This document shows, in pieces, positions 1 through 64,000 of a stretch of 64,000 nt of DNA. The notes beneath the pieces were generated by a model. It was not told where the DNA came from and did no database searches. It worked only from the letters and a program-made list of their open reading frames with translations. Source of the DNA: Rhyzopertha dominica (taxonomy: Eukaryota; Arthropoda; Insecta; Coleoptera; Bostrichidae); assembly GCA_025024175.1 (NCBI GenBank), contig QCXZ01000137.1, positions 76,322,680 through 76,386,679 on the forward strand. The letters are read 5' to 3'. The translations under genes were made by a program, and so were the position numbers. Position 1 is the first letter of the stretch, and the number at the start of each line of letters is the position of its first letter.

Positions 1-1275
1 ACGTCATAATTACTAATTTTCGAAAGGCGCTTGATCGAATTGATCATTACATTCTCCTAGCTAAATTGGAAGGGTTTGGTTGCACTCCTGCACTTATTCA
101 ACTGATTAAATCATATCTTATTGGGAGAGAAAATAGGGTTCGCTATGCTAACTTTGTCTCTAACCCATTTTGGCCAAACTCTGGTGTACCTCAATTACGC
201 AATTTAGGCCCCCTTTTGTTTCTTCTATTTATCAACGACGTACCAGACTCATTAAATTGTTATAAATTATTAATTGCAGACGACCTTAAATTATTCACTA
301 ACATTTCTTCTTCAGACAACTGTTTGATCCTTTAAAACAACTTAAATTCTTTAACAGCGTGGTGTGATCTGAATAGATTAGATTTAAATATTCTAAAATG
401 CAATGTGCTTTCGTTCACTCGTAGACATAATATATTACTTTATCAATATCAAATCAATAATGAAGTCCTAAATTGAATCAATAAGTGTAAGGATTTCGGG
501 GGCGTGTTTGATCAAAAGTTTACATTTAACGACCATATCTTAGATATAATTGCAAAATCATACAATTCTTATAGTTTCATTTATAGAAATTGTAGGGAAT
601 TCACTAATTTACGTACTTTACAATTATTATATTGTTCTCTTATTCGTACTAGGCTAGAATACCCGGCGTTAATATGGTTTCCTATTTATAGATGTTATAT
701 AGATCAACTCGAATATGTACAAAGAAAATTTCTTAAATTTTTGTCATTTTTAACCGATGGTTTTTATCCGTTGAGAGATAGTGATCACCAAATTCTTTTC
801 AGCAGGTTTAATTTTGCTTCACTGGAAACTCGCCGTACTTGTATTATTGTCGCATTTCTTTATAATCTAGTTAACCATAATTTAAATTGTAGAGAAGATT
901 AACTATGCTGTGCACCGCGTCAGTTCTCGTCAGAACCTAACTTTTTCCTATTTCACTGGTCGATCGAATGTGCTTCTAAGATCGCCAATAGTGCTTATGT
1001 GCTGCCATTTTGACTTTATTTGTAGTTCTTGCGATATACACTATAACTCTAAATCCTTTATTTCACACCAAATTGTTAAACATGTTCATTCTTAGTACGT
1101 TTTCATTTACCCTGTATATTATGCTAATTTTGTTAGGTTAAGATATTATTAATATTCCAATATGTATTTATTGAGTTTATTTTGTCCCATAACAATGTGT
1201 TACACTTCACGTTATTTTTCTAACTGTAAGTTTCCTGTTATTGGGTGCTAAACCTGTAGGAAAAAATAAAAGTAG
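1..1275 (+). pseudogene. non-LTR retrotransposon (jockey/CR1-like), RT C-terminal half
   Basis: Reverse transcriptase of a non-LTR retrotransposon, entering from the left edge. One frame runs from base 3 to 902. It shows the [10 protein letters not shown] helix (family form YTDFSKAFDKLDH), then [14 protein letters not shown], where the usual SGVPQGSVLGP has lost its QG, then IADDLKLF in place of YADDLKLF. An in-frame TAA at about 333 and a TGA near 474 break it. The second half (504-902) carries the FDQKFTFNDHI, RLEYPALIW and VQRKFLKFLSF motifs that follow the RT domain. The 3' untranslated part ends near 1275 with TTGGGTGCTAAACCTGTAGG and AATAAA. The element at 47640-49085 shares all these blocks and the TTGGGTGC-AAACCTGTA tail signature, so both belong to one family. 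The catalytic DD remains, but the stops make it dead. Confidence 0.85.
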
Positions 1276-3009
1276 AAGAAAGTTATGAGCTGCGAAGTTG
1301 CTACCTCTTAATTATAATTACATATGTCTTTTACATAAGTGCACGTTGAAGCAACCATGTCCACTCAAGAAACGACTGTAGCGACCATAAGGAGTTACGA
1401 GAAAAGCACATCACCAAGAAGTAATTTTTCAACTTCTTTGCCCGCATTTTATTCGAACTGTAATTTTGTAATATATATCCCTCATCCTATTTATTTATAC
1501 TTGAATTTCCAAATGCCAGTAACCCACGAAATTGTATCCGTAAATATCCCTACAAATACACCGCGAGTAAAGCTTGCATCACATCAACATCTACGGTTTA
1601 TTTATTTATCATCGTGACTTAGATCGACCCTACAGCGACGTGACGTGCCTTTCTTGTTTTGTTGCCAAAAGGGTGGGATTCAAATGAAGATCGTTTGTTT
1701 TTGCGTTNCACTACGGCCTTAANGAGGTTGTTTGTTTGCACATCGTTTGGACCTGTTGCGTTAACTTAATAGCACCGCTACGCCAGCGAGTTGCTCTTCA
1801 TTCATTGCTGAAAAGCTGTCAGATTCATACATCTGCGTAATTTAATCGATGCTCGCTAAAAGCATCCCGTTTATAAAAACTGGTTTCTGTGTAAATATAG
1901 AAGGGCGGTGGGTAGAAGATGAAGGTAAAATTTAATAGCTTTCTTTGGTCGATCGCCTTTAACTCGAGGCTTTGTAATGTGAAAATGTAGTAAAGAGCCC
2001 AGACAGTACAAATCCTGAATGAACTATCTTATCGCAGAGTGTAGGAGGATTACGAACACTGCATAGTAAAACGGGGTTATTGTGTAATATATGATTACAG
2101 TTATTCGCCTTTGACTTTAACTTTGACCGAGATCATGTATAATTATTATATAAATTTATGCATTCCTAATGCACACCCAGGGATTGCGAATGACATCATG
2201 CGGCTTTAGTCTAGGTTGTAGCATAAACTATGAGGTATTCGTAATCGATGCACTGTGGAAATTACAAGGATGGAAGACGTTAAACGACATCGCTAGCTAA
2301 ATTTCATATGTTACATTTGATTCTAGTCCTAGAACCAAGAAATTTTAGTTGTGTCAAAGCCATAGTCAGTAATTTATCAACTGATCCCTGTAATGCCGGT
2401 TCCTAACCTGACGCCTATTTTACAACGAAATGCTTTCCGATAGCCGTACTAATTTTGTGCGTGCATCATGAAAAATAAAGGTTTCGTCTAATGTGCAAAA
2501 AAGCCAAACGTTTTATTGCAACATCAGTTCAATGATATTGTTAGTTATGTTAGTTTATCTTCTTTTTTCTTTCTTTGGTGTATTAATTTTAAAACATCAC
2601 ATAGAATAGTTTCTGCAGCGTGCCTTTATGAAATACATAAAAAAATATACTTTCTTGTTATTTCAATGGCTTCTACTTGAAGTGAGACAAAATAGATTCA
2701 ACAAGTCCCAAATGGCACGGAAAGCAAAGGTTGGATTCCTAGTCATCCTTCGCTAGTACCGGTACTATGGTGAAAAGGAAGCATCATCAATGTCCACCTT
2801 GGACCAGACCGTGAAGACCAGTTCATTCCTATTCAGTTACAATCGAAGTTCTATCCACACTTACGAACCGTATAAAGTACCACTTTATCTACTAGTCAAA
2901 TAATAAAGAAGGATGCAATCTTAAATCAGTTACGTTTTATTTATTTATTATTAACATTTATATTTATAAACACTTCGTTATTCTGTTACAAAATTTTACT
3001 TTTTTGCCA
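1276..3009. other. no gene seen
   Basis: AT-rich sequence with two ambiguous bases near 1710-1725. The 92-residue frame at 1339-1617 has no recognisable motif. I see no terminal repeats, tRNA or long coding frame. Confidence 0.5.
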
Positions 3010-4240
3010 TTAACATGTAGCTGTTATCGGTTTCAGAACGCCTGCAGATATCTCTCCTTGCAAGGAGTGACAAGTACCAGTAAAACCTTGGATTTTCCTT
3101 GCAATTTCCAGCTTATTAGAAATGGAATCCTCGATATAGGTTTCTGCTATAGTGGAGCTTCTCCACCCACCATGTCGTTCAATTGTTGTGAGGTCAGCAC
3201 CTTTATTAGCCAGTAAAGTTGTTGAGGTCCGCCTCATACAATTACCAGATTCAAAAATGAAGCAACTTTTAAAGGGGCTTTCGTCAGAGTGTTGATTCCA
3301 ACAGATTGTGAAGTACACTTTTGATTAGTATATCGCAAAAAGAATCTGTCGTTGGATAAATTCTTTGGACGTAAGGATAGTATTTTCTACATGTCTCCAC
3401 AGCACTTATATTGTGAATTTTCGTGAAATGCCCGACAGGTATTCTATTGGGTCGGCAGTAAAAACTTTGGTCCACCCTAGTTAGTCAATATTATTTATTT
3501 ATAAATTAGTAAATAATTTTGTATCTACTCGTAGTTGTTGTTGTTTATTACTTGCTACTTCTTTAAATTTTCATATCGCCGCAAGTTAAAAAGATAGTTC
3601 ATTTGGTAACAAATAGCCTAATCTGGCAACTAGCTACATAATTTCAACGTTAACCATGCACCTGTACTGCACCGGAGACGAGAAGTCGATATATGTCGAG
3701 CCCAATCCGAAGATGTATTCGGAAGTCCGGCAGACAGCATTAAGCGATTATATGGGTATTAGCGCTTACTTATTTTGTTATTTTCTTTTTGTGTGAAATT
3801 CTTCAATGATTTCAGATTGACCCTGCCGACCCGGACGAGCCGCCACTGGGTAGCACACATTCCCATTATTAGTGCAACCTAAAATATTTCAAAATTTATT
3901 TATGTATAAGCTTTTTTATCGCTAGTGCTTCGCAAAAATTCTTTCATTGCGCTTTTTTCAATACTGCAGCTTTCTTCGCTTCGGATTTCACGCGACACAC
4001 TCTTCAAGTAGGCAGTGGGCTTACTATATTTTCCAATATTTATATAACAGCCCCTGTCACAGCGAAATATCAAATTATTTTTTTATGAAATCAGATAAAA
4101 TTCCGGCAAAATGCTTGTGATTATGGATAAAACGTTTTATTGCATTCGTGTTTCAGGCGTACAATAAAAATAACCATGAACAATTATTCATCTAAGATTT
4201 TATTTTTAATAAGAAAAATTGCATGGTCGACTTCAAACCC
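3010..4240 (-). pseudogene. Crypton-like tyrosine recombinase remnant (copy A)
   Basis: Remnant of a tyrosine-recombinase DNA transposon of the Crypton type. The clearest part is 3010-3318 on the minus strand: CMRRTSTTLLANKGAD, then ERHGGWRSSTIAETYIEDS. These hold the second catalytic Arg, the His/Gly/Trp box and the catalytic Tyr, in the order of the C-terminal half of phage-integrase-like enzymes. The upstream frame 3284-3475 fits the stretch before that box (YYPYVQRIYPTTDSF). Further upstream, 3850-4240 matches copy B at 15290-15900: LQY-KKR and ALIMGM segments and the 5' noncoding sequence are shared. Between them, about 3480-3845 is unrelated DNA, perhaps an insertion, since it begins on the minus strand with CAGTGGCGGCTCGT, like some hAT-type ends. 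Frameshifts and stops make it nonfunctional. Confidence 0.75.
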
Positions 4241-7203
4241 ACCACCACGTGTTTTGTAACCTTTAAAGAACTAATTTGAAAATGTAGCTCGTGTGCTCCT
4301 CTAATCGATCACATAAATCGAATTATTTAAGTTTCTATCCAGAGAAACGTGAATTATGTACTCGAGAACTTTAGTAGATGGCAAATTTGATTAGGAATAA
4401 TTGTGCAGCATTAAGTGGAGTAATTCTATGGCAGATGCCAGCTGATGGCTCTGTGGATATTATCTGCGACTACCTATTGTTCGACAAATTGGCTTGAAGA
4501 CTTTAAACAAGGGTGTTGACCTTTAAAGCGNTCAATTCAACAACTGAAGGTGGTTCTAGCGTTTTAAAATTTACTTCAGGTTTATCTAATTTGCAAGTAC
4601 AGCAAGCTGCACGACATACTTAAGCAGGTACACGTTAATTTGGAACAAAATCAGGTAATTTTGTTGCGTAAACGATTATCATGTGTTGCGCAAATTAAAG
4701 TACTTTCAAATTATTTGCATAACAATTTACGAACCGTTTAACGTTTTATGGAATTATTGTGCGGTACAGGACGCAAACCGCAAAGGCTGCGCGCTGCTAT
4801 TGAAACGCACAAAATTTTGTAACAGCGTATTCAGTAATAAATGAAAGTGACATGTTCACTGCTTGTTAAGAACTATTGAAGAAATTGATAAACAATGCAA
4901 CAATATCGTACAATATATTTGTTGTTGATTCTTCTTAGATTTGAGGAAAAAGCCTCACGTATGAGAAGACAATGCGCAAATTGATATATGATAAAATATN
5001 ATTTTCTTGAAATGAGCAATAACAAGTAAAGAATTAGCAGTGAGACCCTAGAATTTTTAAAGGTTGGTAGAGANAAAAAAGGTATTAGATTTNTGGTAGC
5101 CTACCTCTTCAGTCTTCTTTTAAACGGCAAATTCCATCTATTCATCATCCACCTTGATTGCTTTTTTAACATAAACTGACAACTTTTAAGGTTGTCAACC
5201 ATTAAAAGATTAAAACACATACTACTAAACGTAAATCTGTAGACAGGAATATTTACATTGCCGCGGTAAAAATATTTTTACCCAAGGTAAGCTGTTGTGT
5301 ACAGGTCATACTTTAATTTTTTTGGAAACAACACCTATGCACTTAATGTTTTTGATGAACTATATATATTTGGTCGTAGATCCTCACAGTAGTAGAACGT
5401 CCAACCTGCTGATATCGAACTATTTGAGTAAAGATATAAAATTTTCCAATAACAAACCTGAAATCTGATAGAAACCACTTCATTTTGACTTTGTGTATAA
5501 TCGTTTTCATGGAGTTATTTTCAATTAGCTTTCCTTGAAATTAAAACCAAAAGCAAGTAACAATAACTGCAAATATATTAAAGAAATACACCTAAACCTA
5601 AACCTAAAGATAGTTACACTAGATCATAACAGAATATACATAACTTCAGCTGTAAATAAATAAAAGCTTTTTGAGAAATAATCAAAAAGGAAGTTATCAT
5701 ATCACCTAGGGTATCTTTAATTAGCGTGGATTTGTTTCTTCAGGATTCTTCATAGGATTAATAGGAGATAATGGGGACACAATAAGCTAAAGCTTCAGTG
5801 TAGCGGATTTCAACACCAGGACCACGTAAACACGTAATAATACAATAAAATCTAGTTAATTGTCAAACAACTCTTAGCTATATTTACCATTACCATTCAT
5901 GACAAGGAGCATACCTTTAAACCAAACTACAAAATAACAGCTAAGCTATTTAAACATATACCTATGACCTTGATATTCTAAACAACTACGTTCTGATTTA
6001 CAACANCCATGTCTAACAGAAAAAGCAAATTCATTATAAAAGGTGAATCTGCAAATTTTTTATAAAGATGCCGTTACACTTCTAGCATCGTCTCTAAATC
6101 CTCTACTGAACTAACGACGCGTGAATTTGTTAATTGCTGCTGCATGCATCGAATTGTGATGAAGCGGAATTAATTATCGAGGTCAACTGCGGTTAGTCGC
6201 AACAATAATGCAGTTGTGCACCCAGGATCACATATCACACTTTTTCGTATAGTTCCGAGAAAATTCGTCGTACATGAAATATCTTTCTTCATATCCGTTT
6301 TGTCAAGCGTGCGTGCGTTAAAATTCGCAGCTTAAAGTTAACAAGCAATTGTTCCCTTATGTAACTTCACATTCCTTCAGGCATTAAATAATCTGTTTCT
6401 GCAATAAAAGCAAAAACTGTTGCTGGCTGCACGGCTAATAAATTTCACAATATAATGGCGAACAAAAAGACAGTTTTTTTGTTCAGTTCCAACTGATTTT
6501 GTTATGGCTGAAATGACCAGGAAAGTTAAATTGTAGCTTTATTTAATCGGTTAAACGTGCGCTTTTAGCTGGATTGCAATTTTTTAACATTACCGGGAAG
6601 ACAATGATATTTTGTTATTCTGTTCCTCGAAAGAAGTAGCAATTGTATTAAACGCGAATGGAAATATTATGTACCGAGAGAAAGCAGCATAAGTATTGAG
6701 TCAATTCTTCCATAATTTACAGAGAACATTACTAAACTATGTATGTATATTTACAACTTACAAAACTGTTTATAATTTATTGAGGTGGTATAAAGACAAC
6801 CCTTTTTAACAGTGATTTGACAGAATGAGTTGTTTAATGATTTGCTTATTATTCAATATCAATTTCAAGCATAATTTACAGTACTCCATTACAACAGTGT
6901 TAGTATATTATCAGTGAACTAATAATGAAGGAAGGAGTGTACGTTTTACAAAGCAGACTAGACGGTTTAAAGAATTATACGCATTGGATCTAAATTTTAT
7001 TGCTTTGGTTAATAGCAGCCATCAGCAAGGGATACAGCTAGTATAAGCAAATTATTTTGAAGAGAAAGTAATCAAGTTCCTTGACTAAAAATGTAGTTAC
7101 GAGATGCCCTGTAAGATCAATAGAATACGCTACTAATAAAGTCAAATAATAAAACAGACATATCCGTATCCCTTTAATAAAGCTTGTCGATGTATACGAG
7201 GCA
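4241..7203. other. no gene seen
   Basis: AT-rich, no coding frame of interest and several ambiguous bases (4531, 4999, 5074, 5092, 6006). A small hairpin (TGACAACTTTTAAGGTTGTCA) lies near 5178. CCTAAA occurs three times near 5590, too short to be telomeric. Confidence 0.5.
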
Positions 7204-8503
7204 TGTTTTTTAAGTAAGTACCGTTTCGGAATTAAAAAAAAGACGTGCAAAGATATCGCAATAATTTTATCTTACATGAAAGCCTGTACCTTAATCTACT
7301 TTTCTACATAATTTCTGCGAATATTGAGGCACTTGTCATAACGTGGCACCAGTTTTTGGAAACCCTCCTCATAAAATTCTGCCGCCTGACTTGTTAACCA
7401 CTGTATCACAAATGTTTCGACTTCGTTATCGTCTTGAAGACGCTGACCACCCAGGTGTTTCTTCAAGTGCAGGAACAAATGGTAGTCGCTGGGCGCCAGA
7501 TCAGGGCTGTATGGAGGATGATCTAGAGTTCCCCATTTAAAAGATTTGATGAGATCTTTGGTCCGATTAGCCACATGTGGACGGGCATTGTCATGCAGCA
7601 AAACGATACCCTTACTCAACTTGCCACGTCTTTTGTTCTGGATTACACGACGCAGATTGTTCAATGTCTTACAATAAGACGCTGCATTGATTGTCTCATT
7701 ACGAGGCAGAAACTCCACTAGCAATACTCCTTTTCTGTCCCAAAAAACTGTGCACATGATTTTCCGGACAGAAATTGTTTGCTTAAACTTCACTTTTTTG
7801 GGTGATGATGAATGTCGCCATTCCATGGATTGTTGTTTCGATTCTGGTGTGACGTAGGCCACCCATGTTTCGTCACCAGTAACAATTTGGTCTAAAAAAT
7901 CTTCACCTTCATTGTGGTACCGCTCAAGGAAAGTCAATGCACTGCCTAAACGTTGGGTTTTGTGCAAAGTCGTCAACATTTTCGGAACCCAACGTGAACA
8001 CAATTTCCGGTCACAATGCGATACAAAACACTACGAGAATATTGAGGAAAGCAGTCGCACAATGATGAAATTGTAAAGCGTCTGTTTTCTCTCACCTTTT
8101 CGTTCACTTTCTGCACCAAATCTTCATTAACGACCGAAGGACGCCCACTCCGTTCTTCATCATGCACATTTGTGCGGCCATCTTTAANTGCTCTCACCCA
8201 TTTCCTTGCCATTCCATCACTCATAAAGTTTTGTCCGTAAACTTCACAGATCTCACGATGAATATCGATCGGTTTTACGCCTTTAGCACTAAGAAATCGT
8301 ATAACAGCCCGTACTTCACAATCGGCGGGACTCACGATTGTCAGAGGCATCTTAAACACTCAGTAAACAACGTATACAATGAAGAATCAAACTGTAATGG
8401 CGTCAGTGAGTAGACAAGAGATGTAGGTAACCAGCGCGCATGCGCGGAACGCCGACCGTAGCGCTGCGGCGGCGGAATCGCAAAACGGTACTTACTTAAA
8501 ACA
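7204..8503 (-). mobile_element. near full-length mariner transposon
   Basis: A 1.3-kb mariner with both terminal inverted repeats: 7204-7226 reads TGTTTTTTAAGTAAGTACCG, and the complement of 8482-8503 reads TGTTTTAAGTAAGTACCG. The two differ by one or two bases. The transposase frame lies on the minus strand between them, a normal layout and size for the family. No clean TA duplication stands out next to the ends as I have placed them, so each boundary is uncertain by a few bases. Confidence 0.9.
7296..8359 (-). pseudogene. mariner transposase (DD34D type), frameshifted
   Basis: Transposase for cut-and-paste movement at TA sites. Reading starts at 8359 (MFKMPLTIV). The N-terminal helix-turn-helix region has AVIRFLSAKGVKPIDIHREI and the linker ERSGRPSVV. 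The catalytic part has VTGDETWV (first Asp), LLHDNARPHVA (second Asp) and PPYSPDLAPSDYHLF (third Asp), ending YDKCLNIRRNYVEK just before the stop at 7296. Length is close to the usual 345 residues. A frameshift with loss of a few codons near 7985-8015, between YRIVTGN and CSRWVPKM, splits the frame. One ambiguous base sits at 8188. All three catalytic Asp codons survive, so decay looks recent, but this copy cannot make a full protein. Confidence 0.93.
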
Positions 8504-9902
8504 GCAGACTTGCTATTCATAGAACTGAATAAAGCATCCAAATAATGATTGATTAGCGGAGGCGATAACATAAATGCAGCACAGTTACTATTCTTTGTGT
8601 CTTATACCAATCTTTACTTTTTTCGACCTGATTTGAACTGCTTTACCTTTATAGTACATAAACTGTTCTGTCCANCAGGAACGGATCCNGGATTTCGGTT
8701 TGGAAGGGCTTGACCCAGCGAAATAGAGTGTGGAACAACACACAAGTGAATGATTTAGATCCTTTCGAGTGCTGTATAGTGTTTTGTGCAGTCCTGCATA
8801 TCAAAATTAAGTTCGTAATTCATTTACTGGTTGTAACCATATACGCGATGTTGTAGGTTAATAGTAGTAGTTGTAGATAGTGCAAAAAATATATATTACT
8901 AGTGATACTGAGAGTCTGCGAAAAATCGACTCTCTTTTTTAACAATTGTAATGTAACATTCAAATTTATAAGTAGTATTGTTGATGCGTATTAACGTTAT
9001 AAATAATATTAGATTGAATGTTTGGCTTAATTGTATTAACAAAATGAGTGAGTGAAAAATTTTTCTCCCCTGATTTCGCGCGCCCGTTGCCTTGTATATG
9101 GTTTAAATTGATCAAACAAGCCATTTAGATTTTGTATCGGTATAGAAACAGTAATTTTCAATAACATGATTGAACACAACTCATTTGTCGCTTGACGAAT
9201 CTCTGTTGCTGTTTGGGGGAGATGTAAAAACTCAATACGTAAACACGTTCTTATAGAGATGTAAAAATTTGTAAATGCTATACCTATTTAATCGATCAAG
9301 TAAGGATAATTGACTATATGGTATGTAGCGTTGCACTAATAACCAGTTTAATTTGCGATTTATCAGGAGCCCCCTCTAAATCTCCTACTATAAAACTAAT
9401 ATCCTCTTCAAAACAGCAGCGATTTAGTTACGTTCATTGTTGATGTTAAAGTATCAAGCAACGATCTATAAGACCTAACTATTGGGATTAGTGGCACGCT
9501 TCAAAGTTCCTAAATAGGCCGTATTCAAAAAAATCTTGTTGGCTAAAACATCAACTTTTTCACTATAAATTTTTGGAATTTGTTAGTTGTGATAATTTAT
9601 CAATCAATAAAACATAGAAGCTTTTATAACAAATTTTATTTAATGCAGAATTGATGCTAACTGGCGCGACCCGCGATCTATCTTTATGTGATACTTTATC
9701 GGGTTTAAATTTTCCGATGTATAAAATAAAAGCCTTTGCATGTCATAACGAATTTATACAAATTTAATATAAAAACATACAAATTAGTAAGTAGAAAATT
9801 ATTTACATTTGTTAGAAAAAATTTACAATAGTGCACAATAAAATTTATACACGGTATCGATTAAGTTCATTACAGCTTGTTAATAAGCAAATTACTAAAA
9901 AA
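8504..9902. other. no gene seen
   Basis: AT-rich interval with ambiguous bases at 8675 and 8689. No domain, terminal repeat or RNA gene recognised. Confidence 0.5.
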
Positions 9903-10560
9903 TTACTCACTAAAACTTTCACTGCTAAAATCACGATTAACTTCTATTATTAATTCTTGTACATGATTCGCTCTGTACCGATTTTCAATGTCCAGTACAT
10001 GCCGCACTGAATTTCTCCTTGCATCGACACTTGTTATTTCAGCTTCGTGTCTAATTTTTAGCAGTATTTCATTGCTAAATTTCCACCGGTGTTCCCTCGT
10101 CGAATTCTTTGTTTCAACTGCCCCCATATCATATCAATGGGGTTGAAAATGCAATGATATGGGGGGTAATCGTAGAATCGTGTGTCCACATTCAGAAGCG
10201 AGAATGTTAATTTTAAATTTCTTCGAAATTTTTTGTATGCCAAGCACTTCCAACAATTGTTTTTTGTGTAGCCCTCTTCGAAATATATATCTTCTTTTCT
10301 TAAAAACTCTTGAATGGTTGCCTTATTAGTTGTTGTATTTGGAATTTTATCCAATTGCTCCGAATAGTAACTAGCGTTGTCCATTACTATTACGCTGTTT
10401 GGTGGTAATTTGGGCAATAAAATGTTGTTAAACCCATTTTAAAACACTTCCGCATTCATATCAGAATGATAATCGGCTCTTGCTTCTTTTAAGTTTTTGC
10501 ATCCAAGATACAGGGCTAAAGGAACGAAACTATTTTCACCTCACCCTGCGGATCTCATTA
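9903..10560 (-). pseudogene. Tc1/mariner-superfamily DDE transposase remnant (DNASY family)
   Basis: Catalytic part of a DDE endonuclease/transposase. In minus-strand order: GENSFVPLALYLG, then ADYHSDMNAEVF, a TAA near 10440, NSVIVMDNASYYSEQLDKIP (second catalytic Asp in MDNASY), then PPYHCIFNPIDMIWGQLKQRI (third box). Relatives normally read FNPIE here; this copy has Asp. After a frame change, ETKNSTREHRWKF to the stop at 9903 may be the C-terminal tail. This is the insect family with DETW and PPYHC..NPIE boxes, distinct from classic mariner. The first Asp box (DETW) is missing from this copy but present in the fragment at 17705-17890. It is dead, with at least two stops and a frameshift. 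Confidence 0.75.
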
Positions 10561-13500
10561 AATTAGAAAAGAATACGATTGAGTCATACTATTAGATGAG
10601 AAATGTTTGTAGTTCAAATAATATTTTTAATACCAAACAATGCTCATTGATTAGTGTACGGAAAAAATTCTCAAAAAGCCTAAACACAATTTTTGGATAC
10701 GGTTCACTCTGCTGCAAAACAGTGGAACGTGCCGAACCCGTCTGTTATTTACGACAGCTTCAGGTAATATTTGTAAACCATTGTGAGCGATAATCGGCAG
10801 TTCGTATAATGAGTCTCATAGATTGTTGTAAGTATATGTACGAGTTTATAATGAGGGTCCTCAAAGGGATGGTTACTTCAGGAAAACGGAATACAGATTG
10901 GAATTTTTATAGGCCATATCTTGTCAATCGTCCTAAAATAAGGCTCTTTTGAAATCTTTTACCAAGTTCAGCGCTTGCAAATATGTAGGTAACCCTTATT
11001 TCGAATTTTATGCACTACTTTATCGACACTCGGTATAGACTTTTAGTAAAGGTTAATAATTTGTAACAAATTCAGTTTTAGGTCAGTCTTGTCCTTCTTC
11101 GTACCTAATATATTATTGTTCATTATTTTTAATGTGGTCGTTTAAAATTTCCCATTACCATTCGGCGTTTCGTAAAAATTAGTTGATATATAGAGGACTA
11201 GTCTGCATGAGTGCACTCACAAACTACATCACAGGTTATCTTAAAAAGAAGCCAAAATAAATTGAAATAATTATTTTATTGAGTTAATTTTTTCGACAAA
11301 TCAAGAGTATGATACATCTAGTTGAAAATTCTTCTAAAATGATTTGGCTAAATTTGACTAAGCCGTTTAAAAGATACAACTAGACAGAAAAATGTTAAAA
11401 CAACACTTTTATATAATGAAATGGAGATTATTAAAAGACTAGTTCCCGCTTACATTTTGGAATTATTTATATATTATATTTTTCCTCATAGTAGTGCTTC
11501 ACAATCCTTAGTGTTTGGTGAATTACCCTGTAGAGAAAAATATTTTTTCTTCGGTATTCAGGTACGTAATAAGTTTCACAGCAGGATTTGTGACCTGTTT
11601 GCCTTTGAATACATATTGTTATCTAATGAAAAAAAGTAGTAATTATTAGAGCAACCCAAGTACGCCCTCAGAATGTGAACGGAAATAAATAGTGCCACCA
11701 AGTGGCAAGTGTTGTCTCGGATAAAACTAAACTGCTTATTAACCGGAGAAATAAATCGTGATCTGGATACTAAACTGGATAATGCCCGTTTCCCAGCGAC
11801 AAAAATTGCTACCATAGATCGTACAAATACCTTGTTATGTATGTATTCATTTATGCAAGTGTTGCTGCAGCGGTGATTGTCGCGAATGTGCCCGTGTTGA
11901 AATGTCAAGGCTGGTCGGTCCTGTTCCCCAGCTTAGCTCCGGTTCGCTCGCTCCCTGGATCCATGCATTGTTGTCACATACATGCCAAACAATAACAAAG
12001 TTCATTAAGTCTAAAAACACAGGAAATAATGCATTCAAAACGTTTTCGTTTTCGACGGCATTTCACTTAAGAATCTTAGCTCTGTAACACTAAATACGAA
12101 GCAAGTCATCTGGATTAAAAAGGACTGTAGCTAATACAGACTAATTAATGATCATTTCTGGTTTTATTACTAGGAATATTCTTTCTATTTGAAAGTAAAC
12201 CGCGATTAACTTGATTTATAACAATGAACATGCAATTATAAGAGGATGTTTTCATTTTCACTTGAGGAAAGAAAGGAGACTGTCAGCATTTTTTACGCGG
12301 AGTCTAAGTTTGACCTGTCCAAAGCAAAAGATTTTCTAATATCTATTAATGATAGTCATGGGTTCTGGAGATGAAATCATACAATCCTTTCATTCTCTTG
12401 ACTGGACTTTATCGACTTTCTTACTCGTATAGTCTAAGATACAATAACCTATGCAACGGCAAATTTAAAAAGAGCCAATGTTCTTTGAGTGAAAGAAATA
12501 TTTACTTATATGGCAGCTCTGCAGCCTATGTTTTACTCGTGATAGATACCACGGCTCACAGGCCTCGCAACTGAGAGTGAAAGTTCCAGTCAGATCCATA
12601 TTCTTTGTCTTTCGTTAACCACCAATGGCGTAACTATTACGTACGTAGACGAGACGGTTGCCTTGGTGATCTGCTACAGGTGCAATGCACACAAGTCCTT
12701 AATTGCACTGTTTGGAGATTTCGCATGTTTAGAACCATACGCCTGCTAATGTTGTTACATAAATTTAGTAATTCATAAGAGACTTTGCAGAACACCAGGT
12801 TTGATGAACGTTTGAAAAGAGTGCGTCAATATCTATCCATCTAATTATGTAAGATTGACGATCTAGCATAAGTGAAGATCAATTTGGTATAGTAGCTAGA
12901 AGCATAAGTTCTACACGACAAGGCCTTTTAAAATCAGGTTAGCTGGTTAATTAGAGAACGAGGTAGATGTAAATTAAATTCTTAGAATCCAGTACGATTC
13001 ATTTCCTGAATGATTAAGTCTTATTTAGGTTCATCTACAGGAATGTGCACTTTACAACTCAATTTCACCTTAATGATACTGCTGGCATGCTGCAAAATAA
13101 AATGTCCTTTTGAGAGACGCAAAAGCTTCTCTCTTGTTAACTTTCTTAAGTTGGCTATTACTTTTTTCACGAAAAGTACTGTGTTTCTCGCTTCTAAGTA
13201 TCTTAAATACTAAAGATGAATAAATTCGAAATAGGTCCTTGTCAGAAAGAAAATAGATAACAAATGAAATCTATATGTACCTAAGTGTATTCAATAAAAT
13301 AAAAGTCAGCAACATTGCGAACAACTGGCATTTTCTCGCTAATCGCCCATTTATTGCTGTTGTATCCTACCACAAAAGTTTNTTTTTTTGACACATTAAT
13401 ATTAACTTAATATCAAGGTATCGAGATGTAAATTTTGATCATGGCGAAAGTAAACCATTAAGAACACGACTTTTGATTTATCTGTGACACTATTTGAACT

Positions 13501-15139
13501 ATGTTTAGAATGACACGGAAACAAAATGTCAAAATGCCCCTGCGTGCCTTGAAAGTCGCGACACCTATAAAGGAAATGCACACGACTATAAGCTTATTCG
13601 ACAATATTCAAATTCTTGACCCAGGTGCATAATGTCAATAAACATTCACTTTGCATTTTTAAGCTAGTGGGTATTTTTAGCACGTTATATGAAAACCGCT
13701 TCTATCGCTGAATGTTTTTAGGTTGATTTTGCAACTATCATACAGAAACTTTATGGCTCTCAAACTGACTTATTTTACCAATCCTGATGTGCTTCTCCAG
13801 ACATTGAAGTTTGTTAAGTAAGTATTTCGTAATTTGACTTTTACATTTCAAATACTATCCTAATTTATATCACTACGCAAGGCATTAAGATGTATGGGAT
13901 TGAAATTTTGAGAATACTCTTTTCGGGAACTTGTCAGAAAGGTGTGTAGTATTAAAAACAAGGCAAGAAGATTAAAAAACCATTGCGCTGCATCTCATTT
14001 TTATTCCTTATGCATAGCAAGTTATATTAGCGATATAAAAGGCAACATCTAACAGTTGCATTCCATTTATTTCATTATTATTTCGACTACCATTTTTGCT
14101 ACATCTATTCAATATTTCCCGTGTGAAAATAGAATAGGATCGCAGGTACCACGCTTTGTGAATTTAATAAAATACTCCAACTATTTAATAAAAATATCTC
14201 TTTGAGCCCAGTCTGAGGGACGACATTCTGTAATTACTTCTGATGGAGTTCCAAGCATCATTTCGCAGTTCATAATATTTTTCCTGGGAAGAAAATCAAT
14301 AAAGCTGATGTAGACAGCCGCTGCATTCTTTTAAGTAATAACTGTGACTAATTTACTTCTTCCTGATATGTTTCTGTTTAACTTGAGTAATACCTGTTTC
14401 ATCAGTGATCAACACTACTGAAGTTTATTATATTCCTCTTCATATAGATCGTAAGCTTTTAAAACATTTTTTTGGAGTGAAAGATTTGGTAGTCCTAATT
14501 AAATGAATGTGGTAACTTATTTCTAATAGTAAACTGAAATTCTAACAGTTCAACACCGCGAGTTTTTAGCCCAAAGAAACGATCTTTCGTAGCTAATAGG
14601 TAATGGACCGGCTCATCCTAGCCTTACAAATCTGGAGAAAAACTGGCAACTCTTTAAGTCCTTTTAGGTCTTTGTCAGTTTTTCCGTATCTTACCACGGT
14701 GTTTTTAAGGATTTCGAGTATTCTATTTGCTGGTTTTGTTATATCAATGGAATTTCACTTTTTGTGTCTAAGCCATCTCTGAAAGAAAACCAATGTAAAA
14801 TGTACAAGAATCGGAGTCCCAATCTGAGATACTCTCAAATTAGAACAAGTGCACCTGAAAATGACAACTTTCTTTTAAAAATTACACATGTTTTTGTCGT
14901 TGGGAGATTTGTTACATATATTGATTCTTCATCTTATTCGTGAGCTTATTTTTGGAGTTTTTAGTATTTGCAGGTACTTATTTTAAAGTTAGTGCCTGGT
15001 ACTTCTGGCCTCATTTTGAAGGGGTAAAGACATGAATTTGAAAGTCTTATAGTCTGATTGAGTAAATCCTTTATATAACGAGCAGTGTCGATAAAATAAT
15101 CTATAAAATCAAAATAAGCAAAAATGCTGTACCGGTGAA
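10561..15139. other. no gene seen
   Basis: 4.6 kb of AT-rich DNA. The short frames (for example 11421-11639, 11576-11908, 12371-12574 and 13010-13213) show no motif I recognise. No tRNA, terminal inverted repeat or RT block noticed. Confidence 0.45.
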
Positions 15140-15900
15140 GGAGCTAAGGCTAAATTTAAGAATTTTGTGAATTTTCGTAAAATGCCCGTCTTGGTATCTG
15201 GTATCGAATCAAGCAAATATGCGCCGCTGTCTTCTGCATGATTTTACTGATTTTCAAATTCGTTAATTCGTAGCAACGACGGGCACCAGACATTCCCATT
15301 ATTAGTGCAACCTAAAATATTTCAAAATTCATTATCTACAACGTCTAGAAAGTTATCTTAATCATCAAGTATTCTTTATCGCAAGAATTCTTCCACATGC
15401 GCTTTTTCCAATACTGAAGCTTTCTTCTCTTTGTATCCTCTCGATACCTCTGCAGGTAGGCAGTGAGCTTACTATCTTTTCCAATGTCTGTGTTTCTATA
15501 AACAGCATCGAATACTTCGACCACATGGATGAAATGGCATACTTCTACAAATTTAAGAAATTTTCTCATTTATAGTAGATGAAAAACGGGGTGTGTTTTC
15601 ATTCCATTCGTAAAATTCTGAAAATATTTTTCATAATGTTCCTTGGACTTCGTAGAGTTGCTTATGCCAGGAACACTTTCTTCCATATCTCACCAAGTTC
15701 ACACATCAAAAAAAAATAGCAACAATTCAACACCTCCCGATATTTCTTTAGTTAATTTTTATGATTTTTGGGGTGGCAGCCGCTGTCACAACGAAATGTC
15801 AAATTATGTTTTGATGAAATCAGATAAAATTCCGGCGATATCTGTTATAAATGCCTGTGATATGGATAAAACGTTGCATTGCATTCGTGTTGCAGTCGCA
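15140..15900 (-). pseudogene. Crypton-like tyrosine recombinase remnant (copy B, N-terminal half)
   Basis: Minus strand, starting at ATG 15686: MEESVPGISNSTKSKEHYEKY, the usual N-terminal SAM-like core-binding start of insect Crypton-type recombinases. It continues, after a break, with SKLTAYLQRYREDTKRRKLQ and DKEYLMIKI (15345-15569). Beyond a stop or intron-like gap, ALIMGMSGARRCYELTNL holds the first catalytic Arg, and PDTKTGILRKF follows near 15180. It then fades out, so the C-terminal box with the catalytic Tyr is missing here but present in copy A (3010-3475). The noncoding stretch 15690-15900 also matches copy A, including CAGATAAAATTCCGGC. Copy A has an internal deletion relative to this one. 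Two complementary wrecks of one family. Confidence 0.72.
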
Positions 15901-16730
15901 TTTTATCCACTTAAGTAAATTAAACGCTCGAGCGTGGATCTAAAACACTTATACAATAAATAACTATTAAATCTCAATTTATATATGTTTCAGCGTTTCT
16001 TTTGGTTCAAACTATCACACAAAGATAAATGCAAAGAAATGAACCATGTAAAAATTAGAATAAATTACAGTTTTTGCGTATATAATAATTTGATAAANGA
16101 GGCTGGTAATGTACAGAATATCGACAGCCAGAGATTTAGGTTGAAAACCTTAGAACTGAAAGCCAAGTTTGTGAAAAAAAGAAAGGCAAACAACCAATAT
16201 CGGTTAACCTTGTGCTGCTACTAGACAAATCCGAAGAACAGAAGATCACAGCCGCGGAAGAGCTGACAAATGACCATTAACGTGAATGATGAACTTTCCT
16301 CGTCGCAATGAAAACAGATGACATCCTCCGTATAAGTTTTTGTTTCGAGTTCGCGGCGAGAACGTTATTGTTACAACCGGCACAACTTGCACTCTTCCGT
16401 TGAGAAAAAAAGCGTGCGAAACAAAGCAGCCGCTCTAGCAGTAATACTGAGAGACGCCCTTCAAATGGCCTAGCAGTGAAAGGCAGACAGCGTGGACCAG
16501 TTCACGAGAAAAACGAAATAACTCCGTAATTGACTTGGCAAAATCCGTTTTGTTAGTCCACGCAATGGCATAAGTCGAACGCAAGGACGACTGCCGCGTC
16601 GCCGCAAAAGTTTCAGCAACCATTTGTTGTGTATCGGATTTTTGACACCTATCTAAAGATCCGTTTTCAATCTTATAAGTGTATAGATTAAGAGTACATG
16701 TACTATATCTACTCACTAGTATAATATATA
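15901..16730. other. no gene recognised
   Basis: Contains a 109-residue minus-strand frame (16435-16764) with no recognised motif; it overlaps the end of the neighbouring mariner-like relic, so it is probably chance. Confidence 0.45.
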
Positions 16731-17725
16731 CAATGTGGCCCATCGAAAACGTAGCGCAAGGCATTACAGGATGGGAAAGAACTTTTCGGCAAAATCTTAA
16801 AACACGTCATGTTTGTTTGTCAGGGGAACACATTTTGACGCAAAAAACATGGTAAGCATTCAACCCCCTAAGTAGGGGTGTTATCCCACAAATTTTTTTA
16901 AATGGTAAAGGGGGGGGGAGTCAAGTGATATTCCATTAGAAAGAGCTTGTCATTGTATATGTTGCATAGTTTTTGAAAATCGATCCACTCTTTTAGAAAA
17001 TATGGAGCGTTGAAACTCCAACAATAATGTGTGACGAAAAATGCAAAAATTGTTCATTTTATTTTAAAATTTATTTATTAGTCAAGTAAATGTTCGAATT
17101 GCTGTCTACCAACGTGCATACTGGTAGTACAAGTTATTTTCAAAGCGTTGTCGTACATTCTGGAGCATTTGCGGTGTCATTTCGCGACATACGTTAATAA
17201 TTCTGGTGGTGTTTTGTAAACAAGGCTTTTTATATGTCCCCACAAAAAAAATCTAAAGGACTTAAGTCGGGTCGTACTATCATCCGTCGTCCTGGAAACG
17301 TGTCATTTAAATAGTTGCGCACATTTTAAGAGTAATGCGGAGGAGCTCCGTCTTGTTGGAAAAGCAGTTCCTGTTCATTGTATGTGGGGTCATTCTCAAT
17401 GATATTTGTTAGAGCTGTGAAATTTCTAAGAAGGAAAGAAGGTCCTACAATGGAATTTCCAAAAATATCAGCTCACACATTTAACTTCTGGGGGTGTTGC
17501 GTCTCGTGGAAAATCCTTGGATTGGTGTCAGGCCAGTAACGGCAATTGTGGCGATTCACTAAACCATTTAGGAAGAAGGAACACTCGTCTGGAAAACACA
17601 CATTGAATAGAAAATTACCATTGTTTATCACTCGCTCACTCATAACTTTTCAAGTGACTATCAAAGTCGTCTTCATTTAGTTCTTGCACTAAGCGAATTT
17701 TATAAGGATGGAAACTCTAAAAAAG
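16731..17725 (-). pseudogene. mariner-like transposon relic (NRHNCRYW family)
   Basis: Transposase remnant on the minus strand. In order from 17725: HPYKIRLVQELNEDDFDSHL, then VFPDECSFFLNGLVNRHNC with RYWPDTNPR, the first Asp box (family FSDEATF-NG), then HPQKLNV, and finally RPDLSPLDFF and KALFTKHH near 17250, the third Asp box (family PDLTPLDFFLWG). Stops and frameshifts are numerous. The left end near 16731 reads TATA-CAATGTGGCCCAT, a plausible terminus next to TA. The noncoding part at 16860-16990 has TTTAAATGGTAAAGGGGGG, reminiscent of the terminal repeats of the related element at 52503-54108. The right end is lost at about 17725, where a fragment of another transposase begins. Confidence 0.75.
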
Positions 17726-17890
17726 TATCATGAAGGACCGATTATAGTTTACCTAGATGAAACATGGTTTGATTCACATGGTATTGTAAAAAAGGCTGTT
17801 TAAATACATCTCCTTCGAGCGGCAAAATTATTATCGTTATGCACCTAAGTGGAAGTAATGGATGGGATCGACGCATATTTTTGCGATTCT
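17705..17890 (+). pseudogene. DDE transposase fragment with DETW box
   Basis: A short plus-strand fragment reading PIIVYLDETWFDSHGIVKKA, followed after a frameshift by GKIIIVMHLSGSNGW. These are the first Asp box and following strand of the DNASY-type DDE family seen at 9903-10560. The two fragments cover complementary parts of one transposase type. It abuts the 5' end of the mariner-like relic, so one element probably inserted in the other. Confidence 0.6.
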
Positions 17891-18893
17891 TGCACAAGAA
17901 TCATGACCACAAAATTTTGTAGAAACGGATCTTATTCTTGGCTTAGGTTCAGCTCAGAAAAAATTCTGATGCGAAATTCCACACTTTTCCGAGCTTTTAA
18001 TTGTACCTTCACCAAAAAGCTCGCTGATGTCGCGGCAAGCTTCACCAGCTGTATTGCCTTTTCCATAGTGAATCGACCTATTATGTTTTTAACTGCCGCA
18101 GAAGTGATAGCGTTTTCTGTATTCGGCAAAGATACATGCGAAAAACGATTTTGTACCATAGTTGTCCTCAACAGGTTTTTATTCGCCGGCGTTGCAAAAA
18201 AAAAGTGTTTTTGCAACTGGCGGAGCTCTGGTTCCTTTTAATTCTACCCTCCACTAGTCCCGGGCGCATATTCGAGTGTTACAGACGCCTCCGCATTTCG
18301 GCTTTTTCAGAATGCCAAGCGCAAAAGTTACAGGAGTCTAAATCCGAATCGTCTGTAACATTTGCATTTTGCGTTCCATCTTCTACTTTGGTTGTAGTGT
18401 AAACAACACATCAGTTTGTGCCACATAGTTCAGCAGGCAAATAATACCTAAGTGTATGAAAAAAAAGAAAATGTGTAGCAGAAAAGTGCCAGAACCCTAC
18501 AAATAAGAAGAGCTCGAGAGAGGCAAAATTGGTATAAAATTGAAAATTCCCAACTAAAAGTGACGTTGAGACATTGTGGAAAACAAAAGTACGGAGAAAC
18601 AATCAAATGCTTTCAAACCGCAAAGCAAATAATAAAACAAAGTAAAAAATTGTTACAAATGGTAAATATTATGCGCAGATCTCTATGTACACCTATCATG
18701 CTTTAACATTTCGTCAAGCTTGAGAAATAATGCTCTTTGATGCAACTGGAAATGCAAACCACAAATTTTATTTATTCTTGACAACTTTAGTCGCCGATGG
18801 TATTGTTATTGGATGCATTCTAAGGAGAAGTCAAAAGGAAAAAATATGTGATATAGCTATGGTTTGGTATAATTTGTGGAACACTTTTGTAAA

Positions 18894-19064
18894 GTGTTAG
18901 GGCTTTATTTTTGTTGGTTTTGGTTCCTAGATTAATTAATGAATCAAAATAACTATTTTGAAACCTTTTGACCTATTTTCTGGTCTTTTTTAATCTTTAT
19001 TATATTCAAATTTGAATTAATTAATCTAGGAACCAGAACCAACAAAAACAAATAGCCCTAGCAC
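18894..19064. mobile_element. 171-bp MITE / foldback element
   Basis: Long imperfect terminal inverted repeats of about 48 bp: 18894-18942 (GTGTTAGGGCTTTATTTTTG then TTGGTTTTGGTTCCTAGATT) pairs with 19014-19064. The interior is about 70 AT-rich bases with no coding capacity. It is nested in the 18266-20497 block. No clear target duplication was found. Confidence 0.8.
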
Positions 19065-19439
19065 ATTTGATACAGCTGTCGACACATTTCTGAACATACT
19101 TCCAATTAAAATAAAACCAAAAATAACTAATGATGACTTTACTGAGCGCAAAGTTCTTCAAAATATTGGCCAAATTCGAAACTGCTTTTATGCATATTTC
19201 ATGCTCTAAAGACTTGCTGGCGGTGTCTAACAGCAAACAAAAACTGCGTTTCCAAAGAAAAATTGTCTATGTCAAGAATAGCCATCAACTACTGGAGTGT
19301 GTCAAAAATGAAATAAATTCTCACTCCGATCACATTAGGTTTAAAAAGTAAGTATCTAACATGATATAACGAATCGAAATATGGTGCTTAGTAAACAGAG
19401 AAAAACTTCTAACGAGAAGCACAGACACTAACAAGTTTA

Positions 19440-20240
19440 GTGAAGTAACGATCCGCCTTCTTAAGGATATTCCCTTGGAACGTACAAAAGTGTTTAACCT
19501 ACCTCAATTATCTGACTTTATAAAAACCAGTTTTGAACTGTACTATAACAACGAATTTTAGATTTGTTACTTAAAAGAGAAACGAAAACTATTTTACATC
19601 GATCATTTAAAAAAAATCGTTTAGCGCCAATACTTGAGTTGTAGAAAACATACAGTACCTGGTTCAAAGCGAAAGCAAATAAAGATCTATTTTATTGTGT
19701 AGACGTGATAACATGTAAATGCACATGCCCGGTAGGATACAACGGTAAAGATTATTAAGATATATGCTCTTTGTCCAGTATTAATACCCTTTTCGAATCA
19801 TCTAAAAATCTGTATGAAGTGGAAAAACACATCTTTATTTTTGTCATTTTTTTACATCAAAATAGTACGGAAGAATTTTCAAACTCGAAAAAACTACACT
19901 TAGGGCAATGCGGTTGGTCAAATGAATATGCCGCCATAAGAAGAATTAGGGAAAGTTAAAGCAGCTTGCAAAAATCAGTCAGGAAATGATAAGGTGTATA
20001 ATGGAAGGTTCAATTCAATTTTATTGAAAAAGAAGTACGCATCTAACTATAACATTCTTCTAATTCGATTACACATTGCATTTAAATATAAAAATATATC
20101 GTCAAAATTTAGGTCCAAAAATAAGGTAGTAAAGCAGAAGAAGGAAAAATGCATTGGTTGTTAACCTACATCCACAGCAATAGGGCAGAAACGCTAAATT
20201 GGACGTGAAGCGAGACATGATAAGAAATCAGTTTCCAAAG
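19440..20240 (+). pseudogene. SWIM-type zinc-knuckle protein remnant
   Basis: Three pieces in different frames, in the order expected for one family of transposon-related insect proteins. First RLLKDIPLERTKVFNLPQLS with DFIKTSFELYY (19440-19560). Then WFKAKANKDLFYCVDV with ITCKCTCPVGYNGKDY (19660-19757), the C-x-C-P-x-G-x-x-G core of a SWIM domain; the usual closing C-x-H is replaced by sequence ending in a stop. Last, near 20155-20215, a weakly similar basic tail. SWIM domains bind nucleic acid or protein partners. Stops and frameshifts show it is dead. The assignment rests on motif memory and should be treated as tentative. Confidence 0.5.
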
Positions 20241-20497
20241 CTCCCCATTCGCTGATGAGATGTGTCGACAAAAATATCAGTTTAGAATCTAATCTAAGTC
20301 CAAGAAATAATGTACATACTAAAACCTTAAGTGTTCAACTTGTTCTTGTTTCCTTCTTCATTTTCTACACAATATATTGTATATTGCGATATGATTCCAA
20401 TGTTACAGACGAGTCGATAAAAAGCGTCTCCAACTTTTTAGTGTGCAAGTTTCGAATATTACCGAAATGCGGAGGCGTCTGTAACATTCGCATATGC

Positions 20498-21929
20498 CTC
20501 ACAGGCAGTAAGAAAAACAGCCAAAGGATCTAATGAGGAGGTATGTATGTCTGCCATATTCTGTATAAAAAGCGGGTCTCTAATCTGGCGACTTACAGAG
20601 AAGCAGTCTGTAAAAGCCAAAAGTATGTATTATATCTTGAATGTCCGACTCAAAGAACAATTTTTGGCCACTATAAAAATCATTTATTCAGTTGACATTG
20701 TCCAACTATTTACTGAACTGTAGAAACACGAAATTCTTTCTTCTTTCCCTGCACAGTATATTAATTTGGATTTGGACTGCTATCCCTAGCGACCGTCTAC
20801 CCAGCCAGTGGGCAGTTGATGGACTGTTTGCGGAACCTCCGCAGCGACCGACGATCGCCGCTAGGATTTGAAAGTGAAATGAGGAAGACCGAAGAGTTCA
20901 GTTTCTGTTAGTTCAAGAGTTAACGTCCTAGCGAACTAAATATAGGCACACGTTTCTTGCCGCGGACTGTGCAACTTTTTCAACAATGACACGCGCTTTG
21001 GGGGGAGCTTTTTGCCTTGCGTCATGGACAGTAGCAATCGAAATCCTTTGTGCACGAATCTGCATGCCTTCCGTCCTTGACTGGTGAACGTTTTTGTTAA
21101 TTCCAATTCACGACCTGTTACATTCCATACGAGATGTGACAAAACTGTTTTTTTGGGTTATGTAACGTTTACTGCAACGCACGGCTTTCGTTTAATCAAT
21201 CTAATCTGTTAATAGCGATAATTGTTGTTCTTTGCACCTTTCGTCCTCGGCCAGGTGGACGAAATTCGCTTCTTTTTTCGAGTCTGAATTTCGAAATATC
21301 GACATAAAGGAGTCAGGTTGATTTTGTCAAGAGAAGGTGTAGGCTGCACTCATTAGACTAATTGGACATAACAGTTCTTTCTTAGCGACGAAAGCTGTTT
21401 CACTTTTTTTTTATTACTCCTTGAACATATGCAGTATGGTTCAGAAAGCACGAATCGTTCTGTCAGAAGCTTAATAAGTTAAAATTGACCAAAAATGGTT
21501 AAAATGAAAGTTATCTAGAATTAACACCGGAATATCAACGTGCAATTTTGGATTTGTCGTAAAGTTAATATTAGTCTATTAATATTATATTAGGCTTCAA
21601 TCGCATCATTGGCAAACTACTTGAGAGTTTTTGATAATTTTGAGGCTTACGGGCGTGACGCGCCGTTCTCAATTTAAAAAAAAAATTAGCTAGAATTATA
21701 CGGTTTTTGCAAGTCATCTCCGGATCTAATAGGCAATTATTTACAGATATTACAATTCTCTGAACTGATGAATTCCAATTTTTGCTTAGTCAAACAAGAA
21801 CAGCTGATTTTTAAAAATAAATATGCAGTCAAAATTTTGATTAACTGTAATTTTATGATTAATGTAAGACAACGACTGGGGAGAGTAAAACAACTATCTT
21901 CTAAATAAAAACGGATAATTGCCCCTTAG
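20498..21929. other. no gene seen
   Basis: AT-rich with a slightly GC-richer patch at 20760-21290. No domain recognised in the short frames. Confidence 0.45.
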
Positions 21930-24830
21930 AGAAACATACAGAAATCCACTATATTTATTCATATGAAAATATGTACATGAAAATGAAACAATATAAAGTA
22001 ATAGTAGTAGTATGGAGTATATAAGCTTCATAGGGGCTTTAAAGTTTCTAACCAATCTAGTACATCTGTGGTGGCTTGATGAATAATTCAGAAACCATCA
22101 AGAAACTGCGTTAACGGACATTCATTTCATTTGTTTAACATGAAATTTGAACGTCCATGCCCAATTCTCAAACGATTTATTATGCGGTAAATCAGATCCT
22201 GGCACTTGTACTCTTAGGTCAGTAAATAAATTGTGTTTAAAAAGTGAACCTTTCATTGCCCAGGATATCCTTCAAATATTCGTAGAAAAAGATTCGCGAA
22301 GAATATCCTCTTTCCAAATTGACTTTTGGGAACACAGATTTGTGAAATTGCATATAAATTAGGCTAATCATGGTATTTAAGGAGCGCATATTAACTTCTC
22401 ATAATTAGAGGAATGATATTTGTTAAAACAGGCAGCCAAGTTAAATGTGTAGATTTAACAGTGCCAAGAAATGATCCTAATTGTAAAGTTGTGAGTCTAC
22501 TTTGGATCAAACCGGACAACAGCATTCCGTCGCTGAATAAACTAAGCTCAATGCAGAAATTCGCAGTGTTTTTGCGTTAACGTAAAAACAGCAGCAACAG
22601 ACCATCTGCAATGGTCATCACATATTAGAAAATTGAATAGTAAGTTGTCGTCTGCCGTGTATGTGCTATACGTTTTACGAGATTTGGTTGACATGAGAAC
22701 TTTGACCACAGTTTACTTTGCATATTTTCAGAGCCTCTTGCAATATGGCATTGAATTTTGGGGTAACAGTGGAGATATATTCTACAATATTTAAAACGCA
22801 AAAAAAAGCTTTGCGGGCTATGTTCCGATTGAAGCAAACAGATACTTGCAGGCAAGCCTATAAAAGTCTCAATATCTTCACTGTTACTGACATGTATATT
22901 TACAGAGTGAGTCAGATTGTCTTTTCAATGAAATCAGTTTTACCCAGAGATTTTCATGATTACGCCACCAGGTACAAAACGGAATTTCGGCTGCCTAAAT
23001 TTAACAGGTCGTCATCACAAAATTATTATCTATATATGGGAATTAAAATATTCAATAATCTGCCAGACACCATTAAAACCAATGTACCAACTAAGTTAAT
23101 ATTTAAAAGAAACTTAAAACGTTGGTTGTCTGGAAAAACATTTTATGACTTAAACGAATTTTTTGAATTAACTAAGTAGTTATAAAAAATATTTTTTTCT
23201 CTTCTCATTTTTACCACCTTTACTCTCGTTCTTGTTTCTTACGATTGCTTCTACTGATTCTTATTTGCTGCGTCAGTATGCACACGTTTGTTCTACTGTT
23301 TCAGTATTCCGCTTTATTTTTTGTTTTTTGTACTCTGTGCTGTGATTCCGCTGTGTGCGCGCGCGTGCCGGTGCGGCTTTGGGCTGTTAGGATTGCACTT
23401 TAATTTTGATTTGAATTAATCCCATACGCCCACACTGGGCAACGACCACAGTCATTGTTATTAAGTACTACATTACTGTACGGTACATATGACTGTAAGG
23501 TATTTTGTGGGTATAATAATAAATAAATAAATAAATAAACAGCGCTAGCACCTTAAGTCGATCCAGCTAATTTAAGCAATATGTTGGTTTTTGCCTTTAG
23601 TTTCTGTGTTACTTTTTCAATGTGTCTCTTAAAAGTTACAGACGTGTCAATAGTAACACCAAGGTATTTTTGATAGAAATTGTGTTCGAGTTTTATGTCA
23701 CTGAGGGCCACTTTTAATTTCGAAATTATGACTATTGCCCAAATGAAAGTAACAGATTTCGGTTTTTAAAAAATTTAAACGCAGCCGCCGTTTCTCAAAA
23801 TAGTTGTTCATAGTTGACAGTTCTTCAGTTAATTTCGCTTTTAAAACCTTAAATGGTTCAATTGTCAACACATGCGAGAGCCAAATCGTCGGCACAGATA
23901 AATTTTCTGTTTGTCAGTGGCATCGCTTGTGTTTGAATTGAAAAGTAATGGAGTTAATATTGAGCCTCATTTATTGAAATGGAGGTACCATTTGCTGCTC
24001 TGTTCACCCATGAATACTCTAAATCTTCGATTAGAAAGCATGTTTTCAATGAGGCTTACTAAACGACCTCATGGAACTGTCTATTGTTTACATAATTTAT
24101 GAATTGGTCCGTTCCTCCAAACTGCATCATAGGCTGCAATAAGGTCAGCAAAAGCAACACAAGTTTTTAATCGGCGCTGGAATCCTGCTTCAATGTGTAT
24201 TGTTAGAGCAAAAATTTGAACACACCAACAGCTCCTACCTTTACGAAAGCCAGCTTATTCAATAGGAAAAATATCTTCCATGAATGGTGACATTCGATTA
24301 TAAATCAATCTTTCCAAAAGTTTGAAGCTTGAATTCAATAAAGAAATGGGACAAAAACTCGAAGCTTTATTCACAGGTTTTCCCGGCTTCAAAACAGTGA
24401 TGACTATTGCCTTTTGAAATTCGGATGGAATCTGACTGGAAATAAGGATGTCATTGAAAAATGATTACAACCAGTTCAATGCCAAAATGAACATTTTAGG
24501 AACATGCTTCCATTCTGAACAACCAGTGCATTTACCAGTGGCACGTGCAGTGTTCGCAATACACAGGCTTGAATCAGTTCTAAATCAGGACTTGATCGTC
24601 TCGTATTTAGATGGACTATGGATAAAAGCAGCAGCCATTGTGCGTTGTTGATTTTACGTCTTCTTTTTTCCTCAAATCAATCACCTCCAGTTTTATCAAA
24701 TCTGTCCTTCAAACGGCCGAATGCCGCTGCGTTTGGATGCCAGTGTTCAGGAAATCTTTGGACTTACAGCCTGGAAGCAAGCAGGTGATTCTTTTCTGCT
24801 TTTCCCAGGGAATAAACCATATCGATTAGC
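21930..24830 (-). pseudogene. jockey-like non-LTR retrotransposon, interrupted
   Basis: Minus-strand RT element. From 24830 downwards: a linker region, then FNDILISSQIPSEF and QKAIVITVLKPGKP (24350-24470), the conserved start of the RT domain. Next come FKLLERLIYNRM (24280-24330), AGFRKGRS and FADLIAAYDAVWR (24110-24260), NNYFEKRRLRLNFLKTE (23760-23820) and KYLGVTIDTSVTFKRHI (about 23600-23680). The frame then stops at the A-rich tail of another element (23541) and resumes beyond it: FSDGMLLSGLIQSR and TVKSTHLTWLPVL (22400-22560), then FTDLRVQVPGSDLP (about 22180-22240) and DWLETLKAPMKLIYSI (22010-22070). The order is that of AYDTVWR-type jockey-clade elements. The catalytic YADD box is lost and frameshifts are common. 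Confidence 0.8.
22590..23540 (+). mobile_element. 5'-truncated non-LTR retrotransposon, nested insertion
   Basis: C-terminal third of an RT polyprotein plus 3' end. Frame one carries TDHLQWSSHIRKLNSKL and VYFAYFQSLLQYGIEFWG (22597-22780). A frameshift near 22785 leads into TQKKALRAMFRLK with DTCRQAYKSLNI, FHDYATRYKTEFRLP and FKRNLKRWLSGKTFYDLNEF, ending at 23179. This is the region after the RT core in jockey/CR1-type elements. A 3' untranslated stretch ends in (AATA)n at 23517-23540. It lies within the minus-strand jockey-like element, whose homology resumes on both sides, so this copy inserted later. Confidence 0.82.
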
Positions 24831-27141
24831 ACTTCTTCTTTAGAAAACATTTAAAGATTTTGGAATGACAACCATGTCTTGCACTGAAACTGGTGTCGTT
24901 ATTTTTGGCAATTAACTCTTTACCAAATATATAAAATATAATATTCATAACTTCAAGACAAGCATAAATATATCAGTAACAAAAAAATATCGACAACCAG
25001 CAATCTGATATAACTAGAAAGGGTTTTTAAAAGAAGAGTTATTTTTCTTTGAATTTTTTTTCAATTTTAACTTATGACAGACCGATTGGCACTGAGTGAA
25101 TCACTCTGTATGAAATAAATATTGCGCTTTAAGACATTCAGTATTGCATAAATATATAAATGACGAGAATATTGGATATACTTCCAGCGTGTAAAATGCA
25201 ATCAAGAAGATGAATTATTTGCGGCATTAAATAAAATTTCTCGGAAGTTATTTCTTTTGTTTCAGGTCAAAATACTCATTTAGCATAATTCCGTAAAAAA
25301 AAACTCGCTTAGTTGCATGCTAGGTTTGTTTTTATTAGATTTGGGAAAATTGTTGTCACAGCGTTCCGCAGGATTAATGTATCTATTTATAGTAGCTTAC
25401 GTGAAAGTCTCATGATATATAACACCCAGTAATGATTTTTAAAGCGTTTGTTTAATGAAGCAGCAAATAAATGGGGTCAGTTCCTATTTCTTCTATCCCA
25501 AGTGATGCAATAAATCTGCGTCTGCGATCCTAGCGAATGGATTGATATAGTTTCAGTAGCGCGTTGTACCGATGATAACCAAAGGCTTCAAACGCACATT
25601 TGATTAAAATTCAGTTATTTTTGTGAAAAAAATAATGTGCCTGTATAAAATGCTTGAATTGGTATTTTACTCAGTCCCAGAAGTATTGAAATTTTAATTT
25701 TATTAGATAGTTCTGTTATTCTGTGTTATTATCAAAAGTGGAGCAAAGTCTTACTCAAGTCTTTATAAAATCACCGAAACTATTGAAGCATTTGTCATAA
25801 TTTGTGCCACCAACTCGGNCACGTACATTTTCTGGGGCTGTTTATTGGTACCAAAGCGTTATCTGCTTAATTATAAAGCAAAAGACATTTTTATATCTTT
25901 TGAGAATTAAAGGCATCTTTGGATGCACATTGCTTGGTCACCAAGGAAACGTTTTGTTGTAAAAAGAGTAAAAGCTTACTCAAGTTTTAATAATAGAATA
26001 TCTGTTTTTATGGAAAGAGATTTAAATTTTATAACCCATCGGAGGTTAAAAAGAAAACAGCCCTCGTACAGATTAGAGTGACAAAATGACAAGTAATTTT
26101 GAGTATTCAGTCTAAAAGCTTCTAAAACATTCCTCCCAACTTTCAGCTATAAGTGGTTTAGCTGCATAACAATTTAGTAAAATGAGCTGATGATTCTCAG
26201 AGGATAAATCCTTAAATAAGCGACCGTCTAGCATAAAGGTATAATCTTTTATTAAAAAACCTTTCGTGACTGACTCCATTGGGTTAACAACGACAAATAT
26301 GCAGTCGGAAAAGTGAGCTGTTGAAAATGGCAAGTCCTTGTACATGCTAAAATGCACTTTCACAAAATGCACCGCCACTCAGGCAGCCTTTGAAGCAGCA
26401 TTTGAGCGAACTATATCAAAGTCGCTGATGTGATAAAAGCGGCCAAGCCGCACACTGCAAAGATAAATTTTTATTTATTGTGGCGAGAAGTTCGCAAATT
26501 GCCGCCCAGTTGCACAAACCGTGTTACACAAATGCCCGCGCATTCAGAGCTTTTTCATTGTGCGGCATTTGCAGATTTTTTTTCGCCGTCCGGTGTACGT
26601 ATCAAGTCGTGTTCAGTTATATAAAATTACCGTGCAAGGTCGGTTACACAACCCCGGCGCTGCTAATATAAACAATGGCAGTTATTAACTTTTCCACCGG
26701 TTAAGCACAGTTTCTCATGCATGCAAGGCACATGAGGTGTTTAAGTTACAGCACTTTTCACGAGGTCTGCAGGAAACGCGGACGCAGTTCTTCTGTCTGG
26801 CTCGACCTTTTGAATTTTATTTTTAATAACTGTTACCGATAGTACCCCACAGCTGTTCGTGATGGTCGTATCATTTAATATGTAAATCGTGCATAGCGAA
26901 AACCGCCAATCAATATCGATAGTACAAACGATATTATTCGCGTTACTTTGGTGAAACGAATTATGCCCCCACTTCGTTTGGGTGGTTGTTCCAAGCTTTT
27001 TTAATGCATTTAAGTTTGATAATATACGAGTGGCCAATATGTATGGAATAAGCATATTNGTTTAAAGAAATAAAGATACTTTGTTGAGTTTAGATTTAGA
27101 TCCATTTCCGAGACTCGCATTGTTCGAACTTTTCATTAACG
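24831..27141. other. no recognised gene; one orphan frame
   Basis: AT-rich. The only frame with protein-like composition is 26112-26378 (minus, 88 residues, starting MAVHFVKVHFSMYKD and containing HFSDCIFVVVNPMESVTKG). I do not recognise it; it could be a decayed transposon or host fragment. The 104-residue minus frame at 26741-27055 has no motif. Confidence 0.4.
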
Positions 27142-27147
27142 TATGTC
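27142..27147. repeat. 6-bp target-site duplication, left copy (TATGTC)
   Basis: TATGTC immediately precedes the AGTAGACC terminus of the giant inverted-repeat element, and the same six bases follow the other terminus at 43077-43082. Confidence 0.85.
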
Positions 27148-27480
27148 AGTAGACCTCTGATGAGACAGCTGGACCAATTTGCATATTAGCCCACTCGAGC
27201 GTAATTAGCGATCAAAATTTTTTAATTTTTCGATTTTTTTTATGTGACGGGATGAGAAATATGATTTGAATTTGCATATTGATAAATAGTATCTTATTAG
27301 ATGCATTCATTTTCCCCGGATTAATGATTCAATATTGCTGCTATATTGAAAATAATACTTTTCGAGTTGTTTATTAAATTTTAGGGTACTAGTTTGAGAG
27401 ATCTGTATCACTCATTTGCATATTAGCCAGTAGGGGGCGTTTGAGGGCGCAAAATTACGCATTTGCATATTAGCCTAATC
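27148..27480 (+). promoter_or_regulatory. subterminal repeats with ATTTGCAT octamers (left end)
   Basis: The octamer ATTTGCAT occurs four times in one orientation: 27177, 27270, 27414 and 27461. Three copies extend to ATTTGCATATTAGCC. A longer module (octamer, then GTAATTAGCGATCAA, then TTTTTCGA and GGGATGAGAAATATGA) appears twice, starting at 27177 and 27461. The mirrored set lies at 42756-43047. Clustered subterminal repeats are common binding sites for transposases. The octamer also matches the POU-domain consensus, which may be coincidence. Confidence 0.6.
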
Positions 27481-27944
27481 AAGCATGTGTAATTAGCGAT
27501 CAATCAAAAATTAATTTTTCGACTTTTTGCAGAATGTGATGGGATGAGAAATATGACTTTAATTTACATGTTCATATAGTAATTAGAGAATTTATTAAGT
27601 GTCAATTATCTTTATTCGACTTTTTTGAATTTGGTAAGATGGAATGAGATGTGAAACTGTGATTGACATTTTGTATTTTATAGCAGCATGTTTCTGACTG
27701 AGGCTTTTACGCCCTAGGGAGATGGGATAATATCAGCGAAGGTGGGTTTTGCTGATGTGTAATTGATATGAAATGTTTATTTACTATTATCACATATTGC
27801 TATTGTATATGTATGCATGGCGATATGACCAATGTACTCTCCTATGTGTAAACCGTTGTTATGATGGTGGGGGTTGGTACCGCGGTCCACACTCTATATA
27901 TAGGCAACCCCCAGAACAGGGGTAGGCGGGATTTTTTTACTATG

Positions 27945-28015
27945 CCGAATGCTGGATTTGAACCGGGTACCTCCGGTATGGCAATGCAACACTTTATCGC
28001 TGGGCTAAACGCAAA
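27945..28015 (-). other. tRNA-like segment (left arm)
   Basis: Complement of the right-arm tRNA-like segment at 42209-42279: A-box-like TTAGCCCAGCGA and B-box GGTTCAAATCC at about the spacing of a tRNA. Acceptor and anticodon stems do not pair well, so it is a tRNA-derived relic or SINE head, not a functional tRNA. Confidence 0.5.
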
Positions 28016-28127
28016 CTTACCTGACGGCCGTTATTCTTGTGTATTTAAGAGTAGGGCCACTCATCAATTTATCATTTTTAAAATGAGATGGGGTAGTCGA
28101 TTAGGTAAAACTTACCGCTAAATCCGC

Positions 28128-28860
28128 AAAAATATCAAATAACGGTTGCAGCACGACTTAATTGAGCTAAATAACTGTCATTTCACAACCTAGGCTAATC
28201 CACAGCAGGTTTGCGATTTCTTAAAAAAAATGCACTAAATAAGAATCTAAAGCCACCAGCATGCAATGATTATCAGTTATCTGGAATAAGAATAAACAAA
28301 TTAATATTAAGAGTATTAATAGATTTGAACCGTGATTTTGTGGCAAAAACGTCAAATAACGGTTACAGCGCGACTTAATTGAGCTAAATAACTGTCATTT
28401 CACAACCTAGGCTAATCCACAGCAGGTTTGCGATTTCTTAAAAAAAATGCACTAAATAAGAATCTAAAGCCACCAGCATGCAATGATTATCAGTTATCTG
28501 GAATAAGAATAAACAAATTAATATTAAGAGTATTCATAGATATGAACCGTGATTTTGTGGCAAAAACATCAAATAACGTTTACAGCACGGCTTAATTGAG
28601 CTAAATAATTGTCATTTCACAACCTAGGCTAATCCACAGCAGGTTTACGATTTCTTCAAAATGCACTAGATAAGAAATTAAAGCCACCAGCATGCAATGA
28701 TTATCAGTTATCTGGAATGAGAATAAACAAATTAATACTAAGAGTATTCCTAGATTTGAACCGTGATTTTGTGGCAAAAACGTCAAATAACGGTTACAGC
28801 ACGACTTAATTGAGCTAAATAACTGTCATTTCACAACCTAGGCTAAACCACAGCAGGTTC
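28128..28860 (+). repeat. tandem repeat, about 215 bp x 3.4 (left arm)
   Basis: Units start at 28128, 28343, 28560 and 28774 (periods 215, 217, 214). Each opens with GCAAAAA-GTCAAATAACGG or close to it and includes TTTCACAACCTAGGCTAATC and CACCAGCATGCAATGATTAT. The last unit is cut off near 28860. Confidence 0.93.
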
Positions 28861-28925
28861 AGATAGCTAAGCAAAACGATGAATATAAGTTTAAAATTAC
28901 TAAACTAGCATAAATTTACGACTGT

Positions 28926-30330
28926 TAGTCAACTCTGTTTATATAAAAGAATGGATTTCAAGTGATTGAAGTTATTTTAGAATAAATGAAATACTTGCTA
29001 CTATGTCTATTGAGAGTCATAGAAGGAACAAGCTGAAGACCAAAACACACACGGTAAGAATGTGTTTAAGGCAGGTAAACTAATAAAAAACACTCTATAC
29101 TTCGTTGTATATCGTGATTTTCCTTTTTAACTAGTTTATGCATGCTGATTGTAATAAATAATGTTAAAATTGTCAGCTTTTTTTAACTAATTCTGTTCAT
29201 CAATAAGCATATATTTCTTGTAATTGTAATTAAATTGAAATAATATAATTAATTGACTTTTGTTTGTACTTTAATTAAATATAATTCGCATGTCAGTTAT
29301 CAATCTTGTAGGTTGAGAAGTTGCTTGTTACCGTCATCTATCATAGCATACAGGATATTTGATGTAATAAATAACAATCAGCTACATGCTACTAGACTAG
29401 CAAAAATCTATGATTTCCTAAAACCACCCTCGCACTCCATATGTCGTGAACGTAGTCAATTCTGTTTATATAAAAGAATGGATTTCAAGCGATTGAAGTA
29501 GAATTAGAATAAACGAAATTGTGTCTTCACATCATATGGAACGTTTTAAATATATAAAAAAAATTGGCGAGTTTTTTCATTATTTTTGCACTAGATTGCT
29601 TAAATTATGCCACTACATGTTTTTTTTCTCTAAAATGAGCAATACTCGTACGCTTAACTTGGCAAAAATACTTGCTACTGTGTATGTTGATAATCATAAA
29701 TGGAGCAAGCTGATGAAGCACGGTAAAAATGCGTTTAAGACAACTAGACTACTGAAAAATATACTGTGTCGTACTTCGTTGTATATCGTGAATTCCCCTT
29801 TTTATTAGTTTCTGCGTGTTAATTATATTAAATAATGTTAAAATTGCCTGCTTTTTCGTCTAAAAGCATATATTTCTTGCGATTGAAGTAATGTACTTGA
29901 ATGAGTATTGTTTGGACTTTAATAAATATAACTAGCATTTATTATATGTTGAGAAGTTGCTTATTACCGTCATCTATCATAGCATTTAGGGTAATTGACA
30001 AATAGAAAAATGACGCGATTTCCTTGATTATCTTCCTAACACTTGCTTATTTAAATTATGACGCAGCATACTTTTTGTCTAATTAGCAGTACATATGTCT
30101 CTAAATAATAACAAGAAGCAAATTGAGAGAGCAGAAGCAAACAGTCGATCAGGAACGATGAAAATGTGTTTAAAAGAACTAAACTACTCGAAAATCTACT
30201 TCATGATGTGTTATGAATAGTCTCATCAACTAGCAACCGGTATTGACATTGACTAGTGTTTGATTTTAATCAATTCTCTTTCTGTATTTTATGCTCATAT
30301 AGCATATAGAGCGCTTGACATGGATAAAAA
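28926..30330 (+). repeat. diverged tandem units of about 0.5-0.6 kb (left arm)
   Basis: The block starting GTCAACTCTGTTTATATAAA (28927) recurs from 29453. Shared internal landmarks are TACTTCGTTGTATATCGTGA and TTACCGTCATCTATCATAGC. A third, much weaker copy runs from about 30030. Indels make the period vary from about 530 to 630. Confidence 0.75.
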
Positions 30331-30421
30331 TATAACGAGATTACTTTGCCATTTTCCCTTACTTATATTGTTACATGTTTCTCTCTATAATATGCTATAC
30401 TTATACAGGTCTTAATGATGG

Positions 30422-30865
30422 TGGGAAAAATACATATTGCTATCATATTCATGTGATAATCTACAACAAACAAATTGATAACCCGAAACATTTGCTGAAT
30501 GAGCATTCTAAATGGTTTCGAACAAGATTATGACCATAACCAGCTGAATCGGTTGGTTGAAAGGCCGTAATCGAAGACACGGCGAGCTGTAGGGGTGAAA
30601 TGGTAGCAGATAATCGCTATAAGGCATTTGCTTTCTAAAGTAATGATTGTGGGAAAAATACATATTGCTATTACATTTATGTGATAAAAATGTTTGATAA
30701 TCTACAACAAACAAATTAAAAGCAGAAACGTTTGCCGAATAAGCATACCGATTGGTTTCGAACAAGATTATGACCATAATCAGCAGAATAGGTTGGTTGA
30801 AAGCCCGTAATCGAATACACAGCCAGCTCTAGGGGTGAAATGGTAGCAGATAATCGTTATAATAC
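30422..30865 (+). repeat. about 230-bp direct duplication (left arm)
   Basis: TGGGAAAAATACATATTGCT near 30422 recurs near 30652. Both copies continue through GATAATCTACAACAAACAAA and GGTTTCGAACAAGATTATGA to GGTGAAATGGTAGCAGATAA. Confidence 0.9.
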
Positions 30866-33786
30866 TCCTGTTTAGTACATAGTACACCTCAAATTCCTCC
30901 TATTACAGCTGGAAAAAGGTTGAAATGGTAAAGTTGTGGAGAAGTTAAGACCACTTGCGTTTTTGTTTGTTGAACATGGACTTGCATTGCTTATTCATGT
31001 AGGTTTCCGAATGCGTTATCTGATCAAAACAGTCTTATGGAAATTATGCTAATGATATAGATACTTAGAGGAAGTGAGTCGAACAAATTATAGGTAACGA
31101 GAAATATAAGGGATATTTGTCGAAAAGTATTCAAATCCGTTTATATATTATCATTAAACTTATATTTCCAATATCGAAAGTCTCCTAGTTAGCTCACATT
31201 CCAAGGGCGCATTAAACTTATTGTTTTAGACTGACATAAAAGCCTTAAATGTAGTATGTTGTTTGAACACAATTTTCTGCTATTGCTATTCAAGAACTTT
31301 AATTTGGTGAATTAACCTCCGATTAGGCAAAATAATAACTGTAATATATATTTCATAAGTATTATTCACACTTTAAAGTCGAATGAAATAAGAAATTAAT
31401 ATTTTATTTTCTTGAAACTACCGAACTGGCCAATATCGTGCCCGTTTAGTTTGTCATTCATTTCTACATAGTGGTAGCGGGAGCTATACGGGGAAGCTAA
31501 AGTATGTACGCACTGATATTTAAATATGCATACACACGAGCTTTACACAGGAGAAACATAAGACAACAAGTAGTTTTTTTGTTCTTTAGATAACTTTTCA
31601 TGCATTTTCTCCCTAAAACTTGCACATTTATGCATTATTTGTAAACCCAATGTATCCGTCACTGAACCCCATTGTAATAGTTAAAGCTAAAAAACGCTGT
31701 CAGTTACCTATTGTATGTCCAACAGCATTAATACTATTATGGTTCTAATATAGAATAAACAAAAATCAAATAACTACAATAATATATCGCAGATAATACT
31801 TTGATTTTTAGTGCAGATATTAATCAAATTATCACGTCTTTTGACCAATTAATGGAGATCACTTTAAAAATGTCTACATATTTATTACAGAAATGAACTT
31901 CTGACAAAAAAAGGGCACCATTAGCTATTTCAAAATCGATGAGCATGTATTACATGATCGAATGATGTTTTGTTCTTTAAAAGCCTCCAAATTTATGAAA
32001 CAGTAAATACATAAATCGACAAATTAGTGTCAAATAAGAAAAGGGATCAAGTACACCTATATAAAATACCAAGAATTTGAACAAAAGACGTAATTTTGCG
32101 AAAAAAATCATTGAAAATTGACAGGTAATTTTGTAAATTTATAGAAAATCGCATATTGTATGTGAAATGCGTAAATCGACAAAATTAAACCAATAAAAAG
32201 AGTGTAAATATGAGTAAAACTTGTTATTATGGTTAGTATATCCTACAGTTATTCAATTTCAGGATAACGTGTTTTATAAATATAAAAATGTTTACTATGG
32301 AAAGCATGCCTAAGGAAATTTTCCCCTTCACAGCCTATCGTACAGTATATCGCAGAGGAACCCATCTCACATTAGCCAAAATCAAACATAAATTACTTCT
32401 CCTTGTTACCGCCGTATACTACACATTGCCCTTAATGCACCAGAGAAGGCTGTCTTGTTATAATGTAATGATTTTAAATAAATCAAGATTAACGAAAATT
32501 CAGAAGCATAAATAAGTGAAATGTTCTTTTGACGAAGTTTATTGTCAAGATAAGTACACAAGAGCGTTGCCATTCTAATTACATGGACATGAAAGAGGCG
32601 ATTTGTTATTACCCTTAACCCATAACAGCAGATCTTAGACAAAAACAACTTGTCTCGAGCTAAAAAGGTTAGCTTTAATATATTCCGGAAAGATCAGTAC
32701 CTGCATGACTACTTACATTAGGTGTAAATGTGAACAATTCATTTAAAAATGTGGGCAAACTCGATCTGAACCTTTATGTTCTTGCTACGCAACGGTATAC
32801 TTTTTCAGTGACCTAGAAGCGTTATTGACATTTTTTTTGCAAATTAAGGCATTAAGGATTCCCATCTGAGACCTAGATTGACATAGCGACTTGCACTTTA
32901 TTAACCTTTAACTGCAGGTACAGGTGCATTTCATTCACTTAGGAAACTTCAGTGCTGCCTCTGATTGGTTATAATGTCAGATATTCATTGGTTCCCCTCA
33001 GTAGGAATGTATTAATCTTAATTAATTTTAGGTTAAATATTTATTTATTCAGTGTGTAACATTTTAAAGCCAGTCTTGCTGATGGATATTGTGCATATTA
33101 TGAAGTGTACGACGCACCTGAAAGATAAGAACAATCATGAATTAGGTAGTTAATTATCCGAAAACTCTAAAATTCTTAATTACCATGTAGTTTGTATAAG
33201 GTTATAACACTGCGTTCAGCACTTACCAGACTTTTTATTGGATAATATGGAATAGTTGCTAAAGAACTCAACTGCATCATATTATGACAATACTTTTTCT
33301 TTAAGGAATCTTAAAATAACTTAAACCATTTATTTTAAAGAGGAACTTGAGACGCTGCAAGATTAATATCACAACTCACCCCTGTTGTAGGTTTGTCCCA
33401 TTTTAACTTATATCCACGACGTGAAATTTGTTATCTAAGCGTTCCCTACAGGATAATCTTGTTAACAAAATAGTTTGCTAGTAATAGCATACGCCATCCT
33501 GAAATCATGTAAGACATCTTAACATAAGTACACCAATTTATACGCTATTGTTAACTTGTAGGTAGTATTTTTGCAATCATAACTTAGTATTAATACCCTG
33601 TGAAGCAAAACCGTTGCAAAAAAAATATTGATATATGTCATTATTATGCTAATTTACTGTTTCATTTTAGAATTTGTACTTATCAATGAGAAAATGTATA
33701 CCAATGTTCATGCTATTGAGCACTTGTAATTATCTACATATAATCTTTTTTTGCATTAACTTAGGAAATTATAAAAGCACAAATTT

Positions 33787-33790
33787 ATTA

Positions 33791-33836
<46 letters not shown>

Positions 33837-33840
33837 TATT
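33787..33840 (+). repeat. (TTA)n microsatellite (left arm)
   Basis: About 16 uninterrupted trinucleotide repeats. The mirrored tract in the right arm (36396-36444) differs by one unit, so the arms are not perfect copies here. Confidence 0.95.
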
Positions 33841-34591
33841 ATTCTGCCATTGCAAATATTTAAAAATAGGTACTTACCACAAAAGAAGTGTAGTTTATAT
33901 TCAACAAATTACGTGTACCTCCAACAACTACACCAAAATAATAATACTTTACTACGGTTAAGCAGGTTAAAAAGGAATAGCTCATCGAAAATTTTAGACT
34001 TAATATGAAAAATATTCATAATTGTTATGAGATTGGAGTAATTTTATAGAAAGAGAACCACAACCCTCCGATATTGGAGTTTAAATTCCACGAGGCATGG
34101 CGAATACGTGAAGAATACGTTATGTAGGCTTCTTATGACTGTCAAAGCTTTACCTACCTACTTTACCTACAAGTATGAACATGATCACCATCGTTTTATA
34201 GCCAACTAGTCAAATATATTGAGATATCTCACACTTCCCTTGATAGGTAAATTTTATTATATTACATAATATTCCTATTACGTCATTAAAAACGATGTTA
34301 AATTATTTTAGAACTGCTTTGAGATTTGATGTTTTTCTTTCTATAAAGCATGACAGCAACACATAGAATGATTTAATACACATAGAAAGTGAAATATTTG
34401 GAAGAATTTTTTTGTAGTAGCCATTATTCTGATACCTATCCACATCTTAACCCACACCCCCTCATGCACAGAACTGGAGCTGTACGAATCGAAAATTTTG
34501 ATACGAAACCGTTTTTTATACGTGGAACGCATTTTTTTAATAAACCTGTTTTAGAAGATACATAGTAGGCAGCGCATATCTTTACAAAACT

Positions 34592-35542
34592 TCTTTTATA
34601 CTTCTGGTTAGATTTAAGCAAGCCGCATTTGATGTGATCCCCAGGGAAGCAAGCATGCATTCAGCAATTTGTATAAAGATGATGATCGATTTAAATATAT
34701 ATTTTTTATGTGAAAACACAGAGAGGAAAGTTGAATTTTACCTTGAAATAATACATAAAAGTATTGCTTAAATGTCATAGCCTGCTACATAAATATGTGG
34801 GATTTACTGAGTAAACTACTGTACAGTACTGCAGTGCGTGAATCCCAAGATCTATTTCCTCAATATTTCCAATCATCAATGCATATTTCTTTATATGATT
34901 TTTTCTGTTCTCCTTTTTTTCTGTGATGTCAGTAATACGCCCTAAAAAGTATGATAATCGCCACTTTTCTTGCAAAATTGAATCGATTTATACACATATC
35001 GAACATTTAACTGGAATTTATACCATACTGAAATATTTTTATAATCAACAAATTGTTTATATTCGACGGTAGTTTACATGCTCATACCATTTCTCTTTAG
35101 CTTCAAATACAGTTTTTTTAATACGTATAGCATAAGAACATAGAAGTTGCAGTGTATCATCCATCATTCATTAAACTTGTAACGAAATCGATGCTGTAGC
35201 CGTACTAAATGAAATAAGATCAGTTTTCGAAAGAGAAAGAAACCATTCGAGATTAGTCAAAAACAGTGCCACTTTTCTTCAACTATGAGATACTCAGCGA
35301 AAATATGAAATGCACATTTGTTTAGGTATATACAACACAGCTTCTGGGTAATTAAGAATTTTCTTAATATCAAAGCAATTTGTTTGAAAAACACGGTTAA
35401 TATCGTAAGGAGTTAAATTACTATCTATCACACTATTTCTTTTTTCAAATCTTGAGATACTTATTCATTTATATAACTACATCTATAGCTAATGACAACT
35501 TTTTAAACTAAATCACTTCCAATGAACAACAACTGTGAGAAA
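34592..35542. other. loop of the giant inverted repeat (unique sequence)
   Basis: 951 bases with no counterpart in the right arm as assembled. AT-rich; the short frames show no motif. Because the right arm begins directly at the gap edge, this could be true loop or further arm whose mate lies in the gap. Confidence 0.7.
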
Positions 35543-35642
35543 NNNNNNNNNNNNNNNNNNNNNNNNNNNNNNNNNNNNNNNNNNNNNNNNNNNNNNNNNN
35601 NNNNNNNNNNNNNNNNNNNNNNNNNNNNNNNNNNNNNNNNNN
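35543..35642. other. assembly gap, exactly 100 N
   Basis: A run of exactly 100 N, a conventional placeholder for a gap of unknown size. It falls at the centre of the palindrome, where assemblers commonly fail. Confidence 0.97.
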
Positions 35643-36394
35643 AGTTTTGTAAAGATATGCGCTGCCTACTATGTATCTTCTAAAACAGGTTTTTATTTAA
35701 AAAATGCGTTCCACGTATAAAAAACGGTTCGTATCAAAATTTTCGATTCGTACAGCTCCAGTTCTGTGCATGAGGGGTGTGGGTTAAGATGTGGATAGGT
35801 ATCAGAATAATGGCTACTACAAAAAAATTCTTCAAATATTTCACTTTCTATGTGTATTAAATATTCTATGTGTTGCTGTCATGCTTTATAGAAAGAAAAA
35901 CATCAAATCTCAAAGCAGTTCTAAAATAATTTAACATCGTTTTAATGACGTAATAGGAATATTATGTAATATAATAAAATTTACCTATCAAGGGAAGTGT
36001 GAGATATCTCAATATATTGACTAGTTGGCTATAAACGATGGTGATCATGTTCATACTTGTAGGTAAAGTAGGTAGGTAAAGCTTTGACAGTCATAAGAAG
36101 CCTACATAACGTATTCTTCACGTATTCGCCATGCCTCGTGGAATTTAAACTCCAATATCGGAGGGTTTGTGGTTCTCTTTCTATAAAATTACTCCAATCT
36201 CATAACAATTATGAATATTTTTTCATATTAAGTTCTAAATTTTCGATGAGCTATTCCTTTTTAACCTGCTTAACCGTAGTAAAGTATTATTATTTTGGTG
36301 TAGTTGTTGGAGGTACACGTAATTTGTTGAATATAAACTACACTTCTTTTGTGGTAAGTACCTATTTTTAAATATTTGCAATGGCAGAATAATA

Positions 36395-36443
<49 letters not shown>

Positions 36444-39400
36444 TAATAAATTTGTGCTTTTATAATTTCCTAAGTTAATGCAAAAAAGATTATATGTAAG
36501 ATAATTACAAGTGCTCAATAGCATGAACATTGGTATACATTTTCTCATTGATAAGTACAAATTCTAAAATGAAACAGTAAATTAGCATAATAATGACATA
36601 TATCAATATTTTTTTTGCAACGGTTTTGCTTCACAGGGTATTAATACTTAAGTTATGATTGCAAAATACTACCTACAAGTTAACAATAGCGTATAAATTG
36701 GTGTACTTATGTTAAGATGTCTTACATGATTTCAGGATGGCGTATGCTATTACTAGCAAACTATTTTGTTAACAAGATTATCCTGTAGGGAACGCTTAGA
36801 TAACAAATTTCACGTCGTGGATATAAGTTAAAATGGGACAAACCTACAACAGGGGTGAGTTGTTGATATTAATCTTGCAGCGTCTCAAGTTCCTCTTTAA
36901 AATAAATGGTTTAAGTTATTTTAAGATTCCTTAAAGAAAAAGTATTGTCATAATATGATGCAGTTGAGTTCTTTAGCAACTATTCCATATTATCCAATAA
37001 AAAGTCTGGTAAGTGCTGAACGCAGTGTTATAACCTTATACAAACTACATGGTAATTAAGAATTTTAGAGTTTCGGATAATTAACTACCTAATTCATGAT
37101 TGTTCTTATCTTTCAGGTGCGTCGTACACTTCATAATATGCACAATATCATCAGCAAGACTGGCTTTAAAATGTTACACACTGAATAAATAATATTTAAC
37201 CTAAAATTATTAAGATTAATACATTCCTACTGAGGGAACCAATGATATCTGACATTATAACCAATCAGAGGCAGCACTGAATTTCCTAAGTGAATGAAAT
37301 GCACCTGTACCTGCAGTTAAAGGTTAATAAAGTGCAAGTCGCTATGTCAATCTAGGTCTCAGATGGGAATCCTTAATGCCTTAATTTGCAAAAAAAATGT
37401 CAATAACGCTTCTAGGTCACTGAAAAAGTATACCGTTGCGTAGCAAGAACATAAAGGTTCAGATCGAGTTTGCCCACATTTTTAAATGAATTGTTCACAT
37501 TTACACCTAATGTAAGTAGTCATGCAGGTACTGATCTTTCCGGAATATATTAAAGCTAACCTTTTTAGCTCGAGACAAGTTGTTTTTGTCTAAGATCTGC
37601 TGTTATGGGTTAAGGGTAATAACAAATCGCCTCTTTCATGTCCATGTAATTAGAATGGCAACGCTCTTGTGTACTTATCTTGACAATAAACTTCGTCAAA
37701 AGAACATTTCACTTATTTATGCTTCTGAATTTTCGTTAATCTTGATTTATTTAAAATCATTACATTATAACAAGACAGCCTTCTCTGGTGCATTAAGGGC
37801 AATGTGTAGTATACGGAGGTAACAAGGAGAAGTAATTTATGTTTGATTTTGGCTAATGTGAGATGGGTTCCTCTGCGATATACTGTACGATAGGCTGTGA
37901 AGGGGAAAATTTCCTTAGGCATGCTTTCCATAGTAAACATTTTTATATTTATAAAACACGTTATCCTGAAATTGAATAACTGTAGGATATACTAACCATA
38001 ATAACAAGTTTTACTCATATTTACACTCTTTTTATTGGTTTAATTTTGTCGATTTACGCATTTCACATACAATATGCGATTTTCTATAAATTTACAAAAT
38101 TACCTGTCAATTTTCAATGATTTTTTTCGCAAAATTACGTCTTTTGTTCAAATTCTTGGTATTTTATATAGGTGTACTTGATCCCTTTTCTTATTTGACA
38201 CTAATTTGTCGATTTATGTATTTACTGTTTCATAAATTTGGAGGCTTTTAAAGAACAAAACATCATTCGATCATGTAATACATGCTCATCGATTTTGAAA
38301 TAGCTAATGGTGCCCTTTTTTTGTCAGAAGTTCATTTCTGTAATAAATATGTAGACATTTTTAAAGTGATCTCCATTAATTGGTCAAAAGACGTGATAAT
38401 TTGATTAATATCTGCACTAAAAATCAAAGTATTATCTGCGATATATTATTGTAGTTATTTGATTTTTGTTTATTCTATATTAGAACCATAATAGTATTAA
38501 TGCTGTTGGACATACAATAGGTAACTGACAGCGTTTTTTAGCTTTAACTATTACAATGGGGTTCAGTGACGGATACATTGGGTTTACAAATAATGCATAA
38601 ATGTGCAAGTTTTAGGGAGAAAATGCATGAAAAGTTATCTAAAGAACAAAAAACTACTTGTTGTCTTATGTTTCTCCTGTGTAAAGCTCGTGTGTATGCA
38701 TATTTAAATATCAGTGCGTACATACTTTAGCTTCCCCGTAGCTCCCGCTACCACTATGTAGAAATGAATGACAAACTAAACGGGCACGATATTGGCCAGT
38801 TCGGTAGTTTCAAGAAAATAAAATATTAATTTCTTATTTCATTCGACTTTAAAGTGTGAATAATACTTATGAAATATATATTACAGTTATTATTTTGCCT
38901 AATCGGAGGTTAATTCACCAAATTAAAGTTCTTGAATAGCAATAGCAGAAAATTGTGTTCAAACAACATACTACATTTAAGGCTTTTATGTCAGTCTAAA
39001 ACAATAAGTTTAATGCGCCCTTGGAATGTGAGCTAACTAGGAGACTTTCGATATTGGAAATATAAGTTTAATGATAATATATAAACGGATTTGAATACTT
39101 TTCGACAAATATCCCTTATATTTCTCGTTACCTATAATTTGTTCGACTCACTTCCTCTAAGTATCTATATCATTAGCATAATTTCCATAAGACTGTTTTG
39201 ATCAGATAACGCATTCGGAAACCTACATGAATAAGCAATGCAAGTCCATGTTCAACAAACAAAAACGCAAGTGGTCTTAACTTCTCCACAACTTTACCAT
39301 TTCAACCTTTTTCCAGCTGTAATAGGAGGAATTTGAGGTGTACTATGTACTAAACAGGAGTATTATAACGATTATCTGCTACCATTTCACCCCTAGAGCT

Positions 39401-42400
39401 GGCTGTGTATTCGATTACGGGCTTTCAACCAACCTATTCTGCTGATTATGGTCATAATCTTGTTCGAAACCAATCGGTATGCTTATTCGGCAAACGTTTC
39501 TGCTTTTAATTTGTTTGTTGTAGATTATCAAACATTTTTATCACATAAATGTAATAGCAATATGTATTTTTCCCACAATCATTACTTTAGAAAGCAAATG
39601 CCTTATAGCGATTATCTGCTACCATTTCACCCCTACAGCTCGCCGTGTCTTCGATTACGGCCTTTCAACCAACCGATTCAGCTGGTTATGGTCATAATCT
39701 TGTTCGAAACCATTTAGAATGCTCATTCAGCAAATGTTTCGGGTTATCAATTTGTTTGTTGTAGATTATCACATGAATATGATAGCAATATGTATTTTTC
39801 CCACCATCATTAAGACCTGTATAAGTATAGCATATTATAGAGAGAAACATGTAACAATATAAGTAAGGGAAAATGGCAAAGTAATCTCGTTATATTTTTA
39901 TCCATGTCAAGCGCTCTATATGCTATATGAGCATAAAATACAGAAAGAGAATTGATTAAAATCAAACACTAGTCAATGTCAATACCGGTTGCTAGTTGAT
40001 GAGACTATTCATAACACATCATGAAGTAGATTTTCGAGTAGTTTAGTTCTTTTAAACACATTTTCATCGTTCCTGATCGACTGTTTGCTTCTGCTCTCTC
40101 AATTTGCTTCTTGTTATTATTTAGAGACATATGTACTGCTAATTAGACAAAAAGTATGCTGCGTCATAATTTAAATAAGCAAGTGTTAGGAAGATAATCA
40201 AGGAAATCGCGTCATTTTTCTATTTGTCAATTACCCTAAATGCTATGATAGATGACGGTAATAAGCAACTTCTCAACATATAATAAATGCTAGTTATATT
40301 TATTAAAGTCCAAACAATACTCATTCAAGTACATTACTTCAATCGCAAGAAATATATGCTTTTAGACGAAAAAGCAGGCAATTTTAACATTATTTAATAT
40401 AATTAACACGCAGAAACTAATAAAAAGGGGAATTCACGATATACAACGAAGTACGACACAGTATATTTTCAGTAGTCTAGTTGTCTTAAACGCATTTTTA
40501 CCGTGCTTCATCAGCTTGCTCCATTTATGATTATCAACATACACAGTAGCAAGTATTTTTGCCAAGTTAAGCGTACGAGTATTGCTCATTTTAGAGAAAA
40601 AAAACATGTAGTGGCATAATTTAAGCAATCTAGTGCAAAAATAATGAAAAAACTCGCCAATTTTTTTTATATATTTAAAACGTTCCATATGATGTGAAGA
40701 CACAATTTCGTTTATTCTAATTCTACTTCAATCGCTTGAAATCCATTCTTTTATATAAACAGAATTGACTACGTTCACGACATATGGAGTGCGAGGGTGG
40801 TTTTAGGAAATCATAGATTTTTGCTAGTCTAGTAGCATGTAGCTGATTGTTATTTATTACATCAAATATCCTGTATGCTATGATAGATGACGGTAACAAG
40901 CAACTTCTCAACCTACAAGATTGATAACTGACATGCGAATTATATTTAATTAAAGTACAAACAAAAGTCAATTAATTATATTATTTCAATTTAATTACAA
41001 TTACAAGAAATATATGCTTATTGATGAACAGAATTAGTTAAAAAAAGCTGACAATTTTAACATTATTTATTACAATCAGCATGCATAAACTAGTTAAAAA
41101 GGAAAATCACGATATACAACGAAGTATAGAGTGTTTTTTATTAGTTTACCTGCCTTAAACACATTCTTACCGTGTGTGTTTTGGTCTTCAGCTTGTTCCT
41201 TCTATGACTCTCAATAGACATAGTAGCAAGTATTTCATTTATTCTAAAATAACTTCAATCACTTGAAATCCATTCTTTTATATAAACAGAGTTGACTAAC
41301 AGTCGTAAATTTATGCTAGTTTAGTAATTTTAAACTTATATTCATCGTTTTGCTTAGCTATCTGAACCTGCTGTGGTTTAGCCTAGGTTGTGAAATGACA
41401 GTTATTTAGCTCAATTAAGTCGTGCTGTAACCGTTATTTGACGTTTTTGCCACAAAATCACGGTTCAAATCTAGGAATACTCTTAGTATTAATTTGTTTA
41501 TTCTCATTCCAGATAACTGATAATCATTGCATGCTGGTGGCTTTAATTTCTTATCTAGTGCATTTTGAAGAAATCGTAAACCTGCTGTGGATTAGCCTAG
41601 GTTGTGAAATGACAATTATTTAGCTCAATTAAGCCGTGCTGTAAACGTTATTTGATGTTTTTGCCACAAAATCACGGTTCATATCTATGAATACTCTTAA
41701 TATTAATTTGTTTATTCTTATTCCAGATAACTGATAATCATTGCATGCTGGTGGCTTTAGATTCTTATTTAGTGCATTTTTTTTAAGAAATCGCAAACCT
41801 GCTGTGGATTAGCCTAGGTTGTGAAATGACAGTTATTTAGCTCAATTAAGTCGCGCTGTAACCGTTATTTGACGTTTTTGCCACAAAATCACGGTTCAAA
41901 TCTATTAATACTCTTAATATTAATTTGTTTATTCTTATTCCAGATAACTGATAATCATTGCATGCTGGTGGCTTTAGATTCTTATTTAGTGCATTTTTTT
42001 TAAGAAATCGCAAACCTGCTGTGGATTAGCCTAGGTTGTGAAATGACAGTTATTTAGCTCAATTAAGTCGTGCTGCAACCGTTATTTGATATTTTTGCGG
42101 ATTTAGCGGTAAGTTTTACCTAATCGACTACCCCATCTCATTTTAAAAATGATAAATTGATGAGTGGCCCTACTCTTAAATACACAAGAATAACGGCCGT
42201 CAGGTAAGTTTGCGTTTAGCCCAGCGATAAAGTGTTGCATTGCCATACCGGAGGTACCCGGTTCAAATCCAGCATTCGGCATAGTAAAAAAATCCCGCCT
42301 ACCCCTGTTCTGGGGGTTGCCTATATATAGAGTGTGGACCGCGGTACCAACCCCCACCATCATAACAACGGTTTACACATAGGAGAGTACATTGGTCATA

Positions 42401-43076
42401 TCGCCATGCATACATATACAATAGCAATATGTGATAATAGTAAATAAACATTTCATATCAATTACACATCAGCAAAACCCACCTTCGCTGATATTATCCC
42501 ATCTCCCTAGGGCGTAAAAGCCTCAGTCAGAAACATGCTGCTATAAAATACAAAATGTCAATCACAGTTTCACATCTCATTCCATCTTACCAAATTCAAA
42601 AAAGTCGAATAAAGATAATTGACACTTAATAAATTCTCTAATTACTATATGAACATGTAAATTAAAGTCATATTTCTCATCCCATCACATTCTGCAAAAA
42701 GTCGAAAAATTAATTTTTGATTGATCGCTAATTACACATGCTTGATTAGGCTAATATGCAAATGCGTAATTTTGCGCCCTCAAACGCCCCCTACTGGCTA
42801 ATATGCAAATGAGTGATACAGATCTCTCAAACTAGTACCCTAAAATTTAATAAACAACTCGAAAAGTATTATTTTCAATATAGCAGCAATATTGAATCAT
42901 TAATCCGGGGAAAATGAATGCATCTAATAAGATACTATTTATCAATATGCAAATTCAAATCATATTTCTCATCCCGTCACATAAAAAAAATCGAAAAATT
43001 AAAAAATTTTGATCGCTAATTACGCTCGAGTGGGCTAATATGCAAATTGGTCCAGCTGTCTCATCAGAGGTCTACT
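35643..43076 (-). repeat. right arm of giant inverted repeat
   Basis: Reverse complement of the left arm, starting at the gap edge and ending GAGGTCTACT at 43076. Small differences from the left arm include a G/T change near 37812 (against 32412), single-base indels near 35856 and 36500, and one (TTA) unit. The 215-bp tandem array mirrors at 41364-42096 and the octamers at 42756-43047. Confidence 0.9.
42209..42279 (+). other. tRNA-like segment (right arm)
   Basis: TTTAGCCCAGCGATAAAGTG starts at 42215 and GGTTCAAATCC lies at 42260-42270. A-box and B-box are spaced as in a tRNA, and the anticodon-loop position reads TTGCCAT (GCC, Gly-like). Stems are degenerate. It may be the pol III head of a SINE or a tRNA pseudogene captured by the element. 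Confidence 0.5.
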
Positions 43077-43082
43077 TATGTC
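43077..43082. repeat. 6-bp target-site duplication, right copy (TATGTC)
   Basis: Follows the ...GGTCTACT terminus directly. The same bases are the TA target plus the first four bases (TGTC) of the adjoining Tc1-like terminal repeat. Confidence 0.85.
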
Positions 43083-44133
43083 CCATTAGTTTTGGCACAA
43101 AATTCGGACTGAAAATTTTTAATTTGCACTCTACTTTCATCTATCTTATAAGCTAATTAGAGTAAGGCAAAAGGTCCGTCGTCCTCAACTACGCGGACAC
43201 GTCGTCGGGTGTTATCCATAATAAGGTTCTGGATACTGCAATGTCCATAGTGCGCAGCTTCTGTTCGAGTCTATGCCTAAGCTGATCCTTGCTTTAGGCT
43301 TCCCATCCTCCATCATACATTTGTCGTGAAAGAGTTGCCCAGAAATTCTCAATAGGTCGTGCCTGTGTGGTGGATTATCATTTTTGGGCACAAACCGAAT
43401 GTTGTGCTCGTAGAGCCACTGCTGTGTTCGTCCGGCGTAATGACAGGACGCTAAGTCTGGCCGGAAAATTACATGATGTTCATGATGAAATCCCTCAGTT
43501 TTGATAAGCAATAGCGAATATATCATTGACCATCCAGCGCATCTCCCCGAACCCGACCAATGTGAGAGCGAGAAATTCCTGCGGTAGAAATGGCACACCA
43601 GACCAGAATTTTGTCAACAAACTTTGCCTTCGTTTTGTGTCTTACATAATTTGGAACCTCTGCTGGGTTGTCGGTATAGAAACCATCGTTTCCCTTGATT
43701 TCTGAATTGCTCAGAGTGAAATATTTCTCGTCGTCCATCACAATGACTATGTTGTCCGCAAAATGGTATCGTCGCAAATTATGACAACAACTTGGTATTC
43801 TAGCCAGTTGGTTTGTCGTATATTTTGGACATTTCTGTCTTTTATGGTATTTCTGGCCATGACACCCTGCTGACAGCGCTCTTGGATACATGATATCTTC
43901 GTCCCCATTTTCTGACAGATGTTCCGACCGTGTTCCTCCTTCTTACTAAAAGTTGCTGCTCCCTGCGTGGAGTGAGACCGCTTTTTGGCGAGTTCAGACA
44001 TTGGATATTGGGCATTTGTCCAACTAAGTTATAGATACTTTTGCGGAGCTCTTTGTTTTCAAAGCACACTCGAAATTGCATCTCACGTTTCGTGTGTCAG
44101 CATCAAGAAATTTGTGCCAAAATTTATGGGACA
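43079..44133 (-). mobile_element. Tc1-like transposon with both terminal repeats
   Basis: Left end 43079: TGTCCCATTAGTTTTGGCAC. The complement of the right end (44133 downwards) reads TGTCCCATAAATTTTGGCAC, then CAAA. That is 23 of 26 bases matching, and each end is next to TA (43077-43078 and 44134-44135). The transposase lies between on the minus strand. Length is 1055 bp. The left TA and four terminal bases were duplicated when the giant element inserted. Confidence 0.85.
43212..44081 (-). pseudogene. Tc1-like transposase (about DD37E), multiply frameshifted
   Basis: Pieces in order on the minus strand: CFENKELRKSIYNLVGQMPN (N-terminus, 44081), KWGRRYHVSKSAVSRV (helix-turn-helix), KYTTNQLARIPSCCHNLRR, HFADNIVIVMDDEKYFTLS (first Asp), VDKILVWCAISTAGISR, then after frame breaks VIFRPDLASCHYA (second Asp) and IRFVPKNDNPP. 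After one more shift, QARPIENFWATLS gives the catalytic Glu near 43345. Counting residues and allowing for the shift, the second Asp to Glu spacing fits about 36-37, as in DD37E elements. At least four frameshifts or deletions make it dead. Confidence 0.85.
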
Positions 44134-44135
44134 TA

Positions 44136-47100
44136 TACCTTGCTTCGGTAAGGCTGGTGAGGTAAAATTTTTGTGCAAAGTGCAAGTGTAAAGAGCTTGT
44201 CTCTCTGAGCATGCAGAGAGATCAATATGCTAATCTTTTTTACAAAATTTTGTCAGCATGGCTAGACTTTGGAAACTATGTTAACTACTCTTGGAAAGCT
44301 GTATACTTCGTCAATGATTCGAGACTCTACGAATATTTTTATAAGTGCAATATTACTGAGATGTTGTCGCTTCAGAGGGAAATATGGGATAGCTAATTAG
44401 TGAGCGGCGTGGTCAAGATATGCAAAAATGAATAAATTATGAACATCAGCCATTGCAGTAATCGTGATACTGATATTTGGAAAACAGTTTTTACACCATT
44501 AAGTCGCACCATACATATTTTTGTAATTTACCGAAATAAATCGACAAACATAAAGTAGTAAACATAAGTAGTATAACGAAAGAACTGTGGAAAAGCTGTA
44601 TTAAGCATGTTATTGAAATTGAAAATAGCTATGTATTCCCAAATTTTCAAAATTTTATAATACATGTTAATGATGATGCTAGCAGTGATTCAGGATTGGA
44701 CAGTAGTGATGATTATAATAATTAATATATTTAAGTTATGTCGGTGTAAACTTGTTAGACTTTTTTGTAAAAATATAACAGATGTATGGAATTATTTCTT
44801 TTATTTAGAGCTTTAGATAAAAAAAGATATATTCTTATTATTTTCTTTTAAAATACTTGTCTTTTATTTACATATTTAGTTATGTTAACCGTTAACCGCA
44901 TGCACCAATAGTTAAAAGATTGTAAAAATATTAAAATGTAATGTATAGCACAGCATTCAACATATTCACAGGATATAAATATTACAGGAATGTTAAAAAT
45001 CAAAATAAAAATGCGAGATTTTTCTTTGCATATTAAAAAATGCTCAGATGTGCATGTTGTCTAGTTAGATTACCAATTTCATTATAACTAGATATGCTTT
45101 GCTTGTGCAAAATAATGTTGCTACTCATCTAAAACTACGCACAATTCATTCTGACACGTAAATAAAAACGATCGATGTAAAACCTCTTATTAACCGAATG
45201 ATTAAAAACTACTTAGAATAATAGACCCCTCGGTCGCGTGCCGTAAATAGTATTGCAGGGTTGTAAGAACGGTAAAAGAGTTGCATTACTATACCACAAA
45301 TTAATATGGAAGTACATATTGCTCTTATTTAATTAATAAATGTAAGCTGACCACTGTCATAGAAGTCTGCGAGACAAATTTAAAGAGCTAATGATGCACA
45401 TAAAAATAAATAAAATTTTGTTAACAAAAAATTTCCTTTGACTGAAATTTGATACTTTGAATCGGTTAGTACACAGGGAAAGCTAATCTAATCGCGCCAA
45501 TTATAATTATCCCACTATCTCCATAATTAAATAAAGTGTTATATAGCGGTAGTTCCAACTTCTGGTTAGACTATCAATGCTGATGTGCAATTTGCTATCA
45601 CTGGTTTATAAGAATTGTGCTTAGCTGTAATTAACCGTAGTAGCGATTATAAGGATTTCCAGAGATAAGTTTGGAAAACTAAAATATTACAGAAAAGTGT
45701 TAAATATAGGAATATTGCAAGAATAAGAATCCGTACTCTCGGCAAATATCGCTAAGGTATTTACGTATTATAAGCGATAACTTTTTTTAAAAAGCGTTAT
45801 GCTTAAATGCTTCCTTAGTTTAAGAAATAGCTGGCCTTGACTGTTTGGGTATAATAACAGAATCTCATTTCCATAGCAATACATTTTGTTTTTTCAGAAG
45901 TGTTTCTAAAAGATTAATTCATATCAAACTTCCTATATAAAAGAAAATGTCAGCCGCAATAATAGGATATAGGCACTCGTACATGAGACTAAAAATTCAA
46001 TTTGATGGGAGTGTAATCCTTATCTATCTATCCTTATTATATGGTTCATCTGAAACATGAAGTAGAGTTACTAAGGAAATGCATTAAAGAATAAACAAAC
46101 AAGTCAGCTTTTTAGACTGTTTTTTAAGTCTTACTTTAATACACAAGCCAGCTGAAAGTAAGAAAAAGAAATGTGCACTCTAATTTTACTATAAAAGAGT
46201 GTCCATTTATATAAGTTTTCAACAGGTGATATATAATATAATCTGATAATAAAGTATTGACCGCATGTACCATGTAAATATTTCTAAAATCTGTACAACT
46301 ATACAATTTTAAACCTATTTGTTAAATTAATGTGCAATACAATATGTGTAGCTATCACCATGGCCATTTCTAATTATTACTAAATCAATTACGTTTTTAT
46401 AACTTTAAAATTGGAAGTAACATAAAAAGTGCTTGATGCAGCATAAATATTTAATTGCTGACGTATATTAGAAAATTACCGAAGTAGTGTCGAGACCTCC
46501 AATCTTTTTTTAATTAGGTTTGCAATGTAAGTGGCTGAACGGCAAGACATCATGTGTCACAGATGTAGTTAGTGATTGCTGATTGATACTTGTACTGCGA
46601 TTTAATTTTTACTTAACAAAGTAAACCAATTTTTTAGAATAGGTACAGCGCTATCCTACTGATTATCACTACTACTTCATTTTCGAATAATATTGATTTC
46701 TCGTTGAACTGCTCCCATTTTTTATGCTAGTCGAACGCAACCATGCTTTATGTGTGTCCATTCCAAACGAAACAGCTGATATAAAAATTTGCAAGGCCAT
46801 TAGCTGGCTATAACGTAACACGTTAATTAAATGCACCAAAGCCAACAAAGATACATACGTATATGTAAACTTTACAACGTACGTAATTATTAAAACGGGT
46901 TTCGGTATACCGGCAGTGTTAAAGTATGTGATTTCGTGTTTGTACGCGTGTTGCAACGATCTGGAATGCCAGTCCCAGGAAAGCACTATGGAATTAGAAA
47001 TCGAACGCGAATTGCACGATTTTAACGGATTGGAACAAATTCATGATATCATGCGCGTTGCACAAAAAGAAAAATTCTGGTTGCTTATGGTTGCAACCGT

Positions 47101-47639
47101 ATGTTGCGGAAAGTGAACCACAATGATGTATGTGACGTTTGTGGTTTTATGTGTTAACAGGACATTGGCTTCTACCAATATTGGCATAAAAAGTACTTCA
47201 ATCTGCAGCTGATTAAAAAGTATGTAATCAATAACATGTTGGTAGTCTGTCACTGTCCAACGGTAACATTACTTTTTAAATTTATAGAAGTTTCAGTAGT
47301 TATCAAGCATCTTCAGATGCATAAGGTACGCATAATAAAGTTATAACATCAAATTAAAGAAAATAAAACAATTTAATCACATATTATTAATTAGGCACAA
47401 TAAAATCACAATGAAGAACAATTATTTTTATCATTAAAATTAAAACTGCAATGATAATGATGATATAGTTGAAGCTGAATTAAACGTGTACCTTTCATTT
47501 ACAATCAAGTAAAGTAAATGATTTACAGTACAAGTGTGTTGAGGTTAGTTTCAATCGAGTTTTAGGTAACATACTGTTAATTGGTAGGCAAAGTGTATTC
47601 GAGAATTATGATATGGGTAATAACATGCCATCTAGTGGA
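44136..47639. other. no gene seen
   Basis: 3.5 kb of AT-rich DNA. Frames at 46672-46986 and 46916-47116 have no motif I recognise. No terminal repeats or RNA genes noticed. Confidence 0.45.
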
Positions 47640-49085
47640 TCTTAACGATATTATCCACCCGTTTCTTTATCCACCCGGAGAACGGTTTAACGTGTACTAA
47701 TTACAGACAATTTCTATTATATGCAACTTTAGCAAATTATTTGAGATACTCTTACATAACTATTTATATCATAATTTATCTAAGCATATTAGTGTACAGC
47801 AGCACGGCTTCATCAAGGCACGCTCTACTATCACCAATGTGGTTTGTTTTTCACAATTTGTCGCTGAAGCTTTGGATGGTCATTTGCAGGCCGATGTGAT
47901 TTATACGGACTTCTCCAAAGCGTTCGATAAGCTGGATCACAATATTTTGTTAAACAAACTTAATCGTTTCGGCATATCTGATGCTTTGATTGCTTTGTTC
48001 AAATCTTACCTCCACGATAGAGTTCAATACGTGGCATATAATGGATTCAAGTCCAGCGCATACAATGCTACATCTGGAGTGCCGCAAGGTTCTGTTTTAG
48101 GTCCTTTGTTTTTTATACTGTTTATTAATGACATAACCGACGTTATAGACGTCAACATTTTACTTTATGCGGATGACCTTAAACTTTACACTACCATACA
48201 TTCAAGCATCGATTGTTTTCGTTTAGAAAACAATCTTGACGTACTGAATAACTGGTGTAGATCTAACGGACTGCCTTTGAACATAGCTAAGTGCAACGTT
48301 CTATCGTTCACATTATAAATCTGTACCTATAATATATGACTACGGTCTTGAGGGTGTTTCTCTGTCTAGACCCGATACATTTAACGATCTTGACGTAACT
48401 TTCGACAGCAAGTTATCTTTTATTCCACACATTCATAAAATGTGTCTTAATGCTAGTAAAACATACGGTTTTATTTCACGTAACAGTCGCGATTTCTGTT
48501 ATAACACATTATAATTGCTTTTCTACTCATTTATTAGATCTAGATTGGAGTACGCAGCGGTTGTTTGGACCCCGTATTATATGCGACATACAAATTATAN
48601 TGAAAATGTTCAACGAAAATTTCTAAAACTACTAAGTTTTAAACTCGAGGGCGTCTTTCCCTTCCGAGGTGTTTGTCACACCGATCTGTTTGAGAAACAT
48701 GATATTTCGAGTCTTCAGACTAGAAGAGACCTTCACGCTTTGGTGCTTCTATTCAAAATTGTCAACAATTTACCTGATAGTGCCGAAATTTTGGGTTCTT
48801 TAAATTTTGTTGTACCTAGAGAATCTATCAGAACATCTCACACATTTTATCTGGCAACTGCCAGAACGAACATAAAAAAGCGTTCACCACTACATAACAT
48901 GTGTGTTCTATATAATTCCCGGTGTATAAATTTTGATCTTTTTGGTGGCAGCATCACTGCTTTAAAAGATATTTTTGTATGATTAGTTTTGTTTGTACGT
49001 TTTAATTAACTTTACCCTCCTGTTGTGTAGTTGGGTGCAAACCTGTATAACAGTGTAATTAAATAAATAACACCCAACCCTAGAA
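47640..49085 (+). pseudogene. non-LTR retrotransposon (same family as 1-1275), 5' truncated
   Basis: Starts inside the RT domain with NYRPISI-like sequence near 47700, then HISVQQHGFIKARSTITNV, DVIYTDFSKAFDKLDHNILL, SGVPQGSVLGPLFFILFIND and LLYADDLKLYT (catalytic Asp pair intact), and LPLNIAKCNVLSFT, with a stop at 48318. A frameshift separates the second half (48515-48982), which has SFIRSRLEYAAVVWTPYY, VQRKFLKLLSFKLEGVFPF and LQTRRDLHALVLLFKIVN. One ambiguous base lies at 48600. The 3' end has TTGGGTGCAAACCTGTATAA and AATAAATAA at 49030-49070. It is less decayed than the copy at 1-1275 and serves as its reference. Confidence 0.9.
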
Positions 49086-49984
49086 AGGTTATACAAATAA
49101 GAACCCTTTACATAAAAAGAATTGTTTTATTATAAAAAAGTTAAGCAACACTGAAACTTAAGTACAATAACATTAAATGTAGTATCAACAATATTCGATA
49201 GCAAAACGTTATTCCCGCGTAGACTCAAGACGTTACTCACGGATCCATGTTTCTGGGTTCAAGTAGTTCAGTAAGTTTGTGAAAGTGAAGGTAATTTTAA
49301 ACCCTTTAGAAATCATAGTAGTAGGTGCTACATTCATGTCCCTGTAGCGCCGGTTACACCAAGGGAATAGCCCAACAACAATTATTTCCAATTCTCTCAA
49401 AGACGAAATCACCTACATGCGGCTAAATAACGTCAATTACACGTCAATAATGGAGTGTGCCTAACTGGGTTATAATGATTAATCAATTTGCGCCGTCCGT
49501 GCTCTTTCCCTCCGTTGTGTAAACGCCGCAGCCGATGTGGATAGCATCTAAATAGCAAAAAACCGTGAAAAAGTATTTAGAACATTTGTTGCCACACTGA
49601 GATGTTTGAGTTAGAAAACCGTAACAGCTGTTGGTATCCTTGACAAGGACGATTGTGCGGGCGGCTGTTGCCCCTCTCTTTCCACTGACACAATTGCCAT
49701 AGAAAGTCACTGACTTTATGAAAGGTTAGAAGGTTGTGTGCTTACTGGAACAGTAATGTAACATAAAGTACGGTTTTCATTGTTATCCTTCAAGAAATGT
49801 AATACAAATATTATATAAATATTTATTATATTTGGTATATCTTGATTGTAGCAACCATTATTAAGAGACGCTTTTGTTCTAGATTTAACCAAATTTTAAC
49901 ATTCTTCTTTCTCAACTTAGTCAAGTTTCCGAAAGGGCTATGGGTGTGCAGACGTAATGCATTTTGCTTGTTTCTATTTCTGGA
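49086..49984. other. no gene seen
   Basis: No domain, repeat or RNA gene recognised; the 75-residue minus frame at 49483-49710 has no motif. Confidence 0.45.
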
Positions 49985-50420
49985 TTTTTTCAATACATTT
50001 GATACTTTATAAATTATAGAATGAGGTTTAGCGCTGTCGATATGTCCATAATTTGTGTATTGTGTGGATTACTGGGAACGTATCTAATTTAACTCTAATC
50101 AAGATCGGAATACCACAGGGATTTGTTTTGGATACCCTGCTATTCCATCTTTACACTTCTGCCTTTGCATCGATTATTAGATTGGGGCGGTGATATTTGT
50201 ATGACAAACAAATATTATGTCCGATTGCTAAATTAATTATCAGCTACGTCGTCCCAAATAAATACCGATCTAAAAAGTTATTATCGGTGGCTGAAGGAAA
50301 TGCTTTAATTATTAATTTAGCAATTTTTTAGATTCATCGGTTAAGCGGCAGAACAACAATATTGTCATTATTATTAAAATAGGATCAAATATACTTTTTT
50401 TTTAAATTTTAATCTGACAG
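49985..50420 (+). pseudogene. degenerate non-LTR reverse transcriptase fragment
   Basis: Read across frames: FDTL near 49993, NVSNLTLIKIGIPQGFVLDT followed by LLFHLYTS at 50080-50165 (family SGVPQGSVLGPLLF), a YADD-like region at 50195-50215 with DTNIMS-like sequence, then SSQINTDLKKLYRWLKENAL at 50245-50305 and a SKFIRFIG-like end. The order and spacing match CR1/jockey-type RT. It is not in the long-frame set because stops are frequent. It is a different family from the copy ending at 49085. Confidence 0.55.
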
Positions 50421-52502
50421 ATAATCTATATTAACCCAACTTATTTCCCTTTCAGATTTTAATTATGCTAAATTATGCACATATTTAAAAACTAATTTGA
50501 TAATAGGAAAGAGTGGAACTATAATGCAGATATTTTTTACCACTATATCAAAACGACACACATTTTTATTTTATATAATGTACCGTTAATCTCATTAAAC
50601 ATTTCGAAAATTGGGGAATATATGAAGAAGGCTTTTTTCTAAATAAGAGATATTTGGATAAATCTATAACCACAACTCAAAAAGTCGCGCTTCTTTTAAA
50701 TTTTGTGTTGCGCTTTAAATAAAATAGTTCCAATGTTGTAAATAAGTGTACACTAACAACAACGTCAGATTCCTTATTTTTTCTCTTTTAGAAGATATAC
50801 CACAATTGACATATTTTCATATTATCAAGCTAGATATTTAATGAAAACTAATTTTCAAATATTTACGCTGGTATGTCGCCGTATTAAGAAGATTATCGAA
50901 GTTTCTTTGTACCTATAACTACATCTTTATAAATAAAGCGGGTAAGTGTCAATAACGTTAGTCAGTTACTTTGTATATGTTTCGTACGATACAATAGAGT
51001 AAAGATTGTCTCACTGAAACAACATTTTTTTCTCGATGCCTGCTACTAGTTATAAGAAAGTCTAAGAAACCGATCATTTTTATCCAAATATCTGAATATG
51101 AATAGATATCCATCAAAAGCCTGCAGCTTTTATTCAAACAAACATTGAGCAGAACCTTGTATATTATTAGAAGACTACCTAAACTATAAGACTGCTTGTC
51201 GTATATTTACTTACTTTTATACTGCATCCTACACACGCGACTATTAAATCACAGCAAATTCCTATATTGAGTAGGAAATGCCTTCGTTATGGAGCTAAAA
51301 CAAACTTTATTAGGTTAGCTATTCGAGGATGACTTTGTCGCTGCTACCCGCCCTAGGGAATTCAGGTCTTTTATTTTCCTTGTTTAGTGCCGCTGTTGTT
51401 ACGTAATAATGCAGACTGTAGTTGTTTTTCAATTGCAGCAGATTTATCCGCAAACAATGGCTTGGCTATTACTGGCAAATAAAGCTGGCTTGGATATTTT
51501 CTACCACTGTAATTTTCTACGAAATATGCTACAATAATAGTTTCTCTGGGACACTGCAAACACTGCAAATGTGGAAATGGCAGAAGCTTCATCCCATACA
51601 TGAACTAATTTAATTAAAAGACGATATATTATGTTTTTGTAACAATGCTAATACCAGTCATATTTGGAAAATGTAATGAAAATGTGTTTAGCTTATGGAT
51701 AATTATAATATACTACGATTTTAACAGACAAATAACGTTAATATCCTTCTTCGTATAAACATTCACTAGAATTGGACAACATGGTATTCCATGTTCTAAA
51801 TTCCCCTTTGAATGTTGAATTTATAAATGATAGATTTCTTAAAAACGAATTATGTTTAGCAGGATATTTTAATTTGCATATTATAGCTTGGATGTGGATG
51901 TGTGCTCTGATCTAGCCGAAAAGTTTTTTATAAACCTGATGTTAGTCGGCAAGATTTTATTTTATGCGCTTTATTACTAACACCGGTCGGAACAAACGCA
52001 AGAGGTTATGCAAATAAGGAGCGTATGTACACGCTGGCGCTGGGGCGAAATCAAATAACGTTGCAACCTACGCTGCAAGACCGCCAGAGCCTGCACTGCG
52101 AGGGTGTTATTTCCTTCATATTTGCAGACAACGGGTACAGTAACTACATAAATTAAAAAACACAAAAATGCACTCTTAGCATTTTGTCGTTACGGTGATT
52201 CACAACTTAACAAAGAGATTTCAATTTTAATAAGGACATTCTAAAATATAGTGTGGTATATGGATGAGTAGTAGGTAACGCACCGTTTCATTTTGGTCAT
52301 ACCATACATCTGTTGCAGTCTATGAGTTTATGTAGCTATAGTGTTAGAAACGAAATAAAAAACTCAAAAGCAGTAAGTATTACAACTCCTCTTCAATAGG
52401 TTTTATAACAGTTCAAGTCTCAGAATATTACCTTATACATAAATTATGATGCCTGTATAAAAGTATGAGTTGTGTTAGGTGGGGCATGCCAGAATCACTA
52501 TA
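50421..52502. other. no gene seen
   Basis: AT-rich, only short frames without motifs (51371-51601, 51977-52165). Confidence 0.45.
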
Positions 52503-54108
52503 CATGGTCGCTACGAAGTATGGAACCAGTCAGGTTCTGTTTAATAGATTTTTCTGAAATTGTGCATGGGCCTATGGGTAATTAAATGCATTTTATGGAA
52601 TTTTTTCAACTCCGTGTCAACTGTCGTTTTCGAAATATGAGCGCAAGTTGCATTTTTTATGGGAAGGGGGGTCAAAAGGCACATCATTGAAAAGCATATT
52701 TTCCTGATTTCAAAAATGCATCACACTTGTACAATTTATTGCTTCTGAATTGAGAAAAGTATGATAACAACATTGGATCTTGCAAAAACTTCGGGATCAA
52801 AACCATATTTATATAGTTAAGTAAGAACAAAAACTCCAGGTGTTTCCATTTTCCTCGTGACTGGTGATAATTTTCACATACTTTGTTATTTGCATTCGCA
52901 ATGCCTCAGTTAACTGAACATTAAGGAGGAAGTTATTCGGAATTAGCTGCTCGTTACAATGCAATTCATGAAGATCGTGAACCAATTGCCACATCAACAG
53001 TTATTAAAACATTGCAACGTGTTGACGAAACCGGCGGTGTTAAAAATCGTCAAAAAAACATGACGTCCAAAGGTTGCTACTCACCATATTAGCAGATCTG
53101 TTCAGAAAATTTTGAAAAAAGCGAAGCTTCATCCATACAAAATTCACTTATTACAAAAACTGAGCGAAGATGATTTCGATCGTAGGATAGAATTTTGCTA
53201 AACTGCTATGAACATGATAGATGAAGATAGAAATATTTTAAATTAGATATGTTTTCTGATGAAGCGACGTTTTGCCTGAATGGTAATGTGAATAGACATA
53301 ATTGCAGATATTGGTCGGACACAAATCCATATTCGATGGAACAAGTCTACACACAACACCCTCAGAATGTGAATGGTTAGTATGGTATTATCGGTGAGCA
53401 TATTATTGGGCCTTTTTTCATCGATCACATTATACCAGAACTTCACATGTTCCCTAATCGTGAAAATGCTGTGCATCCTTCTGAACAGATATGGTTTCAG
53501 TAAGATTTTGCAAGCCCCATTTTGTAGTCAAAGATCGTGGATATTTGAATGCGATATTTCAAGACAGATGGATTGGTAGACCAGCACGTTCCCCTGATCA
53601 GTCGCCTTTTGATGTTTGCCTGTGGGGCTATCTGAAAAATCGTATTGATGCTGATCGGCCACATAATGCAGAAGATTTAAAAGGACGAATAAGGGCAGAA
53701 ATTCAGAACTTACCACCAAATATGCTACAAAGAACATTAGAAATACTCAAGGCTGCATTACTGCCACGAAGTAAATGGGGAACATTTTCAGCATCTTCTG
53801 TAATGTAAATCTGAAAAAGTACTGCATTTTTCACGAAATCATGTTTTTCTTTTTTACTNTCTGGGCACCCGATTCGCAATAAATTGTACAATTGTGATAC
53901 ATTTATGAAATCAGGAAAATATCCTTTTCAAAGATGTGCCTTTTGATCCCCCTTACCATTTAAAAAATGCCACTTGCAGGGAAACACAGAGTTGATAAAA
54001 TTCCATAAACAGCATTTTAGCTACCCAAAAGCTCATTTAAAATTTCAGAAAAATCGGTCGAACAGAAACTGAAATATCCTGCTGGTTCCATACTTTGTAA
54101 CGACCCTG
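52503..54108 (+). mobile_element. complete mariner-like transposon with about 230-bp terminal repeats
   Basis: Left end CATGGTCGCTACGAAGTATG preceded by TATA; the complement of the right end reads CAGGGTCGTTACAAAGTATG, also next to TATA. The inverted repeats stay alignable for about 230 bp (52503-52742 against 53880-54108), including GATCAAAAGGCACATCTTTG and TTGTACAATTTATTGC, with scattered differences. The transposase lies between on the plus strand. Total 1.6 kb. The long terminal repeats set it apart from the short-ended mariner at 7204-8503. Confidence 0.88.
52870..53808 (+). pseudogene. mariner-like transposase (NRHNCRYW family), broken
   Basis: Plus-strand pieces: SELAARYNAIHEDREPIATS and TVIKTLQRVDETGGVKNR (N-terminal DNA-binding part, 52930-53050), HPYKIHLLQKLSEDDFDRR (53130-53190), [18 protein letters not shown] with [11 protein letters not shown] (first Asp, 53250-53340), HPQNVNG, then GIIGEHIIGPFFIDHIIPEL. 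In the second Asp box a TAA sits just before the Asp (F-Q-stop-D, near 53500). Then come YLNAIFQDRWIGRPARSPDQ and SPFDVCLWGYLKNRI (third Asp, 53535-53650), ending at 53808. It is the best-preserved member of the family also seen at 16731-17725 and 54640-54730. Several frameshifts and stops inactivate it. Confidence 0.85.
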
Positions 54109-54639
54109 TATATTAAACATAAGATTTTTGTATAAGTCTGATCAGCATTATATCGCACAATAGCGTAGTACTCTGGTTTTTAACATCTGTATTTTACAAG
54201 TATTTTGCCAACGAATTAGCGCGTCTACCCACACGAAATTTAGTACAGCTTTTTTGCCTGCAAAGCGTATAATTTCAGGTGTGAACCAGTCTGCAGCTAA
54301 TTCCATTAGTATTGAGAGGCACTTTTATCGCATGCTGCTAAGAATAAGAGCTTTTGGAGTAAGTGGCCAAGAAACGCTGAAATAAACAAAATAGTATAAG
54401 TTATGTCTATACCGGTAGGTTATGTTATAATATTGATGTTAGATGCAAACGCAAAACCAGTGTGCGACATTCGTACTTAAATATCNTGATAAAAAGAAAG
54501 ATTCATTACAATTACTTGCCTGNATAATGAAAACCAATACTGTTGACATTATGATTTCATTAAATTCGAGGTTGGCAAAGTATCTACCTGCTTTGAAGTT
54601 TTTTTTTTGTCGTGCCGAGAACCAACAAATGGGGCAAAA
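54109..54639. other. no gene seen
   Basis: Short interval with ambiguous bases near 54486 and 54523; no motif. Confidence 0.4.
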
Positions 54640-54735
54640 GGTCCTAACTTTTTGTCTCTAGCTGGGAGAAAAGAGAAAAAGCGTTTTGTTTACCGATGAA
54701 GCGACATTTACAAATGGACTTCTTTCATCACATCT
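54640..54735 (+). pseudogene. transposase scrap with FTDEATF box
   Basis: KRKSVLFTDEATFTNGLL at about 54673-54726 resembles the first Asp box of the NRHNCRYW mariner-like family next door (FSDEATF-LNG). Flanking similarity fades at once, so this is a short relic. Confidence 0.45.
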
Positions 54736-56169
54736 TCAGGATTTAAAATAAGAGGCAATATTTTGTTAACGACTATGTTTAGTGCGATGTTACTTATTAT
54801 GAAAGAATAAATTAGCGTCATTAATTGTATATAATCAGCACGATAGACGTCCAACTCATTGCTGTCGCATTGTGGTTGTTTATACGAAATACAAAATAAA
54901 AGGCAAAACAGAATCTTCAAACAGAAAATATTCATATTAATAATATATGTGTAGATTTGTCAAACAAGGTATAAGCTCCGTAATATCAGCCAAGATCTGT
55001 CTAAATATTTACTTGCTACTAAGTAAATACACAAATTTAATGGTGTACAAACAATTATATTTGTTATGTCAAATTGGTTGCACGACACACTTGAGCGCAA
55101 ACACATAAGGTCTGCGTAGTCTTGGATTTTAGATTGATATTTTCTAAAAATCTAAGCTAAAAATGTGTGTTTTATCCTTAGAATGCCCTAAGATAGTCGT
55201 ACAGATCCAATCACTTAATACTTTGCATAAGGCGAAATACAAAATTCTTAAGAAGCACTGTAACATAAAACAAAATCAATAGTAATTATTTATTGCCTAT
55301 TAGCTTCTTGCTGTTAGCCATATGTCGGTGATATCGAATTTATTTTACAGTATCCCATAGATTGCATTGGCGCAAAAGCATTTTGGTATAGTTAAATGCT
55401 GATAATCTACCACAAAAAAGCAATAATTGGTAACCTATCTAAAAGATAGCAGCAGTTTCAAACAAACGACGACGACATACAGTGAAACTGAAACAAGGTT
55501 ACTTCAATTGCCAACTTTTATTTCGTCGGAAAAAGAATTCTATAAATTTAATTTAATTAAATTTAAAATTAACGAATTGAAAATGTAGAGCACTAGCTAT
55601 TAGCTTTTAAAATTCAACTTTGATACTTTGTGAATCCCCTATATATATCATTACTTTTCGTTTTAATGAAAGTCATTAAGAAAGGTCTATTATATTAATA
55701 ACGAGATAAATATAAAAGCATTTTAGCTCCCAGTACGGGTATCACATTCAAACTAATTATATTAACGATTACCGAGACAATCAGTTATGGATGCCGCATA
55801 TTTAATAGAAAGATCTCGTTTGGCGCAGGATATGAATGTAGATCTATAACGAACCGGAATTTAGATCACAAAAACGTTTTGTTTTGGATGGAATTACCAT
55901 AAAGCTGTGATTGCGGGAGACAGGTGTTCACTTTTAATCCGGGTCGACCTAAAAACAAACAATAAAATGCCATACGGAATGGCCTTGGTTTCTGATTAAT
56001 TGTACCGCGGAATCAATACCCGCGAAATGGTTTTCTATATTGCTGCGACTTGCTCGGGTAACGGCTTACATTTCCACAGCTAATATGGACATTATCCACA
56101 AACCAAATTAGGGGATTTGCTGCTTTTGTCAATTCGTGACTTTCTTGTGTATGTCCGAAGTGAAAGTTG
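54736..56169. other. no gene seen
   Basis: AT-rich interval with no recognised domain. Confidence 0.4.
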
Positions 56170-56360
56170 GTTTGAATTTCAGACCAATTTTTAATCTTTA
56201 AATTTTATCAAGAATTTGCTTTACATTTGTACACCTCCGCTGAGGTAGTGATGGATCAAAATGTTTTTGAAGTTAAAAAAGTTGGTGATTGGTTCGAATC
56301 TTTCTATGGAGTTTTGGTACAGATACGCTGATAATGTTCTTGTGAAGGGACCAAATGTTT
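56170..56360 (+). pseudogene. possible Penelope-like RT scrap
   Basis: SMEFWYRYADNVLVKGP at about 56301-56355 resembles the catalytic box of Penelope-like reverse transcriptases (family WFRYVDDTFV), with Asn replacing the second Asp. The preceding 100 bases give only weak similarity. Tentative. Confidence 0.35.
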
Positions 56361-56966
56361 AACTTGGAGTATAAGATTATTGTATTATATAAATGTATTT
56401 TGCACAATTTCTTTTGTTTATGTTAACTTTAATTAATGTGAAGAATGAAATGGGCTATAAAAATTAAATAATCGTAAGTGTTTGGGTTACGTTTGTATTA
56501 GAGATCCTTGTAATCTAACCGCTATCTAATTAGAGGCAATAACGTTGCCGGAGACAATAAGGAAAACCAGTTGTACCGTTTGCACACAAACGATTCTCGA
56601 AATTATATAATGCTGTTTTTGTACTGCCCACTTAAAGGTACCACGCCTACAATGAACAAATTTATGTGACAAAAAATACGGATCTGAATTAATGCAAACC
56701 AGTGTTAGCGTAGTAAGATATGTCCTTTTTTATAAATCCCTGTTCTGTTGTCTAGTGCGTCATTTGTCGTCTAACTGCGACGCATTACTTACGAGGACAA
56801 AAGTCTCTTTGGGCTATTTACTTTTTTTATACATATTCTAGAATTACACATCGATATAATGGTCCGGTTTTGCGAGACAGATCTCATAACTTATCTATGC
56901 AAAACTGCTTGGCTCTGAGTGTTTAAAAATTAAACAAATGGGTACGGTAATGCCATCATCACTAAT

Positions 56967-57046
56967 TATATATATATATATATTATTTAAGTTTATTAGG
57001 ATATTTCGACCTGAATAAAATACTTAATACGACCATTATTATCAAT

Positions 57047-57108
<62 letters not shown>

Positions 57109-57330
57109 GTTAGCGTACCAAATGGCATCCGCCCTACCGCCCGGCACTTTGGCATCCACTGATATACACGCCGTATATCCCATGTATTTTGTTGTACTGA
57201 CTACGGCCCTGTTGACGTCCGGTACAGCTAGCGCGTGAGGTTGCATCCTTCTATACATATTATACAAAAAAAGGTTAGGTTGGCAGCCGTATATTACAAG
57301 ATGGCATCCTTCGCACTGTTGCCGGATAAT
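56967..57330. repeat. (AT)n microsatellites with TGGCATCC-rich flank
   Basis: A short (TA)8 tract near 56967 and a longer (AT)28 tract at 57049-57105. The latter is followed by repeated TGGCATCC motifs (57121, 57150) and GATGGCATCC (57300). A similar (AT)n plus GGCATCC arrangement occurs at 62630-62785, which suggests one dispersed family with an AT-rich tail or seed. The minus-strand frame through the tract is a microsatellite artefact. Confidence 0.6.
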
Positions 57331-57439
57331 TTTCGTAATGCGCAACACCCGCACTAACCATATTCTAAGCAGTTTAGAGTTTCGCATTAGTTGTGGCATA
57401 TAATTATTTTCATTTGGAAGCTTATTTATTGCACACAAA

Positions 57440-58676
57440 TATTGTATTAATTTTTGAGACCTGTTGCCTAAGTTTAAACGTGGACAGAGTCATTTTAAAT
57501 TCGGCGTATCTTAAAAACACCTGGAAGGGAAATGACCAACAGATATTCGATAAAAATAGTTTAGATTTGCCTTGTCTATCGCAAAGGGTCGCAATCGCTG
57601 AAGTAAATTGAAAAGAATGCAATTTAATTAAAAGTTAAAATATTAAGATGGGTTTAAAACCCATCTCCTAAAATGTATGCATTATTTAACACAAATTTTG
57701 TCTGAAAGATTTTATCTACTAAGATAAAGCTCCTAATATGTTTTAAACTAGGAACAAGTAGTAGATGCACTATTTTTTAAAAATTAATTACCGCTTTTCA
57801 GTTTCAATATAGATTAAATTTCCTACTTTATTTGTCGCTCAAGAAGTCAGCTATACTCTATACCTTAAGAAAAATCATATTTATTGGAGCTGAAAATTCT
57901 TGATTTTGTTGGTTTATATTAAAGTACCTGTCCTTTCTCGCCATCTTGCCGTAAAAATAAAAGATAAAAATGTGATTCGATTGCACATTACTTATAATTA
58001 TATTACATTTTGGTTATTGGAATGAAAGCGATATTTATTAATTACAAAACAGAAATTGAAAAACATCATCCTTATCCTCTACATCACAATAATTGGATTT
58101 CTTCTGTATCAGACAAGTTTTCTCAAACCAGTTCCAAGTTATTAAATATTAAATAAGCAGCTATAGCTCAAATTCATATATGTTTTAGCCGCACTGATCA
58201 CCATTAGGTTCAGCCTCGTCTAAGCATGAACAATCCCTAAATATAAAAGGTAACGTTGACGCAGTTATCACCTAATTTGTGTGCAGAGTGCCGAAGCAGT
58301 TTGTTAAGCAGAACGTATACAATTTTTCTTCCAACAGCACAAATTGCTTTAAAAATAACTAAGCAATTAAGAAATAAATATATATATTAGACGCCAATCA
58401 CGAATTTTATTATTTCTAGGATATCATATATAACTTGTTGCATCTCAAGTCTTTGTAAGTAAAACGTAAAAAGACGTACAAATAGCGAAATAATAACATC
58501 AGCCATAATTTATGACAATGCAATGAAGCAGTTATAATAGAATTGTGGGCCTGTTTTGCCGACTTGCCTGCCGTTGGCCGTAACAGATATTTAAATTCGG
58601 ACTATCAACCATTTTATGACAGGGACCGCAATGAGTCTATAAGCTCATACAGTGCTCATGTTGACAAATGGTCTCG
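57440..58676. other. no gene seen
   Basis: AT-rich; frames at 57393-57611 and 58543-58800 show no motif, and the latter runs into the Penelope-like terminal repeat. Confidence 0.4.
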
Positions 58677-60865
58677 CTCGATTTATCAGATAATTCTAAA
58701 GATCGTTTCGACCTCAAACGATCATTATCATTATAGCGTTAGATGTGCAAAATTTTGCTTCTGTTGCATATTTTACAGGGGTTGTAAAGTAGCGTTGTAA
58801 AATCCTCTGCCCTGGATTTTGAGGGCCGATTTCCTAGTTTCGGCAAAGTCAAAGGCGTACTGGACGTGGGAATTTCTATTTTCGTATTTGCCAATTGTGT
58901 TTTCTGATGCTGACCTATTTTATTTCTAAAAGATCTAAAAGGTTTTGTTTTTTACTTTTCCCTTCGCAACGTAAGATTTTGATGTCGTTTTCAGCAAAAC
59001 CTGTTTTGCTTTTATTTGAATATTTCGACCAAGATTAGAGACAATGGCGAACCCATTCAACGTAAAATAACTTTGATGCATGCAAATTTCCACACTATTT
59101 AATAGTTATGTTTTCTGTGTTTGATAGGTGGCAGTTTTCTATTAAATTTTTGATAGAGGTATAGAAGCGAAAAGATTAGTCACATCAGAAGACACAAGGA
59201 AAGCATTATTTGGTACTGATAATTATTTTACCTTTTTCGCGAAACCTATTATGGAATTCTTCAAGCTGAATAGATTGGCATTCAATTGAACCTGTTAAAA
59301 CGTTGTTGGTAAATTTGCGTAATGGATCATTAATGTAAAAAACGACCGGTCTGAGAGTTGAATTTTTGGGAGACCGTATAGAATTGGAATACAGGGGTTC
59401 ATTATTCTTAATTTGTACTTTTCTTCGTTTAATATCAAGTGTTTCAAAGATTTTACAATGCTAATGACATCTATTTGGATCCAGCCTGTGAGATCTGAAT
59501 CAAACTTAGAAAAGCTTTTTGTATTCAATAAATCATTTAGTTTAGTTCGGTATTCGTCTGGTTTTAATAAATAGTGAATTATCTGTACATTTTTGTTTTA
59601 TGCTTTTTTCGATTTCTACATTTTATACGAATAGCAGCGTTGTATTCATTTGATATCGTATCTGCATCCGCGTACTTTTCGTCTTTCGTATCTTCAGTTG
59701 ACTTATTAGTCCAACGCTAATTCTGATTTCAAATTCTTTTTTAGACACTGGTAAAGTTGAGTTACATTTTAGATTTTTATTTAATTATTTTTGTTTTGCC
59801 TGTGTAAAATGTGCATTCGTAAGGTTGACTAAACGATTATTGAATTTAAATTCGCACTGGGGATTAACCGAGTTGATTTTAATTCTATTTTCTATTTGAT
59901 GAGCAAACTAGCATTTGAACATCGCTGTAGATGTCGTTAGTTATCTCATAAAAATTATGTTTAGCAGTTTTTATGTAATTATTTGTCAACTAATTTTAAA
60001 TGTTCACCCGGGTTTTGCTGACGTGTGTGCCACTTTCTGATTTCCAAGTCGATCCAAATGGTTATTGCTCGCTGTATGGCCCTTTTTTCACAAGTTATTG
60101 TTACACTTAATATTCATATAGCCTGCTGTAAAACCATAGAACTTACATTGATTATTAAACCAAATAGGATTAGATCACATTTACTTTAAGTAAAGTCTCT
60201 TTGAAGACAAATACCAATTTACCCCACTGGCGGTGAGACTACAAAGAATGCCGTACAATGTTAATATAAATGATAAATAACATATTTACGCCGCAGAAAA
60301 TTATTTTAACGGTGTTAGTGTTTGCGTTTGCGTTAAAAATAGGTTGAATAGATTCGGAATAAAAGTAATAGAGATAATTAAGTGCAATTTGGGACGTCTT
60401 GTTAACAATAAACCAAAAACCAAAAGCGGTATTTACCAACTAAAATGTATGCAATGCGATATTGTATACATAGGACAATCAAGTTGAGCTATTAAAATAA
60501 AAGCACAACAGGTGCCATTGCATAAAAAATAATCATTATACTTACATGAAAACGATATTTCGAAAGGGAAGGTAAAAAAATGAACCTTTTGGAGCTTTTG
60601 AAAATAAAGCAGTCTGAATCAGAAAAAACATTTGGCAAATAAGGAAATAAAAATTCCCACGTCCACCACACCTTTGATCTTGCCGAAACTAGGAAGTCGG
60701 CNCTCAAAATGCAGGTCAGAGAATTTTACAACGCTACTTTACAGCCCCTGTAAAATAGGGGACGTAAACAAAATTCTGCACATGTGAGTTTAGTATAATG
60801 TTGTTATCTATCTGGTAATGTCTGTTTGAGGTTGAAGCGATCGTCAGAGTTATCTGATAAATCGA
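58677..60865. mobile_element. Penelope-like retroelement, tail-out inverted pair
   Basis: Inverted repeats of about 300 bp bound the block: 58677-58977 pairs with 60561-60865, with shared landmarks TTTACAGGGG-TGTAAAGTAG and CTTCCTAGTTTCGGCAA. On the minus strand, 59150-59528 encodes MNPCIPILYGLPKIQLSD and LVSSDVTNLFASIP, the thumb-side and first catalytic boxes of Penelope-type RT. On the plus strand, 60405-60485 encodes KPKTKSGIYQLKCMQCDIVY followed by IGQSS, a GIY-YIG endonuclease start. The two genes point outwards to homologous 3' regions, so this is two truncated copies joined near their 5' ends, an arrangement known for Penelope elements. Confidence 0.78.
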
Positions 60866-62629
60866 ATGAAGTAGATAAAGCACATACATTCAATCGGCTT
60901 CAATCAGTTTTCAAGCTACCTAAATAGTTTCGAGATAACTGCACTACAACACCCTGTAATGCTTTCCGTCCTAACATCGGATGAAATGTACCCTTAAATT
61001 TAAATTTTCCTACAACAATCGCCAGTATCTCATTCATTACTAGCACTTGTATTTGGACAAACGTGAAATTGCTCTTTCCGTGTTCCAACACAGACGCCAA
61101 AGAACTATTTTTACGTGCGTCTCATTGAAAGTAATGGGCCTTTGGTGCATAAAACCGAAAAATAACTTCTAATCCAGCGTTATGAAATGCTCACTATGTA
61201 GAACAGAATCATTAGGAAATTACTGTAAGCACTGACCGCGTTTAATTTTGCGCTAAACGAAAAGCTTTAGATGGTGCACTCGTTGAGACATTAGAACTAC
61301 TTAGATTAGAAACAAGCTGAAGGTTTTACATGTAGTTTGCTTTCAGTTTAACTATTTGAAAATATCCGATTAAGAGTCTGAAGCTTGTTTACAAGCAACC
61401 TACCATATTTCCCGTACGCACCTAAAATTCCACGAGTCTTCAAATTTCACAGCTACTTACAGACTAACGATGACTTAATGAATACCTATTAAGCCCACAG
61501 AAGCTCTGCTTATTATCATTTTACTAAGTTATTGTTTGTCGGTTATTTATTATTACATACAGTAGTAATTTCACAATAATGATTTATGTACTGTAGTTAC
61601 GCTGTTTACCACCAAATAATTCGAATGCACAGTTTTCTCATTTCAGTACTACTATACTATAGTATCAAACCAGCAAATATTTTAGTGTAATACGTGAGTA
61701 TGATGTAATGTAAAAATGGCGTTCAATTCGCTTTAATTGACCTTAAATAGCAATTTTTTCGTTTATTTTAAACAATTTATATTAAAAAATGTTTGGATTT
61801 TAAGTGAAGGTTTCGATACTTTAATTATAAAAATAAAATTATTAAGCGAGACGAATAAGTGTATTCGATGTGATTGCCCTGTTTTGCAAATGCTTAAAAT
61901 ACTGAGGTCTTGTCTAAATCATCTCATAATTTTTTTAAGCTTTCTTCTATGTCATAATGTATTTACTAAATAATTTCGCTGTGGAAAATGAAAGGTGCAA
62001 GAGAATTCATATGCCCTCTCAAAACATCTACTTATAATATGAATCTTGTTTTTGGCAGCTTTTGTTTTAAACACGCTTATGCAGTTGTTCTATCTGGCCG
62101 CGTATGCTTTGCGCTTTTTGATGAACTCCTATCCTATTTTACGCAGATACCTTTATGCATTACCGTTTCACCCTCGTTTTGTGAGAAATTAAGCGCCTAT
62201 TTTTTAAATAAACTGTAGTAAAAGGCTATTGCATCATAAAAAAATACATAGCACCGAAAACACTATAAACGTGTGGTACGACAAAGGCCTGCTTATTCTT
62301 TTTAGTACTTCTTAGACATTTTCAATTCATATTTATTCAAAAATGCTTAACGCGACCCTTAAAAGAGCACAAATCTCGCTAACTTTCCAAAATACAACGT
62401 ACCCAGCAAGTACGCATAATTGCCAATTTTCCTGGATGCCATTCTGAGTGCAATCTCGACCGCTCATGTATATACCGAATGCGATGGTCGCGCCAACTAC
62501 AGAAGACTGCGCTGAACTAGGCAATATACAAAGAGTCGGGGTTGGTGCAAAATAACGTCCGGCTAAATTTCGCTTCATTGGATGGAGAACAACCCATAGT
62601 AGCCGTCCTTAAAATATTTCATGTGAGTC
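60866..62629. other. no gene seen
   Basis: AT-rich interval; frames at 61737-61973, 61988-62218 and 62333-62578 have no recognised motif. Confidence 0.4.
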
Positions 62630-62660
62630 AAGGTGGCATCCGTATATCGGATGCCACCTT
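62630..62660. repeat. perfect 13-bp-arm hairpin
   Basis: AAGGTGGCATCCG, a TATAT spacer, then CGGATGCCACCTT: fully complementary arms. It lies about 60 bp upstream of an (AT)n tract and shares GGCATCC with the block at 57110-57330. Confidence 0.9.
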
Positions 62661-62717
62661 ACCCCGGACGCCAACTTTACCGCGATTTTAACATGGGAGG
62701 ATGCCAACTTGTGCGCG

Positions 62718-62718
<1 letters not shown>

Positions 62719-62785
<67 letters not shown>
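62719..62785. repeat. (AT)33 microsatellite
   Basis: Uninterrupted AT dinucleotide tract. The YIYIYI frames on both strands arise from it and are not genes. Confidence 0.97.
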
Positions 62786-62788
<3 letters not shown>

Positions 62789-64000
62789 CGAAAGGTTGTT
62801 AATATAATAACCCATCCAGATTATTTCGATTACATTAAACAATAAACATAAACTGCAGTACCACCATTTAGGTTCGAGAAGTACAAATAATCAATATAAT
62901 GGAACAAAACAGCATCAACAAAAACAAATAGAGAAAAAAGATTGTAAAAAATGAACTACCGAAACTTGGGGAAGCCGTACTAAACATCATAGACAAAAGT
63001 ATCATTATGTCTCTTGTATTGACGGATTCAATCTGAGACTATTGTTGGCGATACCTTACAATGCAGTGACCTTAACAATATTGCTGCTGTGTTTGGAAGA
63101 AGCCTGGTTAACAGCTTTAGTTGTGGGTTTAGAAACCTATTTTTTATGTTTAGTAGCTCTGCAATTTATACACTAGCTACAGTGGATGATTTCTAATCAA
63201 CTTGACCACAATTGTTGCAAATATGCGACTAAATGTTTGTCCGATATATTTGCTAATTTTAAGTATCCTGTAATCAAAGTTAGGCATTTCTTTCTAATAG
63301 CACTGATGCCGAAAACTTATTTGATACAACTACTATTCATAATGAAACTTCTGACCCTTGTCAATAATGCAATATAGTTTCTTCCATACTAATCAAAAAC
63401 ACCACAAATAGTAGCAGTTTTCAGGAACAAGTAGATATTATCGACAGCATGAATGATAAATTTTTAACCTTTAGGTTTGTGTGTTTTATATTTTTATACC
63501 ACTAATTTTTCCACTCGTTCAAACATAGATGCTCTGATATTACTGTACGATAATCTAAATGTTCATTAAGCCTGTCCAGAATTAAAATCCAAGAATATTA
63601 TTTGACAAGATTAAAATTCCTTATTTAGTAAAAAATATGTTGCAGTGCATTTCACATGTGATTCTTATTTTATGCAACTTAATTTCTGCTTAGCTGTCCT
63701 CTTTAAACTAAAAAAAAAATAATTTTCAAATTTGAATTGCATCAGTTTTGACACGGCATATTTGAACTTTCTGAAGATATAATCTTGAATACAAATCATT
63801 CATTGCATAATACTAATCTGATCAAGATAAAAGTTGGTGTGCTTTATGCACATGATTCTAAATGATTATTAGAACTTCAATAATTGTCCAAAGTTAATTT
63901 AATCTCTTTGAGAATTGCACTGCAAATTTTGAAATGATATTACAGAAGCATTGATTTTCAGTAGATGAGGCGTATTTCTCTACACAGTTACTTACCTTAT
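62786..64000. other. no gene seen
   Basis: AT-rich to the window end; no motif, terminal repeat or RNA gene recognised. Confidence 0.4.

Follow-up and report, generated by a model that had tools for sequence, protein, structure and literature searches.

In this work we describe a family of giant mobile palindromes carried by the 479-Mb genome of Rhyzopertha dominica, one copy of which lies in the 64,000-nucleotide stretch of DNA analysed here (the window). These elements are probably non-autonomous Polinton derivatives that depend on enzymes supplied in trans for their movement. The family is mobile: in all 16 members for which both ends were read, the element runs from AGTAG to CTACT between perfect duplications of exactly 6 bp, no two of which are the same, and the window copy (W) and copy A are nearly identical at different sites (flanked by TATGTC and TGAGTG, respectively), with 4 differences in 3.15 kb between W and the right arm of A. 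These 16 members comprise a duplication table of 15 rows, in which the target sites are varied, and copy E, which also has a 6-bp duplication and was added later, its right end lying outside the first pieces; the number of copies is a lower bound, with 40 of 119 candidates scored. A reading made from the sequence alone had proposed a search for further copies with different 6-bp duplications as a check on mobility; these were found, and no copy lacking a 6-bp duplication occurs among the 16.

Structure and coding content of the window copy

As assembled, the element occupies positions 27148-43076 of the window and is flanked exactly on both sides by TATGTC (27142-27147 and 43077-43082), confirming the sharp ends and perfect target duplication first described there. 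The terminal AGTAG (27148-27152, plus strand) is mirrored by its inverse, CTACT, at the right terminus (43072-43076, minus strand). The paired portion of the left arm covers 7.44 kb (27148-34591, plus strand), and its inverted counterpart forms the right arm (35643-43076, minus strand); alignment of 27148-34591 with 43076-35643 yields 2 substitutions and 28 indels. Twenty-five of these indels fall within the inner 2.4 kb, near a 100-N assembly gap in the interior of the palindrome (35543-35642), a crowding consistent with unpolished contig ends as the possible cause. The left arm continues beyond the paired portion (34592-35542, plus strand), where its partner is missing at the gap, and through 35542 it aligns collinearly to the copy A arm (L009), the centre of that copy lying approximately 0.6 kb further inward. 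The collinear inverted arms therefore aligned as the sequence-only reading had claimed, but 7.44 kb is a lower bound because the right contig ends inside the arm, at a gap which that reading had not mentioned. Likewise, its length of 15.9 kb gives way to a probable full length of approximately 18 kb, since by their match to copy A the ~950 nt past the aligned left arm are themselves arm. The same match rules out 34592-35542 as a core, coding or otherwise, of the window copy.

Each arm is internally repetitive: 217-bp units, repeated 3.4 times in tandem, form an array at 28126-28859 on the plus strand of the left arm, and the same array recurs at 41365-42098 on the minus strand of the right. 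The subterminal region of the left arm contains three plus-strand copies of the motif TTTGCATATTAGCC (27178-27191, 27415-27428 and 27462-27475), which may serve as a recognition site.

Pfam searches in six frames of the window left arm (27148-35542) returned no family at E 1, and the same method detected RVT_1 in the flank. The window copy is thus not an autonomous Polinton: PolB, integrase, capsid and ATPase genes of its own, by which such an element is recognised, are not found in its left arm. Searches of Rfam over 26000-44200 and of PHROGs in the three forward frames gave no matches, nor did comparison of both terminus patterns with a set of viral contigs from which records of this genome may be absent. 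Reverse-transcriptase homologues, among the 120 listed of 7416, include sequences from insects and other animals. The longest open frame in the arm (106 aa) is unexceptional against shuffled sequence (P 0.31); seven open frames of at least 80 aa were found versus 2.6 expected (P 0.015). The earlier statement that no gene is visible accordingly holds for recognisable families, while the excess of longer frames speaks weakly against the absence of any coding trace.

Palindromic centres and arm identity across the family

The centre was resolved in six copies (A, B, F, H, I and E), which are palindromic right through it; the initial description of terminal repeats making up nearly the whole element was correct and is exceeded by these copies. 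With long inverted repeats forming most of their length, the elements are foldbacks. Spacers at the turn measure 61-135 bp in A, B, F, H and I and 467 bp in E; most of the spacer sequence of B, F, H and I matches inside the arms of A, and one spacer is common to B and F in opposite orientations. In a tree of the first 3 kb of the arms, built without E, L029, L030, L031/L032, J, K and M, arms pair by copy in 8 of 9 copies, with identities of 99.87-100% within these eight and 92.0-99.6% between copies. Over longer distances, the two arms of I show 21 mismatches in 7.95 kb, and those of B show 9 in two alignment blocks that together also cover 7.95 kb; B in addition has a 0.96-kb insertion in its left arm only. 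A first reading of the tree, in which copy A appeared as a chimera of two lineages, was ruled out by comparison with W: over the first 3.15 kb, the differences between W and the left arm of A are confined to one patch, located at the array of 217-bp units. Two apparently larger elements were also rejected. Copy M, taken as a 67-kb autonomous member, has an arm that meets a 100-N gap, and the sampled pieces beyond share nothing with the arms; copy E, taken as a 24-kb element, reflects an apparent false duplication at a gap.

These features bear on the question of assembly error, in which inverted arms would arise from fold-back reads or misjoined contigs. Gaps of 100 N occur in 8 of the 10 copies seen whole (W, A, C, D, E, F, G and H), copy M resembles a misplaced contig, copy E contains the apparent false duplication, and a short unpaired spacer could also be the remnant of a fold-back read. 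However, in every one of the 16 members with both ends read the arms have an abrupt AGTAG end and the 6-bp duplications match, the spacer shared by B and F lies in opposite orientations, and B and I lack N runs and have arms which, by their mismatches and the one-sided insertion in B, are not copies of a single read strand. We therefore give an artefact hardly any credence. (A difference of 3-7% between the central parts of the arms in B and in I was set aside as an argument on this point, as it includes unpaired spacer, and the mismatch counts were used instead.)

Probable kinship with Polintons and alternative sources of mobility

The placement of the family draws in part on the distribution of the subterminal motif. 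Exact sites of TTTGCATATTAGCC number 194 genome-wide (95 and 99 on the two strands), compared with 2 (0 and 2) for the reversed control, and the 100 places listed of these 194 include 27 inverted pairs no more than 30 kb across. Eleven of the 27 enclose an integrase-like match, where 0.15 would be expected by random placement (Poisson 1e-17, under a null that ignores clustering and the kinship of copies). PolB is present in 2 of the 27, in one case beside an integrase-like match and in the other, a twelfth pair, alone. The pair at C64:43056396-43074432 (18.0 kb) encloses integrase-like and PF03175 matches, and that at C44:1267749-1285695 (17.9 kb) encloses the PolB pieces of L055, homologues of which carry PF03175 (E 1e-50). 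The remaining 15 pairs hold neither match, and five of them are known family members (C, L029, K, E and H). The whole terminus was compared at C44, where the right end (L048) consists of CTACT and a repeat with 88% similarity to positions 11-238 of the arm; the integrase-bearing pairs were compared by the motif, so that it is at motif level that the family has terminal sequence in common with elements containing PolB or integrase. Past the first few hundred bases, the coding relatives fetched share no DNA with the arms. A GAGCTC hexamer adjoins the right terminus at C44 and recurs at the junction where PolB homology ends, which would suit a PolB belonging to the target flank; the motif pair bracketing this PolB argues against that reading.

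The query behind the integrase-like matches, L057:2224-2622 on the minus strand, is a putative integrase named from inspection of its sequence. It has at least 151 matches, from 150 of 205 candidates scored, and at no fewer than 10 loci, counted by eye, these lie within ~1.1 kb of PF03175 matches. On contigs covered by the motif list, 13 of the 79 integrase-like matches compared fall inside motif pairs, suggesting that most come from lineages that do not carry TTTGCATATTAGCC or whose sites are unlisted. A further Polinton with PolB, on C41, shares nothing with the arms in the 9 kb on each side, and its ends were not found. Taken with the 6-bp duplications and AGTAG ends, the motif pairs support kinship with Polintons, in line with the original suggestion of a non-autonomous Polinton-derived foldback unit or a new type of element.

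Other enzymes of this genome were weighed as the source of mobility. Rolling-hairpin replication yields palindromic dimers, and a parvovirus-like Rep (HUH and SF3 helicase) could generate inverted dimers directly, with another enzyme integrating them. On C53 (L056, L050), at most 4 kb away from a related terminus, is an open frame whose matches to papillomavirus helicase (E 7e-7) and Parvo_NS1 (E 3e-6) both pass the cut-off. That locus, initially counted as two insertions with a Rep gene, is a single insertion duplicated along with its flank: its two copies have 112 bp of flank in common and so look like a segmental duplication. Moreover, the inverted partner of this terminus was not found in the fetched pieces, and the HUH part was read by eye, the Pfam Rep family scoring below the cut-off (E 0.012), all of which leaves the Rep explanation improbable. 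A P-superfamily transposase, as in Galileo, is suggested by the length and internal repetition of the terminal repeats, Galileo TIRs being likewise long with ~210-bp internal tandem repeats (PMC3573991). On C137, at 32.97 Mb, a related terminus is also adjoined by P-type domains, one above the cut-off (PF21789, E 1e-10) and one below it (PF21788, E 0.009), with a second P-type gene nearby (PF21787, E 2.6e-30; PDB P element transposase, E 5e-4). Nevertheless, this transposase was met at one rearranged locus, where the left end was not found, and integrase-like matches sit inside 11 of the 27 motif pairs. In addition, Galileo duplications are 7 or 8 bp in D. willistoni (PMC4168063), versus exactly 6 bp in 16 of 16 members here, and we consider mobilisation by a P-type enzyme very unlikely. 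There is a similarly slight chance that an undescribed transposase of another class makes the 6-bp duplications and that the integrase-bearing elements merely share a borrowed end; the comparison of those pairs by subterminal motif rather than whole terminus leaves room for this, but an integrase-like match in 11 of 27 pairs is hard to account for by borrowing. Dada, a superfamily with duplications of 6-7 bp, is described as lacking TIRs and targeting small RNA genes (PMC3706591), whereas the present family has long TIRs and varied sites, and the interval around the window copy has no Rfam match.

Proposed origin and comparison with known elements

Most systems do not maintain such large palindromes stably, yet several copies with matching ends exist in this family, including the nearly identical pair at separate sites. 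In protein-primed linear viruses, defective genomes that are symmetric arise when one end is copied back on itself. The palindrome may have originated in a like manner, with one terminus of a linear, Polinton-like replicon being copied back onto itself, and short spacers may be the remnant of asymmetric deletions at the tip. A Polinton-type integrase of the same genome would then probably insert the palindromes in trans, producing the 6-bp duplication, perhaps joined in their mobilisation by PolB replication, and the arms could be kept alike by hairpin formation and mismatch repair or by gene conversion. We propose only tentatively, at somewhat less than even chances, the fuller scenario in which a Polinton lineage makes symmetric palindromic genomes from one end (arms of ~9 kb, no genes), resembling the defective-interfering genomes of such viruses, which Polinton integrase integrates as a flourishing non-autonomous family and whose arms are re-equalised at each replication round. 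If true, this would be genomic evidence of an extrachromosomal, replicating Polinton stage. The identity of arms within copies suggests that a hairpin, conversion or replication step is involved, and the family therefore offers a handle on whether Polintons replicate outside the chromosome. To our knowledge, non-autonomous Polinton families have been little described, and a literature search covering mostly titles and the openings of abstracts, with few subscription journals, returned no mobile palindrome of such size.

Teratorn targets TTAA. It further differs in being a piggyBac-herpesvirus fusion of 41-182 kb (PMC6431247), and Ginger differs in its TGTNR ends and 4-bp duplications (PMC2836005), compared with AGTAG and 6 bp here. 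Tetris, a foldback of D. virilis, is similarly non-autonomous, with long TIRs, ~220-bp internal tandem repeats and no coding capacity, but its TIRs reach 1,735 bp and flank a middle domain, its duplications are 8-10 bp and it is assigned to Mutator (PMC4079207). Galileo, a foldback-like member of the P superfamily, is similar in its long TIRs with internal repeats, its chimeric copies and its TIR extension; its TIRs, though, reach ~1.26 kb in D. mojavensis and, in the second longest D. willistoni copy, ~1.6 kb, and it has a P transposase (PMC3573991, PMC4168063). Intact vertebrate Mavericks are 12.7-24.6 kb long, with TIRs of 46-1447 bp, seven or eight conserved genes, 6-bp duplications and (AGT)2 or (AG)3 ends (PMC8097293). 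The palindromes differ from Polintons/Mavericks in that they consist of arms of ~8-9 kb and that no gene is recognised in the window arm. They resemble them in length, in their terminal inverted repeats and 6-bp duplications, in the PolB and integrase-like sequences held by their motif-bracketed relatives, and in their AGT-type ends, AGTAG agreeing with the (AGT)2 motif at five of its six letters and differing at the sixth.

The window copy and its mobile family

Re-examination of the window confirmed the inverted arms, sharp ends and flanking TATGTC duplication (27142-27147 and 43077-43082) that the sequence-only reading had described for the element at 27148-43076. Comparison of its two arms is possible over 7.44 kb and shows 2 substitutions and 28 indels. 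Of these indels, 25 fall in the inner 2.4 kb adjoining a 100-N gap (35543-35642), a cluster that looks technical. The right contig ends within the arm and the left contig extends 950 bases further. Because these extra bases align to the arm of copy A, one of nine further copies (A to I), and the centre of A lies ~0.6 kb deeper, the element is probably ~18 kb long, rather than the 15.9 kb first proposed, and probably without a unique core; the earlier view that the arms form nearly the whole element is retained. A 217-bp tandem array starts ~1 kb from each end, and TTTGCATATTAGCC occurs three times without mismatch within the first 328 bp. All 19 single-base Ns in the window fall outside the element, perhaps because repeats were left unpolished.

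A search of the 479-Mb host genome, eukaryotic judging by its repeats, with the terminal 300 bp returned at least 84 matches, many as head-to-head pairs (40 of 119 candidates scored). Copies A to I were compared nearly whole, together with the ends of other members; J, K and a neighbour at 76.28 Mb of contig C136 were counted from their ends alone, and M is interrupted by a gap. In 16 members, the window copy among them, both ends were read, and all 16 show AGTAG...CTACT ends and a perfect, exactly 6-bp duplication. One of them, L030, is not a palindrome but a relative of 4.4 kb whose TIRs measure 777 bp. Each of the 16 duplications is different, the sign of mobility that had been proposed as a check. 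The window copy and the right arm of A show 4 differences in 3.15 kb and occupy different genomic sites; movement was therefore recent.

The C136 neighbour (76275604-76296556; L031, L032), known from its ends, lies ~26 kb upstream of the window with duplication GATTTT. At C137:3325179-3392716, an apparent misplaced contig sits within a broken palindrome with TSD TCTAAC on both sides; elsewhere, too, scaffolding may be upset by palindromes of this kind.

Arm identity, centres and coding content

Across the first 3 kb, arms of the same copy are 99.87-100% identical in eight of nine copies (B over 2,027 columns) versus 92.0-99.6% between copies, and a tree joins both arms of each of these eight. 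The exception is A, whose arms are 97.2% identical and diverge in a patch around its tandem array. If the two ends evolved separately, as those of ordinary transposons do, this pattern would not arise; it would if every cycle included hairpin formation or conversion.

Six copies (A, B, E, F, H and I) have an unbroken centre and fold back on themselves, B and I with no N runs. The spacers of the six measure 61-135 bp, except in E, where the spacer is 467 bp. The spacer of A copies an arm segment (window 29434-29540, 99%). In B, F, H and I most of the spacer finds its match within A's arms, B and F sharing one stretch in opposite orientation; tip deletions and flipping would fit the pattern of B, F, H and I.

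No Pfam family was found in a six-frame scan of the window's arm in which the positive control worked, in agreement with the earlier remark that no gene is visible. Copies A to I were checked for open frames in 20 pieces, where two frames reach 130 aa, one within an insertion in B and one spanning the left end of G.

Probable Polinton kinship and possible mechanisms

The motif TTTGCATATTAGCC occurs at 194 genomic places, against 2 for a reversed control, and the 100 places listed of these 194 form 27 inverted pairs spanning 5.8-28 kb. Eleven pairs enclose a match to a 133-aa integrase-like query, where 0.15 would be expected under random placement; in the pair C64:43056396-43074432, one of the eleven, a DNA polymerase match (PF03175) lies inside as well. 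A twelfth pair (C44:1267749-1285695) holds, in order, PolB pieces (L055; homologues at E 1e-50 with PF03175), a gene that looks RING-like though its Pfam matches stay below cut-off, and a terminal repeat with CTACT at its end. The five pairs already known as members (C, L029, K, E and H) have no integrase-like match inside. Since some motif pairs enclose integrase-like or PolB matches and others are palindromes, the putative coding Polintons and the palindromes have an end motif in common, which supports the suggested Polinton kinship at that level.

The query, a piece of L057, is read as a putative Polinton-type integrase, on the basis of L057 itself and of the nearness of its matches to PF03175 matches (within ~1.1 kb at at least 10 loci, counted by eye). 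Counting against the kinship, its matches fall inside listed motif pairs in 13 of 79 cases; most lie outside, which suggests several Polinton lineages without TTTGCATATTAGCC. One of these, at C41:37.2 Mb, has nothing in common with the arms. DNA_pol_B_2 matches occur at 64 genome places, and at many of them the open frames are long, reaching 1301 aa at most; the genome thus carries several well-preserved Polinton-type lineages. A RING-finger-like gene, with Pfam matches below curated cut-offs, adjoins the terminal repeat at two loci (L051 2905-3189, L048 1820-2284, L055 4675-5211) and has a remnant in L030.

Insertion of the palindromes in trans by a Polinton integrase would explain the 6-bp duplications and AGT-type ends. 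Fold-back copying at the terminus of protein-primed linear genomes produces a palindrome of one replicon end, and the palindromes described here may likewise be one end of a linear replicon copied back on itself. Such DNA could snap into a hairpin in which arm mismatches are repaired, which would account for the arm identity.

Two other, less likely routes each have a candidate gene beside a single related end: movement by a P-superfamily transposase and replication by a parvovirus-like Rep. A further P-type gene, at L053 3336-4397 (PF21787), is followed by what reads as a Tc1/mariner-like insertion. A parvovirus NS1-like helicase frame (L056 2468-3067 and L050 3539-3898, both minus strand; PF01057, E 3e-6) lies less than 4 kb from a related terminus, and a protein search gave one homologue among 77 candidates.

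Comparison with known elements and flanking remnants

In the portions of the literature consulted, the repeats of foldback elements reach 1,735 bp, a maximum that leaves out the longest D. willistoni Galileo TIR, and their duplications are 7-10 bp (PMC3573991, PMC4079207, PMC4168063), whereas the present family has longer arms and exactly 6-bp duplications. Intact vertebrate Mavericks, as excerpted, carry seven or eight genes, and their repeats measure 46-1447 bp (PMC8097293); the present family differs in joining Polinton-type ends to an all-palindrome body, a combination not found in the literature portions searched.

The window also holds a non-LTR-type reverse transcriptase remnant (47701-48315 and 48515-48979, plus strand; RVT_1 in 43083-51477), its first frame supported by homologues and its second by reading. 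Mariner-like and Tc1-like transposase remnants were read from open frames at 7296-8359 and 43215-44096 (both minus strand), the latter directly right of the element.
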